Below, piece after piece: positions 1-64,000 of a stretch of DNA of 64,000 nt. Position 1 is the first letter of the stretch; the number at the start of each line of letters is the position of its first letter. The stretch comes from Ruminococcaceae bacterium BL-6 (lineage in GTDB: Bacteria; Bacillota; Clostridia; Oscillospirales; Acutalibacteraceae): the NCBI GenBank assembly GCA_902810075.1, contig LR778135.1, positions 558,001 to 622,000 of the forward strand. Reading direction: 5' to 3'. Position numbers and translations under genes: made by a program. The notes below the pieces were generated by a model. It worked only from the letters and a program-made list of their open reading frames with translations, was not told where the DNA came from and searched no databases.

Positions 1-1485
1 GATCTTTACGAAAAGAGAAAAGACCTTATTTTTACCGGCAGAACCCTGTTCGGCGCGAAGCCGCCGAAGGGGCAGGAGATGGAAGACCATTATTTTGGCG
101 CCATCAAGCCGAAGGTCTCCGAATTCATGCGGGAACTTGACGAGGAGCTTTGGAAGCTCGGAATTTTCGCAAAGACAAAACATAACGAAGTGGCGCCGGC
201 CCAGCATGAAATGGCGCCGATCTTCACTTCCAGCAATGTGGCGACCGATCAGAACCAGCTGACCATGGAAACGATGAAAGAGGTCGCCGCCCGCCACGGG
301 CTGACCTGCCTGCTGCACGAGAAACCGTTCGAAGGCGTCAATGGCAGCGGCAAGCACAACAACTTTTCCATTGCCACTACCAGCGGCGTCAACCTGCTGG
401 AGCCGGGCGATTCTCCGAAGGAAAACGCGCAGTTCCTGCTGTTCCTGGTCGCGATCATCCGCGCCGTCGACGAGCACCAGGATCTGCTCCGCATTTCCGT
501 CGCCAGCGCCGGAAACGACCACCGCCTGGGCGGCAACGAAGCGCCGCCGGCCATTGTCTCCGTCTTTGTCGGCGACGAGCTGGGCGCGATCCTCGAATCC
601 ATCGACAACGGCAGCAAATACTCGCAGAAGGACAGGGGCTTTATGGAAATCGGCGTGGATGTCCTGCCGCGTTTCCCGAAGGACTCCACCGACCGCAACC
701 GTACCTCGCCGTTCGCTTTCACCGGAAATAAATTCGAGTTCCGCATGGTGGGATCTTCCTTCTCGATCGCGTGCCCGAACGTGATCCTGAACACCTGCGT
801 CGCGGATGTCCTGTCCGATTTCGCGGATCAGCTGGAAAAGGCCGACGATTTCACCGCCGCTTTGAAAAAGCTGGTCAAAGCGACGATCCGGGAACATAAA
901 CGCATCATTTTCAATGGGAACAACTATTCCGAAGAATGGGTCAGGGAAGCGGAGAAACGTGGGCTTCTGAACCTGAAAGCCACCCCGGATGCGCTTGCGT
1001 ATTATACCAGCGACAAGAATGTCGCCCTGTTTGAAAAGCACGGGGTCCTCTCGAAATCCGAGCTGTTCTCCCGTTACGAGATCATTCTGGAGAACTACTG
1101 CAAGCAGCTTCACATCGAGGCGCTCACGATGCTCGGCATGATCCGGAAAGAGATTATTCCGGCCGTGTGCGGCTATATGCGCGACCTGAGCACTCAGGCG
1201 CTGAACAAGAAGCAGCTTGGCATCGGCATCGAGTTGGAAAGCACGCTTCTGAAAAAGCTTTCTGCTCTTTCGGAACGGCTTTACGAGGCCGCGGAAGAGC
1301 TTCAGAAGGCGGCTGACAAGGAGAGCGGCTTTTCCGGCATTCAGGAAGAAGCAAATTATTACAAGGATGTGGTCCTTGACCGGATGCAGAAGGCCCGTGC
1401 GGTTTCCGACGAGCTGGAGCTGTGTGTCGGCGAGAAATACTGGCCGTTTCCGAGTTACAGCGATCTGCTGTTCAGTGTAAAGTAA
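1..1485 (+). CDS. glnN: Glutamine synthetase type III (GlnN), 5'-truncated by the window edge
   Basis: Ligates ammonia to glutamate using ATP, the main nitrogen-assimilation step in the cytoplasm. The frame is open from base 1 (494 codons seen; the family is about 700 residues), so the N-terminal third lies outside the window. The internal ATG at 79 is not the real start, because the reading [15 protein letters not shown] upstream of it is typical GSIII sequence. Further family signatures are GSGKHNN in the ATP/glutamate site, [14 protein letters not shown], and [16 protein letters not shown]. The C-terminal helical region carries the usual long charged helices. Two hairpins follow the stop. 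Assignment to type III rather than type I is firm from these motifs. Confidence 0.96.
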
Positions 1486-1537
1486 TTTGCCATCCCCTTT
1501 CGCTCAGGGGAATTGTGACTTCATAAAAAAGGGGAAT

Positions 1538-1585
1538 GGGCTCCGAATGAAGAATTCGGGGCTCTTTCTCTTTTTTCTTCCTTTC
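1538..1585 (+). terminator. Rho-independent terminator of glnN
   Basis: A 10-bp stem (GGGCTCCGAA with TTCGGGGCTC, including G-T pairs) closes a 7-base loop and is followed by a T-rich run. It begins 53 bases after the glnN stop. Confidence 0.7.
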
Positions 1586-1707
1586 ATGAGTTTCTTTCCA
1601 CAGCATCTGAAAACGCTCCGTCCATTTTTGATTCCTTTCGATGGGCGGAGGGGTTGTTGAAAAATGAATTTGCGGAAGCAAATCTCATCAGACGGCAGCC
1701 TGAAAAC

Positions 1708-1759
1708 AAAAAATACGCCTTCGGACGGCTCTTGGCAGTCCAATCAAGGCGTATTTTTT
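1708..1759. terminator. Bidirectional terminator between converging genes
   Basis: A perfect 14-bp inverted repeat (AAAAAATACGCCTT / AAGGCGTATTTTTT) separated by 24 bases has A and T tracts on both sides. It lies between glnN (plus) and the aldo/keto reductase (minus), so it can stop transcripts from both. Confidence 0.75.
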
Positions 1760-1806
1760 GTGCCCATTTTTAAAAAAATTTTTACAGTAGACTCTCAAAA
1801 GGGGTG

Positions 1807-2700
1807 TCACCTGACATCCAACGGCTCCTTGCGCGCCGGTTTCGGATAGGTGCGGTCGAGATCCCCGAGCTCTTCCGGGGTCAGCTCGATCGTCACGCTC
1901 TGCGCGTTCTGCTCCGCATGCTCCTCACTGGAAGCCTTGGGGATCGCGGCGACGTCGTTTTCCCTTGTGCACCACGCCAGAAGCACCTGCGCGGGGCTGG
2001 CGCCGTGAGCCTTGGCGATCCGGTTCACCGCGGGGTTCGTGAAAAGGCCGCGCCGCAGCGTGCCGGCCTGGGCGATCGGACAATAGGCCATTACAGGGAT
2101 ATGATGCCGCCGCAGGTAAGGCAGAAGCTCGAATTCAATGCCGCGGGAGCCCAGATGATACAGCACCTGGTCGACGGCGCAGCGGTCCCCGCCGCCGCAG
2201 GCGAGAAGCTCCCGCATGTCGGCGGCGTCAAAATTGGAGACGCCCCAGCGCAGGATTTTCCCTTCGGCCTTAAGTTTTTCCATGCAGTCGATCGTTTCCT
2301 CCGGGGGCACCGGGCCTCGCCAGTGGAGCAGGTACAGGTCCAGCCGGTCGGCCTTAAGGCGGCGCAGGGAAGCTTCGCAGCTTTTGAACAGATGCGCCCG
2401 GTCCGCGTTGTGCGGATAAACCTTGGAAACCAGGAACAGCTCATCCCGGCGGCCCCGAATGGCCTCGCCCACCAGCTGCTCCGCCTTTCCTTCGCCGTAC
2501 ATTTCCGCCGTGTCGATCAGGGTCATGCCGAGCTCGATCCCGTGCCGCAGGGCCCTGATCTCCCGGTCCCGCGCGGCGGGATTTTCCCCGAGGAACCAGG
2601 TGCCCTGCCCCAGCCGCGGAACCGCCGTGCCGTCCGGCAGCGTTACGGTCCTCTCCCGGTTTTGCCGCCTGATTTCCTGCTTTTCCATATCCGTCATCAT
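1807..2700 (-). CDS. Aldo/keto reductase
   Basis: Predicted NADPH-dependent reductase of carbonyl compounds, cytoplasmic. The 297-residue protein shows the AKR pattern: GTAVPRLGQGTW near the N terminus, DTAEMYGEG holding the catalytic Asp and Tyr, SKVYP with the lysine, and LYLLHWRG with the histidine-equivalent region; IPKAS marks the cofactor-binding C-terminal half. The start at 2700 is chosen because AAAAGGAGG lies 8 bases upstream; an ATG at 2742 is in frame but lacks such a site. The substrate cannot be read from the sequence. It stands alone, downstream of the CDF transporter gene on the same strand. Confidence 0.9.
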   Translation of the reverse strand: MMTDMEKQEIRRQNRERTVTLPDGTAVPRLGQGTWFLGENPAARDREIRALRHGIELGMTLIDTAEMYGEGKAEQLVGEAIRGRRDELFLVSKVYPHNADRAHLFKSCEASLRRLKADRLDLYLLHWRGPVPPEETIDCMEKLKAEGKILRWGVSNFDAADMRELLACGGGDRCAVDQVLYHLGSRGIEFELLPYLRRHHIPVMAYCPIAQAGTLRRGLFTNPAVNRIAKAHGASPAQVLLAWCTRENDVAAIPKASSEEHAEQNAQSVTIELTPEELGDLDRTYPKPARKEPLDVR

Positions 2701-2767
2701 GATCCGTTCCTCCTTTTGCAGTTGAAAGCTTTGATTTTCCACAGAAGCGCAGATCCTCTGTGGAAAG

Positions 2768-3685
2768 TCAAAGCTCCGGAATCACGTCGACATCCAGAAT
2801 GTCAGCCAACGCGATATACCGGGCCTCCAACTCGAACTGGATGTCCCGGAACGTCTGCAGGTCGACCGTCGGCTCCGTCACCGTGATGTAGATGCTCACC
2901 CACAGCCGGCGCCCAATTTTGGCCACGTCGAAATCCAGCTGGTCGCCCGCAAAGCCGTGAAGAGCGGCGACCTCGTACGCCTCGGATTTCACCCGGCTCA
3001 GCACCTTGTCCCCGGGGCTGAGGAAAAACAGGTCCCGGAAGCCGGAGCGCATCGCCCGCACCGGCGTGGGCAGCGTGTAGAGCGCCAGGATGATCATGAT
3101 GATCTGGTCGAAATACCGCGACAGGAAAGAAAGCGGAGTCGCGTGCGCCAGAATCGCCAGCAGGAAGGCGAAGCCCACCCCGAAGCTTCCCGCCGCGTCC
3201 AGCTTCCACTCCTTGATCTCCAGGGCCAGCACCGGGGAATTCGCCTGCCGGTTGATGTACCTCATGACGAAAAATACGGCAAGGCTGATGACCCCGGCCG
3301 AAATTTCGAAATAAAAGACGATGCCCGTCTTTACCTCGTATCCGCCGGAAAGGAAGGTGCTGGCGCTCGACACGATCATCATCACCGTGATGACGCAGAA
3401 GATCAGGCCCTTCATGATCATGTAGAGCGGCTCCAGATTGGAATAGCCGACCGGCCTTTTTTCGCTGTTCGGCTGGTACAGCAGCTTCATCGCCCGCATC
3501 GAAACCAAAAGCAGCGCGCTTTCGAACGCGTCGAACAGGCCGTCGAGCAGCACTGCTTTGGAATTGGAAAAATAGGCGACGAAAAGCTCTATCACGATGA
3601 ACGCGGCGTTGGCGCAGACGGACAGAAGCAGACCCAATTTTTCCGCCTTTTGCTTAATTTTGATTTTTTCTTTTGCGAACCTCAT
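2768..3685 (-). CDS. Cation diffusion facilitator (CDF) family metal transporter
   Basis: Membrane exporter of divalent metal ions in exchange for protons. The 305-residue protein has about six membrane segments followed by a cytoplasmic C-terminal domain (from about residue 215). The first half of the metal site is the usual DxxxD pair (D48, D52 in LLDGLFDAF), and GYSNLEP matches the conserved loop. The second half, normally HxxxD, reads E159-W-K-L-D163, so the histidine is replaced by glutamate. The ribosome site is weak. The gene follows the peptidase gene by 38 bases but has a possible -10 (TAAAAT) of its own, so it may be read separately. The transported metal is not assigned. Confidence 0.88.
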   Translation of the reverse strand: MRFAKEKIKIKQKAEKLGLLLSVCANAAFIVIELFVAYFSNSKAVLLDGLFDAFESALLLVSMRAMKLLYQPNSEKRPVGYSNLEPLYMIMKGLIFCVITVMMIVSSASTFLSGGYEVKTGIVFYFEISAGVISLAVFFVMRYINRQANSPVLALEIKEWKLDAAGSFGVGFAFLLAILAHATPLSFLSRYFDQIIMIILALYTLPTPVRAMRSGFRDLFFLSPGDKVLSRVKSEAYEVAALHGFAGDQLDFDVAKIGRRLWVSIYITVTEPTVDLQTFRDIQFELEARYIALADILDVDVIPEL

Positions 3686-3723
3686 AAAAACCAGCTATCT
3701 TCGATAGTTTCGGCATCCCTATT

Positions 3724-4383
3724 TTAGCACGAAAACCACGCCATGCGCAAAACATTTTCGCTGCGGGGCTCGAAAACGACGTTCATGGGGTGGATGTCTC
3801 GCCTGCCGCAGTCGGAAAAGATCACGCTGTCCCCGGCGGCGTCCTCGATCCAGCCCGTGACGGTCACCCAGTGCCAGTTGTCCTCCTCAAGCTCCGGCGC
3901 GCGGTGCCGCAGGATCAGCAGCGCCACGGGGTTTCCCTCGCCGATCGCCTGCTTGACGAAACGGATCCTTTCCCCGGGCCGGTTTTCCCTGCACAGGATA
4001 TGCGGCCTGACGGAAACGCCGCCGTGCTCGCCCGCGAACTGAACGAACTTTCGCGCAAACCGGTTCACCAGCGGAAATCCCATGGAGCCGGGCGTCATGT
4101 ACCGGTAGAGCTCCTGCATGCAGTCCAGGTATTCCGTTTTGAGGAACCGCCCGGTGTTCCCCCGGTAGAACCGGGCGCACTTCGGGTCGTTTTTGGCATA
4201 GTACGCCGCAAGATTCGCGCCCGTGGTGCTCGCGCATCCGGCGTTTTGCTGGAATTTCTGGGGAAACCAGTCCTGGTCGCCCCCATATGCGATTTCCCTG
4301 CCGTTTTCCAGAACGACGGGAAAGTTCAGTTCGTTGATCATATGAAACAAGCTCCTGTACGATTCATTTTCAGCGGGCGTCAT
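3724..4383 (-). CDS. C39-like (papain-fold) cysteine peptidase family protein
   Basis: 219 residues with the arrangement of a C39-like peptidase: a nucleophile Cys50 in QNAGCASTTGANL, a histidine in NWHWVTVTG, and an Asp in FSDCGRRD. No signal peptide is seen, so it is probably cytoplasmic. Its ATG lies 14 bases inside the end of the oppC gene, which suggests translational coupling and membership of the peptide-transport operon. It could act on imported peptides or could be a non-peptidase relative; this is inference. The catalytic triad assignment is by motif only. Confidence 0.7.
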   Translation of the reverse strand: MTPAENESYRSLFHMINELNFPVVLENGREIAYGGDQDWFPQKFQQNAGCASTTGANLAAYYAKNDPKCARFYRGNTGRFLKTEYLDCMQELYRYMTPGSMGFPLVNRFARKFVQFAGEHGGVSVRPHILCRENRPGERIRFVKQAIGEGNPVALLILRHRAPELEEDNWHWVTVTGWIEDAAGDSVIFSDCGRRDIHPMNVVFEPRSENVLRMAWFSC

Positions 4384-5242
4384 GCGGATCCGACGCGTCC
4401 CGCAGCGCGTCGCCGATAAAGCTGACGATCAGAACGAGAAGTACGATCAGAACGCCGGGCGGAACCCACAGCCACGGCTTCGACGTCAAAATGGTCAGCG
4501 ACTGGGCGCCGTTGAGCATGTTGCCCAGGCTTGCGGTGGGGGGCTGAACCCCCAGCCCCAGAAAGCTGAGCGCCGCCTCATCCAGCATCGCGCCCGCGAT
4601 GGACGAAGTGGCATACACCAGAACTGGCGCGATGGTGTTCGGAAGGATCTCCGAAAACAGCAGGAAGCGGGTGGGCATGCCCTGCACCACGCTGTTCTGC
4701 ACGAACTCGGATTCCTTCAGGGAGAGGACGTTCCCGCGCACCAGCCGCGCCACGCTGGGCCAGTTGACGAAGCCCAGGATCAGAATGATGTTCGTCAGGC
4801 CCGGGCCGATGATGGCGGCGGCGACCAGGACGAGCATGATGTAGGGGAAGGACATCACCATGTCGGTCACGCGCATGATGAGCATATCCACCCAGCCGCC
4901 GAAATAGCCGGACACGAGCCCGAGCACAATGCCGATCGCCACCGCGATGGCGGTGGAGGCGAACCCCACCAGAAGAGAAACGCGCAGCGCATAGAGCAGG
5001 CGGCTGAACACCTCCCTGCCGATCTGGTCGGTGCCGAGGAGGAACTGCCGGGTGGGCGGGCTGCTGAATTTCCCGACGATCGCGTTCGGGTCGTACGGCG
5101 CGATCAGGGGGGCGAACAGGGCCGCGAGCAGGATCGCCGCGAACACCCAGCTTCCGACCACCGCCAGCTTGTGCCGCCGGAACCGGCGGATCAGGATGTG
5201 CGGGTACGTCTCGCCGCCCCGCGGATTTTTTTGCTTTTTCAC
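4370..5242 (-). CDS. oppC: Oligopeptide/dipeptide ABC transporter permease (OppC/DppC)
   Basis: Second membrane subunit of the peptide importer. The 290-residue protein starts with a short cytoplasmic tail, a first membrane helix (KLAVVGSWVFAAILLAALFAPLIAPYDPN region), then a BPD_transp_1 domain with five helices. The coupling loop is present near EILPNTIAPVLVYA, and FLGLGVQPPTASLGNML is typical of the OppC C-terminal half. The GTG start at 5242 is chosen because GGGAGG lies just upstream; a longer open frame to 5416 encodes low-complexity sequence overlapping oppB and is not the real N terminus. The start is 14 bases after the oppB stop. Confidence 0.93.
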   Translation of the reverse strand: MKKQKNPRGGETYPHILIRRFRRHKLAVVGSWVFAAILLAALFAPLIAPYDPNAIVGKFSSPPTRQFLLGTDQIGREVFSRLLYALRVSLLVGFASTAIAVAIGIVLGLVSGYFGGWVDMLIMRVTDMVMSFPYIMLVLVAAAIIGPGLTNIILILGFVNWPSVARLVRGNVLSLKESEFVQNSVVQGMPTRFLLFSEILPNTIAPVLVYATSSIAGAMLDEAALSFLGLGVQPPTASLGNMLNGAQSLTILTSKPWLWVPPGVLIVLLVLIVSFIGDALRDASDPHDAR

Positions 5243-5256
5243 TTCCGCGCCTCCCT

Positions 5257-6207
5257 TTACCGGTACTGGATCGTGGGGTCCACGACCGCGTACAGAATAT
5301 CCGTGACCAGATTCGACACAAGCACGATCACGGCGGAAAGGAGGCTGACTGCCATGATCGTGGGATAATCGCGCGTCATGATGGCGGTCATGGTCAGAAG
5401 GCCGAGCCCCGGCCACGAAAACACCTGCTCCACCACAACGGCGCCGCTGAACACCATCGGGATCTGCAGGCCGATCACCGTGACGATCGGGATCAGCGCG
5501 TTGCGCATCGCGTGGCGGTGGATCACCCAGAATTCGCGCACGCCCTTTGCGCGCGCGGTGCGCAGGTAATCCTGCTCCAGGATCTCCAGCATGGAGGAGC
5601 GGATATAGCGCACGTTCCAGCCCGTCATAAAAGTCGTGAGGACGATGACCGGCAGGATCATATGCCGCAGCACATCCGCTCCTCCGCCGGAAACGCCCAG
5701 CGTCGTCATGCCGGAGGACGGCAGAACGTTCAGCTTGACGGTGAACAGGAACACCAGAATCATCGCGAGAAAGAAGTTCGGGATGCTGGTGCCGAGAAAC
5801 GAGAGCGACACCGCGGTGTAATCCCCCGCGGAATACTGGTGGGTGGCGCTGTACACCCCGATGGGGACGGCCAGAAGAAGGCCGAGCAAGAGCGACGTGC
5901 CCATCAGAAGAACTGTCGGCTGAAGGTGGGAGGCGATCATCTCCGCCACCGGCTGGTGGGTCGTGATCGAGTAGCCGAAATTGCCGTGCAGCAGCTCCCT
6001 CAGCCAGGAAAAATACTGCAGGTAGACCGGCTGGTTCAGGCCGAGCTGCTCGGCGCGCAGGTCCACGGCGGCCTGGGAGACGCGGGGCCCCATCATCATG
6101 GAAAGCGGGGTGCCGGGGGCAAGGCTCATCAGCCCGTAATCGAGAATCGTGATGCCGATCAGAACGGGGATCGCGATCAGGATCCGCTTGACAATATAGC
6201 GCGTCAT
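5257..6207 (-). CDS. oppB: Oligopeptide/dipeptide ABC transporter permease (OppB/DppB)
   Basis: First membrane subunit of the peptide importer, 316 residues. It begins MTRYIVKRILIAIPVLIG, the standard OppB opening, has a periplasmic loop after the first helix, then helices 2-6. The coupling helix region reads LRTARAKGVREFWVIHRHAMRNALIP and the protein ends DPTIQYR, as OppB/DppB proteins do. The ATG overlaps the upstream ATPase gene by an ATGA junction and a GGGGGG ribosome site precedes it. The much longer open frame to 6432 is antisense-like padding within oppF. Confidence 0.95.
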   Translation of the reverse strand: MTRYIVKRILIAIPVLIGITILDYGLMSLAPGTPLSMMMGPRVSQAAVDLRAEQLGLNQPVYLQYFSWLRELLHGNFGYSITTHQPVAEMIASHLQPTVLLMGTSLLLGLLLAVPIGVYSATHQYSAGDYTAVSLSFLGTSIPNFFLAMILVFLFTVKLNVLPSSGMTTLGVSGGGADVLRHMILPVIVLTTFMTGWNVRYIRSSMLEILEQDYLRTARAKGVREFWVIHRHAMRNALIPIVTVIGLQIPMVFSGAVVVEQVFSWPGLGLLTMTAIMTRDYPTIMAVSLLSAVIVLVSNLVTDILYAVVDPTIQYR

Positions 6208-7226
6208 GTCCGTCCCCCCCGTTTTAAGGCTGCCAGGTGACAGGCGGCAAAGTGTTTTTCCCCCGCCGGCAGAAGCGGCGGCTCCGTCTGCCAGGGACAG
6301 TCCTTTTCCAGGGGGCACCGCGTGTGGAAGCGGCAGCCTTCCGGCGGGTCGGTGTTCGCCGGCAGCTCGCCGGAAAGGATCACCCGCTCCCGTTCCCGCA
6401 GATCCGGATTCACGGCGGGCACCGCGTCGCACAGGGCGCGGGTATAGGGGTGGGCCGGATGTTCGAACAATTCGTCCGCCGGGGCGGTCTCCACGATTTT
6501 TCCCAGGTACATCACCGCGATGCGGTCACTGACATAATGCACGGCGTCCAGCCCGTGGCCGATGAACAGATAGGTCAGGCCCAGCTCCCGCTGCAAATCG
6601 CGCAGCAGGTTCAGGATCTGCGCCTGAATCGAGACATCCAGCGCGGAGACCGGCTCGTCGCAGACGATCAGGTCGGGCCGCAGGGAGAGGGCGCGGGCGA
6701 TGCCGATGCGCTGGCGCTGGCCGCCCGAAAACTCGTGGGGGTAGCGGGCTTCGGCGTCTTTCGGGAGCCCCACCAGATCCAGAAGCCGGTCCGTTTCCGC
6801 CTGGGCGTCCTGCTTTCCGACAATGCCGTGGTACAGCATGGGCCGTTCCAGAATGTCCCCGATGGTGCGGCGGGGGTTCAGCGACGAGAACGGGTCCTGA
6901 AAGATCATCTGCAGCCTGGTGCGCAGCGGGCGCAGGCGCCGGGGCGGCAGGGAGGAGATTTCGGCGCCCTCGAACACGATCTTTCCTTCGGTCGGCCGCT
7001 CCAGGCCCACGATCTGCCGGCCGACGGTGGATTTTCCGCATCCGGACTCCCCCACAAGGCCGAGGGTCTCCCCCCGGTAAATGGAAAGGTCCACGCCATC
7101 CACCGCCCGGACGGACGGCTTTCCGGGGCGCGGGGCCCCGCCCCGCAGCGGGTAATATTTTTTCAGGCCCGTCGCGGCGACGACGGGCTTTTTCGATTCC
7201 TCGTTCCGATTCTCATCCAAAGGCAC
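6204..7226 (-). CDS. oppF: Peptide ABC transporter ATP-binding protein (OppF/DppF)
   Basis: One of two cytoplasmic ATPases that drive the peptide importer, 340 residues. Walker A is GESGCGKST, the signature is FSGGQRQR, Walker B is LIVCDEPVSALD, and the switch histidine is in FIGHGLD. The C-terminal oligopeptide-transporter extension has the clustered cysteines CRFHTRCPLEKDCP. The start is a GTG at 7226 with AGGAG 7 bases upstream, overlapping the end of oppD by 14 bases. The other end overlaps oppB by 4 bases. Confidence 0.95.
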   Translation of the reverse strand: MPLDENRNEESKKPVVAATGLKKYYPLRGGAPRPGKPSVRAVDGVDLSIYRGETLGLVGESGCGKSTVGRQIVGLERPTEGKIVFEGAEISSLPPRRLRPLRTRLQMIFQDPFSSLNPRRTIGDILERPMLYHGIVGKQDAQAETDRLLDLVGLPKDAEARYPHEFSGGQRQRIGIARALSLRPDLIVCDEPVSALDVSIQAQILNLLRDLQRELGLTYLFIGHGLDAVHYVSDRIAVMYLGKIVETAPADELFEHPAHPYTRALCDAVPAVNPDLRERERVILSGELPANTDPPEGCRFHTRCPLEKDCPWQTEPPLLPAGEKHFAACHLAALKRGGRT

Positions 7227-8238
7227 GCTGTTTCTCCTCTCCCAGAGCGGCGGCGGTTTCCGCGCTCAGATTTTCCCAGTCCTTCCCGGCGCGCCGGCAT
7301 CTTGCGGCGCGCCCGTCTTTCAGATTTTTCAGCTCCTGCGGCTCGCGGCATTCCGGCTGCGCAAAGGGACAGCGGTCGAAAAACCGGCACCCGGAAATCT
7401 GCTGATAATGCTCCGGGACCACCCCGCCGATGGAGATCAGGCGGCTGTGCTTCCCCTTGTGGATGCCGGGCACGGAGCGGAGGAGCGCATAGGTATAGGG
7501 ATGCGCTGGGCGGTGGAAGAGGCTGAACACGTCGGCCTCTTCCACGACCTGCCCGGCGTACATCACGAGCACGCTGTCCGCCGTTTCCGCGACCAGCCCG
7601 ATGTCGTGGGTGATCAGGATCACGGAGAGGCCGAGCTTGCGGCGAAGGTCTTTCAGAAGGCGGACGATCTGCGCCTGGATCGTCACATCCAGCGCGGTGG
7701 TCGGCTCATCCGCGATCAAGAGCTTCGGGTCGCCGGAAAGCGCCATGGCGATCATCATGCGCTGGCGCATGCCGCCGGAAAGCGTGTGTGGGTATTTTTT
7801 CATCAGCCCGGCGGAAAGCCCCACTTGCTCCATCTTATGCGCGGCCCTCTCGCGTGCGTCCTTTTTGGAAAGGCCGCTGTGAAGGCGGATAGCCTCGGTG
7901 AGCTGATTGCCGACCGTGAAAACAGGGTTCAGCGACGTCATGGCATCCTGAAAGATCATCGCGAGCGTGTTGCCTCGGATTTTGTTGAGCTGCGCTTCAT
8001 CCATACGCAGCAGGTCCTGCCCGTCGAACCGGATGCTTCCGCCGGTGACGCGGGCATTTTTCGGCAGAAGCCCCATGATCGAAAGGGCCGTGACGCTTTT
8101 TCCGCATCCGGATTCCCCGACGATGCAGAGCACCTTTCCCGGGTCTGCGTGAAAGCTGACGCGGTCCAGCGCTTGAATCCGGCTTTCGCCGGACCCGAAT
8201 TCCATCTGCAGGTCATTTACTTCCAGCAAAGGCTGCAA
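7213..8238 (-). CDS. oppD: Peptide ABC transporter ATP-binding protein (OppD/DppD)
   Basis: Second ATPase of the importer, 341 residues from a TTG start at 8238, which gives the N terminus LQPLLEVNDLQMEFG expected for the family and has an AGGGGG site 9 bases upstream. No ATG gives a sensible N terminus, since the frame further upstream runs into oppA coding sequence. Walker A GESGCGKSV, signature LSGGMRQR, Walker B LLIADEPTTALD, and switch ITHDIGLV are all present, plus the CRFFDRCPFAQPEC cysteine-rich C-terminal motif. Confidence 0.92.
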   Translation of the reverse strand: MQPLLEVNDLQMEFGSGESRIQALDRVSFHADPGKVLCIVGESGCGKSVTALSIMGLLPKNARVTGGSIRFDGQDLLRMDEAQLNKIRGNTLAMIFQDAMTSLNPVFTVGNQLTEAIRLHSGLSKKDARERAAHKMEQVGLSAGLMKKYPHTLSGGMRQRMMIAMALSGDPKLLIADEPTTALDVTIQAQIVRLLKDLRRKLGLSVILITHDIGLVAETADSVLVMYAGQVVEEADVFSLFHRPAHPYTYALLRSVPGIHKGKHSRLISIGGVVPEHYQQISGCRFFDRCPFAQPECREPQELKNLKDGRAARCRRAGKDWENLSAETAAALGEEKQRAFG

Positions 8239-8273
8239 ATCGCAATTCCCCCTGTTTTCCGTGATAAAGGCAA

Positions 8274-8299
8274 GGGAGGCCCGCCTTGGGCGGCCTCCC
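8274..8299 (-). terminator. Intercistronic hairpin after oppA
   Basis: GGGAGG with CCTCCC plus an inner CCGCC/GGCGG stem form an approximately 11-bp bulged hairpin between oppA and oppD. No strong T tract follows on the minus strand, so it is more likely a partial terminator or mRNA stabiliser that keeps the binding protein more abundant than the ATPases. Confidence 0.5.
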
Positions 8300-8321
8300 G
8301 TTTGTTTTGTAAGAAACGGTT

Positions 8322-9965
8322 TTACTGCTTGACCTCCCACTTTTCCACGTTCAGGAAAGTCCCGTACAGGTGGGGCTCCGCATTGACCAGACGTTTGCTG
8401 CACGCGCCCAGCGAGCGGACGACGTAGGCCGAGAACAGCGGAACATCCTGCTGCATGATCGTGTCCACGCGGGAATAGATCTTCTTGAATTCCGCGTCGT
8501 CCTTCGTCTGCTGCGTTTTGGCGAGTAGGCTGTCGATCTCCTTGTTGGAGTAGCCCAGGTAATTTCCTGTGCCGACCAGCCACTGCATATCAGCGGAGGG
8601 GTCGATCGGCGCGATGGTGTACTGGATCGCGTAAAGGTCGAAATCGCCCGCCTGCACCTTCGCGAACAGGGAGTTGAAATCAACGGTCGTGATTTTCACC
8701 TTGATTCCCACCTGGGCAAGCGAGGCGGCGATGACGCTGCCGGCCTGCACCAGCGTGGTGTCGCCCGAGTTGACGAGGAAGTTCAGCTCCTTGGAGCTGT
8801 CCCACCCGGCTTCCTTTACAAGCGCCTTCGCTTTTTCGGGGTCGTATTCCGTGGGCTTGATCGAGGAGTCGTAATAGGGGCCGTAGCTGGAAAGGAATCC
8901 GTCGACCACTTCGCCGCTGCCCTTGAGCAGGTCGCTGACGAGCTGCTCGCGGTTGATCGCGTACAGGATCGCCTGGCGCACTTTGGCGTTCGGGACAGAT
9001 TTGTTGTTGATGAACACCAGCTCATTTGTCAGGGGCTGCTCCAGCGTGGCCTTCACATTTTCAAGGGACTGGATATTCTGGTAGTCCTCCTGAGGGATCA
9101 CGCCGGTCGTCTGCTGCACGAAGTCGATTTCCCCGGACTTCAGGCCCGCGTAAAGCTGGCTGCCCTGTACGATCTTGATGTTGAGCTTGTCGATCTTCGG
9201 CGCGCCCAGAAAATATTTCTTGTTCGCCTGATAAGAGATATAGTGGTCCTTGTCGAAATCCACCAGCGTGAACGGCCCGCTGACGACGCTGGGCTTGTTG
9301 AAGAAGTCGTTGTTCGCAAGCTTGTCGACCGGAACATCGCCCAGAACGTGCTTGGGCAGCACCATCAGGTACCGCAGGTAGGAATTTTCAAAGGTGGGGA
9401 GCGCGATCTTTTCCTTCGCGACGAATTTCACCGTATGGTCGTCCACCTTGATAAGGCCGCCGACGGATTCGGCGCCATCCGGCGAGAACCCATCCGCCGA
9501 GAAGCCGACGAGCTTGGAATACCCCGCCATATAGGTGTTCCCGACCGTCTTGTTGGTCAGGCGCAGAACGGTGAAGATGACGTCGTCCGCCGTAACGGGC
9601 TTTCCGTCGGACCATACGGCGTTATCCCTCAGCTTTACCGTAAAGGTCAGATTGTCGTCGGTCGTGACCGATTCCGCGAGCTGACCCTGGAATTTCAGGT
9701 TGCTGTCCAGCTCCACCAGAGGCAGGAACAGAAGGCCGGTGGCGTACTTGTTGAGCTCGCCTCCATCCTGAAGCAGGGGGTTGAGCGTGCGCAGGGCATC
9801 CGTGACGCCGATATTGACGATCTTTTCGCCGCCGGAAGCGGCGGGGCTGTCGCTTTTGGCCGTCTTTTCACCCGAATTGCCCGCGCAGCCCGCCACGGAG
9901 AACAGAAGCGCAGCCGCGAGAAACAGGCTGACTGCGCGGGAAAATTTTCTCTTTTTCATTCTCAT
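8322..9965 (-). CDS. oppA: Peptide ABC transporter substrate-binding lipoprotein (SBP_bac_5 family)
   Basis: Extracellular, lipid-anchored receptor that captures peptides (or nickel or other ligands of this family) for the transporter. 547 residues with an N-terminal positively charged stretch, a hydrophobic core, and a lipobox SVAGC with acylated Cys27. The mature protein has the family's landmarks: LNPLLQDGGELN, LRDNAVWSDGKPVTADDVIFT, and VRQAILYAINREQLV. The ATG at 9965 has AGAGGAA upstream. It is first in the operon, behind a consensus promoter. Peptide is the likeliest ligand given a co-transcribed peptidase-like gene, but this is inferred. Confidence 0.93.
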   Translation of the reverse strand: MRMKKRKFSRAVSLFLAAALLFSVAGCAGNSGEKTAKSDSPAASGGEKIVNIGVTDALRTLNPLLQDGGELNKYATGLLFLPLVELDSNLKFQGQLAESVTTDDNLTFTVKLRDNAVWSDGKPVTADDVIFTVLRLTNKTVGNTYMAGYSKLVGFSADGFSPDGAESVGGLIKVDDHTVKFVAKEKIALPTFENSYLRYLMVLPKHVLGDVPVDKLANNDFFNKPSVVSGPFTLVDFDKDHYISYQANKKYFLGAPKIDKLNIKIVQGSQLYAGLKSGEIDFVQQTTGVIPQEDYQNIQSLENVKATLEQPLTNELVFINNKSVPNAKVRQAILYAINREQLVSDLLKGSGEVVDGFLSSYGPYYDSSIKPTEYDPEKAKALVKEAGWDSSKELNFLVNSGDTTLVQAGSVIAASLAQVGIKVKITTVDFNSLFAKVQAGDFDLYAIQYTIAPIDPSADMQWLVGTGNYLGYSNKEIDSLLAKTQQTKDDAEFKKIYSRVDTIMQQDVPLFSAYVVRSLGACSKRLVNAEPHLYGTFLNVEKWEVKQ

Positions 9966-10113
9966 AACGGAGATTCCTCTTTTCAGAATTCAAAATGGAA
10001 ACGGAGCTGCGGGGCGTTCTCCGCCGGAAAGCGGAAAGGGCTTCCCCTTTCCGCGCATCCTCCGTTTCTTTCCTTACGGTCATCGAAATGTGCACTAAAT
10101 ATATATGATAACA

Positions 10114-10142
10114 ATTATATGCTTTCCCACAGGTATTGTCAA
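10114..10142 (-). promoter_or_regulatory. Consensus sigma-A promoter of the opp operon
   Basis: On the minus strand TTGACA and TATAAT match consensus exactly with a 17-base spacer. The untranslated leader to the oppA ATG is about 145 bases; no riboswitch was recognised in it. Confidence 0.9.
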
Positions 10143-10188
10143 CGACGATTCCACACGGATCGATCAGTTCTGCACTCGGAATAAAAAG

Positions 10189-10220
10189 AAAGGGATTCAG
10201 AAGAAATTCCCTGTGCTTTT
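10189..10220 (-). terminator. Terminator of the sdaAB-sdaAA operon
   Basis: Immediately after the sdaAA stop the minus strand has AGGGA paired with TCCCT followed by TTTCTTTTTA. The stem is short but the T run is good. Confidence 0.6.
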
Positions 10221-11120
10221 TTACGATTCCGCGGAATCCTTCAGCGGGTTCTCCCGGAAGATCTTTTGAAAAAGGCGTTTCGCCGTCGGGGTGGCGGCGA
10301 GGCCGCCCTGGGCGGTTTCGCGAAGCTGAACAGGGAGCATCCTGCCGGTGCTGTACATCGCGCCGATCACTTCATCCGGGGGGATGATGCTGTGCATGCC
10401 CCCGAGCGCCAAGTCGGCCGAAAGCAGGGCGTTCACCGCCTGGGAGGCGTTCCGCTGGGCGCACGGAACCTGAACCAGCCCCGCGACCGGGTCGCAGACG
10501 AGGCCCATCGCGTTCATCAGCGCGAAACAGCAGGCATCCGCCGCGGTTTCCGGCGGGCCGCCCGCGAGCTCTACGGCCGCCGTCGCCGCCATGGCGGCCG
10601 CGGTGCCGCATTCCGCCTGGCAGCCGCCTTCGGCGCCCGACACCGTCGCATTCGCCATGATGATCGCGCCGACGCCGGAAGCCGTGATGAGGCCCTTCAG
10701 GGTCTCGTCGCGCGTCAGGCCGAGCTGGTCCCGCACGACGATGAGGACCGCCGGCACGATGCCGCAGGCGCCCGCCGTCGGGGCGGCGCAGATCTTCCCC
10801 ATCGAAGCGTTGACCTCACTGCACGAGAGGGCAAGCGCCATCAGGCGGTTCAGGGCCGCCCCGCAGAAGGTGCGGCCGCTCTGCGCGTAGGCGTTCTGGT
10901 GCGAGCTGACGCCCGTAATCAGCCCGCCGACGGAGGAAAGCGGCGTTTCCAGCGCGCGGGAGGCCGAACGCTCCATCACGCCGAACGTCTTTTCCAGCCG
11001 GGCAAAAATCTGCTCTTCGCTTTTCCCCGAAATCTGCATTTCGTTTTCCAGTATGATCCGCCACAGGGGAGCGCCTTCCTTCCGCGCCAGATCCAGAAGC
11101 TCTTCAAAGTTCCGGTACAT
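10221..11120 (-). CDS. sdaAA: L-serine dehydratase, iron-sulfur type, alpha subunit
   Basis: Deaminates L-serine to pyruvate and ammonia with a [4Fe-4S] cluster; partner of the beta subunit encoded just upstream. 299 residues, the usual size. Conserved features are SSVGGLITGVSSHQNAY, the cysteine-bearing CSEVNASMGKICAAPTAGACG, and CDPVAGLVQVPC. The ATG at 11120 has GAGGAG 8 bases upstream and lies 5 bases after the sdaAB stop. Serine degradation suits an amino-acid-fermenting anaerobe. An in-frame start at 11237 would only add unrelated sequence from within sdaAB. Confidence 0.95.
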   Translation of the reverse strand: MYRNFEELLDLARKEGAPLWRIILENEMQISGKSEEQIFARLEKTFGVMERSASRALETPLSSVGGLITGVSSHQNAYAQSGRTFCGAALNRLMALALSCSEVNASMGKICAAPTAGACGIVPAVLIVVRDQLGLTRDETLKGLITASGVGAIIMANATVSGAEGGCQAECGTAAAMAATAAVELAGGPPETAADACCFALMNAMGLVCDPVAGLVQVPCAQRNASQAVNALLSADLALGGMHSIIPPDEVIGAMYSTGRMLPVQLRETAQGGLAATPTAKRLFQKIFRENPLKDSAES

Positions 11121-11125
11121 TCCGC

Positions 11126-11803
11126 TCACTCCTCTTCCTCCATCAGATTGACGGCCTGCGCGCTCAGGACATGGCGCACTTTTTTCAGGCGCTGCACCGC
11201 TTCCTCGGGGATCGGGTCGTCCGTTTCGATCGTGCACAGCGCAAGGCCGCCCTTTTCCTTCCGGCTCACCTTCATGACGCCGATGTTGATGCGGTAGTCG
11301 GCTAGCACCGCCGTCACGTCGCTCACCGTGCCGGGCCGGTCCTGCTGGCTGATGAACAGCGCGGGGGACTGCGCGGTAAAGTCGGTTTCGAACCCGTTGA
11401 TCCGGTGGATGACGATCTGCGCCCCGCCGATGGATGAGCCGACGATTTCCTGCCGGCTCCCGTCGTTCAGGAAAAAGGTGATTTTGGCGGTGTTCTCGTG
11501 CGCGCCCTCCAGATTGATCTCATAAAAATCGTAAGCGAGCCCCGCCTGCTTCGCCAGCTCAAACGCCTGCGGAAGCCGCTCGTCATCCTCGCGGTAGCCG
11601 AGTGCGCCGAACACCAGAGCGCGGTCGGTTCCGTGCCCGCGATAGGTCTTCGCGAACGAGCCGTGGAGCCCGAACGACACGCGGGAAAACGGGCCGCCCG
11701 CGATCAGCGCCGCAATGCGCGCAAGCCGGGCGGCGCCGGCCGTGTGGGAGCTGGAGGAACCGATCATGATCGGCCCCGTGGAATCGAAAATGCTGATATT
11801 CAA
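11126..11803 (-). CDS. sdaAB: L-serine dehydratase, iron-sulfur type, beta subunit
   Basis: Regulatory/structural partner of sdaAA. 225 residues: the N-terminal ASB domain contains the SSSSHTAGAARLARIA motif, and an ACT domain covers about residues 150-222 (DRPGTVSDVTAVLADYRINIGVMKVSR). The start is a TTG at 11803 with AGGGG 9 bases upstream; no ATG fits. A TATACT box at 11840-11845 on the minus strand is a possible -10 without a clear -35. Confidence 0.95.
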   Translation of the reverse strand: MNISIFDSTGPIMIGSSSSHTAGAARLARIAALIAGGPFSRVSFGLHGSFAKTYRGHGTDRALVFGALGYREDDERLPQAFELAKQAGLAYDFYEINLEGAHENTAKITFFLNDGSRQEIVGSSIGGAQIVIHRINGFETDFTAQSPALFISQQDRPGTVSDVTAVLADYRINIGVMKVSRKEKGGLALCTIETDDPIPEEAVQRLKKVRHVLSAQAVNLMEEEE

Positions 11804-12228
11804 TTAGAACCGCCCCTTTCTTTCGCCTGTACAGATTTTAGTATATGACATCCCTTCCGGAACATTCTTTCCCCGCTTTTTCCCAAAACAAAGAGAAAAA
11901 AGCCGGATTATTCGCTTGATTTCCGCTCTCCCTGCCGAAACGAAGGACGAAACAGGCCGCGGGCCCCAAAGAGCTGATCTGCCGTGTGAGCGGCCCTGAT
12001 CGGCGGCATGACCCGGCATTGCGGAGCATGTCCTGCAACGACATGAGAGGAGAAGGTCACTTATGATTATATCGGCGATTTCGCTCCTGTCAAGCAGGCG
12101 CTTACCGAAATTTACCGTTCTTTGAACCGTATGCTCGGCGCCGAACAGTCCGGCGCTGCCGAAGCGGCTTTCCGGCGCGGTCCGGAACGGCCGCGAAAAA
12201 AGACGGGCCGCCCCGGAGGGGTTGGGAG
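11804..12228. other. Gene-poor interval upstream of sdaAB
   Basis: No confident gene. On the plus strand AGGAG at 12049 precedes ATG at 12063 of a 16-codon open frame, while another frame from 12047 reads YDYIGDFAPVKQALTEIYRS, which looks protein-like but has no start codon after the TGA at 12044. Either a decayed gene end or a leader peptide; not resolved. Confidence 0.3.
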
Positions 12229-12267
12229 AAAAAGCGGGGAAACCGGTTGTCGGTTTCCCCGCTTTTT
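12229..12267. terminator. Strong bidirectional terminator
   Basis: A perfect 17-bp inverted repeat (AAAAAGCGGGGAAACCG / CGGTTTCCCCGCTTTTT) with a 5-base loop. It ends the PII-like gene on the minus strand, 50 bases after its stop. Confidence 0.85.
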
Positions 12268-12316
12268 TGCGGATGACAGAAGCGCACGGATTATTTTGGA
12301 TATGGAGAGGGGGCAG

Positions 12317-12643
12317 TCAATGCGGCTCGTTTTCCTGAAGGCCGGCGACCCGGCCGACGGGGACGGAGAACACAAGCGCCCCGGCGTCGGTTCCGGGGCC
12401 GTTTTGCTCGGAGACCGCTTCCATGATCTTCTGTTTCAAAGGCTGCCCGGTCAGGATCAGAATCAGCTCTTTTTCCGGCTGAAGGGTGAGGCCGAAGAAT
12501 TTTTCCGCATGGTTCCATTCGGTGCCCACCGCGTGGACGACCGTGCCGCCGGCCGCGCCGGCCGATTTCGCGGCATCCATGACCTCGGCGGAATATCCCT
12601 GGTTGGCGATCACCAGGATCAGGCTGTACGGAAACTGTTCCAT
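12317..12643 (-). CDS. PII-like signalling protein
   Basis: 108 residues of the nitrogen-regulatory PII-like superfamily: ILVIANQGYSAEVMDAAKSAGAAGGTVVHAVG is the beta1-alpha1-beta2 pattern (split here by motif rather than alignment), followed by EKELILILTG and GALVFSVPVGRVAGL at the C terminus. It lacks the T-loop uridylylation sequence of classical GlnB/GlnK. AGGAGG precedes the ATG. It lies 53 bases downstream of the DUF1538 gene and is almost certainly cotranscribed. In other PII systems such proteins bind and gate a neighbouring transporter; a similar role here is inferred. Confidence 0.85.
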   Translation of the reverse strand: MEQFPYSLILVIANQGYSAEVMDAAKSAGAAGGTVVHAVGTEWNHAEKFFGLTLQPEKELILILTGQPLKQKIMEAVSEQNGPGTDAGALVFSVPVGRVAGLQENEPH

Positions 12644-12696
12644 AAAGAATCTGTCCTCCTGTGTTTTGTGAAAAACCCGGTCCGGCCGGCGCGCGG

Positions 12697-14349
12697 CTAC
12701 AGAGCGGCTTGGTCTTCGGGTGTTTCCCGGGCGGCGGTTCCGGCATCCTGCGGACCGGGAAAATCCCGCTGCCCGTTTTCCCCGTCATTCCGGGGAGCGG
12801 CGGGCTCTTCCCGATCCGCATCCGGCGCCTCTTCGGAAACGCCGCCGTCCACGTCGATAATCGTGCTGTCGCCGTCCGCCGCGGCAGGGGCTCCTGCGGA
12901 AGACGTTTTGATCCGGTAGAGCAGCCCCATGACCTGCACCGTGATCAGCGGCATCATCGCCACCATGGCCACAATGCCGAACGCGTCGGTCATGATGTTT
13001 CCGCCGAAGGCTTCGCACACGCCCGCCGCAAACGGAAGCAGGAAAGCCGCCGCCATGGTTCCCGCGGCCACTCCGCCGGAGTCGAACGCGACGGCGGTAA
13101 AGACGCGCGGCGTAAAAAACGTGAGGGCAAGCGCCGCAGCGTAGCCCGGCAGAAGAAAATACCAGATATCGATATGCCGCATGATGCGCACCATGGAAAG
13201 GCACAGCGCGATGCTCACGCCGCACGAAAGGCCGGCCATCATCATCTTCTGCGAGATGGCGCCGCTTGTGATATCCTCCACCTGCTTGTTCAGGACATGG
13301 ACAGCCGGCTCCGCGTAGACGACGAAAAAGCCGATGACCGCGGCGAGCGGAATCAGAATCCACCGGTAGGGAAGGCGGGCCAGAAAGCCGCCCAGGAATT
13401 TACCCGCCGGCATAAACCCCACGTTCACTCCCGTGAGAAAAACGGAAAGGCCCACGATGGTGTAGACGATTCCGACGAATATTTTAATCAGCACCGTGCG
13501 GGAAAGCCGCAGGCGAAGAATCTGGAACAGGAGGAACATCACCAGGATCGGCAGGAGGATGACGCATACCTCCCGGAAAAAATCGAGGAACGTGGAAGCG
13601 TAAAGGCCTGCAAGCTCCCGCATGCTCCCGACTTCGCTCGGGGATTCGTAGGCGTAGCCCGAAGCGGAGGAATCAAAAAAGATCCCCATGATCAGAACGG
13701 CCAGGATCGGGCCGACGGAGCACAGCGCGCACAGCCCGAAGCTGTCCTCTTCGCTGCTTTTGCCCGCCAGCACAGTCGAAACGCCCATGCCGAGCGCCAG
13801 AATGAACGGCACGGTGATGGGCCCGGTCGTCACCCCGCCGGAATCGAAGGCGACCGCAAGATAATCCGGCGCGGCAAAGGCCGCAACAGTGAAAATCAGC
13901 ACATAAGACGCGAGGAACAGATGGGAAAGGCTGATCTGAAAAATGATCCGCAGAAGGGCCAGAACCAGAAAAACCCCGACGCCAAACGCCACGGCTGCCA
14001 CCAGGACCATATCCGGAACAGCCGGAACCTGTTTTGTCAGCACCTGCAGATCCGGCTCCGCAACCGTGACGACGACTCCCAGCAGAAAACCGCCCCCGGC
14101 GATCAGGCCGATCCTGCGCGACTTTGTCAGCTCCGACCCGATGGCTTCCCCCATTGGGATCATCGCAAGGTCGGAACCGAGCGTGAAGATGCTCATCCCG
14201 AGAATGAGCAGAACGCTGCCCGTCAGGAACAGCATCAATGTCATAAAGGGCATGGGGGCAATGGTGAAATAGAGCACCAGAACAATGGCGGTGATCGGAA
14301 GAACCGAGCTTGCGGATTCTTTGAATTTTTCTGTCAGGATTTCCCTCAT
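12697..14349 (-). CDS. DUF1538 family multi-pass membrane protein
   Basis: 550 residues with about 12-14 hydrophobic helices arranged as two homologous halves. Each half contains the same signature: AVAFDSGGVTTGP (about residue 170) and AVAFDSGGVAAG (about residue 410), and paired TVAEPDLQVL and VYAEPAVHVL motifs. The last ~80 residues are an acidic, proline-rich cytoplasmic tail. The repeat symmetry resembles inverted-repeat secondary transporters, but no substrate is known to me. AAAGGAAG precedes the ATG. Partnered with the PII-like gene downstream. Confidence 0.85.
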   Translation of the reverse strand: MREILTEKFKESASSVLPITAIVLVLYFTIAPMPFMTLMLFLTGSVLLILGMSIFTLGSDLAMIPMGEAIGSELTKSRRIGLIAGGGFLLGVVVTVAEPDLQVLTKQVPAVPDMVLVAAVAFGVGVFLVLALLRIIFQISLSHLFLASYVLIFTVAAFAAPDYLAVAFDSGGVTTGPITVPFILALGMGVSTVLAGKSSEEDSFGLCALCSVGPILAVLIMGIFFDSSASGYAYESPSEVGSMRELAGLYASTFLDFFREVCVILLPILVMFLLFQILRLRLSRTVLIKIFVGIVYTIVGLSVFLTGVNVGFMPAGKFLGGFLARLPYRWILIPLAAVIGFFVVYAEPAVHVLNKQVEDITSGAISQKMMMAGLSCGVSIALCLSMVRIMRHIDIWYFLLPGYAAALALTFFTPRVFTAVAFDSGGVAAGTMAAAFLLPFAAGVCEAFGGNIMTDAFGIVAMVAMMPLITVQVMGLLYRIKTSSAGAPAAADGDSTIIDVDGGVSEEAPDADREEPAAPRNDGENGQRDFPGPQDAGTAARETPEDQAAL

Positions 14350-14527
14350 TCCTTACTTCCTTTCGCGTGGATTTCGGCCGGATCTTCCTCTGCGGAAGGC
14401 GGAACAGTCCGTAAAAAAGGATAAAAACGGCTGGCCGTTCCGAATCATGTTAGTTTACTGAACTATTTTATTATAACATAACCGGAACGGGAAAGGAAGG
14501 GAAAACTCTGTTTGGATGAAATGGGAC

Positions 14528-14568
14528 AAAAAATCTGATGTAAAAAACGCCATCCGCTTTTACATCAG
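14528..14568 (-). terminator. Terminator overlapping the stop of the flippase-like gene
   Basis: CTGATGTAAAA pairs with TTTTACATCAG around a loop of 12 bases and is followed on the minus strand by TTTTTT. The stop codon of the gene lies inside the stem. Confidence 0.75.
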
Positions 14569-15576
14569 ATGATGCTTGGACGCGATGCTGGTGGTCAGGT
14601 ATCCGAACACGATGCTGCTGTAATACGTGATGACACGCCACAGCAGGATCGCGGGGATGATCGCGGAGCCGAAGGCGCTTTGGAAGAACAGGAAGAACCC
14701 GCCCTCCGCGCCGCCGGTAGCGCCCGGCAGGGGCACGAATTCCGAGGCCATGGTCACGAACGTATCCGCCGCGAGCATCGTAAAAAACGAGGCCCCGCGC
14801 AGATGAAAGCTGCGGTAAATAAAAAACGGGATCACACTGGAAAACGTGATCTGAATCAGCGTCAGCACGCCCGCCTTCAGGTAAAGCGGGGTCGACCGGC
14901 CCATGATCGCGGCGCTGTCGTGGAACGAAATGAGCTGCCGGTATATCTTGCGGTAAAGCCTGCGCGGATGGCGGCAGAATCTGGTGGCATAGATCACCTT
15001 CATCGAAAGCCGCAGGATTTTCTTTGTCAGCTTCGCGTTGATCATCACCGTCAGCATCACCGTGATGAAAATCCCGTTGATAATGAGGGTCGCGAGAACG
15101 ATCAGCGCCAGATGGATCAGGATCTGGCGGAAATAGGCGAGCTTGACGGCGACGAAAAACAGTGAGTACCCCAGCATCACCACCTGGTAGATCAGCGCCT
15201 TGACCGTGATGACGGAGCCGGAAGCCCCGGCGCCCATCCCCATCCGATTCATGGCGTAAATCTCCATCGGCTCGCCCGCGGCGAACGGGGTCAGCGCGCT
15301 GTAAAGAAACCCGATCATGCCGACGGTGAAGGATTTCCGGAACTGCCAGCGGGGGTCCAGGTGGCGGGATAAAATCAAGAGCACATACCCTTCGATCAGC
15401 CACCGGCCGATCACGGCGAGAACGGCCCACAGCAGCCAGATCGGCTCAATGTTGCTCTTGATGCGCCAAAGCGTGTCGATGCCATCCGTCGTAAAAAGGA
15501 AATAAAGCAGAACCCCCACGGAAAGGCAGAGCGTAATCACAGTAAATCGCTTTTTTGCGGTTGCACTTCCCTTCAT
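14560..15576 (-). CDS. Lysylphosphatidylglycerol synthase TM-region / flippase-like membrane protein (YbhN/UPF0104 type)
   Basis: 338 residues with about eight membrane helices. Family marks are RWLIEGYVLLIL, GFLYSALTPFAAGEPMEIYAM, and SEFVPLPGATGGAEGGFFLFF near the C terminus. This family includes the flippase half of MprF and stand-alone proteins of unknown lipid substrate. The soluble aminoacyl-transferase domain of MprF is absent. The ATG at 15576 has AAAGGA 8 bases upstream; the longer frame to 15654 lacks a site. Stands alone between terminators. Confidence 0.85.
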   Translation of the reverse strand: MKGSATAKKRFTVITLCLSVGVLLYFLFTTDGIDTLWRIKSNIEPIWLLWAVLAVIGRWLIEGYVLLILSRHLDPRWQFRKSFTVGMIGFLYSALTPFAAGEPMEIYAMNRMGMGAGASGSVITVKALIYQVVMLGYSLFFVAVKLAYFRQILIHLALIVLATLIINGIFITVMLTVMINAKLTKKILRLSMKVIYATRFCRHPRRLYRKIYRQLISFHDSAAIMGRSTPLYLKAGVLTLIQITFSSVIPFFIYRSFHLRGASFFTMLAADTFVTMASEFVPLPGATGGAEGGFFLFFQSAFGSAIIPAILLWRVITYYSSIVFGYLTTSIASKHHLM

Positions 15577-15751
15577 GTCCGTGGTCCTTTCTCTGTCAAT
15601 TTTATGCCGCGCAGGGGATGCGGGCCAAAGAAAGCCCCGCCCCAAGGCACACAATACTTTTTATCATAAACCAAAATTGTGAAAAAATAAAGATTTTTCC
15701 GAAAATCACGCCGAAGGGCGCTTCTTCGGGGAGCGTAGCCCCCTGCGGCGG

Positions 15752-15784
15752 AAAAAGAAAAAAGGCCGCCAGAAGCGGCCTTTT
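15752..15784 (-). terminator. Terminator of the KimA-like gene
   Basis: AAAAGGCCGC / GCGGCCTTTT with a 5-base loop, followed on the minus strand by TTTCTTTTT, 21 bases beyond the stop. Confidence 0.88.
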
Positions 15785-15804
15785 GGGGAGTTTAAACGTT
15801 TTCA

Positions 15805-17649
15805 TCAGTCGGGAATGATATAGGGGATCGAGATGATCGCGACGTTCCTTCGCTTGATCAGCGAGGAGCGCAGCAGCAGCGAGGTCTGGTTGTGCAGCAG
15901 GTAGTGCCACCGCCTCTGAATCACGAACTGCGGCAGGACGACCGTCAGCATCTCGTGCTTTTTCAGCTCGTTCATCCGTTGGTCCACGTGGTTCAGAAGG
16001 GTTTCGTTCACGTTCCGGTACGGGGCCTCCTCGATCACGAGCTGCGCGTCGGTTCCGAGAGCCGCGAACTGCTTTTTCACCTTTTCCGTCACGGCCGGGT
16101 CGGTGCTGACGTGGTAGACCTCGATCGAGCCGCCCAGGGTGAGGGCGTAGTTGAACGCCTTGACGAAGGATTTGTTCACGGATTCGATGGGGAGCAGGAT
16201 GTGTTTTTCGGGCTGTTCCTTCAAAATCAGAAGGCTTCCGCTCTTTGCGATGGAAAGGTCGGCGGAGACCCGGTTGTAGTGCCTCTTCACAAGGGTCATG
16301 AACAGGGTGAGCAGGGGGATGCAGATCAGGACGAGCCACGCGCCCTCGGCGAACTTGTTCACGCCGATGATGACGCAGGTGACGGCCGTGACCAGCGCGC
16401 CGAATCCGTTGATGAACGCCTTATGCCTCCACCTGCCCTCGCGGCTCTTCATCCATTTGCGGAACATGCCGGTCTGCGAAAGCGTAAACGCGAGGAACAC
16501 GCCGACTGCATACAGGGGCATCAGGGCGTGGGTCTCCCCGTGGAACAGGAAAACGAGAAGGGACGCCAGCCCGAACAGCAGGATGATGCCGTTCGAAAAG
16601 CTCAGGCGCGCCCCCCGGCTCGCAAAGCGGCGCGCCGCGTAGCCATCCTGTCCCAGCAGGGAGAGAAGCTGGGGAAAGTCCGCGAACGACGTGTTTGCGG
16701 CCATGACAAGAATCACGGCGGTCGATACCTGAACCACATAGAACATCACGCTGTCATATCCGAAAATTTTTGCCGCGATCTGCGCGACGACCGTGATGTC
16801 CTCCTTCGGAACGGCCTGGTAAAGGGAGGCGAGCAGGCAGACGCCGGAGAAGATGATGAACACCGTGACGGCGACCAGCACCAGCACGTGCTTGGCGTTT
16901 TTCTGGGTCGGCTTCTCAAAGTTCGGGACGCCGTTGCTTACCGCTTCCACGCCGGTCAGCGCCGTGCAGCCGGAGGAAAAGGCCTTTAAAATCAGAAACA
17001 TCGAAATATCCCGGGTGGACTGGCGCATCTCCAGCGCCACGGCCGGTTCCGGCACATACCCCAGGACGAGGTACTTCACGATCCCGGTCGTGATCATCAC
17101 GGCCATGACCGCCATGAAAATATAGGTCGGAACGCCGAACAGGATCGAGGAATCCCGGATGCCGCGCAGGTTCCCGAGGGTGAGAAAGGCGATCAGCACG
17201 AACGCGATGGGGGCCTTGTAGGGCAGAAGCGACGGGAACGCGGACGTGATGGCCGCGGCGCCGGCGCAGGTGCTGACCGCCACGGTGAGCACATAGCCGA
17301 TGGAAAGGGATGAAGCCGCCACCAAACCCGCCGTATGGCCCAGGTTGTCGCTGGCCACGCTGTACGAGCCGCCGCCGTTGGGGTAGCTGTCGATGGTCTG
17401 GCGGTAGGAGAATACCAGAATCAGCAGCAGGGCCACGATCGCCGCCGCAATCCCCATCAATGGCTTGTACGAAGCGAGCCCCAGCACGGGGATCAGCACG
17501 ATCAGGATTTCCTCGCACGCGTAGGAAACGGAGGAGATCGCGTCGCTCGACAAAATCGGCAGCCCCCACAGCACACTGAATTTTTCGGATTCGGAGTCGG
17601 TGCTTTTCAACGCGTTCCCGATCAAAACCGATTTGATTTTTTTATACAT
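15805..17649 (-). CDS. kimA: KimA-type potassium importer (KUP/APC superfamily)
   Basis: Proton-coupled potassium uptake. The 614-residue protein has 12 predicted helices and a cytoplasmic C-terminal domain of about 150 residues. It closely follows the Bacillus subtilis KimA (YdaO) pattern as I recall it: LSSDAISSVSY, SYRQTIDSYPNGGGSY, LKAFSSGCTALTGVEAVSN, MAANTSFADFPQL, and LLHNQTSLLLRSSL near the end. An ordinary amino-acid permease would lack the long C-terminal domain. The ATG at 17649 (rather than the TTG at 17652) has AGAGG 9 bases upstream. In relatives the gene is often controlled by a c-di-AMP riboswitch; the leader here does not show that consensus to my eye. Confidence 0.85.
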   Translation of the reverse strand: MYKKIKSVLIGNALKSTDSESEKFSVLWGLPILSSDAISSVSYACEEILIVLIPVLGLASYKPLMGIAAAIVALLLILVFSYRQTIDSYPNGGGSYSVASDNLGHTAGLVAASSLSIGYVLTVAVSTCAGAAAITSAFPSLLPYKAPIAFVLIAFLTLGNLRGIRDSSILFGVPTYIFMAVMAVMITTGIVKYLVLGYVPEPAVALEMRQSTRDISMFLILKAFSSGCTALTGVEAVSNGVPNFEKPTQKNAKHVLVLVAVTVFIIFSGVCLLASLYQAVPKEDITVVAQIAAKIFGYDSVMFYVVQVSTAVILVMAANTSFADFPQLLSLLGQDGYAARRFASRGARLSFSNGIILLFGLASLLVFLFHGETHALMPLYAVGVFLAFTLSQTGMFRKWMKSREGRWRHKAFINGFGALVTAVTCVIIGVNKFAEGAWLVLICIPLLTLFMTLVKRHYNRVSADLSIAKSGSLLILKEQPEKHILLPIESVNKSFVKAFNYALTLGGSIEVYHVSTDPAVTEKVKKQFAALGTDAQLVIEEAPYRNVNETLLNHVDQRMNELKKHEMLTVVLPQFVIQRRWHYLLHNQTSLLLRSSLIKRRNVAIISIPYIIPD

Positions 17650-17815
17650 CAATAAGCGCCTCTCTTAAACTTTCTGAAATGGGAAAGACGGAACCCAAAT
17701 CCCCGTTGAGCGAAAAAAAGACGGGGTAACGGCTTGTATTGTCGTTTTGCCCGCCTTGCTCTCTTCGGTCTATGGGCCGATCCGTCGTTTCATCTCATAC
17801 TTTTACACCCAGCAG
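17650..17815 (-). promoter_or_regulatory. Candidate structured 5' leader of kimA
   Basis: The ~165-base leader contains a closing stem GCTCT/AGAGC, a small TCGGCC-type hairpin with a tetraloop, and two mutually exclusive pairings of CCCCGTC: with an upstream GACGG (giving a terminator followed by seven T) or with a downstream ACGGGG that spans the T run. This looks like riboswitch-style attenuation. I cannot match it to the c-di-AMP (ydaO), M-box, TPP, glutamine or guanidine consensus. Confidence 0.45.
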
Positions 17816-17821
17816 AGCATA

Positions 17822-17850
17822 ATCTTACAGCGTTGACACCATGAAGTCAA
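17822..17850 (-). promoter_or_regulatory. Sigma-A promoter of kimA
   Basis: TTGACT, 17-base spacer, TAAGAT on the minus strand. It places the start of transcription near 17815. The stretch 17851-18060 beyond it shows no gene. Confidence 0.7.
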
Positions 17851-18060
17851 GGCCGGTTTCGGCGGTTTCCAGCGCTATTATATAGGGAAAAGGGGACGGC
17901 GGTGAAAGAAGAAGGAAAATCTGCACGTTTTCCCCATAAATCTCTGGATTTCGCGCCCGCACCGGGATTTTTGTTTTCTGCTTTTTCTATTTTTCCATAC
18001 TGAAACATTTTGTCGGAAAATTTTTCATGATGTGGAAAAAGCAAACGCAGTTCATCGTCG

Positions 18061-18110
18061 AAAAAGAAGGCAAAGGCCGGAATTTTTCCGGCCTTTGCCT
18101 TCTTTCTTTC
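18061..18110 (-). terminator. Terminator of the thi operon
   Basis: An 18-bp perfect stem (AGAAGGCAAAGGCCGGAA and its complement) with a 3-base loop, followed on the minus strand by TTTTT. Located 31 bases after thiD. Confidence 0.85.
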
Positions 18111-18141
18111 TATGATATAGCCCCCACTGCCATGGGCATGG

Positions 18142-18927
18142 CTATTTGATCCGGTAGGTGTGGTTGACGGGTCCGTTGCCCTTCCCCAGGTTCAGGCCGT
18201 CCAGCAGGGCGCCGGTCAGATAATCCTTTGCATCCCGCACGCTCTGCTCCAGGCTTTTTCCCGCCGCGAGCCCGCAGGCGATTGCGGAAGAGAGGGTGCA
18301 GCCCGTCCCGTGCGTGTTGCGGGTGTCGACCCGCCGCGACGGGAACCACGTTTCCCGCCCGTCGGGGAAAACGAGCAGGTCGTCCGCTCCATCCGTCAGG
18401 TGGCCGCCCTTGAGCAGGACGGCGCACCGGCGGCTTCGGGCGATTTTGCGGCCCGCTTGTTCCATCTCATTCTTTGTGCGCACCGGGAGGCCCGAGATTT
18501 TCGCCGCTTCGGGCAGATTCGGGGTGATGACGGCGGCGAGCGGGAAAAGGCGCCGGATGAGCGTGCGCACCGCGTCTTCGTTCAGAAGGCTGTCGCCGCT
18601 TGTCGCAACCATCACGGGGTCGACCACCACGTTTTTCGCCCCGTATCGTTCGAGCCGGTCCGCGACCGCCTCGATGATATCCGCTGAAAAGACCATGCCG
18701 ATCTTCACCGCGTCCGGCGGAATGTCGGTGAACACGCAGTCGAGCTGACGCCCGACAAAATCGGGGTCCACGCCGAGCACGCCTGAAACGCCGGTCGTGT
18801 TCTGGGCGGTCAGCGCCGTGATGACGCTCATCGCGTAAAGCCCGTGCACGGCGATCGTCTTGATGTCGGCCTGGATCCCGGCGCCGCCGCTGCAGTCCGA
18901 GCCCGCTATCGTCAGAACTTTTTTCAT
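18142..18927 (-). CDS. thiD: Hydroxymethylpyrimidine / phosphomethylpyrimidine kinase (ThiD)
   Basis: Phosphorylates HMP and HMP-phosphate to supply the pyrimidine half of thiamine. 261 residues of the ribokinase fold: IAGSDCSGGAGIQADIKT at the N terminus, DPVMVATSGD in the middle, LLKGGHL, and the anion-hole motif NTHGTGCTLSSAIA. It is last in the thiamine operon, 3 bases after the HAD gene. The ribosome site is weak (GGAAG), which fits translational coupling. Confidence 0.96.
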   Translation of the reverse strand: MKKVLTIAGSDCSGGAGIQADIKTIAVHGLYAMSVITALTAQNTTGVSGVLGVDPDFVGRQLDCVFTDIPPDAVKIGMVFSADIIEAVADRLERYGAKNVVVDPVMVATSGDSLLNEDAVRTLIRRLFPLAAVITPNLPEAAKISGLPVRTKNEMEQAGRKIARSRRCAVLLKGGHLTDGADDLLVFPDGRETWFPSRRVDTRNTHGTGCTLSSAIACGLAAGKSLEQSVRDAKDYLTGALLDGLNLGKGNGPVNHTYRIK

Positions 18928-18930
18928 AGG

Positions 18931-19572
18931 TCAGAACTTCCAATCGTTGATATTGTTCAGGTACCAGTCCGCCAGGCGGCGGATCTCGCCGCTGTCCGGT
19001 GCGTCGCTTTCGTCGTACACGGCCGCCACCCGGAATCCGGCCGCCCTGGCGGACCGCACCGCGTGCAGCGCATCCTCGAACACCACGGTGCGGGACCGCT
19101 TTGTCTTCAACCGGGAAAGCGCCGTTCGGTAAATGTCGGGGCGGTCCTTTCCGGCCCCCGCTTCCGCGCAGGTGACAAGTCCGGAAAAGTACCGAATCAG
19201 CTTCAGCCGTTTCAGGGCCGCTTCCACCAAAGGCCGGTCGGTCGCGGTGGCGAGGTACATGCGCACCCCGTGCGCTTCCATCCGTTTCAAAAGCGCGGGC
19301 ACGCCTTCCTTTGCCTTCAGCGTGTCCCGGTAATACCCGGCGAGCAGCTCGTTGATCTGCCGCACGAGCGCTTCCGGCGGTTCGTCCAGCGGGTAGTTTT
19401 CTTTCAGATACTCCGCCGCCTGCGGAAGGGTGAGGGGCGCGAGCGCCCTGTCGAGGCCGGGCTTTGCCGTGATGCCGCGCAGCCGCAGGAAATCGGAGCC
19501 GAGCGTGTCCCAGACGCCCATGGAATCGAGCAGCGTGCCGTCGAAATCGAAGATCGCGCCTTCCAGCTTCAT
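18931..19572 (-). CDS. HAD-superfamily phosphatase in the thiamine operon
   Basis: 213-residue HAD hydrolase of the beta-phosphoglucomutase/phosphatase type. Motif I is FDFDGTLLD, motif II is in YLATATDRP, motif III includes a lysine in AGAGKDRPDIY, and motif IV is VVFEDALHA. Overlaps thiE by an ATGA junction and is followed by thiD, so it is cotranslated with thiamine salvage enzymes. It may dephosphorylate thiamine monophosphate or a pathway intermediate; this is inferred only from position. The domain order and length are normal. Confidence 0.85.
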   Translation of the reverse strand: MKLEGAIFDFDGTLLDSMGVWDTLGSDFLRLRGITAKPGLDRALAPLTLPQAAEYLKENYPLDEPPEALVRQINELLAGYYRDTLKAKEGVPALLKRMEAHGVRMYLATATDRPLVEAALKRLKLIRYFSGLVTCAEAGAGKDRPDIYRTALSRLKTKRSRTVVFEDALHAVRSARAAGFRVAAVYDESDAPDSGEIRRLADWYLNNINDWKF

Positions 19573-20225
19573 CGCCCGGCCGCCTTTTCGGCGAGCGCCA
19601 GCAGGCGCTTGACCGCGCCCGGAATGTCCTTTTGGGCAAAGATCGCGGAGACCACGGAGATTCCGGCGATTCCGCTGCCCGAGAGCCGGAGGGCGTTCTG
19701 TTCGTTGATCCCGCCGATCGCGACGACGGGGATTGAAACCGCGGAGCAGATGGCGCGCAGGGTTTCGAGCGGGACGGAGTCCGCATCCGGCTTGGTGGAT
19801 GTGGGGAAGACCGAGCCGACCCCGAGGTAATCGGCCCCGTCCTTCTCCGCCCGCACGGCCTGCTCCACGGTCTGCGCGGAGACGCCCAGAATCTTTTCCG
19901 GGCCGATTTCGGCCCGCGCCCGGGCGGCGGGGAGGTCCGACTGGCCCACATGGATACCGTCCGCGCCGGAGGAGAGCGCCACGCGGACGTTGTCGTCGAC
20001 GATCAGGGGAACCCGAAAGCGGTCCGTGATTTTCCGGAGCCGGAGCGCCTCCTGCACAAACGCGCCTTCCTCCAGATCCTTCTCCCGCGACTGCAGCATG
20101 GTGACGCCCGCGCGCAGCGCTTCCTCCGCCTGCTCTTCCAGGGTGCGGCCGTTCAGCCACGCGCGGTCGGTCACGGCGTACAGCTTCAGCGCCTTCCTCA
20201 GTTCCTCTTTGTCACAGGATTTCAA
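19569..20225 (-). CDS. thiE: Thiamine-phosphate synthase (ThiE)
   Basis: Joins HMP-diphosphate and hydroxyethylthiazole phosphate to give thiamine monophosphate. 218 residues of a TIM barrel with LYAVTDR at the start, TMLQSREKD, VPLIVDDNVRVAL, GADGIHVGQSDLP, YLGVGSVFPTSTK and VVAIGGI, all family hallmarks. The start is a TTG at 20225 lying inside the last codons of thiM; no ATG upstream fits. Confidence 0.96.
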   Translation of the reverse strand: MKSCDKEELRKALKLYAVTDRAWLNGRTLEEQAEEALRAGVTMLQSREKDLEEGAFVQEALRLRKITDRFRVPLIVDDNVRVALSSGADGIHVGQSDLPAARARAEIGPEKILGVSAQTVEQAVRAEKDGADYLGVGSVFPTSTKPDADSVPLETLRAICSAVSIPVVAIGGINEQNALRLSGSGIAGISVVSAIFAQKDIPGAVKRLLALAEKAAGR

Positions 20226-21036
20226 TTTTCTTCCCCTCTTCCAGCGTTTTGATGTCGAGCCGGCTCATCTCATCCAGCAGGAGCATGTGGAACGTGCCGT
20301 TCCCCGCACCTGTCTCGAGCATCTTCCGCTCGGCGCGCTCGCCGCACAGGCCCATCGCGCAGACCGCCGCGGCTGCCGCGCGGAGCGGGTCGCGGGGGTT
20401 CGCCGCGCAGAAGGCGGCGGTGACGGCGGAAAGCATGCAGCCCGTGCCGCTGATCCGGGAGAGGGAAGGGGTGCCGTTGCGAACGGCATAGGCCGTCTTG
20501 CCATCCGTCACCAGGTCGATTGCGCCGGTCATCGAGATCACCGAGCCTGTGCGCCGGCTCAGCTCCCGGACAAAATCGGCGGACTGCGCAAGGTTCTCCT
20601 CCGTCACGGCGTCGCCGAGGGCGGCGTCCACGCCCTGGGTGGAGCCGCCGCCCCCGGCGATCGTCCTGATTTCCGAGCTGTTTCCGCGGATGACGGCAAA
20701 ACGGATTTCCCGGAGCAGGCGCAGCGCCGTTTCGGTGCGCAGCGCGGAAGCCCCCGCGCCGACCGGGTCCAGCACGGCGGGGATGCCCAGCTCGTTCGCC
20801 TTTTTGCCCGAAAGGAACATCGACGGGATCGTGTTCCGGTTCAGCGTGCCGATATTCAGGCACAGGCCGCCGCAGATCGACGTGATCTCCGCCGCTTCTT
20901 CGCCGTCGTCCGCCATGATGGGGGAGCCGCCGCAGGCCAGCAGGATGTTGGCGCAGTCGTTCACCGTGACGTAGTTCGTGATGCAGTGGACCAGCGGGGC
21001 CCGCTTCTTTGCATTTTCCAGAATTTTTTCAAACAT
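20212..21036 (-). CDS. thiM: Hydroxyethylthiazole kinase (ThiM)
   Basis: Phosphorylates the thiazole moiety for thiamine salvage. 274 residues: PLVHCITNYVTVNDCANILLA, a GGSPIMAD loop, AVLDPVGAGAS, VIRGNSSEI, and the ISGTGCMLSAVTAAF anion hole. The ATG at 21036 has GGAGG 9 bases upstream; the TTG at 21039 is also possible. First gene of the operon behind the TPP riboswitch. No thiC, thiG or thiS is present here, so the operon reads as salvage. Confidence 0.96.
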   Translation of the reverse strand: MFEKILENAKKRAPLVHCITNYVTVNDCANILLACGGSPIMADDGEEAAEITSICGGLCLNIGTLNRNTIPSMFLSGKKANELGIPAVLDPVGAGASALRTETALRLLREIRFAVIRGNSSEIRTIAGGGGSTQGVDAALGDAVTEENLAQSADFVRELSRRTGSVISMTGAIDLVTDGKTAYAVRNGTPSLSRISGTGCMLSAVTAAFCAANPRDPLRAAAAAVCAMGLCGERAERKMLETGAGNGTFHMLLLDEMSRLDIKTLEEGKKIEIL

Positions 21037-21099
21037 CAATCCATTCCTCCGCTTTTATAATATCCGCTTGTGCAGGGCGGCCGATCCTTTAGAGAGAAC

Positions 21100-21130
21100 A
21101 AAAAATGGGGGACGCCGTACGGCGTCTCCC
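21100..21130 (-). terminator. Riboswitch-controlled terminator ahead of thiM
   Basis: GGGAGACGCC pairs with GGCGTCCCCC around a GTAC centre and is followed on the minus strand by ATTTTTTG. It lies between the TPP aptamer and thiM, so it is the likely expression platform. Confidence 0.85.
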
Positions 21131-21154
21131 ATAAAATTCTGCATTTCGGCAGTT

Positions 21155-21250
21155 CAATGTTTCCCTCCGTTGGCATGATCCAAATCAGGTATAAGGGTCG
21201 AAGCAACAGCTTCCTCTCAGCCGGTCGATTCCGGCTCCCCTGCAGTTGAC
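21155..21250 (-). ncRNA. TPP riboswitch (THI element)
   Basis: The minus strand carries the conserved pieces in order: GGGGAGCC, GGCTGAGAGG, a variable stem, GACCCTTATACCTGATTTGG, ATCATGCCAACG and GAGGGAAA. With TPP bound, the downstream hairpin at 21100-21130 should form and end transcription before thiM. Confidence 0.95.
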
Positions 21251-21288
21251 TTTGATTCTGTTTTCAAATTGCTCCATCGATCATATTC

Positions 21289-21317
21289 AATATAGCACGA
21301 ACCGAAGGCAGTGTCAA
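21289..21317 (-). promoter_or_regulatory. Sigma-A promoter of the thi operon
   Basis: TTGACA, 17-base spacer, TATATT on the minus strand. The -35 box overlaps the stop codon of the upstream metal ATPase gene. Confidence 0.85.
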
Positions 21318-23677
21318 ACGGATTTTCCGCCGGGGTCCTTCATCGCGCGCAGCGCGTTCAGAACCGCGATCAGCGCGACGCCGACGTCGCCGAACACCGC
21401 TTCCCACATGGTTGCGATGCCGAAAGCGGCCAGCACCAGGATCACGGCCTTGACGGCAAGGGCGAAAACGATGTTCTGCCACACGATGCGGTGCGTTTTC
21501 GCGGCGATCCGCAGCGCCTGCACCAGCTTGGAGGGTTCGTCGGTCATCAGCACGATGTCCGCCGCCTCAATGGCGGCGTCGGAGCCGATCCCGCCCATCG
21601 CGACACCAATGTCGGCGCGGGCCAGCACCGGCGCGTCGTTGATGCCGTCGCCAACGAACAGGAGCTTTCCTTTCGGCGATTTCCGGCTGTCGAGCAACTC
21701 CAGGCGCTCCACCTTCTGGGCGGGCAGCAGGCCCGCGTAAACCGTGTCGATGCCGAGCTCCGCCGCGGTCTTCTCGGCCGCCGCGCGGTTGTCGCCGGTC
21801 AGCATCGCGATGGTTTTCACCCCGGCTTTTTTCAGGGCGGGGATCGCCTTCCGGCTGTCGGGCTTGATTTCGTCCGAGATCACGAGATATCCGGCATAGG
21901 CGCCGTCCACCGCGAGAAACACGACCGTGCCGCTTTCGTCGGGAACTTCAAAGGCGATATCCGCATCCTCCATCATTCCGGCGTTCCCGGCCAGAACGGT
22001 TTTCCCATCCACTTTGACGCGGACCCCGCGCCCCGCGAGCTCCTCCTGCTCCGAAACCCGGCCGGCGTCGACGGCGGCGCCGTATGCCCGGCGGATGGAG
22101 AGCGCGATCGGGTGATTCGAAGAGCCTTCCGCGTGGGCGGCGTAGTCCAGAAGCTGCTGTTCGGTGAATCCGGATGCGGGCACCGTCCTGGTCACGGTGA
22201 AGCTCCCCTTCGTCAGCGTCCCGGTCTTGTCGAACACGACGGTTTCCGTGCGGTTCAGCGCTTCAAGATAGTTGCTGCCCTTAATCAGGATGCCGTTTCT
22301 GGAGGCGCCGCCGATGCCGCCGAAAAAGCTCAGGGGAATCGAGATGACGAGCGCGCACGGGCACGAGACGACCAGAAACGCCAGCGCCCGGTAGATCCAG
22401 TCGGAAAAGACGGCGCCGGGGATCACGAGGGGCGGCACGACTGCGAGCACCAGCGCCGCGCCCACGACGGCGGGGGTGTAGTAGCGGGCGAATTTGGTGA
22501 TGAAGTTTTCCGCCGGGGCTTTTTTGCTGCCGGCGTTCTGCACTAAGTCGAGGATCCTGGAAACGGTGGATTCACCGAATTCCCGGGTGACCTCAACCGT
22601 CAGCACGCCGCTTTGGTTGATGGAGCCGGAAAGCACGTCGCTGCCGGGCCCGACGTCGTACGGAAGGGATTCCCCCGTGAGCGCCGAGGTGTTCAGGGAC
22701 GAGCGGCCTTCCGTCACGCGGCCGTCCAGCGGGATCTTCTCGCCGGGCTTTATCACGATGGTGCTGCCGGTTCCGACCTCTTCGGGGCTGACCCGGCGCA
22801 CGCCGTCCTCCGTTTTCAGGTTCGCAAAATCGGGCCGGATGTCCATCAGCGATTCGATGGACCGGCGGGAGCGGTTCACCGCGTAATCCTGGAACAGCTC
22901 GCCGACCTGGTAAAACAGCATGACCGCCACGCCCTCCGGGAATTCCCCGATCGCGAACGCGCCGATGGTGGCGACGGACATGAGGAAGTTTTCGTCGAAC
23001 ACCCGTCCGTTCCGGATGTTTTTCGCGGCCTTCAGCAGCACCTCGCCGCCCACCAGCAGAAAGCTGATCAGAAAAAGGGCGAGCTCCGCCGCCGGGGGAA
23101 ACGAAAAGAACATCGCGCAGGCGTAAAGGGCTGCCCCGGCGCACAGGCCGATACGGGAAAACAGCTCCTTCCTCTTTTCCGAATCGTCCTCCCCGGCTTC
23201 CGTTTTCCGAAAGGAAACGGTCACGTCCGGCTCCAGCCGCTTGACGGCGGAGACGGCCTCGTCCAGAATACCGGGAAGGTCTTTGCCGTCCCCGGCCGAA
23301 ACGGTCATACGCTGTGACGCAAAGTCCACGCTGGCATCCGTTACGCCCGGAATCCTGCGGATCTCCCGCTCGATTTTGGCCGCGCAGTCCGCACAGTCCA
23401 GCCCGTTGAGAAACAACGTGCGCTTGCCGGGCCCGGAAATTCCCTTTTCCTTTATAACGATGTCCGGATTATACCGCTTCGCGATGGTTTCGGCCCGGCA
23501 CACAAGCGCCTCGCCGCGTTCCGCTCCGCTGTATTCCACGCGGAGCGTCTTGGATGGAAAGTCCACCGACGCCTGCCGGACGCCGTCCAGATCCCGGATC
23601 TCCTGCTCGATTCCGGCCGCGCAGTGGCTGCAGCACAGGCCGTCCAGAAAGTATTCCTTTTTCACCGCCGATTCCAT
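21314..23677 (-). CDS. cadA: Heavy-metal-exporting P1B-type ATPase (CadA/ZntA type)
   Basis: ATP-driven export of Zn, Cd or Pb ions. 787 residues: two N-terminal heavy-metal-associated domains (GLCCSHCAAGIE about residues 13-24; GLDCADCAAKIE about residues 92-103), then eight helices with SCPCALVISIPLS as the CPC ion site, the phosphorylation motif DKTGTLT, an SSNHPIA nucleotide-binding motif, and GDGINDAPVLA. The CPC motif and the CadC-like regulator next door favour Cd/Zn/Pb over Cu. Lies 27 bases downstream of the regulator gene. Confidence 0.94.
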   Translation of the reverse strand: MESAVKKEYFLDGLCCSHCAAGIEQEIRDLDGVRQASVDFPSKTLRVEYSGAERGEALVCRAETIAKRYNPDIVIKEKGISGPGKRTLFLNGLDCADCAAKIEREIRRIPGVTDASVDFASQRMTVSAGDGKDLPGILDEAVSAVKRLEPDVTVSFRKTEAGEDDSEKRKELFSRIGLCAGAALYACAMFFSFPPAAELALFLISFLLVGGEVLLKAAKNIRNGRVFDENFLMSVATIGAFAIGEFPEGVAVMLFYQVGELFQDYAVNRSRRSIESLMDIRPDFANLKTEDGVRRVSPEEVGTGSTIVIKPGEKIPLDGRVTEGRSSLNTSALTGESLPYDVGPGSDVLSGSINQSGVLTVEVTREFGESTVSRILDLVQNAGSKKAPAENFITKFARYYTPAVVGAALVLAVVPPLVIPGAVFSDWIYRALAFLVVSCPCALVISIPLSFFGGIGGASRNGILIKGSNYLEALNRTETVVFDKTGTLTKGSFTVTRTVPASGFTEQQLLDYAAHAEGSSNHPIALSIRRAYGAAVDAGRVSEQEELAGRGVRVKVDGKTVLAGNAGMMEDADIAFEVPDESGTVVFLAVDGAYAGYLVISDEIKPDSRKAIPALKKAGVKTIAMLTGDNRAAAEKTAAELGIDTVYAGLLPAQKVERLELLDSRKSPKGKLLFVGDGINDAPVLARADIGVAMGGIGSDAAIEAADIVLMTDEPSKLVQALRIAAKTHRIVWQNIVFALAVKAVILVLAAFGIATMWEAVFGDVGVALIAVLNALRAMKDPGGKSV

Positions 23678-23704
23678 ATTGCCGATGCTCCTTCTCTTTC
23701 GGGT

Positions 23705-24073
23705 CTATTTCTCTTTAATATGGTTTAACCCCTGATTGAAAATTGCCTTGATGTGCTCGTCGTCGAGGGAATAGTAGACGACCTTTCCGGCGCGGCGGGA
23801 TTTGACCAGCCTTGCCTGCTTCAGCACCCTGAGCTGATGGGAGATGGCCGACTGCGTCATCCCCAGCAGGGCCGCGATGTCGCATACGCAGAGCTCGGCG
23901 GCGAAAAGCCCGCAGATGATTTTGACCCGCGTGGAATCCCCGAACACCTTGAACAGGTCGGCAAGGTCGAACAGAAGCTCTTCATCCGGCATTTCCCCGC
24001 GCACCCGCTCCACGACGTCCTCGTGGATGATGGTGCAGTCGCATTTGTCGAGAAACGGTTCGGTTTCCTTCAT
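23705..24073 (-). CDS. cadC: Metal-sensing ArsR/SmtB-family repressor (CadC type)
   Basis: 122 residues, the size of CadC. A winged helix-turn-helix spans about residues 40-105, with TQSAISHQLRVLKQARLV as recognition region. Cysteines of the alpha3N site are present (C11, C13 in KCDCTII and C62, C64 in ELCVCD), as are the alpha5 zinc-site residues D/H and H/E in DDEHIKAIFNQGLNHIKE. It should release DNA on binding Cd, Pb or Zn and so induce cadA. The ATG at 24073 has GGAGG 7 bases upstream; the frame to 24115 overlaps the operator. Confidence 0.94.
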   Translation of the reverse strand: MKETEPFLDKCDCTIIHEDVVERVRGEMPDEELLFDLADLFKVFGDSTRVKIICGLFAAELCVCDIAALLGMTQSAISHQLRVLKQARLVKSRRAGKVVYYSLDDEHIKAIFNQGLNHIKEK

Positions 24074-24092
24074 TTTGCTTCCTCCGAATAAT

Positions 24093-24154
24093 TGAACAAT
24101 TGAATACTTGTTCATTTGTTAATTCCAGTATATGACGTTTTCCGCAGAAGTCAA
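24093..24154 (-). promoter_or_regulatory. Promoter and operator of cadC-cadA
   Basis: TTGACT, 16-base spacer, TATACT on the minus strand (24127-24154). Just downstream, TGAACAA and TTGTTCA form an inverted repeat with 8 bases between (24093-24114), the kind of site ArsR/SmtB repressors bind. Confidence 0.75.
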
Positions 24155-24193
24155 CCCCGAAAAGCGAAAATCCAAAAATTTTTTGAAAAGGGC

Positions 24194-24231
24194 TTGACAA
24201 TCCCAACTATATTTTATACAATAAAATTGTA
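24194..24231 (+). promoter_or_regulatory. Promoter with OhrR-like operator
   Basis: TTGACA, 17 bases, TACAAT. The -10 is the left arm of a perfect inverted repeat TACAAT-AAA-ATTGTA (24217-24231), close to the OhrR operator. A MarR/OhrR gene lies second in the transcript, so autoregulation is expected. Confidence 0.8.
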
Positions 24232-24263
24232 AAAAATATAAAGAAAATAAGGAGGTTGATCTC

Positions 24264-24806
24264 ATGTCTGTCTATGATTATTCCTACCAGTCCATGGAAG
24301 GGAAAAAGGTGTCGCTCCGCGAGTATGCCGGAAAAGTGCTGGTGCTGGTGAACACCGCCAGCAAATGCGGCTTTACCCCGCAGTACGAGGGGCTGGAAAA
24401 GCTGTACCGGAAATACCGCGATCAGGGGCTTATGGTGGTCGGGTTCCCCTGCAACCAGTTTTATCAGCAGGAGCCGGGCACGAACGAAGAGGTCCAGTCG
24501 TTCTGCAAGCTGCGCTACGGCGTGACCTTCCCCCTTTCGCAGAAAATCGAGGTGCGCGGCGAAAACGCCCATCCGCTTTACCGCTATCTGACCTCCCATA
24601 CAAAGTTTCAGGGCATCGGCGACAAGCCCGAGCATCAGGACTTCGGCAAGCTTCTTCAGAAGCTTTACGGAAAAGATGTGAACGACAGCTCCATCAAATG
24701 GAATTTCACAAAATTTCTGATCGACCGTTCGGGCGAAATCGCGGGCCGGTTCGAGCCTACCACGACCCCGGATGAGATGGAAGCCGCGGTGAAGGGGTGC
24801 CTGTGA
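24264..24806 (+). CDS. Glutathione-peroxidase-family thiol peroxidase (Cys type)
   Basis: Reduces hydroperoxides in the cytoplasm. 180 residues of the GPx fold. The peroxidatic residue is Cys35 (NTASKCGFTPQY), not selenocysteine. The tetrad is completed by the glutamine in FPCNQF, and WNFTKFL provides the Trp and Asn. FPCNQF also carries the likely resolving cysteine, so electrons probably come from thioredoxin rather than glutathione. GGAGG precedes the ATG. It is the first gene behind the OhrR-type operator. Confidence 0.93.
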   Translation: MSVYDYSYQSMEGKKVSLREYAGKVLVLVNTASKCGFTPQYEGLEKLYRKYRDQGLMVVGFPCNQFYQQEPGTNEEVQSFCKLRYGVTFPLSQKIEVRGENAHPLYRYLTSHTKFQGIGDKPEHQDFGKLLQKLYGKDVNDSSIKWNFTKFLIDRSGEIAGRFEPTTTPDEMEAAVKGCL

Positions 24807-24807
24807 T

Positions 24808-25266
24808 TTGAAAGAGGAGCGGAGGGGCCTGCTCCGGCTGGACCGCCAGCTTTGTTTTGCGCTTTATGCCTGTTCGAAGGAGATCATCCGGCGCTACAAG
24901 CCGCTGCTTCAGCCGCACGGGATGACGTACACGCAGTATATCGCCATGCTGGCGCTGTGGGAGCGGGATGATATCAGCGTGACGGAGCTGGGGGAAAGGC
25001 TGCTGCTCGATTCCGGCACGCTGACCCCGCTTCTGAAGAAAATGGAAAAGGCGGGGCTTCTGGAGCGGCGGCGCAGCCCGCAGGATGAGCGGAGCGTCAG
25101 AATCCTTCTGACGGACAGGGGGAGACGCCTGAAAGACGAATTCGCCGCGGTGCCGGAAGAGATGCTGTGCGCGACCGGCCTGACCGCCGAACAGGCGGAC
25201 AGGCTGAAAACGGAGCTGTGCGGGCTCACGATGCGCCTGCGGAAAGACGAAGGGGAAGGCGGGTAA
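24808..25266 (+). CDS. ohrR: MarR-family peroxide-sensing repressor (OhrR type)
   Basis: 152 residues of the MarR winged-helix family. The N-terminal LDRQLCFALYACS matches OhrR, with the redox-sensing Cys16; a second Cys22 is nearby. DNA-binding region: SVTELGERLLLDSGTLTPLLKKME, wing at RRRSPQDERSVRI. The tyrosine pair that contacts the oxidised cysteine is represented by HGMTYTQYIAML. The start is a TTG one base after the peroxidase stop. Organic peroxides should oxidise Cys16 and release the operator upstream of the peroxidase gene. Confidence 0.9.
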   Translation: MKEERRGLLRLDRQLCFALYACSKEIIRRYKPLLQPHGMTYTQYIAMLALWERDDISVTELGERLLLDSGTLTPLLKKMEKAGLLERRRSPQDERSVRILLTDRGRRLKDEFAAVPEEMLCATGLTAEQADRLKTELCGLTMRLRKDEGEGG

Positions 25267-25334
25267 GAAGCCGCCCCAAAAGGCGGGGGATGTCCCGCCT
25301 GCGGACTTTCGGAGGCATCGGCAGAGAAAAAAAG

Positions 25335-25386
25335 AACGGGACGGCGAGGGTCAGGGCATCCGCTTTGCGCGCGCCGCCCCGTTTTG
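25335..25386 (+). terminator. Terminator of the peroxidase-ohrR operon
   Basis: AACGGGACGGCG pairs with CGCCGCCCCGTT (one mismatch each side) and runs into TTTTGCTGCGCTTTTT. The T tract is imperfect. Confidence 0.55.
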
Positions 25387-25485
25387 CTGCGCTTTTTGCC
25401 CGGATTACAGGATTGATACTATTTTTTTCACAGGGAAAATGATATAATATACCAATGTATCATGATCGCGGGAAGAGGTGTGAAA

Positions 25486-26832
25486 ATGAGGAAGGGTAAG
25501 GCAGCGGCAGCGGCTGGGGCGGTGGCGTTTGCCGTGCTGCTTTCGGGGTGCGCCATGGCGGGGCTCGACCCCCAGACCCTGATGCGCCCGCCCCGGTCCA
25601 CCGGGGACCGGGAAAGCATCCACCAGGTGCTGGAAAAAAAGACGAACAACCGCCTGAACCTTCAGTATCCCCGCCGCGGGGATTACCGCTCCGCCATTCT
25701 GATGCACGACCTTTCGGAAGACGGATCGGAAGAGGCCGTCGGCCTTTACCAGGCCACGGATACGGAGACCGGAATCGTTTTTATGGAAGGCAAAAACGGA
25801 AAATGGAGGGAGACCGGCTCGTTCCAGAATTCCGCTTCCCAGGTGGACAAGGTCTGCTTCGGGGATGTCGACCGCGACGGGCGCGACGATGTGGTGGTGG
25901 GCTGGGGAAACGCTTTGAACCACACCTCGTCCATCAGCATCTATTCCGATAAAAACGGAAAGATTTCGGAGCTTTCGTATGCGCAGCCGTACAGCGAATT
26001 CGAAGTGAGCGATTTCGACGGCGACGGATACGACGAGATCTTCACCGCCGTCGTTTCCACGCCGGAACAGGCCGCCATCGCGCGGCTTCTGCGCGTGACC
26101 GACAATATGGTGGAGACCATCGGCTCGGCGCACCTGGACACGGGCGTCACGAAATATATGGGCGTCACGGCGGGGAAGATCAACGAAAAGCAGTACGGCA
26201 TCGTGCTGGACGGCGCGAAAAGCGGCGGCAATTATGTGACCGAGATCCTTTACTGGGATCAGAAGGACAAGCTGCTTCAGGCCCCGTTTTTCGACGCGGG
26301 CTCGCTTTCCGCGAACTATACCCTGCGCAGCACCGACGTCGTGTCGAAGGATATCAACCACGACAGCCTGATCGAGATTCCCATCGTCAACCCGCTGCCG
26401 GGCTATACCGCCCCGGCGCCGGACGAGACCTGCTATGTCACGAGCTGGCACCGGTACGACAGCGAAAGCAACACGCTGGTGCGCGCGATGAGCATGGTCA
26501 TCGACAAGGAGGACGGCTACTGGTTCCTGATCCCCGACATGTGGCGTGGGAAAATCACGGATAAGCTGGACCGGGAGACGCGGACGCTCACCTTTTACGA
26601 GTGGCTTCCCGGCCCCGGCGGAAAAGACGGGGCTGTCGGCCAGGCGCTGCTGAAAATCCGGGCGTTTTCCAAAAAGGACTGGGATGGCGGAACCGCTTCC
26701 GCCGGATTCTACAAGCTTGAGGAGCAGAACGCCGTCGTTTACGCGGTGTCGGTTCTTCAGCCGGACAACGCGCTGTCGCTGCGCCTGAACGATATTCAGA
26801 GCAGCTTTAAGCTGATTTCTTCACAGGATTGA
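25486..26832 (+). CDS. Lipoprotein with FG-GAP/VCBS-like repeats
   Basis: 448 residues with a lipobox (VLLSGC, Cys22) and therefore probably anchored outside the membrane. Two calcium-loop-like motifs, DVDRDGRDDVVVG and DFDGDGYDEIF, are typical of FG-GAP/VCBS beta-propeller blades, which mediate binding rather than catalysis. The ATG has AGAGG 6 bases upstream; TATAAT at 25443-25448 is a likely -10. It lies 29 bases ahead of a response regulator and sensor kinase, so it may feed signals to that kinase; this is inferred from position only. Confidence 0.75.
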   Translation: MRKGKAAAAAGAVAFAVLLSGCAMAGLDPQTLMRPPRSTGDRESIHQVLEKKTNNRLNLQYPRRGDYRSAILMHDLSEDGSEEAVGLYQATDTETGIVFMEGKNGKWRETGSFQNSASQVDKVCFGDVDRDGRDDVVVGWGNALNHTSSISIYSDKNGKISELSYAQPYSEFEVSDFDGDGYDEIFTAVVSTPEQAAIARLLRVTDNMVETIGSAHLDTGVTKYMGVTAGKINEKQYGIVLDGAKSGGNYVTEILYWDQKDKLLQAPFFDAGSLSANYTLRSTDVVSKDINHDSLIEIPIVNPLPGYTAPAPDETCYVTSWHRYDSESNTLVRAMSMVIDKEDGYWFLIPDMWRGKITDKLDRETRTLTFYEWLPGPGGKDGAVGQALLKIRAFSKKDWDGGTASAGFYKLEEQNAVVYAVSVLQPDNALSLRLNDIQSSFKLISSQD

Positions 26833-26861
26833 ATTTTTAGGAACGAGGAGGAACCGGACGC

Positions 26862-27566
26862 ATGAAAAGAATACTGGTGGCGGAGGATGAACAGGCGATC
26901 CGCGAGTTTGTGGTCATCAATCTGAAGCGGGCGGGCTACGAGGTGACCGAGGCGGAAAACGGCGAGCAGGCCCTGGAGCTGTACGAGCGCGAAAACGGAG
27001 CGTTCGACGTGGCCGTTCTGGATATCATGATGCCGGGGGCCTACGACGGCCTTGCGGTCTGCCGGGAGCTGCGCCAGAAGAGCGGCTCCATCGGCATCAT
27101 CCTGCTGACGGCGCGCACGCAGGAAATGGATAAGGTGAGCGGGCTGATGATGGGCGCGGACGATTATGTGACGAAGCCGTTCAGCCCCAGCGAGCTCGTC
27201 GCGCGCGTGGATGCGGTGTACCGCCGCGTCGCGCTGGAGGAAATGCGCACCGAGAACAATTTCAAGGAGGAGATCCGCTCGGGCGATTTTTCGCTGAACC
27301 TGCGCAACCGGGCGCTGATGAAAAAGGGCGTGCCGGTCGAGCTGACGCAGGTGGAGTTCCAGATCATGGAGTATTTCTTTTCGAACCCCGGAAAGGCGCT
27401 GGACCGCACGGATATTCTGAAGCATGTGTGGGGCGACTCGTATTACGGCGAGGAGAAAATCGTGGATGTCAATATCCGCAGGCTGCGGATGAAGGTGGAG
27501 GATGAACCCTCGAACCCGAAACATATCGTGACCGTATGGGGACTGGGCTATAAATGGGAAGCCTGA
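26862..27566 (+). CDS. OmpR/PhoB-family response regulator
   Basis: 234 residues. The receiver domain (about 1-118) has the acidic pair in AEDE, phospho-acceptor Asp54 in LDIMMPG, and the conserved lysine in DYVTKPFSPSELVARV. The C-terminal DNA-binding domain (about 135-232) ends in VDVNIRRLRMKVE and YKWEA, typical of the OmpR wing. GAGGAGG precedes the ATG. Paired with the kinase that follows at 27603. Confidence 0.95.
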   Translation: MKRILVAEDEQAIREFVVINLKRAGYEVTEAENGEQALELYERENGAFDVAVLDIMMPGAYDGLAVCRELRQKSGSIGIILLTARTQEMDKVSGLMMGADDYVTKPFSPSELVARVDAVYRRVALEEMRTENNFKEEIRSGDFSLNLRNRALMKKGVPVELTQVEFQIMEYFFSNPGKALDRTDILKHVWGDSYYGEEKIVDVNIRRLRMKVEDEPSNPKHIVTVWGLGYKWEA

Positions 27567-27602
27567 TTTTTCACAAATTCTGATTGGGGGAGATGACGGG
27601 GA

Positions 27603-29072
27603 ATGAAAGCATGGGGAATCACAAGGCGCTGGATTCTGAACAGCCTGGGGATCATCGTACTTGTCCTTGTCACCCTGATCATCACGCTTTCGTTTGTCGT
27701 GCAGAGCTATGTGTACAACGGCATCCAGCAGACCATCAACGGCCGCTCCGGCGAGCTGACGAACGTGTTTTCCGGATACGGGAAGCGCACGGCGTCGGAG
27801 TTTTCCGCGTCCGCGCGCAACTATGTGGAAAACTCGCCCAGCAAAGAGACGATGGAGATGATGGTGCTGAATTCCCAGGGGAAGATCATCATCACGTCCA
27901 CCGGCTTCGCGCCGGACCAGGACCAGCCGATGCCGGACTACCGGCTGGCGCTCCAGAGCCCCGACGGCTACGGCACCTGGAAGGGGAAGCTCTCCTCCGG
28001 GGAAAAGGTGATGGCCGTCACCCGCCTGATCCGCAACGACAACGGGTCCGTCCTCGGGGGGATCCGCTACGCCGTCTCGCTGGAGGAAGCCGACCGGCAG
28101 GTGTTCACGATCGTCGGCCTGCTCATGCTGGCGGGCTGCCTGATCATCCTGTTCGTGATCTTTTCCAGCACCTATTTCATCAAATCCATCGTCGGGCCCA
28201 TCAAGCAGATCGGCGCGACGGCAAAGCGCATCGCGCAGGGCGATTTCAACGCCCGCATCGAGCATGTCAGCGACGACGAGATCGGTGAGCTGTGCCGGAC
28301 GATCAACGACATGGCCGTGGAGCTGGGCACGGCCGAAAAGATGAAAAACGATTTTATTTCCTCCGTCTCCCACGAGCTGAGAACGCCGCTCACCGCCATC
28401 AAGGGCTGGGCCGAGACCATGCAGCAGTTCGGGGAAAACGACCGGGAAAATTATGAAAAGGGCATGGGCGTCATCATCCGGGAGTCGGAGCGCCTTTCCG
28501 GCATCGTGGAGGAGCTGCTCGACTTTTCCCGCATGCAGAGCGGCCGCATGAGCCTGACGATGGACAAGATCGACATCCTGGCCGAGCTCGGCGAAGCGGT
28601 CTACATGTTCAGCGAGCGCGCCCAGACGGAAGGGAAGTTCCTGCTTTACGAGGAGCCGGCCATGCTCTCCCCGGTGCTCGGCGACATCAACCGGCTGCGC
28701 CAGGTGTTCGTCAACATCATCGACAACGCGCTCAAATATACCAAGTCCGGGGACACGATCAACGTGACGGCCGAGGAAAAGGAAGGGAAGATTTTCGTCG
28801 TCATCAGCGACAACGGCTGCGGGATCCCCGCCAAAGACCTTCCCAACGTGAAAAAGAAATTCTATAAGGCGAACCAAACCGTGCGTGGCTCGGGAATCGG
28901 GCTTGCGCTGGCCGACGAGATCATGGCGCTCCATTCCGGGAGCCTGACCATCGAGAGCCAGGAAGGGGTCGGCACCTCCGTGACCATCACCATACCCACC
29001 CTGAAGCAGCCGCATCCCGAGCCGGAGCCCGCGCCTGCCGCCGAAGAAAGGAAACCCGAAAACAATGGCTAG
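27603..29072 (+). CDS. Membrane sensor histidine kinase
   Basis: 489 residues: transmembrane helix about 13-35, an extracytoplasmic sensor of about 135 residues, a second helix (about 165-195), HAMP linker (IKSIVGPIKQIGATAKRIAQGDF), HisKA with the phospho-accepting histidine in SVSHELRTPLTAIKGW, and HATPase with NALKYT (N box), SDNGCGIP (G1) and GSGIGLALADEI (G2). The C-terminal tail is Pro/Glu rich. Cotranscribed with the response regulator. The signal sensed is unknown; the upstream lipoprotein is a candidate partner. Confidence 0.94.
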   Translation: MKAWGITRRWILNSLGIIVLVLVTLIITLSFVVQSYVYNGIQQTINGRSGELTNVFSGYGKRTASEFSASARNYVENSPSKETMEMMVLNSQGKIIITSTGFAPDQDQPMPDYRLALQSPDGYGTWKGKLSSGEKVMAVTRLIRNDNGSVLGGIRYAVSLEEADRQVFTIVGLLMLAGCLIILFVIFSSTYFIKSIVGPIKQIGATAKRIAQGDFNARIEHVSDDEIGELCRTINDMAVELGTAEKMKNDFISSVSHELRTPLTAIKGWAETMQQFGENDRENYEKGMGVIIRESERLSGIVEELLDFSRMQSGRMSLTMDKIDILAELGEAVYMFSERAQTEGKFLLYEEPAMLSPVLGDINRLRQVFVNIIDNALKYTKSGDTINVTAEEKEGKIFVVISDNGCGIPAKDLPNVKKKFYKANQTVRGSGIGLALADEIMALHSGSLTIESQEGVGTSVTITIPTLKQPHPEPEPAPAAEERKPENNG

Positions 29073-30018
29073 AGAAAAGACAAGAATGATCACGTCCATC
29101 GGCGGTCAGGCGCTGATTGAGGGAATTATGATGCGCGGCCCGAAAAAAACGGCCGTTTCCGTCCGCCTGCCGGACCACACGATTTCCACGAAGGAAATTG
29201 CGGTTTCCGGCCTGCGCGAAAAGTATAAAATTCTGAAGCTTCCGATCCTGCGCGGCGTCGCGGGGTTTATCGAGGCCCTGTCCGTCGGTTACAGGGCGCT
29301 GAGCTATTCCGCAGACCAGGCGGGGCTGGAGGAGGACGAGGAGCCCTCGAAATTCGACCGGTTCATGGAGCGCGTCTTCGGCGACAAGCTGATGAACGCC
29401 GTCATGGCGATCAGCGGGGCCCTGGGGGTCGCCATCGCGGTGGTCCTGTTCTTCTGGCTTCCCACCTGGCTGTTCAACATGGGGCAGAGCCGCCTGTTCG
29501 GCGCGGGGATCGCTCCGTGGCGCTCCGTTGTGGAAGGGATCATGCGCATTCTGATCTTCATCGGGTACATCGCCTTCTGCGCCAGCCTGCCGGATATCCG
29601 CCGGGTGTTCCGGTACCACGGCGCCGAACATAAAACAATTTTCTGTTATGAGAACGAAGAGGAGCTGACGGTGGAGAACGTGCGCCGCCACAAACGGTTC
29701 CACCCCCGCTGCGGCACCAGCTTCATGGTCATCATGCTGCTTCTCGGGATCATAGTCGGCTTTTTTATCCCGTTTACCAACCCGTTCGTGCGCACCGCCG
29801 CGAAAATTCTGTGCGTCCCGCTCATCGTTGGCGTCGGGTACGAGCTGATCCGCATCTGCGGAAAATACGACAACGTGTTCACGCGCATCCTTTCCGCGCC
29901 CGGCATGTGGGTGCAGCACATCACGACGAAGGAGCCGGACGACTCGATGATCGAGGTGGCGATCGCCGCGATGAAGGAAGTGATTCCCGAAAACGGGGAG
30001 GACAGGATCCGGAAATGA
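29065..30018 (+). CDS. DUF1385 family membrane protein
   Basis: 317 residues with four or five hydrophobic helices. The family signature is clear: GGQALIEGIMMRGPK at the N terminus, RYHGAEHKTIFCYE in the middle, HPRCGTSF and a C-terminal QHITTKEPDDSMIEVAI. Function unknown. It overlaps the kinase gene by 8 bases and is followed by prmC with an ATGA overlap. DUF1385 next to prmC is a common arrangement in clostridia. Conserved His and Cys residues suggest metal binding, which is speculative. Confidence 0.88.
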   Translation: MAREKTRMITSIGGQALIEGIMMRGPKKTAVSVRLPDHTISTKEIAVSGLREKYKILKLPILRGVAGFIEALSVGYRALSYSADQAGLEEDEEPSKFDRFMERVFGDKLMNAVMAISGALGVAIAVVLFFWLPTWLFNMGQSRLFGAGIAPWRSVVEGIMRILIFIGYIAFCASLPDIRRVFRYHGAEHKTIFCYENEEELTVENVRRHKRFHPRCGTSFMVIMLLLGIIVGFFIPFTNPFVRTAAKILCVPLIVGVGYELIRICGKYDNVFTRILSAPGMWVQHITTKEPDDSMIEVAIAAMKEVIPENGEDRIRK

Positions 30019-30890
30019 CCTTTGACGAAGCGTACCGAAGGGGCAGGGACAGACTGAAGAAGGCGGGGGTCGAAAGCCCGGCCTTCGACGCGGTCTGCCT
30101 GTTTCAGAAAGCGTTCGGCATGGACCGCCAGGCGCTGATCGTGAACGGCGCAAAGAAGGTGCCGCCCGAACAGGCGGAGCGCTTTTTCGAAATGGCCGCT
30201 CAGCGTGCCCGGCGGCGTCCGCTCCAGTACATTCTGGGCGAGTGGGAGTTTATGTCCATGAAGCTTCAGGTCGGCGAAGGGGTGCTGATCGCGCGGGGGG
30301 AAACTGAGCTTTTGGTGCGCACTGCGGCCCGTCTTTTAAAAGGGCGCCCATCCCCGCTTTGCCTCGACCTGTGCGCCGGCACCGGAGCGGTGGGGCTGGG
30401 CCTTTCGTCGCTTCTGCCAGAGGCGCGGGTGGTCTGCGTCGAGCGTTTTCCGCGCGCGCTTTGCTATCTGCGCCGCAACCTGAAAGCGGCCGCCCGCCCC
30501 GGGGTGACCGCCCTTTCGGCGGACGTGACGGATCCCGCGGCCGCGGCGCGCTTTTCCGGGGTGGATGCCGTCGTGGCGAACCCGCCCTATGTGCGCTCGG
30601 ATGAGATCGCCGGCCTTCAGGAGGAGGTTCGGCGCGAACCGGGGAGCGCGCTGGACGGCGGGCCCGACGGGCTCGATTTCTACCGCGCCATCGCGAAGCT
30701 CTGGCTGCCCCGCCTGAAAGCGGGGGGCGTCGCTGCCGTGGAGATCGGGGAGGGGCAGGCGTCTCAGGTCTGCGCTCTGTTTCGTTCGGCTGGGATTTCC
30801 GAAATCGGCGTATTCCCCGATTTCAACCGGATCGACCGCGTGGTCGCGGGGATCCGGAAAAAGGAAGGATCAGGCATCTCCCTATCATAA
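30015..30890 (+). CDS. prmC: Peptide chain release factor N5-glutamine methyltransferase (PrmC)
   Basis: Methylates the GGQ glutamine of release factors using S-adenosylmethionine. 291 residues: N-terminal helical substrate domain, then a Rossmann methyltransferase with LDLCAGTGAVGLGLS as the SAM motif and the catalytic NPPY (VVANPPYV). The usual PRPETE motif near residue 100 reads IARGETELLV here, a modest divergence. The ATG overlaps the DUF1385 stop. prfA, its usual neighbour, is not in this window. Confidence 0.93.
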   Translation: MTFDEAYRRGRDRLKKAGVESPAFDAVCLFQKAFGMDRQALIVNGAKKVPPEQAERFFEMAAQRARRRPLQYILGEWEFMSMKLQVGEGVLIARGETELLVRTAARLLKGRPSPLCLDLCAGTGAVGLGLSSLLPEARVVCVERFPRALCYLRRNLKAAARPGVTALSADVTDPAAAARFSGVDAVVANPPYVRSDEIAGLQEEVRREPGSALDGGPDGLDFYRAIAKLWLPRLKAGGVAAVEIGEGQASQVCALFRSAGISEIGVFPDFNRIDRVVAGIRKKEGSGISLS

Positions 30891-30896
30891 AGTTCC

Positions 30897-30925
30897 GCCG
30901 CGGTAAAACGCGGCTTATTTTTTTA
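30897..30925 (+). terminator. Terminator after prmC
   Basis: GCCGCG / CGCGGC with a 6-base loop followed by TTATTTTTTTA. Confidence 0.8.
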
Positions 30926-30992
30926 TTCCCCGCTCTTCCCCCGCCTCCGGGTTCGCGCTCATAAGCGGGTTTGCTGGAAAGAAGCCAAACGG

Positions 30993-31032
30993 AAAACATT
31001 CGTTTGCTTTTGGCCCGAAAGTACGATATAAT
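30993..31032 (+). promoter_or_regulatory. recA promoter with a possible degenerate SOS box
   Basis: TTGCTT, 17 bases, TATAAT (31004-31032). AAAACATTCGTTTG at 30993-31006 overlaps the -35 and resembles the Gram-positive LexA box CGAACNNNNGTTCG at 7 of 10 fixed positions. A 9-bp direct repeat GTACGGGAA (31045, 31055) follows in the leader. Confidence 0.6.
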
Positions 31033-31101
31033 GATCTTAATATTGTACGGGAATGTACGGGAACGGAACGTTAAAACTGGAACGACCGGAGGGGTAACAT
31101 C

Positions 31102-32220
31102 ATGGCAGTTGATAAAAGCAAGGCGCTCGACACGGCGCTCGCACAGATCGAAAAGCAGTTCGGCAAGGGTGCGGTGATGCGCCTCGGTCAGAATCAGGCG
31201 ATGCACGTCGAGGCCATTTCCACCGGCTCCCTTTCGCTGGACCTGGCGCTCGGAATCGGCGGCCTGCCGCGCGGGCGCATCGTCGAAATCTTCGGGCCGG
31301 AATCATCCGGCAAAACGACGCTGGCCCTCCACTGCATCGCAGAGGGCCAGAAAAACGGCGGCTACGCGGCGTTTATCGACGTGGAGCACGCGCTTGACCC
31401 GGTCTACGCGGGCAATCTGGGCGTGGATGTGGATTCCCTGCTCGTCTCTCAGCCCGACACCGGCGAGCAGGCGCTGGAAATCACCGAGGCGCTGGTGCGT
31501 TCCGGCGCGATCGACGTGATCGTGGTCGATTCCGTCGCGGCGCTCGTGCCGCGCGCCGAGATCGAGGGCGACATGGGCGACACGCACGTCGGCCTTCAGG
31601 CAAGGCTGATGTCGCAGGCGCTGCGCAAGCTGGCGGGCGCGATCTCGAAATCGAACTGCGTCGCCATCTTCATCAACCAGCTCCGCGAAAAGGTCGGCAT
31701 CGTGTACGGCAACCCGGAAGTGACGCCCGGCGGCCGCGCGCTGAAATTTTATTCCTCGGTCCGGATCGACATCCGCAAAATCGAGACGCTGAAGAACGGG
31801 ACGGAGCAGATCGGCACCCGCACCCGCGCGAAGGTGGTCAAAAATAAAATCGCGCCGCCGTTCCGCCAGGCGGAATTCGACGTGATGTACGGCACGGGCA
31901 TTTCGCACGAGGGCGAGCTGCTCGACCTCGCCGTCAATCTGGATATCATCCAGAAAAGCGGCGCGTGGTTCTCCTATGGGGAGACCCGCCTCGGGCAGGG
32001 CCGCGACAATGTCAAGGAATTCCTGAAAAACAACGCGGAGCTGAGCGCCGAAATCGAAAAGAAGGTCCGGGAGAACGCCGATACGCTCGTCGCTGGGGCA
32101 TCCGGCAAAAAATCGGGCGGCTCGCCGGCAAAGCCCGTCGCCCCGCCGGCCCCTCCGGCAAAGCCGGCGTCTTCCCGCACCGGCTCCAAGGCCGACATCG
32201 ACATCATGGTGGATGACTGA
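31102..32220 (+). CDS. recA: DNA recombinase RecA
   Basis: ATP-dependent strand exchange and SOS co-protease. 372 residues, normal length. Walker [10 protein letters not shown], the LSRALRKLAG-type region (here [10 protein letters not shown]), loop L2 [22 protein letters not shown], and the C-terminal domain with an alanine/proline-rich then acidic tail (DIDIMVDD). GGAGG precedes the ATG by 9 bases. Followed at once by recX, as in many bacteria. Confidence 0.98.
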
Positions 32221-32222
32221 CC

Positions 32223-32849
32223 ATGCGGATCACGGCGATTGAACCGCGAAGGCATGCGCTTTCCGCCCTGTTTCTGGATGGGGAGCCCGCCGCACAGCTG
32301 GATTCCGAAACCCTGCTGCGCTCCGGATACCGGGTGGGGTCGGAGCTTTCCGGCGCGGAGCTTTCCACGCTGAAGGAAGCCTCCGAGCGCCGCCGCGCCG
32401 AAGAGAAGGCGCTGTACCTGCTGGAACACCGCAATCATTTTAAAAGGGAACTGGAAGAAAAACTGTGCCGGACCGTTTCCGCCGAAGCGGCGCAGGCGGC
32501 CGTCGGGCGAATGGAACAGCTCGGCCTGATCGACGACGCCCGCTATGCGCGCGATTATGCGGCCCGGCTTCTGGAGCAGAAGGGCTTTTCCGCGCGGCGC
32601 GCCCAGTACGAGCTTTGCAGAAAGGGCGTCGACCGCGGCCTGGCCGAACAGGTCGTGTCGGAGCTTGCGCCGGACCCGGTGGAAAAGATCCGGGAGATTC
32701 TGGAACGGAAATATCCCGGCGCCCGGCAGGATGAAAAGATCCGCCGCCGCGCGGCGGGCGCGATGCAGAGGCTCGGCTACCGCTTCGAGGACATCCGCCG
32801 CGCCATGCGCGAATGGGGCGAGACAACGGAATTGGATGAGGATGAATGA
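32223..32849 (+). CDS. recX: Regulatory protein RecX
   Basis: Small helical inhibitor/modulator of RecA filaments. 208 residues made of three-helix repeats; typical stretches are ALYLLEHRNHFKRELEEKL, LGLIDDARYARDYAARLLEQKGFSARR and LELKGV-like YELCRKGVDRGLAEQ. Starts 2 bases after the recA stop, so translation is coupled. An N-terminal extension of about 65 residues matches the beta-domain seen in clostridial RecX proteins. Confidence 0.93.
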   Translation: MRITAIEPRRHALSALFLDGEPAAQLDSETLLRSGYRVGSELSGAELSTLKEASERRRAEEKALYLLEHRNHFKRELEEKLCRTVSAEAAQAAVGRMEQLGLIDDARYARDYAARLLEQKGFSARRAQYELCRKGVDRGLAEQVVSELAPDPVEKIREILERKYPGARQDEKIRRRAAGAMQRLGYRFEDIRRAMREWGETTELDEDE

Positions 32850-32853
32850 AACT

Positions 32854-34188
32854 ATGGCAGTGAAGGTAGGAATGGTCAGCTTGGGCTGCGCCAAAAACCG
32901 CGTGGATGGCGAAATGATGATGGCTTCGCTGAAAAACGCGGGATATCAGCTTTGCGGGGACCCCGCAAAGGCGGATGTCGCGATCGTGAACACCTGTGGC
33001 TTCATCGAGGATGCGAAAAAGGAATCCATCGGGGAAATCCTGGAGCTGGCCCGCCTGAAAAAAGAGGGGCGGATCCGGGCGATCGTGGTGACGGGGTGCA
33101 TGGCGGAGCGCTACCGCGGGGAAATCCGCCGGGAGCTGCCGGAAGCCGACGCCGTCGCGGGCATCGGGGCGAACGCCGACATCGCGGAGCTTGTCGCGCG
33201 GGCGCTGCAGGGGGAAAAGCCGGAGGCCTTTCCGCCCAAAAGCAGGCTGCCCCTGTGCGGGGAGCGCGTGCAGTCCACCCCGGCCTACACCGCCTACCTG
33301 AAAATCGCCGAGGGCTGCGACAACCGATGTTCCTACTGCGCCATCCCGATGATCCGCGGGCGCTACCGCAGCCGCCCTATGGAGGATGCGGTGCGGGAGG
33401 CCCGCCGGCTCGCGGAGAACGGCGCGAAGGAGCTGATCCTCGTCGCGCAGGATACGAGCCGCTACGGCGACGATCTTTACGGAAGGCTCGCCCTGCCCGA
33501 GCTTCTGGACAGGCTGTGCGAAATCGAGGGCCTGCGCTGGATCCGGCTTTTGTACTGCTACCCGGATTACATCACCGACGAGCTTCTGGAAACGATTGCA
33601 AGGCAGGAAAAGGTCGCCAAATACATCGACCTTCCGCTGCAGCATGTGTCGGAGCGGGTATTGAAGGCCATGAACCGCCGGGGCGGCCGCGAAAGCATCT
33701 CGGCGCTGATCCGCAGGATGCGGGAGAAAATCCCGGGCCTGACGCTTCGCACGACGCTGATCACCGGCTTCCCGGGGGAAACCGAGCGGGATTTTGAAGA
33801 GCTGTGCGAATTTGTCCGCGACACCCGGTTTGAACGCCTGGGGTGCTTCGCCTATTCGCAGGAGGAGGGGACTCCCGCCGCAAGCCTGCCCGGGCAGATC
33901 GACGAAGAGACGAAGCGCCGCCGCATGGAGCTGATCATGGAGCGGCAGATGAGCATCATGCAGGAGACGGGCGAAGCGCGGATCGGCAGGACGATCCCCG
34001 TCCTGGTGGAAGGCTTCGACCGGAAGGAACGGTGCTGGTTCGGCCGCAGCGAACGCGATGCGCCGGAGATCGACGGCGAGGTGTTCTTTACCGCGCGGGG
34101 CGGAAAGCCGGAAATCGGGGACTTCGCGCGGGTGAAAATCACAGGCTGCGAGGACTGCGACCTGATGGGAGAGGCGGTGGAGCGATGA
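32854..34188 (+). CDS. rimO: Ribosomal protein S12 methylthiotransferase (RimO)
   Basis: Radical SAM enzyme that adds a methylthio group to an aspartate of ribosomal protein S12. 444 residues: N-terminal UPF0004 domain with MVSLGCAKNRVDGE, NTCGFIEDAKKES and VVTGCMAERY holding three cluster cysteines; radical SAM motif CDNRCSYCAIP; and a C-terminal TRAM domain with GRSERDAPEIDG, which distinguishes RimO from MiaB. Start at 32854 (MAVKVGMVSLG) is preferred; ATG at 32842 adds four residues and overlaps recX. Confidence 0.95.
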   Translation: MAVKVGMVSLGCAKNRVDGEMMMASLKNAGYQLCGDPAKADVAIVNTCGFIEDAKKESIGEILELARLKKEGRIRAIVVTGCMAERYRGEIRRELPEADAVAGIGANADIAELVARALQGEKPEAFPPKSRLPLCGERVQSTPAYTAYLKIAEGCDNRCSYCAIPMIRGRYRSRPMEDAVREARRLAENGAKELILVAQDTSRYGDDLYGRLALPELLDRLCEIEGLRWIRLLYCYPDYITDELLETIARQEKVAKYIDLPLQHVSERVLKAMNRRGGRESISALIRRMREKIPGLTLRTTLITGFPGETERDFEELCEFVRDTRFERLGCFAYSQEEGTPAASLPGQIDEETKRRRMELIMERQMSIMQETGEARIGRTIPVLVEGFDRKERCWFGRSERDAPEIDGEVFFTARGGKPEIGDFARVKITGCEDCDLMGEAVER

Positions 34189-34784
34189 ATCTGCCCAACA
34201 AGCTGACGGTTTTCCGCATGGTTCTGGTGCCGTTTTTCGTGGCGGCCGTGCTCTGGGGCGGGTCTGCCCTCCATTATCTGTACGCTGCGCTTCTGTTTGC
34301 CGCGGCGGCCTATACCGACCGCCTGGACGGCAAGCTTGCCCGCAAGAACAATCAGGTCACGGATTTCGGAAAATTTATGGATCCGCTGGCGGATAAGGTG
34401 CTGGTCATTTCCGCGCTGGTTTGCTTCGTGCAGCTCGGCCTGACGAACATCTGGTTCGTGCTGCTGATCATCGCGCGGGAATTTATGGTCACATCGATCC
34501 GCCTGGTCGCCGCGGACAGCGGTGTCGTGATCGCAGCAAACAGGTGGGGCAAGGCCAAAACCGTCAGCCAGATCACCGCCGTGCTGGCGGTGCTTCTGTT
34601 CCAGTATTGGGAAGGGCTGATCTCGGCCGGCACGCTCACCCCGTTTTCCCTGTTCGGGATTCCTTCGGGCGGGGTCCTGCTCTGGGCGGGCCAGGCTTTT
34701 ATGCTGGTGGCGACGGTGTTCACCGTGATTTCGGGGGTCATTTATCTGAAACAGAACTGGAACCTGATTAAAACCGCCAAATGA
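34185..34784 (+). CDS. pgsA: CDP-diacylglycerol--glycerol-3-phosphate 3-phosphatidyltransferase (PgsA)
   Basis: Membrane enzyme making phosphatidylglycerol phosphate. 199 residues with about four to six helices and the CDP-alcohol phosphotransferase motif D-G-x2-A-R-x8-G-x3-D-x3-D complete, from DGKLAR to MDPLAD (about residues 47-69). The residues before it, YTDRLDG, differ a little from the usual SDYLDG. The ATG overlaps the rimO stop. Last gene of the recA operon as seen here. Confidence 0.95.
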   Translation: MNLPNKLTVFRMVLVPFFVAAVLWGGSALHYLYAALLFAAAAYTDRLDGKLARKNNQVTDFGKFMDPLADKVLVISALVCFVQLGLTNIWFVLLIIAREFMVTSIRLVAADSGVVIAANRWGKAKTVSQITAVLAVLLFQYWEGLISAGTLTPFSLFGIPSGGVLLWAGQAFMLVATVFTVISGVIYLKQNWNLIKTAK

Positions 34785-34791
34785 GGCCCTC

Positions 34792-34820
34792 TTTACAAGA
34801 AAGTGGGTTTGATGTATACT
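34792..34820 (+). promoter_or_regulatory. Sigma-A promoter of the cysE leader
   Basis: TTTACA, 17 bases, TATACT, starting 8 bases after the pgsA stop. Confidence 0.75.
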
Positions 34821-34859
34821 GAAATTCGGAAACAACCAGACAGAACTGCATAAAATAGG

Positions 34860-35130
34860 AAACAAATGCAAAAAACGGGAAAAGTACCTGATGGCTCCGC
34901 AGCAGAGAGAAAGCGTCGCTGGCTGAAAGCGCTTTCTGCGGGGATTCGGCGAACATGCACCCGTTTGGCCGGAAATATCCGGCATGCAGGCGGGGGGAAC
35001 GGCCGCTCGGCGGCTCAGTATCCCGGCACGGCCGGCGCCGTTACCGCATTCGAGTGAGAAAACGGAGTGGAACCGCGGAAGAACCGCCTCCGTCCCCAAA
35101 AAAAGAGGGACGGAGGCGGTTCTTGGTTTG
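34860..35130 (+). ncRNA. T-box leader, probably cysteine-specific
   Basis: The T-box sequence AGTGGAACCGCGG (35066-35078) is followed by an 18-bp terminator hairpin (35079-35096 with 35107-35124). Upstream is a Stem-I-like region with AGAGAGAAAGCG and, at 34956-34958, TGC in the context GAACATGCAC, a plausible cysteine specifier. Uncharged tRNA-Cys should let transcription into cysE and perhaps cysS. The specifier is assigned by eye. Confidence 0.8.
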
Positions 35131-35174
35131 TTTCCCTGTGATTGTTCGTGATTAAGAAAGAGGGACTGATTTTT

Positions 35175-35855
35175 ATGCAGATTTGGAAAAACATCACGTC
35201 TAAATGGAAAGATTTCATTGAGGAAATTGATTCCGTCATCGATCGCGATCCGGCCGCCCGCACGCGGCTGGAAGTTTTTCTGCTTTATTCCGGCTTTAAA
35301 GCGGTGCGCATGCACCGGCGCGCGAACTGGTTTTACCGCCACAATATGAAGCTGATCGCGCGCTACCTTTCCCAGCGAGCGCGGCATAAGACCGGCGTCG
35401 AGATCCATCCCGGCGCGAAAATCGGAAAGGGACTGTTCATCGACCACGGGATGGGCGTCGTGATCGGCGAAACCACGGAAATCGGCGACAACTGCACCTT
35501 GTATCAGGGCGTGACGCTGGGCGGGACCGGAAAGGACCACGGGAAGCGCCACCCGACGCTCGGCAACAACGTGCTGGTCGGAGCGGGCGCAAAGATTTTG
35601 GGCCCGTTCACGGTGGGCGACAACGCTCGTGTCGCCGCGGGCGCCGTGGTGCTCAGCGAGGTTCCCCCGAACGCCACGGCGGTCGGGGTTCCGGCCAAGA
35701 TCGTGAGCATCAACGGCAGGCGGCCGAACAATCTGGATCAGATTCACCTGACCGACCCCGTCATGTCGGAGCTCCAGCGCCTGAGCGACGAATGCGACAA
35801 TCTGCGCGGACAGGTGCAGCAGCTTCAGCAGCAGACGGTGCGGCAGGAAAAATAA
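35175..35855 (+). CDS. cysE: Serine O-acetyltransferase (CysE)
   Basis: Acetylates L-serine as the first step to cysteine. 226 residues: an N-terminal helical part, then a left-handed beta-helix of hexapeptide repeats (VEIHPGAKIGKGLFIDHG, VVIGETTEIGDNC), catalytic His in DHGMGVVIG, and TLGGTGKDHGKRHPTLGN at the active site. The last 35 residues are a Gln-rich coiled-coil-like tail (QQLQQQ). The ATG at 35175 has AAGAGGG upstream. Controlled by the T-box leader directly ahead. Confidence 0.95.
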   Translation: MQIWKNITSKWKDFIEEIDSVIDRDPAARTRLEVFLLYSGFKAVRMHRRANWFYRHNMKLIARYLSQRARHKTGVEIHPGAKIGKGLFIDHGMGVVIGETTEIGDNCTLYQGVTLGGTGKDHGKRHPTLGNNVLVGAGAKILGPFTVGDNARVAAGAVVLSEVPPNATAVGVPAKIVSINGRRPNNLDQIHLTDPVMSELQRLSDECDNLRGQVQQLQQQTVRQEK

Positions 35856-35875
35856 TTCTTTTTCGGGGAATCCTA

Positions 35876-35970
35876 TAGCATTTCCGGTTGAGATGCGGGA
35901 TTCGTTTTTGTTCTTCCCCTTCGGCGGGGGAAGAACAAAGCGGGTTTGCAATCGCAGGCTGGAATTGCTG
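35876..35970. repeat. Dispersed non-coding repeat, copy A
   Basis: Starts TAGCATTTCCGGTTGAGATG and ends TGGAATTGCTG; the ends are imperfect inverted repeats of each other (AGCATTTCC / GGAATTGCT). An 11-bp central hairpin TGTTCTTCCCC/GGGGAAGAACA is present. Aligned by eye with copies at 58218-58314 and 59781-59879. It lies between cysE and cysS. Confidence 0.75.
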
Positions 35971-36010
35971 CATTTCATGATTGTATTGCGCTTTGCGCAG
36001 GAGGTAAAGG

Positions 36011-37414
36011 ATGAAGATTTATAATACACTGACCAGGCGGAAGGAAGAATTTGTCCCCATCACTCCGGGGGAGGCGAAAATCTATGCCTGCGGCCCCACG
36101 GTTTATAATTTTATCCATATCGGCAACGCTAGGCCGATCTGCGTCTTCGACGTGCTGCGCCGCTATTTGGAGTACCGCGGCATGAAGGTGACTTTTGTCC
36201 AGAACTTTACGGACATCGACGACAAGATCATCCGCAAAGCGAACGAAGAGGGCACCGATTATCTGACCATTTCCCACCGGTACATGGATGAGTACCGCAC
36301 GGACGCGAAAGGCCTGAACGTGCGCCCCGCCACGTTCCACCCGCTGGCGACGGAAAATATCGGCGAAATCATCCGGATCATCTCCACCCTGGTGGAAAAG
36401 GGGTTCGCCTATCCCGCGCCGAACGGCGATGTGTATTTCCGCACTAGGAAATTCCCGGAGTACGGAAAGCTGTCGCATCAGCCGCTGGATGACCTGAAGG
36501 CCGGCGCGCGCATCGACGTGGGGGAGCAGAAGGAAGACGCGATGGATTTTGCCGTGTGGAAGGGCTCGAAGCCCGGCGAGCCGAGCTGGGACTCCCCGTG
36601 GGGAGGCGGCCGGCCGGGCTGGCATATCGAGTGCTCCGCGATGGCGCGCCGCTATCTGGGCGAAACCATCGACATCCACTGCGGCGGGCAGGACCTGATC
36701 TTCCCGCACCACGAAAACGAGATCGCGCAGAGCGAATGCTGCAACGGCGTCCCGTTCGCCCATTACTGGATGCACAACGGCTATATCAACGTCGACAATC
36801 ATAAGATGAGCAAATCGCTGAACAACTTCTTCACCGTGCGGGATGTCGCGCAGAAATACGGCTATGAGCCGATCCGCTTCCTGATGGTGGCTTCGCACTA
36901 CCGCAGCCCGATCAATTACAGCGCCGAGGTGATCGAGCAGTGCAAAGCCGCGCTGGAACGCCTTTATAACTGTCGGGACAACCTGACGTTCGCGCTCGGA
37001 AATGCCCCGACAGGGGAAAAGGAAGGGGAAGCGGAGGACCGCAAGCGCCTTTCCGGCTGCCGCGCGCGCTTTATCGAGGCGATGGATGACGACCTCAACA
37101 CGGCGGACGCGGTCACCGCGCTGTTCGAGCTCGCACGCGACATCAACACGCACCTGATCCCCGGAAACAAGAGCAGGGAGCTGTACACGTTCGCGCTGAA
37201 TCTGTACGACGAGCTCGCCGGGGTGCTGGGGCTTCTGTACCGGAAAAAGGAGCAGCCGCTCGACGAGGAGATCGGGGCGCTGATCGAACAGCGCAGCCAG
37301 GCCCGCAAAGCGAAGGACTGGGCCACGGCGGACCGCATCCGCGACGAGCTGAAAGCGCGCCATGTCGTGCTGGAGGATACCCCGCAGGGCATCAAATGGA
37401 AGATTGTGGAATAA
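36011..37414 (+). CDS. cysS: Cysteinyl-tRNA synthetase (CysS)
   Basis: Charges tRNA-Cys. 467 residues of class I synthetase: [16 protein letters not shown] (HIGH-like, with zinc ligand Cys), [23 protein letters not shown] with zinc ligand, [18 protein letters not shown] and KMSKSLNN. The C-terminal anticodon-binding DALR domain follows. GGAGG precedes the ATG. It follows cysE by 155 bases including repeat A, and may share the T-box control. Confidence 0.97.
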
Positions 37415-37458
37415 AAACAAATGAAGTATTCTGACTTGTCCAGAGGAAGGAACAGGAT

Positions 37459-37938
37459 ATGGCAAAGGAAAGCAAAACGAATGTGATGCGCATTCTGGAT
37501 AAAGCGAAGATTCCCTACAAGCCTTATTTTTACGACCATCGGGACGGCGCGATAGACGGCGTTTCAGTTGCCCATAAGCTGGGGCAGCCCGTGGAGCAGG
37601 TCTTTAAAACGCTGGTCACGCGCGGGGCCGACGGGGATTATTTCGTGTTCGTCGTGCCGGTCGCGGGGGAGCTGAACCTGAAAGCCGCCGCCAGGGCCGT
37701 GGGGGAAAAGTCCGTCGAGATGATCCATGTGAGCGAAATCAACGGGGTGACGGGCTATATCCGCGGCGGCTGTTCCCCGATCGGGATGAAGAAAAATTAC
37801 CGCACGGTCATCGACGATTCGTGCGAAAACCAGCCCACCATCATGGTCAGCGGGGGAAAGATCGGCACACAGGTCGAGCTTTCCCCGCGCGCCCTTCTGG
37901 ATTTCATCGGCGCTTCCACCGCGCCGATCGCGGAGTAA
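37459..37938 (+). CDS. ybaK: Cys-tRNA(Pro)/Cys-tRNA(Cys) deacylase YbaK
   Basis: Trans-editing hydrolase that clears mischarged Cys-tRNA(Pro). 159 residues of the YbaK/EbsC fold, with VFKTLVTRG containing the catalytic-site lysine, FVVPVAGELNLKAAARAVG, GYIRGGCSPIGMKK and GGKIGTQVELSP. Located 44 bases after cysS with its own AAGGA site. The pairing with cysS fits quality control of cysteine charging. Confidence 0.93.
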   Translation: MAKESKTNVMRILDKAKIPYKPYFYDHRDGAIDGVSVAHKLGQPVEQVFKTLVTRGADGDYFVFVVPVAGELNLKAAARAVGEKSVEMIHVSEINGVTGYIRGGCSPIGMKKNYRTVIDDSCENQPTIMVSGGKIGTQVELSPRALLDFIGASTAPIAE

Positions 37939-37946
37939 GTGCGGCG

Positions 37947-37975
37947 TTGACATGCATACCGGAATCAGGTATAAT
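37947..37975 (+). promoter_or_regulatory. Consensus sigma-A promoter
   Basis: TTGACA, 17 bases, TATAAT, both boxes exact. It drives the small gene at 38103. Confidence 0.88.
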
Positions 37976-38102
37976 AAGCAGAAAGTGATCGAATCGAATC
38001 GAACGGCCGGGTTTCATGGAATGGATTGTCTGCTTTTCGGGAAGCGGTTGTTACCGCGGAACGCCTTCTTTCTGTGAAGTTTTTAATAGGTGGGTAACCG
38101 GT

Positions 38103-38342
38103 ATGGATGAAAAGAAAACAGAACAAAAAGCTACCTTTATCATCAAGGTGCTGTACAGGCAGAACGCCACCTGGCAGGGCACGGTCCACTGGGTGGAAAA
38201 GAATCTGGACAGGCCGTTCCGAAGCGAGATGGAATTGCTGAAGCTGATGAACAGTGCCGGGGATAAAAAGTGGGAAGAGATCCTTTCCGGCGGGGCGGAA
38301 AGCCCGGCGGCGCCGGAGAATTCCGCGCGCCCGAAAGGGTAG
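38103..38342 (+). CDS. Small conserved protein of unknown function
   Basis: 79 residues: a Lys/Glu-rich start, then TFIIKVLYRQNATWQGTVHWVEKN, an LDRPFRSEMELLKLMNSA helix, and a Pro/Ala tail. I recall similar small proteins with a strand-strand-helix pattern and a RQN-x-x-WQG motif in clostridia, but no function. The ATG at 38103 is preferred over 38016 because a consensus promoter would otherwise lie too close and the extra N terminus looks non-coding. Not a transmembrane or secreted protein by composition. Confidence 0.6.
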   Translation: MDEKKTEQKATFIIKVLYRQNATWQGTVHWVEKNLDRPFRSEMELLKLMNSAGDKKWEEILSGGAESPAAPENSARPKG

Positions 38343-38407
38343 GCGGCCTCTTTTTTCTGGCTCTTCGGCGGAACGGTATTTTGTTTCAACTTTTTGCAGC
38401 AAATCTC

Positions 38408-38436
38408 TTGACAGAGGATGGACAAAATGATATAGT
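38408..38436 (+). promoter_or_regulatory. Promoter of tRNA-Thr
   Basis: TTGACA, 17 bases, TATAGT, ending 22 bases before the mature 5' end. Confidence 0.82.
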
Positions 38437-38458
38437 ATTCAGGTACTGCAATTCTTGT

Positions 38459-38534
38459 GCTGGTGTAGCTCAGTTGGTAGAGCAGCTGATTTGTAATCAG
38501 CAGGTCGGGGGTTCAAGTCCGTCCACCAGCTCCA
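38459..38534 (+). tRNA. trnT: tRNA-Thr (anticodon TGT)
   Basis: 76 bases with encoded CCA. Acceptor stem GCTGGTG/CACCAGC, D-loop AGCTCAGTTGGTAGAGC, anticodon arm GCTGA-TTTGTAA-TCAGC, T-arm with GGTTCAAGTCC. All stems pair. Confidence 0.96.
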
Positions 38535-38585
38535 CCTTTTTCACCAGGCTGTACCGGACTTGAACCCTAGGAGGGTTTTTGCGTA
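38517..38585 (+). repeat. 69-bp direct repeat, copy 1 (tRNA-Thr 3' end and trailer)
   Basis: Covers the last 18 bases of tRNA-Thr plus its trailer, ending in a small terminator AACCCT/AGGGTT-TTTT. Copy 2 is at 38677-38745 with two mismatches. Confidence 0.85.
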
Positions 38586-38676
38586 AAGAAAATCTGCCGG
38601 TGGCAGATTTTTAGCAAAAAAGGGCGCGGCGGCTATGCCGCAAGCCCGGAAAACGCAAGCGGAGCGCGGCGGTTTC
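38586..38676. other. Spacer between the two tRNA-end repeats
   Basis: Contains a hairpin AAATCTGCC/GGCAGATTT near 38590-38611 and GC-rich sequence. No gene is visible. Confidence 0.4.
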
Positions 38677-38745
38677 GTCCGTCCACCAGCTCCACCTTTT
38701 TCACCAGGCTGTGCCGGACTTGAACCCTAAGAGGGTTTTTGCGTA
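38677..38745 (+). repeat. 69-bp direct repeat, copy 2 (orphan tRNA-Thr 3' end)
   Basis: Repeats the 3' 18 bases of tRNA-Thr and trailer 160 bases downstream of copy 1, without the rest of the tRNA. It looks like an attachment-site copy or a remnant of a lost tRNA gene. Confidence 0.85.
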
Positions 38746-38793
38746 CTCATAATCAATCAAAAGAGTTTTGTTTTTGGACAAAGCTCCTGATAT

Positions 38794-38879
38794 GGAGGAG
38801 TTCCCGAGTGGCCAAAGGGGGCAGACTGTAAATCTGTTGCTTTATAGCTTCGATGGTCCGAATCCATCCTCCTCCACCA
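38794..38879 (+). tRNA. trnY: tRNA-Tyr (anticodon GTA)
   Basis: 86 bases, class II with long variable arm. Acceptor GGAGGAG/CTCCTCC, anticodon arm CAGAC-TGTAAA-TCTG region giving GTA, CCA encoded at 38877-38879. Confidence 0.95.
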
Positions 38880-38895
38880 GCGGCGAAGCGCCGTA

Positions 38896-38932
38896 GCAAA
38901 ACGCACCTCACTTTTGTGGGGTGCGTTTTGCT
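38896..38932 (+). terminator. Terminator after tRNA-Tyr
   Basis: GCAAAACGCACC pairs with GGTGCGTTTTGC; T-rich sequence follows. Confidence 0.75.
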
Positions 38933-38975
38933 TTGTGCCCGCGACGGAATTTGTATCTATAGTAGGCAACACACT

Positions 38976-39015
38976 AAAGAAAGACATATCTTCCGCGGAA
39001 GGTATGTCTTTCTTT
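38976..39015. terminator. Bidirectional hairpin
   Basis: AAAGAAAGACATATCTTCC with GAAGGTATGTCTTTCTTT form a long stem with A/T tracts on both sides. Confidence 0.6.
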
Positions 39016-39144
39016 ATGTAAAAGCAGAAATACCTACTCTTTTTTATGTAATTTGGGGTATTGAATAATCAGGGTTCAAGCACAAAGTGAACAATCTGAA
39101 ATTTATCACGCAGAGTATAAAATTTTATTTGCATCATTTTTCCA

Positions 39145-39187
39145 AGAGAAAGCCCACATGGTCGCTGAGACCATGCGGGCTTTCTCT
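39145..39187. terminator. Bidirectional terminator at the right end of the tRNA region
   Basis: A 19-bp near-perfect stem AGAGAAAGCCCACATGGTC / GACCATGCGGGCTTTCTCT with a 5-base loop. It ends minus-strand transcription from the transporter operon. Confidence 0.75.
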
Positions 39188-39216
39188 TTATCTGCCGCCG
39201 GACAGCCGGTGGGTTT

Positions 39217-39400
39217 TTATGACTTCAGGTTCAACGGATCCCCATTTTCATCAAAATGGAAATTCGAAGGGCCACCGACAATTTCCATGCTTTTTATTTT
39301 CCGGGCTTCTCAATGGCCGAACCGCCCTTTTAGAACCGGATCAGACCATGCTTTCGGGTATCGGAGAACACACGGCCCGCCCGCCGGGGCTGCTTTTTCC
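39217..39400 (-). pseudogene. Possible gene remnant downstream of the transporter
   Basis: The minus frame ends MEIVGGPSNFHFDENGDPLN...KS-stop (39217-39288), which looks like a real protein C terminus and lies just before a strong terminator. The same frame continues upstream through one TGA as readable sequence. I do not recognise the family. The rest of 38933-39486 holds no convincing gene. Confidence 0.25.
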
Positions 39401-39486
39401 ATTGGAATCCTGATTGCGGTAGCGGCCTCCTATCCTTGAGAGCCGCGGATGCGTTGGCCCGCCCATGTACTCCTGAAAACGGCCGA

Positions 39487-40668
39487 TCACTTCAGCGCCG
39501 ATTCCGACTCGGCACTTTCCGTCAGGCTGGCGGCCCGTTGCTTATTGATCTGATGAATCCGCCAGGGAGCAAAGACCAGGCCGCCAACAATAAAGGTGGG
39601 AATGCGAAGGAACGAGATGAGCTGATATCCCTTCGTGACCAGAGCGACGACGCCAAGCTGCGCCAGAAGCAGCGACACACCCAGAAGAACGGTCCCGAAA
39701 ATCATGTCCACAACAGCCTGGTTATACTTTTTTCTGGGGTTAAACCAGGGCCCGAAGCGCGCGCAGACAGCCACCACGTCCGACATGGAAACATAGGCCA
39801 AAAACAGGCCCACGCTGTAAATGACGGACAAAATACCAGTAGAACCAAAACGCTCGACGATCATGTCATAAATCGGAATCACGCTTGTGCTGATCCCGGG
39901 CATGCGGGACAGAACGGCGAGAGAAACGACAAACAGCATAAATCCATTGAGAAAGCCGCCGAAAATAGCCATCACCTTATTGTCATTTTTACTGGTGAAT
40001 TTTCCCGAAATCGCTATGTAAGCACTGCAAAATCCAACCTGTATGCCGGTATACCACAACATATCACCGATTGCCGATCCCGTTGAAACGTTGAACGTCT
40101 CTTTGGTCTGTACAATATGCGTCACACCGGACCAGTTCTCTTTCAGCAGAATAGCCGCCACGATGAGAATGCAGGAAGTCATGATCACGCCGAGAGGCAG
40201 GTCGATTTTCGCCATTATGGTCGCGCCGAACATGGAGATCGCGACAACAATCAGCAGGCACAGAAGCGTTCCAAGAAAATAATTCATACCCAAAGCCTGA
40301 TTCAGAAAGGTTCCCGCGCCGGCAAGCACCGTGCTGCTGTTTACCAGGAGGGAGACCAAGACGATCACGTCGAAAACAACCACCATCACTTTTCCGACGG
40401 CTTCTTTTTTGGAATACAGCGAGAACGCCACGTCCTTGTAGCTGTCGGCGCGAATCAGACGCGAATATTCTCCCATGTAGTAAAAAACGAAACCAAGAAT
40501 AATAAATGGGATGATCGTGGTGACAAGCGACAGCCATCCTGCCCTTGTAAAATATTTTAATAAAGTTAAACCGGAGCAAAACCCCGCTCCGCAATGATTG
40601 CCAAACCATGCAAAAGCAGCGCCGATTGCTACTACCCACTGAACTTTGGGCTGATTGACCTTTTTCAT
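39487..40668 (-). CDS. YkvI-type multi-pass membrane transporter
   Basis: 393 residues with about ten helices. The N-terminal QWVVAIGAAFAWFGNHCGAGFCSG and the helix-rich body fit the YkvI family of the APC superfamily, whose substrates are largely unknown. The ATG at 40668 has GAGGAG 8 bases upstream; the track-style GTG at 40674 is less likely. Lies 237 bases downstream of the 3-hydroxyacyl-CoA dehydrogenase gene, likely the last gene of the sigma-54-driven minus-strand unit. It could bring in the fermented amino or hydroxy acid or export an acid; this is inferred. Confidence 0.8.
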   Translation of the reverse strand: MKKVNQPKVQWVVAIGAAFAWFGNHCGAGFCSGLTLLKYFTRAGWLSLVTTIIPFIILGFVFYYMGEYSRLIRADSYKDVAFSLYSKKEAVGKVMVVVFDVIVLVSLLVNSSTVLAGAGTFLNQALGMNYFLGTLLCLLIVVAISMFGATIMAKIDLPLGVIMTSCILIVAAILLKENWSGVTHIVQTKETFNVSTGSAIGDMLWYTGIQVGFCSAYIAISGKFTSKNDNKVMAIFGGFLNGFMLFVVSLAVLSRMPGISTSVIPIYDMIVERFGSTGILSVIYSVGLFLAYVSMSDVVAVCARFGPWFNPRKKYNQAVVDMIFGTVLLGVSLLLAQLGVVALVTKGYQLISFLRIPTFIVGGLVFAPWRIHQINKQRAASLTESAESESALK

Positions 40669-40905
40669 CTTCACATCTCCTCAATATTGATGATATTGCC
40701 TGCACCCACAGGCTCTGAAAGGTTGCTTTGACAAAGAAACGCGCTGTTTTTTCACGAAACCTTTTTCAGCAAGATGGCTCCCGAATTCCTCCCCCTTTCC
40801 TTATCGTCCATGGGATCGGTCCGTGGGCGGCATCCCTTTTATGTATGACGCCGTGAACGCCGCGCAGACAGCGGCGCTTTCACCTTGACCGAAACCGGGC
40901 GGCTT
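40669..40905 (-). other. Intergenic leader of the YkvI-type gene
   Basis: 237 bases without a gene. One GC-rich hairpin GCGCCGC/GCGGCGT-type stem lies at about 40857-40880, just after the dehydrogenase stop. No clear promoter or riboswitch was recognised. Confidence 0.35.
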
Positions 40906-41805
40906 TCAACCCTTATTTTTGCCGGTTCCGGAATAGTCATACCAGCCCTTACCGGTTTTTCTCCCAAACTCGCCCTTCTGAAACTTTTCTACGACCAGAG
41001 GGCTGGGCTTGTCATACTCGTCGCCGCTCTCAGCATAGCGGTCCCGGCGAACATAGTAATTGACGTCGATACCGGTCAGGTCCATCAGGCGGAAGGGGCC
41101 CATGGGGTACCCCAGCCCCTTTTCACAGGCGGTGTCGATGTCCTCGACCGAAGCGATGCCCTTTTCCAGCAGGGAGCAGGCCTCGTGGGTTACCGCGGCG
41201 TTGATTCGGTTGGCCACAAAGCCGGCGATCTCCTTGTTGATGACGATGGGAGATTTTCCAGTATTGACGGCAAAAGCCCTGGCGGTCTCGACCGTTTCCG
41301 GTGCGGTATGCGGGCTGCGGACCAGCTCCACGAGCTGCATCACCAAGGCGGGGTTGAAGTAATGGATATTCAGCAGGCGCTGGGGGTTCCGGGTGACGTC
41401 GGCCAGCTTGGAGCTGACGATATTGGAGCTGTTGGTCCCCAGAATGGCGTCCGGCTTGCACAGCTTGCTGATCCGCCCGAACAGCTCCCGCTTGATCTCG
41501 AGATTTTCGATAATGGCTTCGATGACAAAATCGGCTTGGGCTGCCGTCCCATCCACATCCCGGGAGAAGGACAGGCTGGCCGATATCCGGTCGGCCTCGG
41601 CCTGCGTGACGCGGCCCTTGGCCACCCGGCCCGCCAGATAGTCGGCGGCCCATTTTTGCGCTTTTTCCACCGCGCTGGGGAAGGAATCGCAGAGGATGAC
41701 CTGATAGCCGCTGGCCCGGCCGTTGAGAGCGGTGTTCATGGCGATCTGCTGACCCATGGCTCCGGCGCCGATTACAACGATGGTTTTGACCTGTTCGATG
41801 TTCAT
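40906..41805 (-). CDS. hbd: 3-hydroxyacyl-CoA (3-hydroxybutyryl-CoA) dehydrogenase
   Basis: NAD(P)-dependent interconversion of 3-hydroxyacyl-CoA and 3-oxoacyl-CoA. 299 residues: dinucleotide site VIGAGAMGQQIA, catalytic region LGTNSSNIVSSKLADVTRNP, IHYFNPALVMQLVELV with the catalytic His, KEIAGFVANRI, and the C-terminal GLGYPMGPFRLMDLTGID. The ATG at 41805 has GAGGT 7 bases upstream. Downstream of the thiolase gene by 41 bases. Chain-length preference cannot be read. Confidence 0.93.
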   Translation of the reverse strand: MNIEQVKTIVVIGAGAMGQQIAMNTALNGRASGYQVILCDSFPSAVEKAQKWAADYLAGRVAKGRVTQAEADRISASLSFSRDVDGTAAQADFVIEAIIENLEIKRELFGRISKLCKPDAILGTNSSNIVSSKLADVTRNPQRLLNIHYFNPALVMQLVELVRSPHTAPETVETARAFAVNTGKSPIVINKEIAGFVANRINAAVTHEACSLLEKGIASVEDIDTACEKGLGYPMGPFRLMDLTGIDVNYYVRRDRYAESGDEYDKPSPLVVEKFQKGEFGRKTGKGWYDYSGTGKNKG

Positions 41806-41846
41806 TTGATACACCTCATTTTATATAAAAGTCATCAGGATTGGAA

Positions 41847-43040
41847 TCACAGCTTTTCAATGATTGTGGCCATGGACTGTCCGCCACCGATACACAGGGT
41901 GGCCAGCCCGTATCGGCCGCCGGTGCGCTGAAGGTTGTGCAGCAGAGTGATGATCAGGCGGGTGCCGGTGCTGCCCAGGGGGTGCCCCAGAGCGATGGCT
42001 CCTCCGTTGATGTTGACCTTCTCCGGATCAAGGCCCAGATCCCGGATACAAGCCACCGCCTGGGAGGCAAAGGCCTCGTTCAGCTCCACTAGGTCCATCT
42101 GCTCCACGGTCATCCCGGTGCGCTCCATCACCCTGCGGGTAGCGTACACCGGGCCATAGCCCATAATGGTCGGGTCCAGGGCGGCTCTGGCAACGCCCAC
42201 GATCCGGGCCAAAGGCTTCAGCCCTGTCTCATTCATCCTGTGCCCGGACATCAGGACCAGGGCGGAGGCGCCGTCGTTGAGGCCGCAGGAGTTGCCGGCG
42301 GTCACCGTCCCGCCGGGCTTGACGATGGAGCGCAGCTTGGCCAGCACTTCCATGGTGGTCCCGGCCCGGGGAAACTCGTCCGTATCGAAGACGAAGGTGC
42401 GCTTTTTCTCTTTCACCTCCACGGGGATGATCTCTTTTTTGAAGTGGCCCGCCGCAATGGCGGCGGCAGCCCTGCGCTGGCTCTCCACAGCGAAGGCATC
42501 CTGCTGCTCCCGTGTGATATGGAAACGCTCGGCTACGTTTTCTGCAGTCCTGGTCATGCTCAGGCCGGGGCCGTAGATGGAGGCGGGAGCCGCAGTGCTG
42601 CCGGCTTCGATGTTGGAGTCCACCAGCACCATGGGACCGTCGCCCCAGCGCCCTTGACGGATGTACATGGGGGCGCGGCTCATGTTCTCCGTGCCGCCTG
42701 CCACGATGACGTCAGCCTGGCCGCACCAGATCTCCTGACAGCCGCAGAGCGTGGCCTGCATGGCGGAGGCGCACAGCCGGTTCACGGTGAAGCCGGGCAC
42801 GTTCTCCGGCAGGCCGGCCTCGAGGGCGGCGCACCGGGCGATGTTGGAGGCCTCGGTGCTCTGCCGCACTTCGCCGAGAATGACCTCGTCTATCCATTCT
42901 TTATTCACACCGGCGCGGCGCACCGCCTCTTTGATTACCAGCGCGCCCATCGTATGGGCCGGTACGCTCTTCAGCGAACCGCCGTATTTTCCTACGGCTG
43001 TGCGGACGGCGCCCATGATATAAACGTTTTCCATTGCCAT
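41847..43040 (-). CDS. Thiolase (acetyl-CoA C-acyltransferase)
   Basis: Cleaves 3-oxoacyl-CoA with CoA, or condenses two acyl-CoA molecules in reverse. 397 residues with all catalytic motifs: Cys90 in [32 protein letters not shown] (His), and CIGGGQ (Cys). AAAGGGG precedes the ATG. First gene of the minus-strand unit, about 80 bases from a -24/-12 promoter. Placed beside crotonase and dehydratase genes, cleavage of a 3-oxoacyl-CoA formed by the cluster is the likely direction. Confidence 0.94.
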
Positions 43041-43118
43041 AACAGAGATTCCCCTTTCACAATGCCCTGCCGCAGCGCGGCAGACTCAATTGGTGCATGT
43101 TCTATATCAACGTAGTAA

Positions 43119-43135
43119 AGCAATCTCTGTGCCAA
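43119..43135 (-). promoter_or_regulatory. Sigma-54 promoter for thiolase-hbd-transporter
   Basis: On the minus strand TTGGCAC-N5-TTGCT with the invariant GG and GC exactly 10 bases apart, a full match to the -24/-12 consensus. Confidence 0.85.
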
Positions 43136-43321
43136 ATCGATTTCTGCCCGAAGAAAATAACAAAATGAATACGGAAGCTTCCGTTTCCCTTCTTCGGGAT
43201 TCCGCCGTTTTTGGATATTTTCCGGACACAGGCTGATCTCTCCGCTCCTGAACCTTCCATCAAAAATTTTTTTTCGTTTGGTTCAAACAGATTGATACGC
43301 CGATACGGGCGGTGGTTCCCA

Positions 43322-43377
43322 AGTGCAAATGCACAATCAATTGTGCATTTGCACTTTCTGTGCAATTTTGTTGCACA
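43322..43377. promoter_or_regulatory. Probable shared upstream activator sequence (UAS)
   Basis: A perfect 16-2-16 palindrome, AGTGCAAATGCACAAT / ATTGTGCATTTGCACT (43322-43355), is followed at once by TGTGCAA-TTTTG... closing with TTGCACA (43359-43377). It lies about 187 bases from each of the two divergent sigma-54 promoters, which fits binding of the cluster's own activator. Confidence 0.75.
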
Positions 43378-43483
43378 ATGTTTTTTGATTTTATCTATTT
43401 TTGTGACTTTATCCGTGGCCGGGAATCCGGATGACACGGCGTTTTACGTCCAGCTCTTTTGAACCCGATAAAATTTGCGCCCC

Positions 43484-43531
43484 AAGCCGGGTCGGCCTGC
43501 CGGAACTTTTCCGGCGGCCCCCGGCTTCTTT
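43484..43531 (+). terminator. Hairpin between UAS and plus-strand promoter
   Basis: AAGCCGGG...CCGGCTT with an inner GCCGGAA/TTTCCGGC stem, followed by CTTTTAT. It would block read-through from the left and insulate the sigma-54 promoter. Confidence 0.5.
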
Positions 43532-43563
43532 TATAGGTAAAACCTTTCAATGGGGGGAACTGT

Positions 43564-43580
43564 TTGGCACGTTTTTTGCT
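43564..43580 (+). promoter_or_regulatory. Sigma-54 promoter for the crotonase-dehydratase genes
   Basis: TTGGCAC-GTTTT-TTGCT, with GG and GC 10 bases apart; the same -24/-12 core as the minus-strand promoter. Confidence 0.87.
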
Positions 43581-43648
43581 GATTCATGGTGGGTAGAAAC
43601 ATACAGGGAGCCTGTCTCCGCTGAATGATGGAAAGGAGATTGAAGACA

Positions 43649-44437
43649 GTGGGAATAAAATTCGAAAATATTCTCTACGAAATCCGGGATGGCATTTTAT
43701 ATCTGACCCTGAACCGCCCGGAGGCCCGCAATGCCCTTACTCCGGAAATGTGGAAGGACATCAGCGCCGCTGTTCAGTGCGCCCGGGAGGATGACCTCGT
43801 CAGGGTGGTCATCGTTACCGGCGCCGGAGAAAAGGCCTTGGCCAGCGGCGCGGATATCCGCGAAATCCATGACCGGGACTATCTGAAGATGCTGCTGGGT
43901 ACGGCGCCGGCGGCTCTGAAAGATCTGGAGGATCTGTATAAGCCTGTCATCTGCGCCATCAACGGCTATGCCCTGGGGGGTGGCTGCGAGCTGGCCATGG
44001 CCTGTGATATCCGCATCGCCACCGGGCGCTCCAAGCTCGGGCAGCCCGAACTTGGCCTGAGCATCATTCCCGGCGCCGGAGGGACCCAGCGGCTGAGCCG
44101 GCTGGTGGGGCTGGGCAGGGCCAGGGAACTGATCTACACCGGAAAAATCATCACCGCACAGGAGGCTCAGGCCATCGGTCTGGTCAACCAGGTGACCGAG
44201 GACGACCGGGGTTCCCTGATGGCCGCGGCGGAGGAGATGGCGCGCCAGATTATGGCCAAGGGGCCGGTGGCTGTCACCATGGCGAAAATGGCCATCAATC
44301 TCGGCTACGAGACCGACATCAATACCGGCCTGATGATCGAGCGCCTGGCTCAGACCATCGCGTTCAGCACCGAGGACAGGAAAGAGGGGACCGCCGCTTT
44401 TCTGGAAAAGCGTCCCGCCCGCTTCAAAGGACGCTGA
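43649..44437 (+). CDS. Enoyl-CoA hydratase (crotonase)
   Basis: Hydrates 2-enoyl-CoA to 3-hydroxyacyl-CoA. 262 residues from a GTG at 43649, 10 bases after AAGGAG; ATG at 43625 would add eight residues without a site. Motifs: NRPEARNALTPEMW, ASGADIREI (oxyanion loop), NGYALGGGCELAMACD (first catalytic Glu) and GQPELGLSIIPGAGGTQRL (second catalytic Glu). The protein ends FKGR, as crotonases do. First gene of the plus-strand unit. Confidence 0.93.
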   Translation: MGIKFENILYEIRDGILYLTLNRPEARNALTPEMWKDISAAVQCAREDDLVRVVIVTGAGEKALASGADIREIHDRDYLKMLLGTAPAALKDLEDLYKPVICAINGYALGGGCELAMACDIRIATGRSKLGQPELGLSIIPGAGGTQRLSRLVGLGRARELIYTGKIITAQEAQAIGLVNQVTEDDRGSLMAAAEEMARQIMAKGPVAVTMAKMAINLGYETDINTGLMIERLAQTIAFSTEDRKEGTAAFLEKRPARFKGR

Positions 44438-44520
44438 AGCGCCGGAATATCAAAGTGGGCCGGCACGCTGGCCGCGCCGGCCCCCGAATCAAGCAGGAAA
44501 GCTTTAAGGAGGATATTTTT

Positions 44521-45723
44521 ATGAGACCGATGGAAAACATTCGCGTGGTAGAGTTGTCCACGATGCTGGCCGGCCCTATGACCGCCCGGATTTTGGCCGA
44601 GTGGGGCGCGGACGTCGTCAAGGTGGAGTCTGTAAACGGCGACGCGTGGCGCAAGCAGGCGGGTACTACGCTTTCCCCCTGCACAAAAGACGCAAACCCC
44701 AATTTCGATGTGCAGAACATGAACAAGCGCTTTGTCTGCCTGAATCTGCGGACAGAGGCAGGGCGGGCCGCCATGAGGAAGCTTCTGTCCGGGGCGGATG
44801 TCTTTGTCACCAACTACCGCGTTCAGGCACTGGAGGCCATGGGCCTTACTTACGACCAGCTGAAAGGGGAGTTTCCCCGCCTGATCCATGCCTCCGTGCT
44901 GGGCTATGGCAGCGAGGGAAAGGAGAGCTCCCGCCCCGGATATGACTACACCGTATTCTTTGCCCGAACTGGTCTGATGGCTGACCTGGCCCCGGCCGGC
45001 GGCCCGCCTCTTATCCCCGTGGGAGGAATCGGCGACCACAGCGTGGCCGTCGCTCTGTCCGGGGGAATCGCCGCCGCGCTTTATCAAAGATCCGTTACAG
45101 GGCAGGGCGATAAGGTGGATGTCTCCCTGCTGCAGGCGGGCACCTTCATTCTCTGCACGGGTATCTTAAACGGCTTTAACGGGCGCAAGCTGCCCCGGGA
45201 CCGTTATGACTGCGGGCACGCCGGCAGCAACACCTACCGGGGGTCCGACGGGGAATGGTTTTATCTTGCCATCATAGATTACCGGCGATTTCCCGAATTC
45301 TGCCAGGTGATCGGCCTGCCAGAGATCGCCGCGGACCCCAGATTCTCCACCGTGGATTCGTACTACAGGAACAGAAGCGAGCTGACCAGGATCCTGGATA
45401 AAAAATTTGCGGAACAGCCGGTCTTTTACTGGCATGAGTTGTTGGATGCCCACGACCTTCCGCATGAAGTTTTGTATCACTTCAAGGATGTCCCCTATGA
45501 CCCGCAGGTGCAGGCGAACCATTACACCTATTTCCATGAATATTCGGACGGAACCAGGACCGTATTCGCCAATGGCCCGGTCCACTTCGGCTCCATCGAC
45601 CCGTCCGCGATCCCCTGCCGGACATCCGGCCCCATCGGTCGGGATACGGATGAGGTCCTGAAGGAGCTGGGTTATACGGATGACCAGATCCATACCATGC
45701 ATCAGTCCGAAGAAATCAAATGA
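44521..45723 (+). CDS. hadA: Class III CoA-transferase (HadA/FldA-like)
   Basis: Moves CoA from an acyl-CoA to a 2-hydroxyacid, activating it for dehydration. 400 residues of the CaiB/BaiF family: ENIRVVELSTMLAGPMTARILAEWGADVVKVE at the N terminus (shown here in two halves), NKRFVCLNLR, and a GYDYTVFFARTGLM region with the probable catalytic Asp142. AAGGAGG precedes the ATG. A GC-rich hairpin (44459-44485) separates it from crotonase. Neighbours are the activator and dehydratase, so a HadA/FldA role is well supported; symbol by homology of context. Confidence 0.9.
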   Translation: MRPMENIRVVELSTMLAGPMTARILAEWGADVVKVESVNGDAWRKQAGTTLSPCTKDANPNFDVQNMNKRFVCLNLRTEAGRAAMRKLLSGADVFVTNYRVQALEAMGLTYDQLKGEFPRLIHASVLGYGSEGKESSRPGYDYTVFFARTGLMADLAPAGGPPLIPVGGIGDHSVAVALSGGIAAALYQRSVTGQGDKVDVSLLQAGTFILCTGILNGFNGRKLPRDRYDCGHAGSNTYRGSDGEWFYLAIIDYRRFPEFCQVIGLPEIAADPRFSTVDSYYRNRSELTRILDKKFAEQPVFYWHELLDAHDLPHEVLYHFKDVPYDPQVQANHYTYFHEYSDGTRTVFANGPVHFGSIDPSAIPCRTSGPIGRDTDEVLKELGYTDDQIHTMHQSEEIK

Positions 45724-45742
45724 CCGCCCGAAAGGAGACCCT

Positions 45743-46540
45743 ATGTATACTCTCGGAATCGACATCGGTTCCACTTCCAGCAAGGCAGCAATCCTGCAGA
45801 ACGGGGATGAGCTTGTCGCCCACGCGGTAGAACCGTTGGGCACCGGCACGGAAGGCCCCCGGCACGCTCTGGAAAAGGCGTTCGGCCTGTGCGGCCTTTC
45901 CCAGGAGGATATCAGCTATACGGTGGCTACGGGCTACGGCCGGATGAACTGCGATTGCGCCGACGAGCAGATCAGCGAGCTGAGCTGCCACGCAAAGGGG
46001 ATTCATTTCCTGCTGCCCACCGTACGTACCGTCATCGATATCGGCGGTCAGGACGCCAAGGCGCTGAGCATCACGGACGAGGGACAGCTTACCGCGTTCC
46101 AGATGAACGACAAATGCGCGGCGGGCACGGGCCGCTTCCTCGACGTGATGGCTCGGGTCCTGGATGTGGAGATCAGCGAACTGGGCCCTTTATCCCAGAA
46201 ATCCCGGCATCCGGTCAGCATCAGCAGCACCTGCACGGTGTTCGCCGAATCGGAGGTGATCTCTCAGCTGTCTTCCAAGGTGCCCATTGAAGACATTGCG
46301 GCGGGAATTCACAGCTCGGTGGCCAAACGCGTGGCCGGAATGTCGCTGCGCCTGAAGCAAACCCCCGACTTGGCCATGAGCGGGGGGGTCGCCCTGAACA
46401 TCGGGGTGGTCCATGCCATGGAGCAGGAGATGGGATGCCGGATTCTGGTTCATCCGCTGTGCCAGTCGGCGGGCGCCATAGGCGCCGCCGTTCTGGCATG
46501 GGAAAAACGAAAAAAGGAGAAGGTTGATTATCATGAGTGA
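45743..46540 (+). CDS. hadI: 2-hydroxyacyl-CoA dehydratase activating ATPase (HadI/FldI)
   Basis: Homodimeric [4Fe-4S] ATPase that injects one high-energy electron into the dehydratase. 265 residues of the BcrAD/BadFG fold: LGIDIGSTSSKA phosphate loop, TVIDIGGQDAK, and the cluster cysteines in NDKCAAGTGRFLD and SSTCTVFAESEV. The C-terminal GGVALNIGV and GAIGAAVLA motifs are typical. The ATG at 45743 has AAAGGAG 5 bases upstream. It overlaps the next gene by 8 bases. Confidence 0.95.
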   Translation: MYTLGIDIGSTSSKAAILQNGDELVAHAVEPLGTGTEGPRHALEKAFGLCGLSQEDISYTVATGYGRMNCDCADEQISELSCHAKGIHFLLPTVRTVIDIGGQDAKALSITDEGQLTAFQMNDKCAAGTGRFLDVMARVLDVEISELGPLSQKSRHPVSISSTCTVFAESEVISQLSSKVPIEDIAAGIHSSVAKRVAGMSLRLKQTPDLAMSGGVALNIGVVHAMEQEMGCRILVHPLCQSAGAIGAAVLAWEKRKKEKVDYHE

Positions 46541-47825
46541 ACATACAACCGCGGCGGAAGCCGCCGCACCCGCGCCGAAGCCCAGGCGTCCAAAGCCAAA
46601 GTCCATGATCATGCTGGGCGAGCAGACCCAGGCGCTGTTTGACAATGCCCGGCTGGCCAAAGAACGGGGCGAAAAGGTAGGATGGTCCGCCTCGATCTTC
46701 CCCCAGGAGATCGCCGAGACCCTGGGGCTGAACGTGCTGTATCCGGAAAATCACGCCGCTGGCATCGCGGCCCGCCACCAGGCGGATCCTTTCCTGCAGG
46801 AGTGCGAAGGGCCTTTGGGCTACTCCAACGACCTGTGCGCCTACGCCAAGCTGAACTTGGCTTACGCCTCCGTTCTCAACGGCGAAAGCGGGGTGGAGCT
46901 GCCCGACGGGGGCAAGATGGTCAAACCCGACTTCCTGCTGCTGACCAACAACATCTGCAACCAGCTGACCAAGTGGTACGAGAATCTGGCTGAGCAGATG
47001 AACATCCCTGTTTTCTTCATCGACACCTGCTACAATCCCTATGATTATGTGACTGAGAGCCGGGTGCGCTATGTCCGCGCACAAATCGACCAGCTGATTC
47101 AGGATCTGTGCGCCTTTACCGGAAAGTCCTGGGATGAGGAGCGGTTCCGGAAGGTGATGAAGATCTCCCAGCGCAACAGCTGTCTGTGGGAGCGGGCCAA
47201 CGATCTGCTGGACCGCAGGCCCTCCCCCCTGAGCGGATTCGAACTGTTCAACTACATGTCCGCAATGGTGTGCAACCGGGGCAAGGAATCCTCCACCGCC
47301 ATTCTGGAGCAGCTGAACGCCGAGATTGAGCAGCACATCGCCGAGGGGACCTCCACTTTCCCTGTGGAGGAGCAGTTCCGGGTCTCGTGGGATGGCATCG
47401 CCTGCTGGCCCTATCTCAGCCACAATCTGCGCACGATGAAAAAATACGGCATCAACATGGTTGCCTCCAGCTACGGAAAGGCATGGGCGATCGAATATGA
47501 GGATCTGGACGGCATGGCCCGGGCCTACTGCTTCGCCTCCACCAACGGCGACAATGCCACCACCATGATCGCGCGGCGGCTGGAGGCCCTGAAGAAGTTC
47601 GGCTGCGAGGGCACCATCTATCATGTCAACCGTAGCTGCAAGGTGATGGACTGTCAGATGATGGAGGTTCAGCGCCAGCTTTCCGAGCTGGCGGGCGTCC
47701 CCTTTGCCTCCTTCGACGGCGACCAGGCGGATTACCGCAACTACAGCGAAGCCCAGTTTGAAACCCGCATCCAGGGCTTGGTGGAAGTCATGAGCCAAAA
47801 TAAGGAGGCGAAGGGCAATGACTGA
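46533..47825 (+). CDS. hadB: 2-hydroxyacyl-CoA dehydratase alpha subunit (HadB/FldB)
   Basis: Iron-sulfur subunit that removes water from (R)-2-hydroxyacyl-CoA by a ketyl-radical mechanism. 430 residues. Family features: ERGEKVGWSASIFPQEIAETLG, VLYPENHAAGIAAR, YSNDLCAYAKLNLA, LTNNICNQLTKWYE, GIACWPYLSH, HVNRSCKVMDCQM and SFDGDQADYRNYSEAQ. The N terminus carries an Ala/Pro/Lys-rich extension of about 25 residues. ATG at 46533 is 13 bases from AAGGAG; a TTG at 46524 is 4 bases from it, so the true start is uncertain by three codons. Confidence 0.94.
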   Translation: MSEHTTAAEAAAPAPKPRRPKPKSMIMLGEQTQALFDNARLAKERGEKVGWSASIFPQEIAETLGLNVLYPENHAAGIAARHQADPFLQECEGPLGYSNDLCAYAKLNLAYASVLNGESGVELPDGGKMVKPDFLLLTNNICNQLTKWYENLAEQMNIPVFFIDTCYNPYDYVTESRVRYVRAQIDQLIQDLCAFTGKSWDEERFRKVMKISQRNSCLWERANDLLDRRPSPLSGFELFNYMSAMVCNRGKESSTAILEQLNAEIEQHIAEGTSTFPVEEQFRVSWDGIACWPYLSHNLRTMKKYGINMVASSYGKAWAIEYEDLDGMARAYCFASTNGDNATTMIARRLEALKKFGCEGTIYHVNRSCKVMDCQMMEVQRQLSELAGVPFASFDGDQADYRNYSEAQFETRIQGLVEVMSQNKEAKGND

Positions 47826-48948
47826 TCTGGATCAAAACATTTCCATGCTGCAGCAGGCCTGCGCCAATCCCCGGGAGCGGCTGGAGCACTATCTGAACCA
47901 GGGCAAAAAGGTCGTCGGGTGCTTTCCCTACTATTCCCCTGAGGAGCTGGTCCACGCTTCCGGCATGATCCCCATGGGCATGTGGGGCGGCCGGACCGAA
48001 TGGAAGCTGGCCAAGAGCTATTTGCCCGCCTTTGCCTGCCCCATCATGCAGTCCAACATGGAATTCGGCCTGAAAGGCACCTATGAGGGGATGTCCGCCG
48101 TCATTATCCCGGCCATCTGCGACACCCTGCGCTGCATGACCCAAAACTGGCGCTTCGGCGTGCCTTCCATTCCCATGATTCCCATTGTCTATCCCCAGAA
48201 CCGCACCTCTCCCGCCAGCGTGGATTACCTGATCAGCGAATTTGAGACCGTGCTGACCATGCTTTACACCATCACCGGCAGGATGATGAACGAAGCCGCC
48301 CTGGGCGAAACCATCCGGATCTACAACGAGCACAACGCCGTAATGCGGGAGTTTTCCGCCGTATCGGTGGACCACCTGGATGTGATCACCCCCAGGGTCC
48401 GCCACGCGGTGATGAAAAGCGCCTTTTTCTATGAGAAAAGTGAGCATACCGCCATAGTCCGGGAGATTGTGGATGCATTGAAACAGCAGCCAGCCTACTC
48501 TTACCCCGGGAAAAAGGTGATTCTCACCGGTATCTCCTGCGAGCCGGATGATATGCTGGACATTCTGACCGAAAACCAGCTTGCCGTGGTGGGGGACGAC
48601 CTGGCTCAGGAGATGCGCCAGTACCGCGCCGATACTCCGCTGAAAGGGGGCGGTGGCCTGAAACGGCTGGCCCTGCAGTGGAACAACCGATACGGCTGCA
48701 GCCTGATCCACACGCTGGGCAAGCCTCGGGGCGGCATGCTGGTCAACCTGTGCAGGGAGACCGGGGCACAGGGGGTCGCGATGTGCATGATGAAGTTCTG
48801 CGATCCGGAGGAGTACGACCAGCCCTATGTTGAGGCTGACCTGCGGCAGGCGGGCATTCCCTGCCTGTCCGTCGAAGTGGACCAGCAGAACGGCAGCTTC
48901 GAGCAGTTCCGCACCCGTCTGCAGGCGTTCTGCGACATGATGGGATGA
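47818..48948 (+). CDS. hadC: 2-hydroxyacyl-CoA dehydratase beta subunit (HadC/FldC)
   Basis: Partner of hadB, carrying the second [4Fe-4S] cluster. 376 residues: CFPYYSPEELVHASGMIPMGMWGG, SYLPAFACPIMQSNME, PAICDTLRCMTQNW, HPQNR-like YPQNRTSP, SCEPDDMLDIL, DDLAQEMRQYR and MMKFCDPEEYDQP. AAGGAGG precedes the ATG, which overlaps hadB by 8 bases. Together with hadA and hadI it completes the set needed for dehydration of a 2-hydroxyacid. The natural substrate is not set by the sequence. Confidence 0.94.
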   Translation: MTDLDQNISMLQQACANPRERLEHYLNQGKKVVGCFPYYSPEELVHASGMIPMGMWGGRTEWKLAKSYLPAFACPIMQSNMEFGLKGTYEGMSAVIIPAICDTLRCMTQNWRFGVPSIPMIPIVYPQNRTSPASVDYLISEFETVLTMLYTITGRMMNEAALGETIRIYNEHNAVMREFSAVSVDHLDVITPRVRHAVMKSAFFYEKSEHTAIVREIVDALKQQPAYSYPGKKVILTGISCEPDDMLDILTENQLAVVGDDLAQEMRQYRADTPLKGGGGLKRLALQWNNRYGCSLIHTLGKPRGGMLVNLCRETGAQGVAMCMMKFCDPEEYDQPYVEADLRQAGIPCLSVEVDQQNGSFEQFRTRLQAFCDMMG

Positions 48949-49059
48949 CGGCCTGCTCCCAAATTTTTTTGTTGTAAATGGATGCCATTTCTTAGCCTTT
49001 TCGCGGCATTTGTGATATGATATGCATAACTTTTGATCCGATAGAGGAGGCATGGTCAG

Positions 49060-50502
49060 ATGCAGGATTTTTCGTCCTTTCAAGAGTTGTGCCAGGAATT
49101 GCCCTTCACAGAAATTCTGGATAATATCGACACCGGGATCGCCCTCTACGATGCACAGGGGAACTTTATTTTCATGAACACCGTCATGGTCAACTGGAGG
49201 AATATTCCCCGGAGGGAATACCTGAAGATGAATGTCCATGACTTCAGCCATGTCCTGGACGTGTGTGTGTTCGACCTGGTCTGCCGGAAAAAGCGCCGGG
49301 TCAGCCGTTTGCAGTACTACAAGGATTTCCAGCAGGTGGATGGCCCCACCCGGATGCGCATCGTCATCGGCACCCCTATTTTCGATGGCCAGGGCAATGT
49401 GAAGTATGTCATCATCACGCTGCAGGATGTCCAGGATTTCGAGAACCTGTATCACACCCTGCTCAATGATCACAAAATCCTGGAATCCAGAGAAATAGGC
49501 CAGACGGAAAAGGTCAGCATCATCGCCAGGAGCCAGGAATTCCGGAAGCTGCTCTCGGTAGCCGACAGCATCGCGCCCCTGGACTCCACTGTGCTGATCT
49601 ATGGGGAATCCGGTTGCGGCAAAGAGGTCATCGCCCATTACATCCACGAGCACAGCGACCGAAAAAACAGGCCTCTCATCACCGTCAACTGCGCTGCTTT
49701 TCCGGAGAATCTGATTGAGGCGGAGCTGTTCGGCTACGAGAAGGGGAGCTTCACCGGAGCCAATCGGGAGGGCAAGACAGGCTTGGTGGAGGCTGCCGAC
49801 GGCGGTATCCTGTTTCTGGATGAGCTCAACTCCCTCCCCATGAATGTACAGGGCAAGATGCTGCGTTGTCTGGAGGAAAAGAGCGTCCAGCGGATCGGCG
49901 CCACCCGGGCCAAGAAGGTGGACTTTCGCCTGATCACCGCCACCAATCAGGATCTGGAGGAAATGGTCCGCCGGGGCACCTTCCGCGAGGATCTGTACTA
50001 CCGTATCCATGTCATCCCCCTGACTATCCCGCCGGTGCGGGAGCGCAAGGAGGACATCGTCCCCCTCTGCCTTTATTTTCTCCACCACTTCTGTCAGAAG
50101 TATAATCTTCAAAAGAGTTTTTCTGACGAGGTGCTGGAGGAGGTCCGGAGCTATAATTGGCCCGGAAATGTCCGGGAAATCAGGAATTTTGTGGAGCGGA
50201 TGGTGGTCATGACCCCACACGCCACCCGGGAAATCAGCAACATTCCATCGGGCATGCTGTCCAATGAGTCTGATCCCGCGCGGCAGCCGGCCCAGCCTGC
50301 CGCGCTTTCCGCCCAGAGCCATCCCAGACAGCGCTCGGATGGCCCGAGCCGGGATGAGGTGCTGGTCGCCCTGGCCACTTGTGGCAACCATAGGGAAAAA
50401 GCGGCGCAATATCTGGGAATCTCCCGCCGGAAGCTGCAGTACAAGATTCGGGAGTACCACCTTCCATCCCGCTGCCACTATCAGGATGAGAATCCAGAAT
50501 AA
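49060..50502 (+). CDS. Sigma-54-dependent transcriptional activator with PAS domain
   Basis: 480 residues: a PAS sensor (about 20-130), AAA+ domain (about 160-390) with Walker A GESGCGKE, the sigma-54-contacting loop GSFTGA (usual GAFTGA, A to S), Walker B GGILFLDELN, and an R-finger region RGTFREDLYYRI; then a Fis-type helix-turn-helix at the C terminus (NHREKAAQYLGISRRKLQYKI). GAGGAGG lies 9 bases upstream of the ATG. Lying between hadC and the hydroxyacid dehydrogenase, and with two -24/-12 promoters at the head of the cluster, it is very likely their activator. The PAS ligand may be a pathway acid or its CoA ester; this is inferred. Confidence 0.92.
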   Translation: MQDFSSFQELCQELPFTEILDNIDTGIALYDAQGNFIFMNTVMVNWRNIPRREYLKMNVHDFSHVLDVCVFDLVCRKKRRVSRLQYYKDFQQVDGPTRMRIVIGTPIFDGQGNVKYVIITLQDVQDFENLYHTLLNDHKILESREIGQTEKVSIIARSQEFRKLLSVADSIAPLDSTVLIYGESGCGKEVIAHYIHEHSDRKNRPLITVNCAAFPENLIEAELFGYEKGSFTGANREGKTGLVEAADGGILFLDELNSLPMNVQGKMLRCLEEKSVQRIGATRAKKVDFRLITATNQDLEEMVRRGTFREDLYYRIHVIPLTIPPVRERKEDIVPLCLYFLHHFCQKYNLQKSFSDEVLEEVRSYNWPGNVREIRNFVERMVVMTPHATREISNIPSGMLSNESDPARQPAQPAALSAQSHPRQRSDGPSRDEVLVALATCGNHREKAAQYLGISRRKLQYKIREYHLPSRCHYQDENPE

Positions 50503-50516
50503 TTGGCCGTATCCGA

Positions 50517-50558
50517 AAAAGCGTCTCCGGTTTATCAAAAAAACCGGGGACGCTTTTA
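50517..50558 (+). terminator. Terminator after the activator gene
   Basis: AAAAGCGTCTCCGGTT pairs with AACCGGGGACGCTTTT (one G-T) and is followed by TACTT. It separates the dehydrogenase gene as its own unit. Confidence 0.75.
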
Positions 50559-51130
50559 CTTGGCATTTTTTAAATTCTCCCACTTTTCTGCGGGTGCGAG
50601 AAAGAGCGTGATGCGCTTAGAGCACCGTGGCGACATGGCCAGACCCGCCTGACCGATTTGCCTGCACGTTTGCTGTTTTATTTCTGACCATCGGAAAAAT
50701 CCCTATAAAATATTCCGTAGCTTATATTTTGTTTGAGTTTTTTTGAGTTTATCCGTAGTGCATATTTTATTATAAATAAAAATATGATCCCGGATAGATC
50801 TGTTTTTTATCCTTTTTACAATTATCATAGATTACGGGCCTCATGACTGGTACTTATCTGGGCCGTTTTTGCCGGGTTGTCTTAGATTGAAGGGAGATAT
50901 GTCGGAATAAGCTTTTTCTATTAGACAAACCCATTTCTGTCTGCTATAATAATGGTGCTGTTTCCATGCGATTTTGTTTATTTTCCACTTTCCTGCCAAC
51001 AGGATCCGCTGGCCTTTTCTAACGCTGTCTCATGTTTATCGGTCGATTGATTCATAAAAAGGGGCGTTGCTTTCGCGATCAGAAGCGAAGCTCGCCGTGA
51101 AATTATGATACAGATGAAAGGAAGATTCTC
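50559..51130 (+). other. Long leader region of the hydroxyacid dehydrogenase gene
   Basis: 572 bases without a gene. The sequence is AT-rich from 50700 to 50850. A promoter TAGACA-17-TATAAT is at 50922-50950, leaving a ~175-base untranslated leader with a GCGATC/GAAGCGAAGC-type hairpin near 51070-51095. No -24/-12 element was found here. Confidence 0.5.
50922..50950 (+). promoter_or_regulatory. Sigma-A promoter of the hydroxyacid dehydrogenase gene
   Basis: TAGACA, 17 bases, TATAAT. It is of the ordinary type, unlike the sigma-54 promoters of the rest of the cluster. Confidence 0.75.
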
Positions 51131-52072
51131 ATGAAATGTCTCATTATTGACGCTGTCCATAGCTCTATTTCGGAAGAGCTGAGCAAGTACATGCAGGTCG
51201 ACACCCACATGCTCCCCACCCAGGCGGAGCTGGCCAAGCTGATCCCCGACTATGATGCGCTGGTCATGCGCGTGGACCCCGCCATCAACAAGGAGATTCT
51301 GGATGCCGCAAAGAAGCTGAAGGTCATCGGCGTATGCGCCGTCGGCCTGAACCATGTCGACCTGGATGCCGCCAAGGCGAAGGGCATTCAGGTGTTCAAT
51401 GCCCCGGGCTTGAACGCCAACGCCGTGGCCGAGCTGACCATCTCCAAGATGCTGGATCTGTCCCGCCACACCATTCCCGCCAATGCCGATGTCAAGGTCA
51501 ACCACAAGTGGGACAAATATAAGTTTGTGGGCCGCGAGCTGCGGGGCAAGACGCTGGGCATTTTGGGATTTGGCCGCATTGGGCGCCGTGTGGGCGAACT
51601 GGCCCGCGCTTTCAAAATGGACGTGGTGGCCTACGACCCCTATCTGAAGAGCGAGGACTTTGAAAAAGGGCACGCCAAGGGCATGAGCATAGACGAGGTG
51701 CTGAAGGTCTCCGACTTTGTCACCATCCACATGCCGCTCACCCCAGAGACCAAGAACCTGTTCAACGCCGAATCCATTGCCAAAATGAAGCCGGACGCCG
51801 CAGTGCTGAACATGAGCCGCGGGGGCATTGTCAACGAGCATGATATGTATGAGGCCCTGAAGGCCAAAAAGATCGGCGGCTACGCCTCCGACGTGATGGA
51901 AAACGAGCTGGCGGCCGGCGGCCTGTCCGAGGGCGCTGGATTTGTCTCGCCCCTGTTCGATTGCGACAACTTCATCGTCACTCCTCATCTGGGAGCTCAG
52001 ACCGTGGATGCATCCCGCGATATCGGCGAATACATCACCGGCAAGCTGAAGGAGACTTTGAACCTTCACTGA
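51131..52072 (+). CDS. ldhA: D-isomer-specific 2-hydroxyacid dehydrogenase
   Basis: Reduces a 2-oxoacid to the (R)-2-hydroxyacid with NADH. 313 residues: VGLNHVDLDAAKAKGI, the Rossmann motif GILGFGRIGRRV, SRGGIVNE holding the catalytic Arg, and TPHLGAQT holding the catalytic His with the Glu in between. AAAGGAAG precedes the ATG. In known hadAIBC clusters the neighbouring LdhA supplies the hydroxyacid, and this gene fits that role. Substrate not assigned. Confidence 0.93.
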   Translation: MKCLIIDAVHSSISEELSKYMQVDTHMLPTQAELAKLIPDYDALVMRVDPAINKEILDAAKKLKVIGVCAVGLNHVDLDAAKAKGIQVFNAPGLNANAVAELTISKMLDLSRHTIPANADVKVNHKWDKYKFVGRELRGKTLGILGFGRIGRRVGELARAFKMDVVAYDPYLKSEDFEKGHAKGMSIDEVLKVSDFVTIHMPLTPETKNLFNAESIAKMKPDAAVLNMSRGGIVNEHDMYEALKAKKIGGYASDVMENELAAGGLSEGAGFVSPLFDCDNFIVTPHLGAQTVDASRDIGEYITGKLKETLNLH

Positions 52073-52117
52073 TAACAGAAATCAAACAGCGCGCAGCAGA
52101 ATCTGCTGCAGACGCAG

Positions 52118-52152
52118 AAAAAATGGCCGCCCTCTGTGGGCGGCCATTTTTT
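52118..52152. terminator. Bidirectional terminator between converging genes
   Basis: AAAAATGGCCGCCC / GGGCGGCCATTTTTT with a 5-base loop; serves the dehydrogenase gene (plus) and the regulator gene (minus). Confidence 0.88.
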
Positions 52153-52193
52153 CTTTCAATTTATCTTTTGTGGAAGCAAAATCCAATAGTGGG

Positions 52194-53654
52194 TTAGACT
52201 TCCTCCGCGAATGTGCCGCTTTCCAAAACGTTTTTCAGAAACGAAAGGGTCTCTTTTTCAGAGAAAGTATTCCCGCTTTCCGGCAAATAAGAGAAAAAAT
52301 CCTGAAGTGCGGAGAAAATGCTTTTTTCCGTCACGGAAAACACCGTATAGTCGCGGCCGGGCGCGGCGTAGACAAAGCAGGCGGCTCCGCCGCGAAAGAG
52401 ATAAGTACAGAGGTTTTCCGAAATTTTCAGCTTTTTGGAATCGATAAGCACGGGGTGGTAATCTCCTTTCAGCGCCGCCTCGTACATGCGCCGCAAAAGC
52501 AGATAACGGTCCGGCAGGGAAAGCGGAGTGTAATATTCATCGGGAATTTCCGTGATCCTGCCGACAGAGAGAAAGCGCCGCAGCCCCGTGTCGGAAAAAT
52601 AGACGCTCTTGATATTCCGCATTCGCTGCGCTCCCAGAGTGTGCTTAAAATAGGCCGGAATCGACTTTAAAAAAGCTTTGTCCGCTGCAAGTTCGGGGGA
52701 CAGATAGCGCAGAAACATTTCGCGATCCGCAAAAAACAAGAGGCAGGGGTCCGGCATAAAATCGTATTCCACATATTCATAGCCTGCGCACATCCGGATA
52801 TAGTACTCGGTCTGCTCCAGTGGATGATGGAAGACTTCCGTCAGCGAAGACGATTTTTCCAGCAGGCCGTTAAAGACGCGCCGGTAAAGCTCCCGGTACT
52901 CCGGCGCGTCGAAAACGGCCGCGCAGGAGCCGTCGGAAGAAATGGTCACCGCGAGGCTGCGCGTCAGAATCAGATAAGGCATGACGCAGGTATTCCCAAA
53001 ATGGCTGCCGACGCTGTCGTAGTAGTACCAGGGGGAATATTTGCATCCGGCGGCGATGATCGGCATGATGCTGCGCAGACAGTTCAGATTGTAGATACTG
53101 TTTTTTTCTTTTAAAGAGTTTTCCAGGCAGATGATGTGTTGGATGCAAAGATCCCTGTGGCGGATCCCGACCAAAGCGAGCTGTTCCAGCAGAAAAGGGT
53201 ATTCCGGCTGTGCCAGCACCTGAATCCGGCCGTTCCCGCGCGAGGCTTCTTCCTCCAGCACGGTTTTGACCAGATAGTTTACCTCCAGCTTTCCGTAAAC
53301 CGTGCCGCCGGAAAGAATTCGGCGCGGGTGATCCTGCGGAACGAGAGGCTCTTCTTCACAGGGGGTCGGGGGGTCAACATTTGCGAAAAATTCCGACACC
53401 GCCCTGCGGCGGGCGTAAACTCTTTCCCCCATTCTGGCGATCTTGTAATTTTGCATCAGCCGTTCCGTCTCCTTTGGGTCCAGCAAAAGGACGGACGCGA
53501 ATTTTTCCACGACGGAACGGTCCGCCGGCAGACGGTCTCCTTTTAAAATCTTGTGGATCAGGGTGCGGTCTGTGCCGCACCCTGCCGCAAAGGCATAGAT
53601 TTTCAGGCCGCGCTCCTGAATCAGGCCGCGCAGCTGCTCCGAAAACAACGACAT
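52194..53654 (-). CDS. XRE-type helix-turn-helix protein with a large uncharacterised C-terminal domain
   Basis: 486 residues. Residues about 5-65 form a Cro/C1-like helix-turn-helix (LRGLIQERGLKIYAFAAGCG, TLIHKILKG). The remaining ~400 residues are soluble with mixed helix and strand and several Cys/Tyr-rich segments (GCKYSPWYYYDSVGSHF); I do not recognise the domain. The ATG at 53654 has AAAGGA 9 bases upstream. Divergent from the surface-protein gene at 53947 and separated by repeated motifs, so it may control itself and that gene. This is an inference from position. Confidence 0.7.
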   Translation of the reverse strand: MSLFSEQLRGLIQERGLKIYAFAAGCGTDRTLIHKILKGDRLPADRSVVEKFASVLLLDPKETERLMQNYKIARMGERVYARRRAVSEFFANVDPPTPCEEEPLVPQDHPRRILSGGTVYGKLEVNYLVKTVLEEEASRGNGRIQVLAQPEYPFLLEQLALVGIRHRDLCIQHIICLENSLKEKNSIYNLNCLRSIMPIIAAGCKYSPWYYYDSVGSHFGNTCVMPYLILTRSLAVTISSDGSCAAVFDAPEYRELYRRVFNGLLEKSSSLTEVFHHPLEQTEYYIRMCAGYEYVEYDFMPDPCLLFFADREMFLRYLSPELAADKAFLKSIPAYFKHTLGAQRMRNIKSVYFSDTGLRRFLSVGRITEIPDEYYTPLSLPDRYLLLRRMYEAALKGDYHPVLIDSKKLKISENLCTYLFRGGAACFVYAAPGRDYTVFSVTEKSIFSALQDFFSYLPESGNTFSEKETLSFLKNVLESGTFAEEV

Positions 53655-53946
53655 GGCAAACAATCCTTTCTGCAACTCTAAGAACATTGTATCATAATTT
53701 TGGGAAAAATAGGAATAAAAATAGGAATAATTTTTGTCACAAAAACTGTCACATGTTGTTTCCCGGGAATAGAGGGCCTAAACTGAAACTGGTGCCGTTT
53801 TTTCAGAGCGGCCGCCCCGAAACGGGCATGGCTGAAAACGGCGCGAAAAAAACGGCGGCGCGCAATTTGGTTTACAGAGGAGGGAGAAATCTGCGATTGA
53901 AAGAACGCGCCCGGAACACAGACGAAAACAAAAGGAGTGAACAAGA
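53655..53946. promoter_or_regulatory. Divergent control region with tandem 12-bp motifs
   Basis: AAAATAGGAATA occurs twice in tandem (53706-53729), and TGTCACA occurs twice 12 bases apart (53735-53741, 53747-53753). A TACAAT near 53686-53691 on the minus strand is a possible -10 for the regulator. Further right the region is gene-free up to the AAAGGAG of the surface-protein gene. Confidence 0.5.
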
Positions 53947-56796
53947 TTGAAGATCAAACAGAAATGCCTTTCCCTGCTGCTTGCGCTGACCATGGTCCTC
54001 GGCACCGCTTTCAGCACCACGGCGTTTGCGGAGGAGGATGGGGAAGGAACCTCGTCAGTCGCCCCGGCAGAGGATTGGGAAGGTCCGGCGGGAGCACCTA
54101 GCGCATTAGAAGCAGATGATGAACAAGAATTTATTTTCCCGTTTACAACCACCGGTGCTGAGCTTTCGGGATTGGAACTTGACATTTATTTAGGTAACGA
54201 CGAAGATGGCGGCACAGTTGATTTAGAAAACAGGGGCGAAGGGGAAAATTATAGCGAAGAGTATAAAGAGGCAATACAGCTTAATCTCAACGCGGATAAA
54301 GATTCCGTTATTAAAAACGATGAAGATTCTTCCATCAACTTAGATACCTTGCAAAGTTATGAAGGGTCGGCCCACCAAGAAGAAATAAAAGGGTTATTAA
54401 TCAGTTTAAAAGCGAAATTAGCGGAAAATGGTTTTACAGAGGATCAGTCTGCAGCGGCAATTAAAAAGTGGATTGCATTCTATGAGGCGGCCGGCGTGGA
54501 ATTTGGTCATGAGCCATCCACGAGTACGGGAGCAGAAACAATAGCAGAAATTACAGCAGGCTCCGTCGAGAGGGTAAAAAGCAGCGTTTCCTATCAGGCT
54601 GACAATAGTGATGAGAAGGAAAAAGGTACATGGACGCTTACGCTGAATACGAAAAAGCTTCTGGACGCCGGTTTCACCGACATCCAATTCCTTGTTAAAG
54701 CCCAAGCCCAAGAAGGGGAGACGGTTGTGTCCTGGGGCAATAACAACTACAATGCGCTAGGGAAAGGTGAGCCCAAGGCTTATCTCTATACGATCACCGA
54801 GCCCGGAGATGATGGTGAAATCACAGACGAAACCGCTTTGAAAAAAGCGATCGAAAAGGCCAGCAATGGCGATACCATTATGCTCGGCGGTGATGTTGAC
54901 GTTTCCGAATCAATTGTCATCGATAAACCGCTTACCCTCGATGGAGACGGTTACACAATCAAGGCTGCCGATGGCAGTACATTCACCGCAAATTTAGGGG
55001 ATGACCCTGCCTGCGTCCTTTCCGTAACCGCTGATGACGTTGCCATTCAAGATGTCACGATTGACTGCAATGTTGACAACGTTACAATAGCACCGAATGA
55101 GACTACCGGCGGCGGAAAAGCGGACAATACCACTTATGCGGGTATCTACATCCAGCAAAAAACCGGTGTTGAATTGTCAGATGTAACGGTCAAAAATCTG
55201 AAAAAAGACGGTTACAGCTGGAATGAGGGTAATGCTTTCTATGGGATTTACATTAACGAGGAAGACCATAAAAAGCAGGGCACGAATGGCTCTTTTTCCT
55301 ATACTAAGGCACAAACTTCTGTGACGGTTGATAATCTTACCTTTGACAGCACGCTTGCCGGGGTTTATGTAAGGCCCGCCAGAGCAACAGCAACAGCAAC
55401 AGGTGAGGTTGATGAAAATACTCCTTTGCTGGAGGTGGGTTCTGAGGGCGTTACTTTAAAGAACAGCGTGTTGCCTTCCTCGCCCATTTTGGTTCAGCTG
55501 CGTACAACGCAGACAGATAGCAAAAGCGCCATTGATGCAGCGAAAAAATATGTTCAGTTCAGTGACGGCGATTCTGATAACTGGGTGGCGGCTTGGTTAG
55601 GTAATCTGGGAATAAATCAACGGGTTGCCTTTGCGCCCGACAGCGTTTTCTATTCCGCGGATTTGGAGTTAGAGGAAGATGAACAGCTTCCCTTAATGCC
55701 CCAGAGCACACCGGAGGAGATACAAAAAGCCATAACATGGTCAAGTGGTTCGAAGGACGTCGCAACAGTTCAGAACGGCGTCGTTACTCCCCTCAGCAAA
55801 GGTAAAGCCAACATTACCGCGACCATCGGTACGGGGGATCAGGCCATAACCGCAATTGTAATGATCAATGTCCTTGACAATGGTGAAACCCCTGCTCTGT
55901 ATTCCATCGGCGGAAAAGTGGATGCCGGTGAAACAGGGGCTTCCGTAAGCGGAATCACTGTCGATCTGTACGCCGCCGACGATACGGAACATGAAGCCCC
56001 TCTCGCCAGTGCGACTACCGACGAGAACGGTAAGTACTCTTTCACAGATAAGGTGGCGGCTGGAGAATATGTAGTCGTAGTTGCTGCTTCCGAAGGCAAA
56101 TATGCTGAATCTACGGCAAGTGTCACTGTCAACGACGCTGATGTGACCAACGCCGACATCACTCTGGTGAAAGAAACCTCCACCGACGATCATGATAACG
56201 ACCACCACAAGAATAGCGGCGGCTCCGGCTCCGGAAGCGGAAGCTCCGGCAGAGGCGGCCGTACGGTGATCGTAAGCGGCACGGCCCCCGACAACAAGCC
56301 GGTGGTCACTGTCGAGAACGATCCGCAGGGCAAGCCCGTCGTCACGGTAGGCGCAAGGCCCCTGCCGAACGCGAAGCCGCTGACCGCGGCGGACATCGCC
56401 AAAAAGGCGGCGGACGGCACCCTGAACGCCACAGTGAACCCCAACGGGGTTTGGGATGGCAGAACAGTAGGCGCGAAAAACATCGCGCTGGTGATCGACA
56501 CGAAAGAAGCGACGCTTGCCCCCGGCGGCTCCTATCAGCTGGGCGTCAGCGCTTTCGCCGGCCCGGCGGGCAGCACGCTGCGCGTCAGGGCGTCCCGCGA
56601 CGGATTTGTGACGATTACAGCGAACCCGGACGGCACCTACACGATTACGTCCAACAAGCCGGTCAGCGGCCTCTATATCCTCGTGGAGATTCTCGACGCC
56701 AACGGAAACGTGGTCGGGCATTCCTCCATGAAGCTGGACGCCGCGGCGGGCCTTGGCGTCAAACATGTGGAGAACAAGGCTGCGACGATCGTATAA
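53947..56796 (+). CDS. Large secreted/cell-surface protein with beta-helix and bacterial Ig-like domains
   Basis: 949 residues from a TTG start with AAAGGAG 10 bases upstream. A signal peptide (about 1-28, cleaved after TAFA) is followed by an acidic low-complexity segment. About 285-520 reads like a parallel beta-helix (ALKKAIEKASNGDTIMLGGDV, then repeated VT-x-D-N-x-T strands). A Big_2-type Ig domain (ITWSSGSKDVATVQ...) spans about 590-640 and a SpaA/carboxypeptidase-regulatory-like domain about 650-740. A His/Asp and Gly/Ser linker (about 740-770) leads to a C-terminal beta-rich domain with no LPXTG motif. The middle is visibly more AT-rich than the ends, so the gene looks mosaic. Probably an adhesin or S-layer-associated protein. 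Confidence 0.75.
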   Translation: MKIKQKCLSLLLALTMVLGTAFSTTAFAEEDGEGTSSVAPAEDWEGPAGAPSALEADDEQEFIFPFTTTGAELSGLELDIYLGNDEDGGTVDLENRGEGENYSEEYKEAIQLNLNADKDSVIKNDEDSSINLDTLQSYEGSAHQEEIKGLLISLKAKLAENGFTEDQSAAAIKKWIAFYEAAGVEFGHEPSTSTGAETIAEITAGSVERVKSSVSYQADNSDEKEKGTWTLTLNTKKLLDAGFTDIQFLVKAQAQEGETVVSWGNNNYNALGKGEPKAYLYTITEPGDDGEITDETALKKAIEKASNGDTIMLGGDVDVSESIVIDKPLTLDGDGYTIKAADGSTFTANLGDDPACVLSVTADDVAIQDVTIDCNVDNVTIAPNETTGGGKADNTTYAGIYIQQKTGVELSDVTVKNLKKDGYSWNEGNAFYGIYINEEDHKKQGTNGSFSYTKAQTSVTVDNLTFDSTLAGVYVRPARATATATGEVDENTPLLEVGSEGVTLKNSVLPSSPILVQLRTTQTDSKSAIDAAKKYVQFSDGDSDNWVAAWLGNLGINQRVAFAPDSVFYSADLELEEDEQLPLMPQSTPEEIQKAITWSSGSKDVATVQNGVVTPLSKGKANITATIGTGDQAITAIVMINVLDNGETPALYSIGGKVDAGETGASVSGITVDLYAADDTEHEAPLASATTDENGKYSFTDKVAAGEYVVVVAASEGKYAESTASVTVNDADVTNADITLVKETSTDDHDNDHHKNSGGSGSGSGSSGRGGRTVIVSGTAPDNKPVVTVENDPQGKPVVTVGARPLPNAKPLTAADIAKKAADGTLNATVNPNGVWDGRTVGAKNIALVIDTKEATLAPGGSYQLGVSAFAGPAGSTLRVRASRDGFVTITANPDGTYTITSNKPVSGLYILVEILDANGNVVGHSSMKLDAAAGLGVKHVENKAATIV

Positions 56797-56820
56797 TTGT
56801 TCTTTACGAATTAAAAATCA

Positions 56821-56864
56821 GCGCAAAAAAGGCGACGGGATTTTTCCCGCCGCCTTTTTTGCGC
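56821..56864. terminator. Strong bidirectional terminator
   Basis: GCGCAAAAAAGGCG(A)CGGGA pairs with TCCCG-CCGCCTTTTTTGCGC, one bulge. It lies between the surface-protein gene and the converging ChrA genes. Confidence 0.88.
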
Positions 56865-56933
56865 CCGGTGGAGGAATCGCTTGCCGGACGATTTTATGAA
56901 AGATTCTCTTTGTGTAGCAGGGAGCGTTCCTCC

Positions 56934-57506
56934 TTATCTCAGCCAGATCGCGCCCGCGACGCCCGCGAGCACGGTCAGCAAAATCGGATTGATCCGGAAC
57001 CGGATATTGCAGACGGCTGTGGCGGCAAAAATAATCAGCAGGAAAACGGACACCGTTCCGAACGGATCGGAAAACAGCGCCGACAAATCCGCGCCGGGGT
57101 TCAGGAGCACACCCGAAGCGATCGTCGCGGCCGCCGCCGCAATCAGGCCGACCGCGGCCGGCTTGACCCCGTAGAGAAAATCATCCATGATCCGGTTGTC
57201 GCGGAAGCGCGCCGCCAGGCGCATATATAACGTCACAAGGATAAACGACGGAAGCGATACGCCGACCGTAGCGGACAGCGAGCCCCAAAAGCCGGTGCTC
57301 AGGTATCCCACATAAGTGGCTGCATTGATTGCGATGGGCCCGGGCACCACCATATCAAGCGCGGTCAGGTCCGCAAACTGCTGGACGGTCACGGAAAACT
57401 GCCGGGACTCGGTCATGATCATCGACAGCATCGCGTATCCGCCGCCAAAGCCGACGAACCCGATTTTCAGAAAGACAAACAGCAGCTTCAAACATTCCAA
57501 AATCAT
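56934..57506 (-). CDS. chrA: ChrA-type (chromate transporter family) half protein, second subunit
   Basis: 190 residues, about half the length of full ChrA, with six hydrophobic segments. Signature GFGGGYAMLSMIMTE at the N terminus and VPGPIAINAATYVGYL in the middle are typical. The ATG overlaps the upstream ChrA half gene by 4 bases, so the two are made together and probably form a heterodimer. Chromate is the family's named substrate, but the natural substrate of clostridial short pairs is not established. Confidence 0.9.
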   Translation of the reverse strand: MILECLKLLFVFLKIGFVGFGGGYAMLSMIMTESRQFSVTVQQFADLTALDMVVPGPIAINAATYVGYLSTGFWGSLSATVGVSLPSFILVTLYMRLAARFRDNRIMDDFLYGVKPAAVGLIAAAAATIASGVLLNPGADLSALFSDPFGTVSVFLLIIFAATAVCNIRFRINPILLTVLAGVAGAIWLR

Positions 57507-58072
57507 TTCGTCTGCCCCTTTCTGCGGCGCATGATCCACTGAAACAGGCATCCGATCACGCCGGCGGCCAGAATCACGATCAGGGAGTTGATATTTGCAA
57601 ACAAAATCAGCGCGAACGCAGCCAGCATCACCGCAACGCCGAAAATGCTTTTCAGGTTGAACCGCCCCAGCGAAAAGGCGGCCGAAAGCACCAGCGCGGC
57701 GGAAGCGGCGCGGATGCCGCGGAACGCGCCGACGACCGGCCCGTGCTGCGGGATAAACTGCAAAAGGATAGTCGCAGCGAGCATGATGACGAATGCGGAG
57801 AAAGTGGCGCCGAATCCCGCGGCCAGCATGCCGGCCGTCCCCGCCGCGTACCTGCCCACAAAGGACGCGCAGTTCAGGGCCACTACGCCGGGCAGCGTCT
57901 GCGAAAGGGTGGCATCCTCCAGAAAATCCTCCCGCGGCATCAGACGGTATTTTTCCACGACATCCTTTTCAATCACCGGCAGCATGGCAAGTCCGCCCGC
58001 AAAGGTGAACGTGCCCGCCTTAAAAAAGATCAGAAACAATGCCCATAATGTCTTCAGACGTTCTTTATTCAT
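57503..58072 (-). CDS. chrA: ChrA-type half protein, first subunit
   Basis: 189 residues, six hydrophobic segments. Signature FTFAGGLAMLPVIEKDVVEKY and LSQTLPGVVALNCASFVGRYAAG are the counterparts of the partner's motifs. GGGAGG lies 6 bases upstream of the ATG. Transcribed ahead of the second half with an ATGA junction. Paired half-size ChrA genes are a known arrangement in Firmicutes. Confidence 0.9.
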   Translation of the reverse strand: MNKERLKTLWALFLIFFKAGTFTFAGGLAMLPVIEKDVVEKYRLMPREDFLEDATLSQTLPGVVALNCASFVGRYAAGTAGMLAAGFGATFSAFVIMLAATILLQFIPQHGPVVGAFRGIRAASAALVLSAAFSLGRFNLKSIFGVAVMLAAFALILFANINSLIVILAAGVIGCLFQWIMRRRKGQTK

Positions 58073-58217
58073 CGAAAGCCTCCCGATCGCCCTTTTCAGT
58101 TATCGTGCAAAAACGAAGATAAGATGTTGGAGCAGTATTTTTCAAGGCAGGGCGGAGATTTTATGACGTCCCTGCCGCTGCGGTCCTTTCTTCCTGCTGT
58201 GACGCTCTTTCCATAAC

Positions 58218-58314
58218 TAGCATTCCCGGCTAAGAGGTAGAATTTGTCTCTGTTTCCCCGCCAGCGGCGTGGAAGAAATCCATTTTATTGATATCACCCG
58301 AAATGGAATTGCTG
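58218..58314. repeat. Dispersed non-coding repeat, copy C
   Basis: Starts TAGCATTCCCGGCTAAGAGG and ends TGGAATTGCTG, the same ends as copies A and B; the first ~35 and last ~12 bases match best and the middle has drifted. Confidence 0.7.
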
Positions 58315-58604
58315 TAGGGCGCTTTTTCAATGGTAATATATTGCTTTTGCGAAGTCAACATTCTGAATCAAAATTTAATACTGCGGCGTTGTTATGCTGA
58401 CCGGGGCCAGAACGTACGCTTTTCACGCGGACAATCCGTGTCGGCTGTGGAAACAGTTCAATCGCTTTTGATCAAGCTTTAAAAAAGCAGGGCGGCAGAT
58501 GGGTGCAGTCAAGGACACAATTAATCAAGTAACAGCTTCCACGAAACAGCGATTCCGTTTCCCCGAAGGCTGCCATAACCGGTGGACATCTGTGTGAACG
58601 TATC

Positions 58605-58654
58605 AAAAAAGAGCGGCTCAAGTCCGGAATAAGCGGATTCGGCTGCTCTTTTTT
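58605..58654 (-). terminator. Terminator of the sugar operon
   Basis: AAAAAAGAGC pairs with GCTCTTTTTT across a large, partly paired loop, 21 bases after the RpiB-like stop. Confidence 0.75.
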
Positions 58655-58674
58655 CTCTGAAAACGGCTGCAGGC

Positions 58675-59127
58675 TTATATTGATTTCGTCTTATTTTCAT
58701 ATTCCATAATTCGCTTCACCTTCGCGGTGGAGCCGCCGCCTGAAAAGTCGCAGTTTAGCCAAATATCCACCAAATACTTTGCCAGTTCCACTCCGATTAC
58801 GCGTGCACCCATGCACATGATCTGAGCGTTGTTGCTTTTTCTGGAACGCTCCGCCGAATATGGGTCATGGCATACGGCGGCTCGGATCCCCGGAACCTTG
58901 TTTGCGGAAATCGACATGCCGATTCCCGTTCCGCATAACAGAATTCCCCTTTCAAAATCTCCTCTTGCGATGGCTTCCGCCACCTTTATGCCGATATCGG
59001 GATATAATACGGCTACCCCCGCATCCGCGCCGAAATCGGTCACTTCGATATTTCTGGATTTCAGATGCTTGATAATCTCGACTTTTAAGTCATAGGCGGC
59101 TTCGTCGCATCCAATTGCTAATTTCAT
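58675..59127 (-). CDS. RpiB/LacAB-family sugar-phosphate isomerase
   Basis: 150 residues. Features of the family: IGCDEAAYDLK at the N terminus, VLYPDIGIKVAEAI, the active-site GILLCGTGIGMSISANKVPGIRAA with the catalytic cysteine, and HDPYSAERSRKSNNAQIMCMGARVIG. Members isomerise ribose-, allose-, galactose- or tetrulose-phosphates; sequence alone does not decide. AAAGGA precedes the ATG. Starts 17 bases after the SIS gene and is the last gene of the sugar operon. Confidence 0.88.
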   Translation of the reverse strand: MKLAIGCDEAAYDLKVEIIKHLKSRNIEVTDFGADAGVAVLYPDIGIKVAEAIARGDFERGILLCGTGIGMSISANKVPGIRAAVCHDPYSAERSRKSNNAQIMCMGARVIGVELAKYLVDIWLNCDFSGGGSTAKVKRIMEYENKTKSI

Positions 59128-59144
59128 TTTCTTATCCTTTCTTT

Positions 59145-59696
59145 TTATTCAAGGTTTCTGTGATTGGCTTCCATTTTGGCTTTGGTGATGCCCAACTTCT
59201 GGGTCAGATCCATAATGATGATGTCGAACAGGATAAACAGGCTCTGTTCGAACAGGTTGCCCATGGGTTGGATGGAAGGGACCACATCTGCCGTTCCCAG
59301 ATATACCGCTGCCGGAACAAACAGGACGGTATCTGCGATCTTTGCCGTTTTTTTGTCGGGGTCCCCTGTGACCAGAGCGACACGTGCCCCGTTATGCCTG
59401 GCCTTTTCGGCGACATAATGGATATGGCCTATTTCACCGCAGCCGGATGTGGCGATCAGTAAATCCCCCCTGCGGATAGCGGGTGTCGTGTCATCCCAAA
59501 TCCAATGGCTGTCAAGCCCCAGATGCATCAGGCGCATCGTAAAGGCTCTTGTGGCCAATCCTTCTCTGCCAACTCCGATCAGAATAATCCTGTTGGCATT
59601 CAGAATCTCACTTTTGAATTTTTCAACCTCTGTTTCATCCACCCGGTCGAATACCTGAGACAGCTCCCTTAGGATCGTTTTTGCCGTTTCCTTCAT
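59145..59696 (-). CDS. SIS-domain sugar isomerase (6-phospho-3-hexuloisomerase-like)
   Basis: 183 residues, the size of HxlB. SIS fold with the nucleotide/sugar-phosphate site RIILIGVGREGLATRAF, the LIATSGCGEIGHI motif, ARVALVTGDPDKKTAKIAD, and a C-terminal NLFEQSLFILFDIIIM helix. ATG at 59696 (MKETAKT) is chosen, with AAAGGG 11 bases upstream; the next ATG upstream adds four residues. Unlike GlmS-type proteins it has no second domain. Probably isomerises a phosphorylated ketose imported by the ABC system. Confidence 0.82.
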   Translation of the reverse strand: MKETAKTILRELSQVFDRVDETEVEKFKSEILNANRIILIGVGREGLATRAFTMRLMHLGLDSHWIWDDTTPAIRRGDLLIATSGCGEIGHIHYVAEKARHNGARVALVTGDPDKKTAKIADTVLFVPAAVYLGTADVVPSIQPMGNLFEQSLFILFDIIIMDLTQKLGITKAKMEANHRNLE

Positions 59697-59780
59697 GATT
59701 GAGATCATCCCTTTTCTATGTTTATAGAAACTAACCGCCCTTTCCAAATTTTTGGCAGTTCCCTTGGCGGCTGGAATTGA

Positions 59781-59879
59781 TAGTATTTTTAGGTAAGATG
59801 TAGAATTTGTTTTTGTTTCTCCCCGCCGAAGATGGGAGGAGGAACAAATCCGGATTTGCAAGCATAAGTGGAATTGCTG
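59781..59879. repeat. Dispersed non-coding repeat, copy B
   Basis: Starts TAGTATTTTTAGGTAAGATG and ends TGGAATTGCTG, with a central CTCCCC/GGGAGG hairpin. Closest to copy A; it lies inside the sugar operon between the epimerase and SIS genes. A second TGGAATTG occurs just outside the left end (59772). Confidence 0.75.
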
Positions 59880-59906
59880 TGGATGGATTCTGCTTTCAAA
59901 CGGCTG

Positions 59907-60794
59907 CTACTTAAAAACATCCTTTAGAAATTCCATCGATTTTTTCATATTTTCATATACGACGTCGTCAAATTCTTCAAATGCGGTAACGACCTCAAGA
60001 TATTGAATGATATTCTCTGCCCCTGCATTTTTGGTCGCTTTCTTTATTAAATCGGGAGTGACGATCCCTTCCTTTGTGAAATCCCAGTGGCGGTCCAGCA
60101 TACCGTCCGTCTGCTGAATATGAATCGCGCCGATATAGGGGGCGCAGGTTTTCAGCCATAGTTCCATATCCGCTTCTTCCTTGAGCAAAGGCTTGTACAA
60201 GGCGTGCCCCCAGTCGATCAGCAGCTTGACGGGGATCGCAGTCGTACCATCCAGATCCTTCATCAGATGCAAAGACTCTTTGGGGCTGTGGGGGAATTCG
60301 GTGGCCAAAGGCGTCGCTTCGATCTGAATCTCCTTTATGCCTTTCTCCCTGCCATACTCAGCCAGCTTGCGCAGATAATCCAGCGCAATATGATATAACT
60401 CGTTTCTTCTTGCAGGGTCCACCGCGTCTTCATGGGTCATTCCGCCGATCGGTGTTCCGATGACATCGACACCCATTGCAGCCGTCATGTCGATTGCCCT
60501 TTTAAAGAAAGCATAGGAAATTTCCCTTTCTTCCTTTGTGGGCGCCAGGAGCTGAGCATAAGTGTAAGAGGCCAATCCGCCGAAGGTCGCGGTTATTTCG
60601 AGCCCCTGCTCCCGAAAGGCTTTCTGATATCTTTGAGCGAGCGCATCCCTCTGCGCCTCCGGCCACCAGGGGTCGATCAAATCCCAAGTGAACTGAATAT
60701 ATCGGACTCCGAAATCCCTTTTGCACATCTCTGCCAGCTTTTCCGGATTCAACCAGCGTTTTGTCGCAAACGAAAGATTTAACCCCAGCTTCAT
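59907..60794 (-). CDS. Sugar-phosphate isomerase/epimerase (TIM barrel, AP-endonuclease-2 family)
   Basis: 295 residues of a TIM barrel. Metal-ligand positions are visible: the Glu in IQIEATPLATEFPHS, Asp and His in LLIDWGHAL, His in IGAIHIQQTDG, and a Glu near YLEVVTAFEEF. AAAGGAG lies 9 bases upstream of the ATG. Members include EryH-type tetrulose-phosphate isomerases and 3-epimerases. With RpiB- and SIS-type partners, a role in opening an unusual sugar or polyol is likely but unproven. Confidence 0.82.
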   Translation of the reverse strand: MKLGLNLSFATKRWLNPEKLAEMCKRDFGVRYIQFTWDLIDPWWPEAQRDALAQRYQKAFREQGLEITATFGGLASYTYAQLLAPTKEEREISYAFFKRAIDMTAAMGVDVIGTPIGGMTHEDAVDPARRNELYHIALDYLRKLAEYGREKGIKEIQIEATPLATEFPHSPKESLHLMKDLDGTTAIPVKLLIDWGHALYKPLLKEEADMELWLKTCAPYIGAIHIQQTDGMLDRHWDFTKEGIVTPDLIKKATKNAGAENIIQYLEVVTAFEEFDDVVYENMKKSMEFLKDVFK

Positions 60795-60829
60795 CGTAAT
60801 CCACTCCTTTGTAAACTGATGCTGATCCT

Positions 60830-60986
60830 TAGGCCTCGTTTGAAAAATCAAGGAACTAGTCTGTTTCGGCTAAAATCGTGCCGTCCTGCGTCAAAAATGC
60901 TCGGAATCCGGAAAGGATCTTTTTTCCTTGTTCGGCGCAATTTTATTCCGAAAATCCGTCGTTTTTTATTCCTCAAACAAGGCCTA
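60830..60986. mobile_element. MITE-like element
   Basis: 157 bp with terminal inverted repeats TAGGCCTCGTTTGA / TCAAACAAGGCCTA (13 of 14 paired), flanked by TA, as in Tc1/mariner-IS630 type insertions. No coding capacity. Contains a CGGAAAGGATC...CCTTGTTCGG stem. It lies within the sugar operon between permease and epimerase genes. Confidence 0.7.
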
Positions 60987-60998
60987 GCTGATAAAAGC

Positions 60999-61997
60999 TT
61001 ATTCGGATTTTTTGGTGACCTTTTTTCTTTCCTTGATGATGTAGGTAATAGAGCTGAACGAAATGGCGATCACCACGATAAACCCGCTGACTGCCGACTG
61101 CCAGTACACATTGACACCCAGCAGCACGATCATATTCTGAATCACGGCAATAATCGCCGCGCCGATCAGTGCGCCCGCAGGGTTGCCGATCCCGCCCGTC
61201 AGCGCCACGCCGCCGATTACCGACGCGGCGATCGAGTTCATCGGCCAGTTTTCCCCGATTGCCGACTGGGCCGAGCCCAGGCGTGCCACATACAACATGC
61301 CTGCCAGAGCTGAGATCATGCCGACGATGCTGTAAATAATCATGCGGATTTTATTGACCGGAATGCCTAAAATCTTCGCCGCGTCCCTGCTGTTGCCGAT
61401 TGCGTAAAGATAACGCCCCGTTTTGGTCTTCTTGACCAGAAAAAGGATGATGACCAGAACAATGAGGGTGAAAACGAACGGGATGGGGATCCCCATCAGG
61501 GTCCCTTTTCCCAATATGTAAATATCTTCCGGAATTCCGGTCACCGCTTTCCCTTTTGTGATGACGAGGTTGATGCCGCCGTATACCCCGGTCATCCCGA
61601 TTGTGACGACCATGGAATTCAGCCTCAGCTGCGTGATGATCAAGCCGTTGATCGCGCCCAGCGCCGCGCCGATCAGCACGGAAATAAGAAAAGCCAGATA
61701 GGAGTTTACGCCCGCCTTCACCATCATCAGCCCGCCGAGGATACCGCTTAACGTCGCGATCTTACCAACGGACAGATCCAGCTCGCCGACCAGCAGCAGC
61801 AGAGACTGTGCAATTGCGATCATCCCGATAAAAGCAAGGTCGCGGATTAAAGCCTGAAGGTTGTATGCCGTCAGAAAATAGGATGAGGTGGTGGATGCGA
61901 TCACGACCATCAGGACGAGCACAAGCGCGATAGCGGTCATATTGCTTTTTTTGAGTGAGTTGATTATATGGTTGGATTTCGTTCCTTCGTTTTTCAT
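60999..61997 (-). CDS. Sugar ABC transporter permease (RbsC/AlsC type)
   Basis: 332 residues with about ten helices. Typical motifs: LIRDLAFIGMIAIAQSLLLLVGELDLSVGK (here given as AIAQSLLLLVGELDLSVG), TVGMT-like TIGMTGVYGGINLVIT, and IGGVALTGGIGNPAGALIGA near the end. GAGGAGA lies upstream of the ATG. Follows the ATPase gene by 14 bases. The family imports ribose, allose, autoinducer-2, erythritol and similar; no specific substrate is set. Confidence 0.93.
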   Translation of the reverse strand: MKNEGTKSNHIINSLKKSNMTAIALVLVLMVVIASTTSSYFLTAYNLQALIRDLAFIGMIAIAQSLLLLVGELDLSVGKIATLSGILGGLMMVKAGVNSYLAFLISVLIGAALGAINGLIITQLRLNSMVVTIGMTGVYGGINLVITKGKAVTGIPEDIYILGKGTLMGIPIPFVFTLIVLVIILFLVKKTKTGRYLYAIGNSRDAAKILGIPVNKIRMIIYSIVGMISALAGMLYVARLGSAQSAIGENWPMNSIAASVIGGVALTGGIGNPAGALIGAAIIAVIQNMIVLLGVNVYWQSAVSGFIVVIAISFSSITYIIKERKKVTKKSE

Positions 61998-62011
61998 TTT
62001 GAATTCTCCTC

Positions 62012-63496
62012 TTATTCCGGTTTCACGCCGATAATTGAGCTCAATAAGATATCTTTATCCGTCCCGGAATCAAATTCGGCCACTTTTCGTCCCGCATAGA
62101 TCGCGATAATCCTGTTGGAACATTTTACGATTTCCTCCATTTCAGAGGAGATCAGGATGATGCCGATCCCCTTGTTTTCCGCCAGTTCCTTCATCAGGCG
62201 GTAGATTTCCGCTTTCGTTCCGACGTCGATGCCCTTGGTCGGCTCATCGAAAATTAGAACCTTTGGGTTGCAGTACATGGAACGTCCGATGATCACCTTC
62301 TGCTGGTTTCCGCCGCTTAAGAATCTGATCGCCTTGTCCATATCGGGCGTTTTGATATCGTAGGCATCGATCACTTCCTGAACAAGCGACCTTTCCTTCT
62401 GGTCGGAAATACCCAGGCCGGATTTCAGGTTGTCCAGCAATGATATGGAAATGTTTTCTTTCACGCTCAGAATAGGGAGGATCCCTTCCCGCTTTCTTTC
62501 CTCCGGCAGATAGATCAGCCCGTGTTCCACCGAATAATGCGTGTTTCCGAACTTCCAGTCCTTTCCATCCAGTTTCACTTTTCCTGAATATACCGGGATG
62601 GATCCGAAGATCGCCTGCATGATTTCACTTCTGCCCGCCCCGACAAGGCCCGAAAAGCCCAGGATTTCGCCCTTCTTTAAAGTGAAGCTGATATCCGTGA
62701 ATGCTTCTCCCGTCAGATGTTCGACTTCCAGAAGCGTTTCGTCCGTTACCTTTTCAGAATGAAACGCCGTTTCCTGATTCACTTCGCGGCCTGTCATTTT
62801 CGTAATAATCCAGGGGACGTCGACTTCGCTTATTTTTGCATTGGCTATTTTTTTTCCGTTGCGGAATACGGTGACAACGTCGCAGATGGCGAAAATCTCC
62901 TCCAATTTATGGGAGATAAACACAATCGCCTTATTTTCCTGTTTGATCTGCCGGATCACCTCAAACAGGCATTGTGTATCGCTGGTGGTCAGGCTGGTGG
63001 TGGGTTCATCCAGCATCAGCACCTCATAATCTTCATGAACCGTTGCCCTGGCGATCTGAAGCAGCTGCTGCTCCGATACGGAGATATCCTTCACCAATGC
63101 ATCCGGCGAGACATGAATATGAAATTTTTCCAACAGCGGCATGGCTTTTTCTTTCAGCGCCTGTTGATCGACAAGGCCTTTAAAGCCTGATTTTTCAAAC
63201 GGCATAAATAAATTTTCCGCTACCGTCATGTAATTGAACAGATCGATTTCCTGCGGCACATAGGCGATCCTGTCGAAGCTTTTCTTGTCGGATAACGCCG
63301 ATTTGCCGTCTATTTTAATTTCGCCGCTCGTCGGTTCCTGAACCCCTGTCAGACATTTGATCAGTGTGCTTTTTCCGGCGCCGTTCTCGCCGATGACCGC
63401 ATGGATTTCTCCGAGCTTAAAAGAGATATCCACCGAATCGAGCGCAACTACCCCCGGAAATATTTTCGTGATGCCATATGCCTCTAATGCGTTCAT
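62012..63496 (-). CDS. Sugar ABC transporter ATP-binding protein, two-domain (RbsA type)
   Basis: 494 residues in two ATPase halves. The first half is complete: [16 protein letters not shown] (Walker A), [13 protein letters not shown] (signature), [11 protein letters not shown] (Walker B), and ISHKLEEIF. The second half has the degenerate Walker [10 protein letters not shown] usual for RbsA, with [14 protein letters not shown] and [14 protein letters not shown]. The ATG at 63496 has AAAGGAG 7 bases upstream; the ATG at 63502 is too close to the site. Confidence 0.94.
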
Positions 63497-63522
63497 AAAC
63501 ATGCTCCTTTTATCATAGCGAA

Positions 63523-63572
63523 AAAAGGGCTGCGACTGAGGATCATCTTAAAGTCAAGTCACAAGCCCTTTT
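63523..63572 (-). terminator. Hairpin after the sugar-binding protein gene
   Basis: AAAAGGGCT pairs with AGCCCTTTT across an internal GTGACT/AGTCGC-type stem. It lies between the binding-protein gene and the ATPase gene and probably causes partial termination so that the binding protein is in excess. Confidence 0.6.
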
Positions 63573-63613
63573 CAGCCAGCATATTCGAATGATTTATGTC
63601 TCGGTTTTCAAAA

Positions 63614-64000
63614 TCATTTTTTCACGATTTCGATCCATTTGTCGACGTTGGAGCTGTCGATGAAAGCGATGCCTGTATCAACTGTCTTTGGGATATCGAT
63701 GCCGAGATGCTTTTGCCACATCATCAATACGGCCATGGATCCCTGCATCTGAGGCATGGTGGAAGAGGTGGCGGTCATGGTGCCGTCCTTGATGTAATTC
63801 AAAATATCGATCAGGTTGTCCATGCCGACGATTTTGACCTTGCCGACTTTTCCGGCTTCTTTGATTGCGGCCGAAATACCGATCGGGCCCGACGCGTCGC
63901 AGCAAAGGTATCCGGTAAGATCGGGATTTGCCGCCAGAACCGCCGCGGCCTGGGACTGAGCCGTTTCGATATTGTCGTTGTCGATGCCGCCGTCAATCAC
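63614..64000 (-). CDS. Sugar-binding protein of the ABC transporter (RbsB type), 5' end outside the window
   Basis: 128 codons of the C-terminal half, with the frame open through base 64000. AQSQAAAVLAANPDLTGYLCCDASGPIGISAAIKEAG (split by motif: NPDLTGYLCCDASGPIG) and KVKIVGMDN are the usual periplasmic-binding-protein-like hinge and ligand residues. The internal start seen at the window edge is not real. First visible gene of the sugar operon; upstream regulation is not in view. Confidence 0.9.
   Translation of the reverse strand: MIDGGIDNDNIETAQSQAAAVLAANPDLTGYLCCDASGPIGISAAIKEAGKVGKVKIVGMDNLIDILNYIKDGTMTATSSTMPQMQGSMAVLMMWQKHLGIDIPKTVDTGIAFIDSSNVDKWIEIVKK

Follow-up and report, generated by a model that had tools for sequence, protein, structure and literature searches.

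A predicted sigma-54-controlled gene set joining a 2-hydroxyacyl-CoA dehydratase to crotonase, 3-hydroxyacyl-CoA dehydrogenase, and thiolase in Ruminococcaceae bacterium BL-6

A 64,000-nucleotide stretch of the Ruminococcaceae bacterium BL-6 genome (contig LR778135.1, positions 558,001 to 622,000; hereafter, the window) carries the genes for a 2-hydroxyacyl-CoA dehydratase linked to those for crotonase, 3-hydroxyacyl-CoA dehydrogenase, and thiolase. The identities of the genes, their conserved linkage, their shared promoter type, and the lack of acyl-CoA dehydrogenase and Etf genes among them are apparent from the sequence. On this basis, the set is predicted, with a probability of roughly 70%, to be a sigma-54-controlled module for the fermentation of an amino acid or 2-hydroxyacid that would end in thiolysis.

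Gene set and promoters of the window

The initial annotation had placed crotonase, a CoA-transferase, the activator, both dehydratase subunits, and a D-2-hydroxyacid dehydrogenase on one strand, with thiolase and 3-hydroxyacyl-CoA dehydrogenase divergently oriented under matched promoters. Family matches bore this out for the run from crotonase through the family III CoA-transferase and the activase to both dehydratase subunits, and likewise for the divergent pair (Table 1). The dehydratase comprises two PF06050 subunits and a PF01869 activase, that is, a component D with its activase. Residues S57, E75, C105, C145, and C372 of the alpha subunit are invariant among 12 aligned sequences and align with the same residues in structure 3o3m; they correspond to the cluster cysteines and the active-site serine and glutamate of HadB. 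Both presumed catalytic glutamates of crotonase (in PELGL and ARELIYTG) are in place, and the motifs NRLCAS, NEAFA, GHPLG, and LCIGGG of thiolase, and GAGAMG and HYFNP of 3-hydroxyacyl-CoA dehydrogenase, which we take to be functional, are present.

Table 1. Features of the window (positions count from its first nucleotide).
Feature	Position	Strand	Basis or remark
Hydrophobic membrane protein	39487-40674	−	Some homologues named YkvI; adjoins the set in the window, L031, and L032
3-Hydroxyacyl-CoA dehydrogenase	40906-41814	−	Pfam/NCBIfam family match
Thiolase (acetyl-CoA C-acyltransferase)	41847-43040	−	Family match
Sigma-54 (-24/-12) site	43119-43134	−	Before thiolase/dehydrogenase operon; exact TGGCAC-N5-TTGCW
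Perfect palindrome, 17-base arms	43321-43356		Between the two divergent sigma-54 sites
Sigma-54 (-24/-12) site	43565-43580	+	Before crotonase/dehydratase operon; exact TGGCAC-N5-TTGCW
Crotonase (enoyl-CoA hydratase)	43625-44437	+	Family match
Family III CoA-transferase (CoA_transf_3)	44521-45723	+	PF02515 at 290 bits, with the frame taken from 44455; start picked by eye
2-Hydroxyacyl-CoA dehydratase activase	~45743-46540	+	TIGR00241 at 265 bits against a cut-off of 125, with the frame taken from 45680; start picked by eye
2-Hydroxyacyl-CoA dehydratase alpha subunit (HGD-D)	46524-47825	+	Family match, alignment
2-Hydroxyacyl-CoA dehydratase beta subunit (HGD-D)	47818-48948	+	Family match
PAS-domain sigma-54 activator, PrdR-like	49060-50502	+	Family match; below PrdR model cut-off
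Hairpin, terminator-like by eye	50517-50557	+	Between the cluster and the following gene
D-2-hydroxyacid dehydrogenase, D-isomer, phosphoglycerate-dehydrogenase-like	51131-52072	+	Family match

The D-2-hydroxyacid dehydrogenase gene shares the strand of the cluster but is set apart from it by the activator gene and the hairpin. Neither this gene nor that of the membrane protein is preceded by a sigma-54-like site within 350 bases, and the closest named loci, L031 and L032, do not have the dehydrogenase at the matching position; nevertheless, it may plausibly belong to the pathway. The membrane protein, of which 3 of 31 homologues were named YkvI membrane protein by JGI, matched no Pfam or NCBIfam family and is a possible candidate for a substrate transporter.

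The matched promoters were confirmed, as both divergent operons are preceded by an exact site (Table 1). In first-order Markov simulations, a mean of 0.07 exact sites was expected in the window, and none of 100 simulations yielded two or more. When one mismatch was allowed, the window contained three sites versus 1.95 expected (28 of 100 shuffles reached three); as this number is unremarkable, only the exactness and the placement of the sites are informative. The whole genome (3.44 Mb) contains three exact sites, two of which are the pair in the window (reversed-pattern control: two). The palindrome, whose 34-base core occurs only once in the genome, even at up to three mismatches, is likely a site for the activator; the PAS-domain protein is the presumed regulator of both operons.

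Conservation in related loci

The comparison set comprised 23 related loci (dehydratase alpha subunit 64-100% identical), each searched at most 10 kb to either side. They are not independent: the alpha subunit of L030 is 100% identical, and L035/L056, L037/L046, L038/L041, and L044/L049 are alike. Crotonase was present in 19 of them, the contigs of the other four stopping short of its usual place; thiolase was found in 18 (one partial) and 3-hydroxyacyl-CoA dehydrogenase in 17 (two partial). Wherever one of these β-oxidation genes was missing, the contig or locus ended on the side where it usually sits. The order of the genes varies among lineages. In 15 of the 23 loci, no match to the activase was found; conservation is thus stricter for the β-oxidation genes than for the activase that serves the dehydratase.

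In Flintibacter (L037), 12 co-directional frames with gaps of less than 120 bases encode two D-2-hydroxyacid dehydrogenases, an aminotransferase, crotonase, CoA-transferase, dehydratase, thiolase, and 3-hydroxyacyl-CoA dehydrogenase, without an activase. A single run in L035, repeated in L056, which is nearly identical to it, comprises thiolase, 3-hydroxyacyl-CoA dehydrogenase, D-2-hydroxyacid dehydrogenase, an aminotransferase, a racemase, and an antiporter. An aminotransferase lies near eight loci, with none nearby in the other 15, and the genome of strain BL-6 encodes no close relative of it (best, 39%). The distances of six proteins over 16 sequences correlate (15 pairs, r 0.65-0.81; 0.45-0.68 for the seven pairs re-tested without near-duplicates). 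Such correlation is also expected from common descent.

All 14 divergent loci have a sigma-54-like site (up to two mismatches, within 350 bases) ahead of thiolase, and 13 of them also have one ahead of crotonase (12 under an alternative choice of start; none ahead of crotonase in L042), against a background of 5% in 4200 random stretches and none at 53 inner genes. Thiolase is also preceded by such a site in L038 and L041, two loci with co-directional enzyme genes; none was found at the places searched in L037 and L046. The word TTGTGCA/TGCACAA occurs 22 times in 14 intergenic regions (0.65 expected), and 13 times (0.35 expected) when the three regions that had suggested it are left out.

The lack of acyl-CoA dehydrogenase and Etf in the gene set, on which the initial annotation had built its case, was confirmed. 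A domain search of the genome returned four acyl-CoA dehydrogenase and six Etf hits (the latter in three neighbouring pairs), none of them inside the window, and the queries (for acyl-CoA dehydrogenase, one protein of strain BL-6 and one from L054; for Etf, one pair of its own) matched none of the 23 loci within the 10 kb or less covered on each side. In contrast, two sister loci (alpha subunit 58% identical) resemble the reductive type: L054 matches acyl-CoA dehydrogenase and Etf and L052 the dehydrogenase, and neither has a thiolase match.

Proposed route and alternative readings

An amino acid would be converted to the 2-oxoacid by an aminotransferase (which lies outside the window and adjoins the cluster in some relatives), and the 2-oxoacid would be reduced with NADH to the (R)-2-hydroxyacid by a D-2-hydroxyacid dehydrogenase. 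The family III CoA-transferase would move CoA onto it, the donor probably being a product acyl-CoA, and the activase-primed HGD-D dehydratase would remove water by a radical mechanism to give the 2-enoyl-CoA. This would be hydrated to 3-hydroxyacyl-CoA by crotonase, oxidized to 3-oxoacyl-CoA by the NAD-dependent dehydrogenase, and split by thiolase, which would release acetyl-CoA and leave an acyl-CoA shortened by two carbons. We infer this order and direction, the CoA donor, and a redox balance that would be neutral from the 2-oxoacid, with a gain of one NADH if the amino group left via glutamate dehydrogenase. Three observations support the initial proposal that the enoyl-CoA is hydrated, oxidized, and cleaved: the linkage is conserved, the operons share sigma-54 control, and the sister loci differ in bearing acyl-CoA dehydrogenase. 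Because the 3-hydroxy product has to be oxidizable, carbon 3 of the substrate must be a CH2 group; thus, leucine, methionine, and aromatic side chains fit, whereas valine and isoleucine do not. The three substrates suggested at the outset (2-oxobutyrate, phenylpyruvate, and 2-oxoisocaproate) are speculative examples. The chances are even that the set constitutes an undescribed, CO2-free, redox-neutral branch, present in Acidaminococcus and in gut bacteria from several families of Clostridia, in which the carbonyl is shifted from carbon 2 to carbon 3 via the radical dehydratase before thiolysis. Leucine, methionine, or an aromatic amino acid, for example, would then yield acetyl-CoA and an acid two carbons shorter (benzoate from phenylalanine).

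A C4 version of the route would proceed by reduction and dehydration from 2-oxobutyrate (from threonine or methionine) to crotonyl-CoA, part of which this set would oxidize to two acetyl-CoA while the genome's Bcd-Etf reduced the rest to butyrate, in a disproportionation. The genome does encode acyl-CoA dehydrogenase and Etf beside crotonase (151.8-154.3 kb), the window crotonase scores only slightly below its paralogue on the short-chain model (295 versus 322 bits), and the propionicum literature can be cited in favor of this version (PMC8473912, PMC10053330). This version is nonetheless unlikely, as a separate butyrate-type set already exists at 143-154 kb, and the window proteins score below those paralogues on C4 models (3-hydroxybutyryl-CoA dehydrogenase, 234 versus 399 bits, cut-off 408; acetyl-CoA acetyltransferase, 428 versus 547 bits, cut-off 688), where only the difference is informative because the paralogues also stay below the cut-offs. 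Moreover, the loop before TAENVA differs between the two thiolases, and the acyl-CoA dehydrogenase/Etf loci have no exact sigma-54 site. The lyase routes of threonine and methionine would need no aminotransferase, yet one is present in 8 of the 23 loci. A butyrate-only role for crotonase and thiolase, raised at the outset as a counter-explanation, is made less likely by the separate butyrate-type set and the poorer fit to the C4 models. By the same mechanism, a 2-hydroxydicarboxylic acid might be the substrate, for example, 2-hydroxyadipate giving succinyl-CoA and acetyl-CoA. Four of the 23 loci (L034, L040, L043, and L048) have a CitMHS-type anion transporter next to 3-hydroxyacyl-CoA dehydrogenase (Pfam score over cut-off in the two scanned), and the thiolase outscores its paralogue on the 3-oxoadipyl-CoA thiolase model (425 versus 393 bits). 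However, both stay below its cut-off (597), the DASS model reaches 106 of 199 bits, and leucine-type HadB (3o3m, 396 bits) is the best match of the alpha subunit, albeit among only three solved structures matched, none a hydroxyglutaryl-CoA dehydratase; we consider a dicarboxylate improbable.

The four acyl-CoA dehydrogenase and six Etf hits would also allow the enoyl-CoA to be reduced elsewhere, as in had- and fld-like systems, with crotonase, thiolase, and 3-hydroxyacyl-CoA dehydrogenase serving other work. The presence of crotonase in all 19 informative loci despite rearranged gene order, the sigma-54-type control in common, and the co-directional runs in L037, L038, L041, and L046 make this very improbable. 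No co-regulated acyl-CoA dehydrogenase/Etf was found elsewhere in the genome by exact sigma-54 sites or the palindrome, the two features used for this search. An acyl-CoA dehydrogenase encoded elsewhere could use the same enoyl-CoA without shared sites. The dehydratase and β-oxidation steps are reversible in principle, and the chain might be led from acetyl-CoA and an acyl-CoA, condensed by thiolase, to a 2-hydroxyacid; yet the thiolase equilibrium strongly favors thiolysis, and the aminotransferase, racemases, and transporters linked in relatives, together with the PAS activator, suit breakdown, so that the chance of a biosynthetic direction is close to nil.

Relation to known systems and meaning

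HadAIBC, the (R)-2-hydroxyisocaproyl-CoA dehydratase cluster for leucine in C. difficile, has the family III CoA-transferase, the activase, and two HGD-D subunits in common with the window, which contains crotonase, 3-hydroxyacyl-CoA dehydrogenase, and thiolase in place of acyl-CoA dehydrogenase/Etf; the scores stay below the equivalog cut-offs for HadB (474 bits against 750) and HadC (481 bits against 700). FldAIBC, the phenyllactyl-CoA dehydratase cluster of C. sporogenes, is alike in the first half of the pathway, whereas its second half is reductive. Neither the linked acyl-CoA dehydrogenase and Etf that are the hallmark of these reductive Stickland clusters nor the linked bcd and etfBA of the classical butyrate cluster (thl-hbd-crt-bcd-etf) occur in the window. 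The hydroxyglutarate route of glutamate also involves an HGD-D dehydratase, and its crotonyl-CoA is partly oxidizable by crotonase, Hbd, and thiolase; unlike the window set, it uses a decarboxylase and Bcd-Etf. The genome's cluster of that type is separate (L065, 143-161 kb) and holds Carboxyl_trans and two CoA_trans proteins, while a carboxyl-transferase decarboxylase and a type I CoA-transferase are not among the ten proteins of the block.

In Anaerotignum, threonine is converted to butyrate via 2-hydroxybutyryl-CoA: as proposed for the window, the 2-oxoacid is reduced, CoA-transferred, and dehydrated to the enoyl-CoA, which is then reduced by butyryl-CoA dehydrogenase, and the same source states that the strains lack thiolase (PMC10053330). 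Clusters of the window type would probably fall into the putative gutSMASH class "Others HGD unassigned" (PMC9493362, Table 2), a bin rather than a pathway. Because named isolates of Faecalispora, C. symbiosum, Flintibacter, and Oscillibacter carry the gene set, the route is directly testable. Whereas 2-enoyl-CoA is reduced in the reductive Stickland branch (PMC11574389), a dedicated and conserved set oxidizing it would, if the proposed route is true, represent an additional mode of amino acid fermentation. It could account for some of the HGD-type clusters in gut bacteria that have no assigned function, and short or aromatic acids in the gut could stem in part from this so far unsuspected bacterial route.

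Gene set and its conservation

In the genome that carries the window (3.44 Mb, a single contig, with the window at 558001-622000), family searches bore out all enzyme identities given by the initial annotation. The same searches established the gene order. The plus-strand run comprises crotonase, a family III CoA-transferase, activase, the alpha and beta subunits of the HGD-D dehydratase and a PAS/sigma-54 activator. The minus-strand run consists of thiolase, 3-hydroxyacyl-CoA dehydrogenase and a hydrophobic protein for which no family match was found; 3 of 31 homologues of the latter bear the JGI name YkvI. The residues that we take to be catalytic are all there in the dehydratase, the thiolase, the crotonase and the 3-hydroxyacyl-CoA dehydrogenase. 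Coordinates of these and neighboring features, and of side observations in other loci, are collected in the table.

Features of the window, of dehydratase-bearing loci from other genomes (L-handles, own coordinates) and of the host genome
Feature	Location	Position	Strand	Remark
TPP riboswitch	window	21144-21251	-	
Dehydratase alpha	window	46524-47825	+	
D-2-hydroxyacid dehydrogenase	window	51131-52072		separated from the set by a hairpin and ~630 bases
Large protein	window	53947-56796		possible surface protein with Big_2 and carboxypeptidase-regulatory-like domains
IlvD/EDD dehydratase	L033	12473-14155		separates beta subunit from sigma-54 activator
FAD protein	L037	5113-6393		weak GidA/TrmFO similarity; recurs beside the cluster in L044, L046, L047 and L049
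Gene row beside the cluster	L041	13498-20307		PatB-type C-S lyase, M20 amidohydrolase, LarA, galactarate-dehydratase-like protein, AbgT transporter
NADH:flavin oxidoreductase family protein	L058 (Desulfosporosinus)	14376-15386		downstream of activase-dehydratase; a DEAD-box helicase gene intervenes, perhaps unrelated
Butyrate-type cluster	host genome	141.5-161.4 kb		

A scan of genome contigs yielded 35 loci, 23 with an alpha subunit 64-100% identical to that of the window and 12 with one at 43-58%. The 23 are not independent, as they include several near-duplicate pairs. An uncultured record (L030) has an identical alpha subunit (100%); in the nearest named isolates, alpha identity is 95% for Faecalispora jeddahensis and 94% for Clostridium sporosphaeroides. 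Among the named hosts are Faecalispora, C. symbiosum, C. transplantifaecale, Flintibacter, Pseudoflavonifractor, Flavonifractor, Oscillibacter and Acidaminococcus. Screening 147 genomes of the host's order, and 391 of its class, each gave a single genome with a close dehydratase, the window's own in both cases; dehydratases at 57-58% occur in three more of the 147.

Crotonase is present in 19 of the 23 loci, thiolase in 18 (partial in L042) and 3-hydroxyacyl-CoA dehydrogenase in 17 (partial in L033 and L046). Four records (L030, L036, L039 and L051) extend just 0.65-1.1 kb upstream of alpha, too short to reach crotonase; L033 stops ahead of thiolase, and L042 and L050 ahead of 3-hydroxyacyl-CoA dehydrogenase. 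Gene order varies among the related loci, and activase had no match in 15 of the 23 within flanks of up to 10 kb each side. Pairwise distances of the six proteins correlate (r 0.65-0.81; 16 sequences). When seven protein pairs were re-tested on 12 sequences, r was 0.45-0.68, a value equalled or exceeded by 0 to 14 of 999 permutations; some of this correlation is a product of common descent alone. Among the 16 sequences, mean identity of alpha is 86%, versus 72-77% for its five partners.

Sigma-54 sites in the divergent region

The two runs are separated by 584 bases, in which exact sigma-54 sites point outward; Markov simulations of the window predict 0.07 exact sites in its whole length. With one mismatch, the window holds 3 sites versus 1.95 expected, and the entire genome contains 3 exact sites versus 2 for a reversed-pattern control. 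The motif itself is therefore not rare; the rare feature is two exact, facing sites within one intergenic region. The third exact site of the genome lies within an open frame, and no frame of at least 90 residues begins just behind it.

Between the facing sites lies a palindrome with 17-base arms, whose 34-base core is unique in the genome even when up to 3 mismatches are allowed. It was rejected as a conserved element, because relatives keep only half-words of it and not the full-length form. Across the divergent regions of the window and 13 relatives, 14 in all, TTGTGCA/TGCACAA half-words occur 22 times versus 0.65 expected, and 13 times versus 0.35 after removal of the three regions that had suggested the word; 3 of the 14 lack them.

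Sigma-54-like sites (within 350 bases, GG and GC required, no more than 2 mismatches) were found upstream of thiolase in 14 of 14 divergent related loci and upstream of crotonase in 13 of 14, or 12 under another start choice. When 4200 random 350-base stretches were drawn from these loci as a control, 5% contained such a site; a second control, 53 stretches preceding the genes for CoA-transferase, alpha, beta or 3-hydroxyacyl-CoA dehydrogenase, contained none. A site also precedes a thiolase-led co-directional run in the mutually alike loci L038 and L041, and a CoA-transferase-led run in L033; none was found at the places searched in the similarly paired L037 and L046, or within 350 bases of the window's 2-hydroxyacid dehydrogenase, membrane protein and activator. 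We infer that the two divergent operons are one regulon.

Predicted route from dehydratase to thiolysis

The initial annotation had proposed that the enoyl-CoA released by the dehydratase is hydrated, oxidised and cleaved rather than reduced. This predicted reading follows from the gene identities and the established chemistry of these enzyme families, and every enzyme of the set belongs to a known kind. Among the matches listed from the open-licence literature (titles and abstract starts), none describes the pathway. Excerpts of PMC8473912 concern acrylyl-CoA, those of PMC10053330 the product of 2-hydroxybutyryl-CoA, and a table of PMC9493362 contains an unassigned HGD class.

Queries for acyl-CoA dehydrogenase and Etf matched in none of the 23 loci, up to 10 kb each side. 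In contrast, a 58% alpha is adjoined by acyl-CoA dehydrogenase in L052 and by acyl-CoA dehydrogenase and Etf in L054; both have a sigma-54-like site in front, and in both thiolase, crotonase and 3-hydroxyacyl-CoA dehydrogenase were without match. Judged by sequence, the 23 loci and this sister type differ in the companion genes of the dehydratase.

Alternatively, the window's enzymes could act only on C4 intermediates in the butyrate direction. The host genome has a separate cluster encoding a 3-hydroxybutyryl-CoA dehydrogenase-like protein, thiolase, crotonase, acyl-CoA dehydrogenase, Etf, carboxyl transferase, type I CoA-transferase, activase and a second HGD-D pair, a make-up that looks as for glutamate to butyrate. 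Identity to the paralogues there is 49% for the window's thiolase and 39% for its 3-hydroxyacyl-CoA dehydrogenase. Both score lower than these paralogues with the C4 models (acetyl-CoA acetyltransferase, 428 versus 547 bits; 3-hydroxybutyryl-CoA dehydrogenase, 234 versus 399 bits), although none of the four proteins reaches the curated cut-off. With the 3-oxoadipyl-CoA thiolase model, the window's thiolase scores 425 and the paralogue 393 bits, both below the cut-off of 597. Because of the separate butyrate-type set and the lower C4 scores, a C4-only role appears less likely.

Linked genes and substrate classes

Structure and family matches of the thiolase, 2-hydroxyacid dehydrogenase, crotonase, linked aminotransferase, racemase and FAD protein were too general to name a substrate. 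An assignment of the aminotransferase as GntC was dropped because its score (316 bits) is below the cut-off of 415. In L043, a nickel-pincer isomerase alongside a CitMHS/DASS-like transporter passes the group 22 racemase model (459; cut-off 400), a group for which the portion of PMC7583248 consulted names no substrate. The other nickel-pincer racemase, the LarA of L041, is over its cut-off but lies behind a MarR gene, and was therefore left out of the regulon.

Remote loci with an alpha of 43-46% (L057, L059, L060, L061 and L064) also carry 3-hydroxyacyl-CoA dehydrogenase and thiolase, with a crotonase match in L059 and L064. In L057, L061 and L064, a CoA-transferase near the butyryl-CoA:acetate type, a class III aminotransferase and an Fe-alcohol dehydrogenase follow; such loci possibly represent an omega-amino-acid version of the route. 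In two other dehydratase-bearing loci, L053 and L055, two tandem alpha subunits precede a single beta.

Eight of the 23 closer loci have an aminotransferase nearby (L033, L035, L037, L044, L045, L046, L049 and L056; 53-99% identity to the reference L035, itself among the eight), and one or two D-2-hydroxyacid dehydrogenases as well; in L031, a dehydrogenase occurs without the aminotransferase. Weak matches (24-25%) in L038 and L041 were excluded from this count; they belong to one gene cluster, in which the protein from L041 scores above the cut-off of the PatB C-S lyase model. In L037 (Flintibacter), 12 co-directional frames with gaps below 120 bases encode first two dehydrogenases, the aminotransferase, a 219-residue frame, the FAD protein and a transporter-like protein, and then crotonase, CoA-transferase, dehydratase, thiolase and 3-hydroxyacyl-CoA dehydrogenase; activase is not among them. 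The transporter-like protein, which has no Pfam match, recurs with the FAD protein in L044, L046, L047 and L049. An alanine-racemase-family protein is found near the set in five loci (L035, L038, L045, L048 and L056), in L038 with its own sigma-54 site and in L048 behind an NhaC-type antiporter bearing a sigma-54-like site. CitMHS/DASS-like transporters adjoin the set in 4 loci. The linked genes in relatives point, without singling one out, to amino acids and 2-hydroxyacids as the substrate classes.
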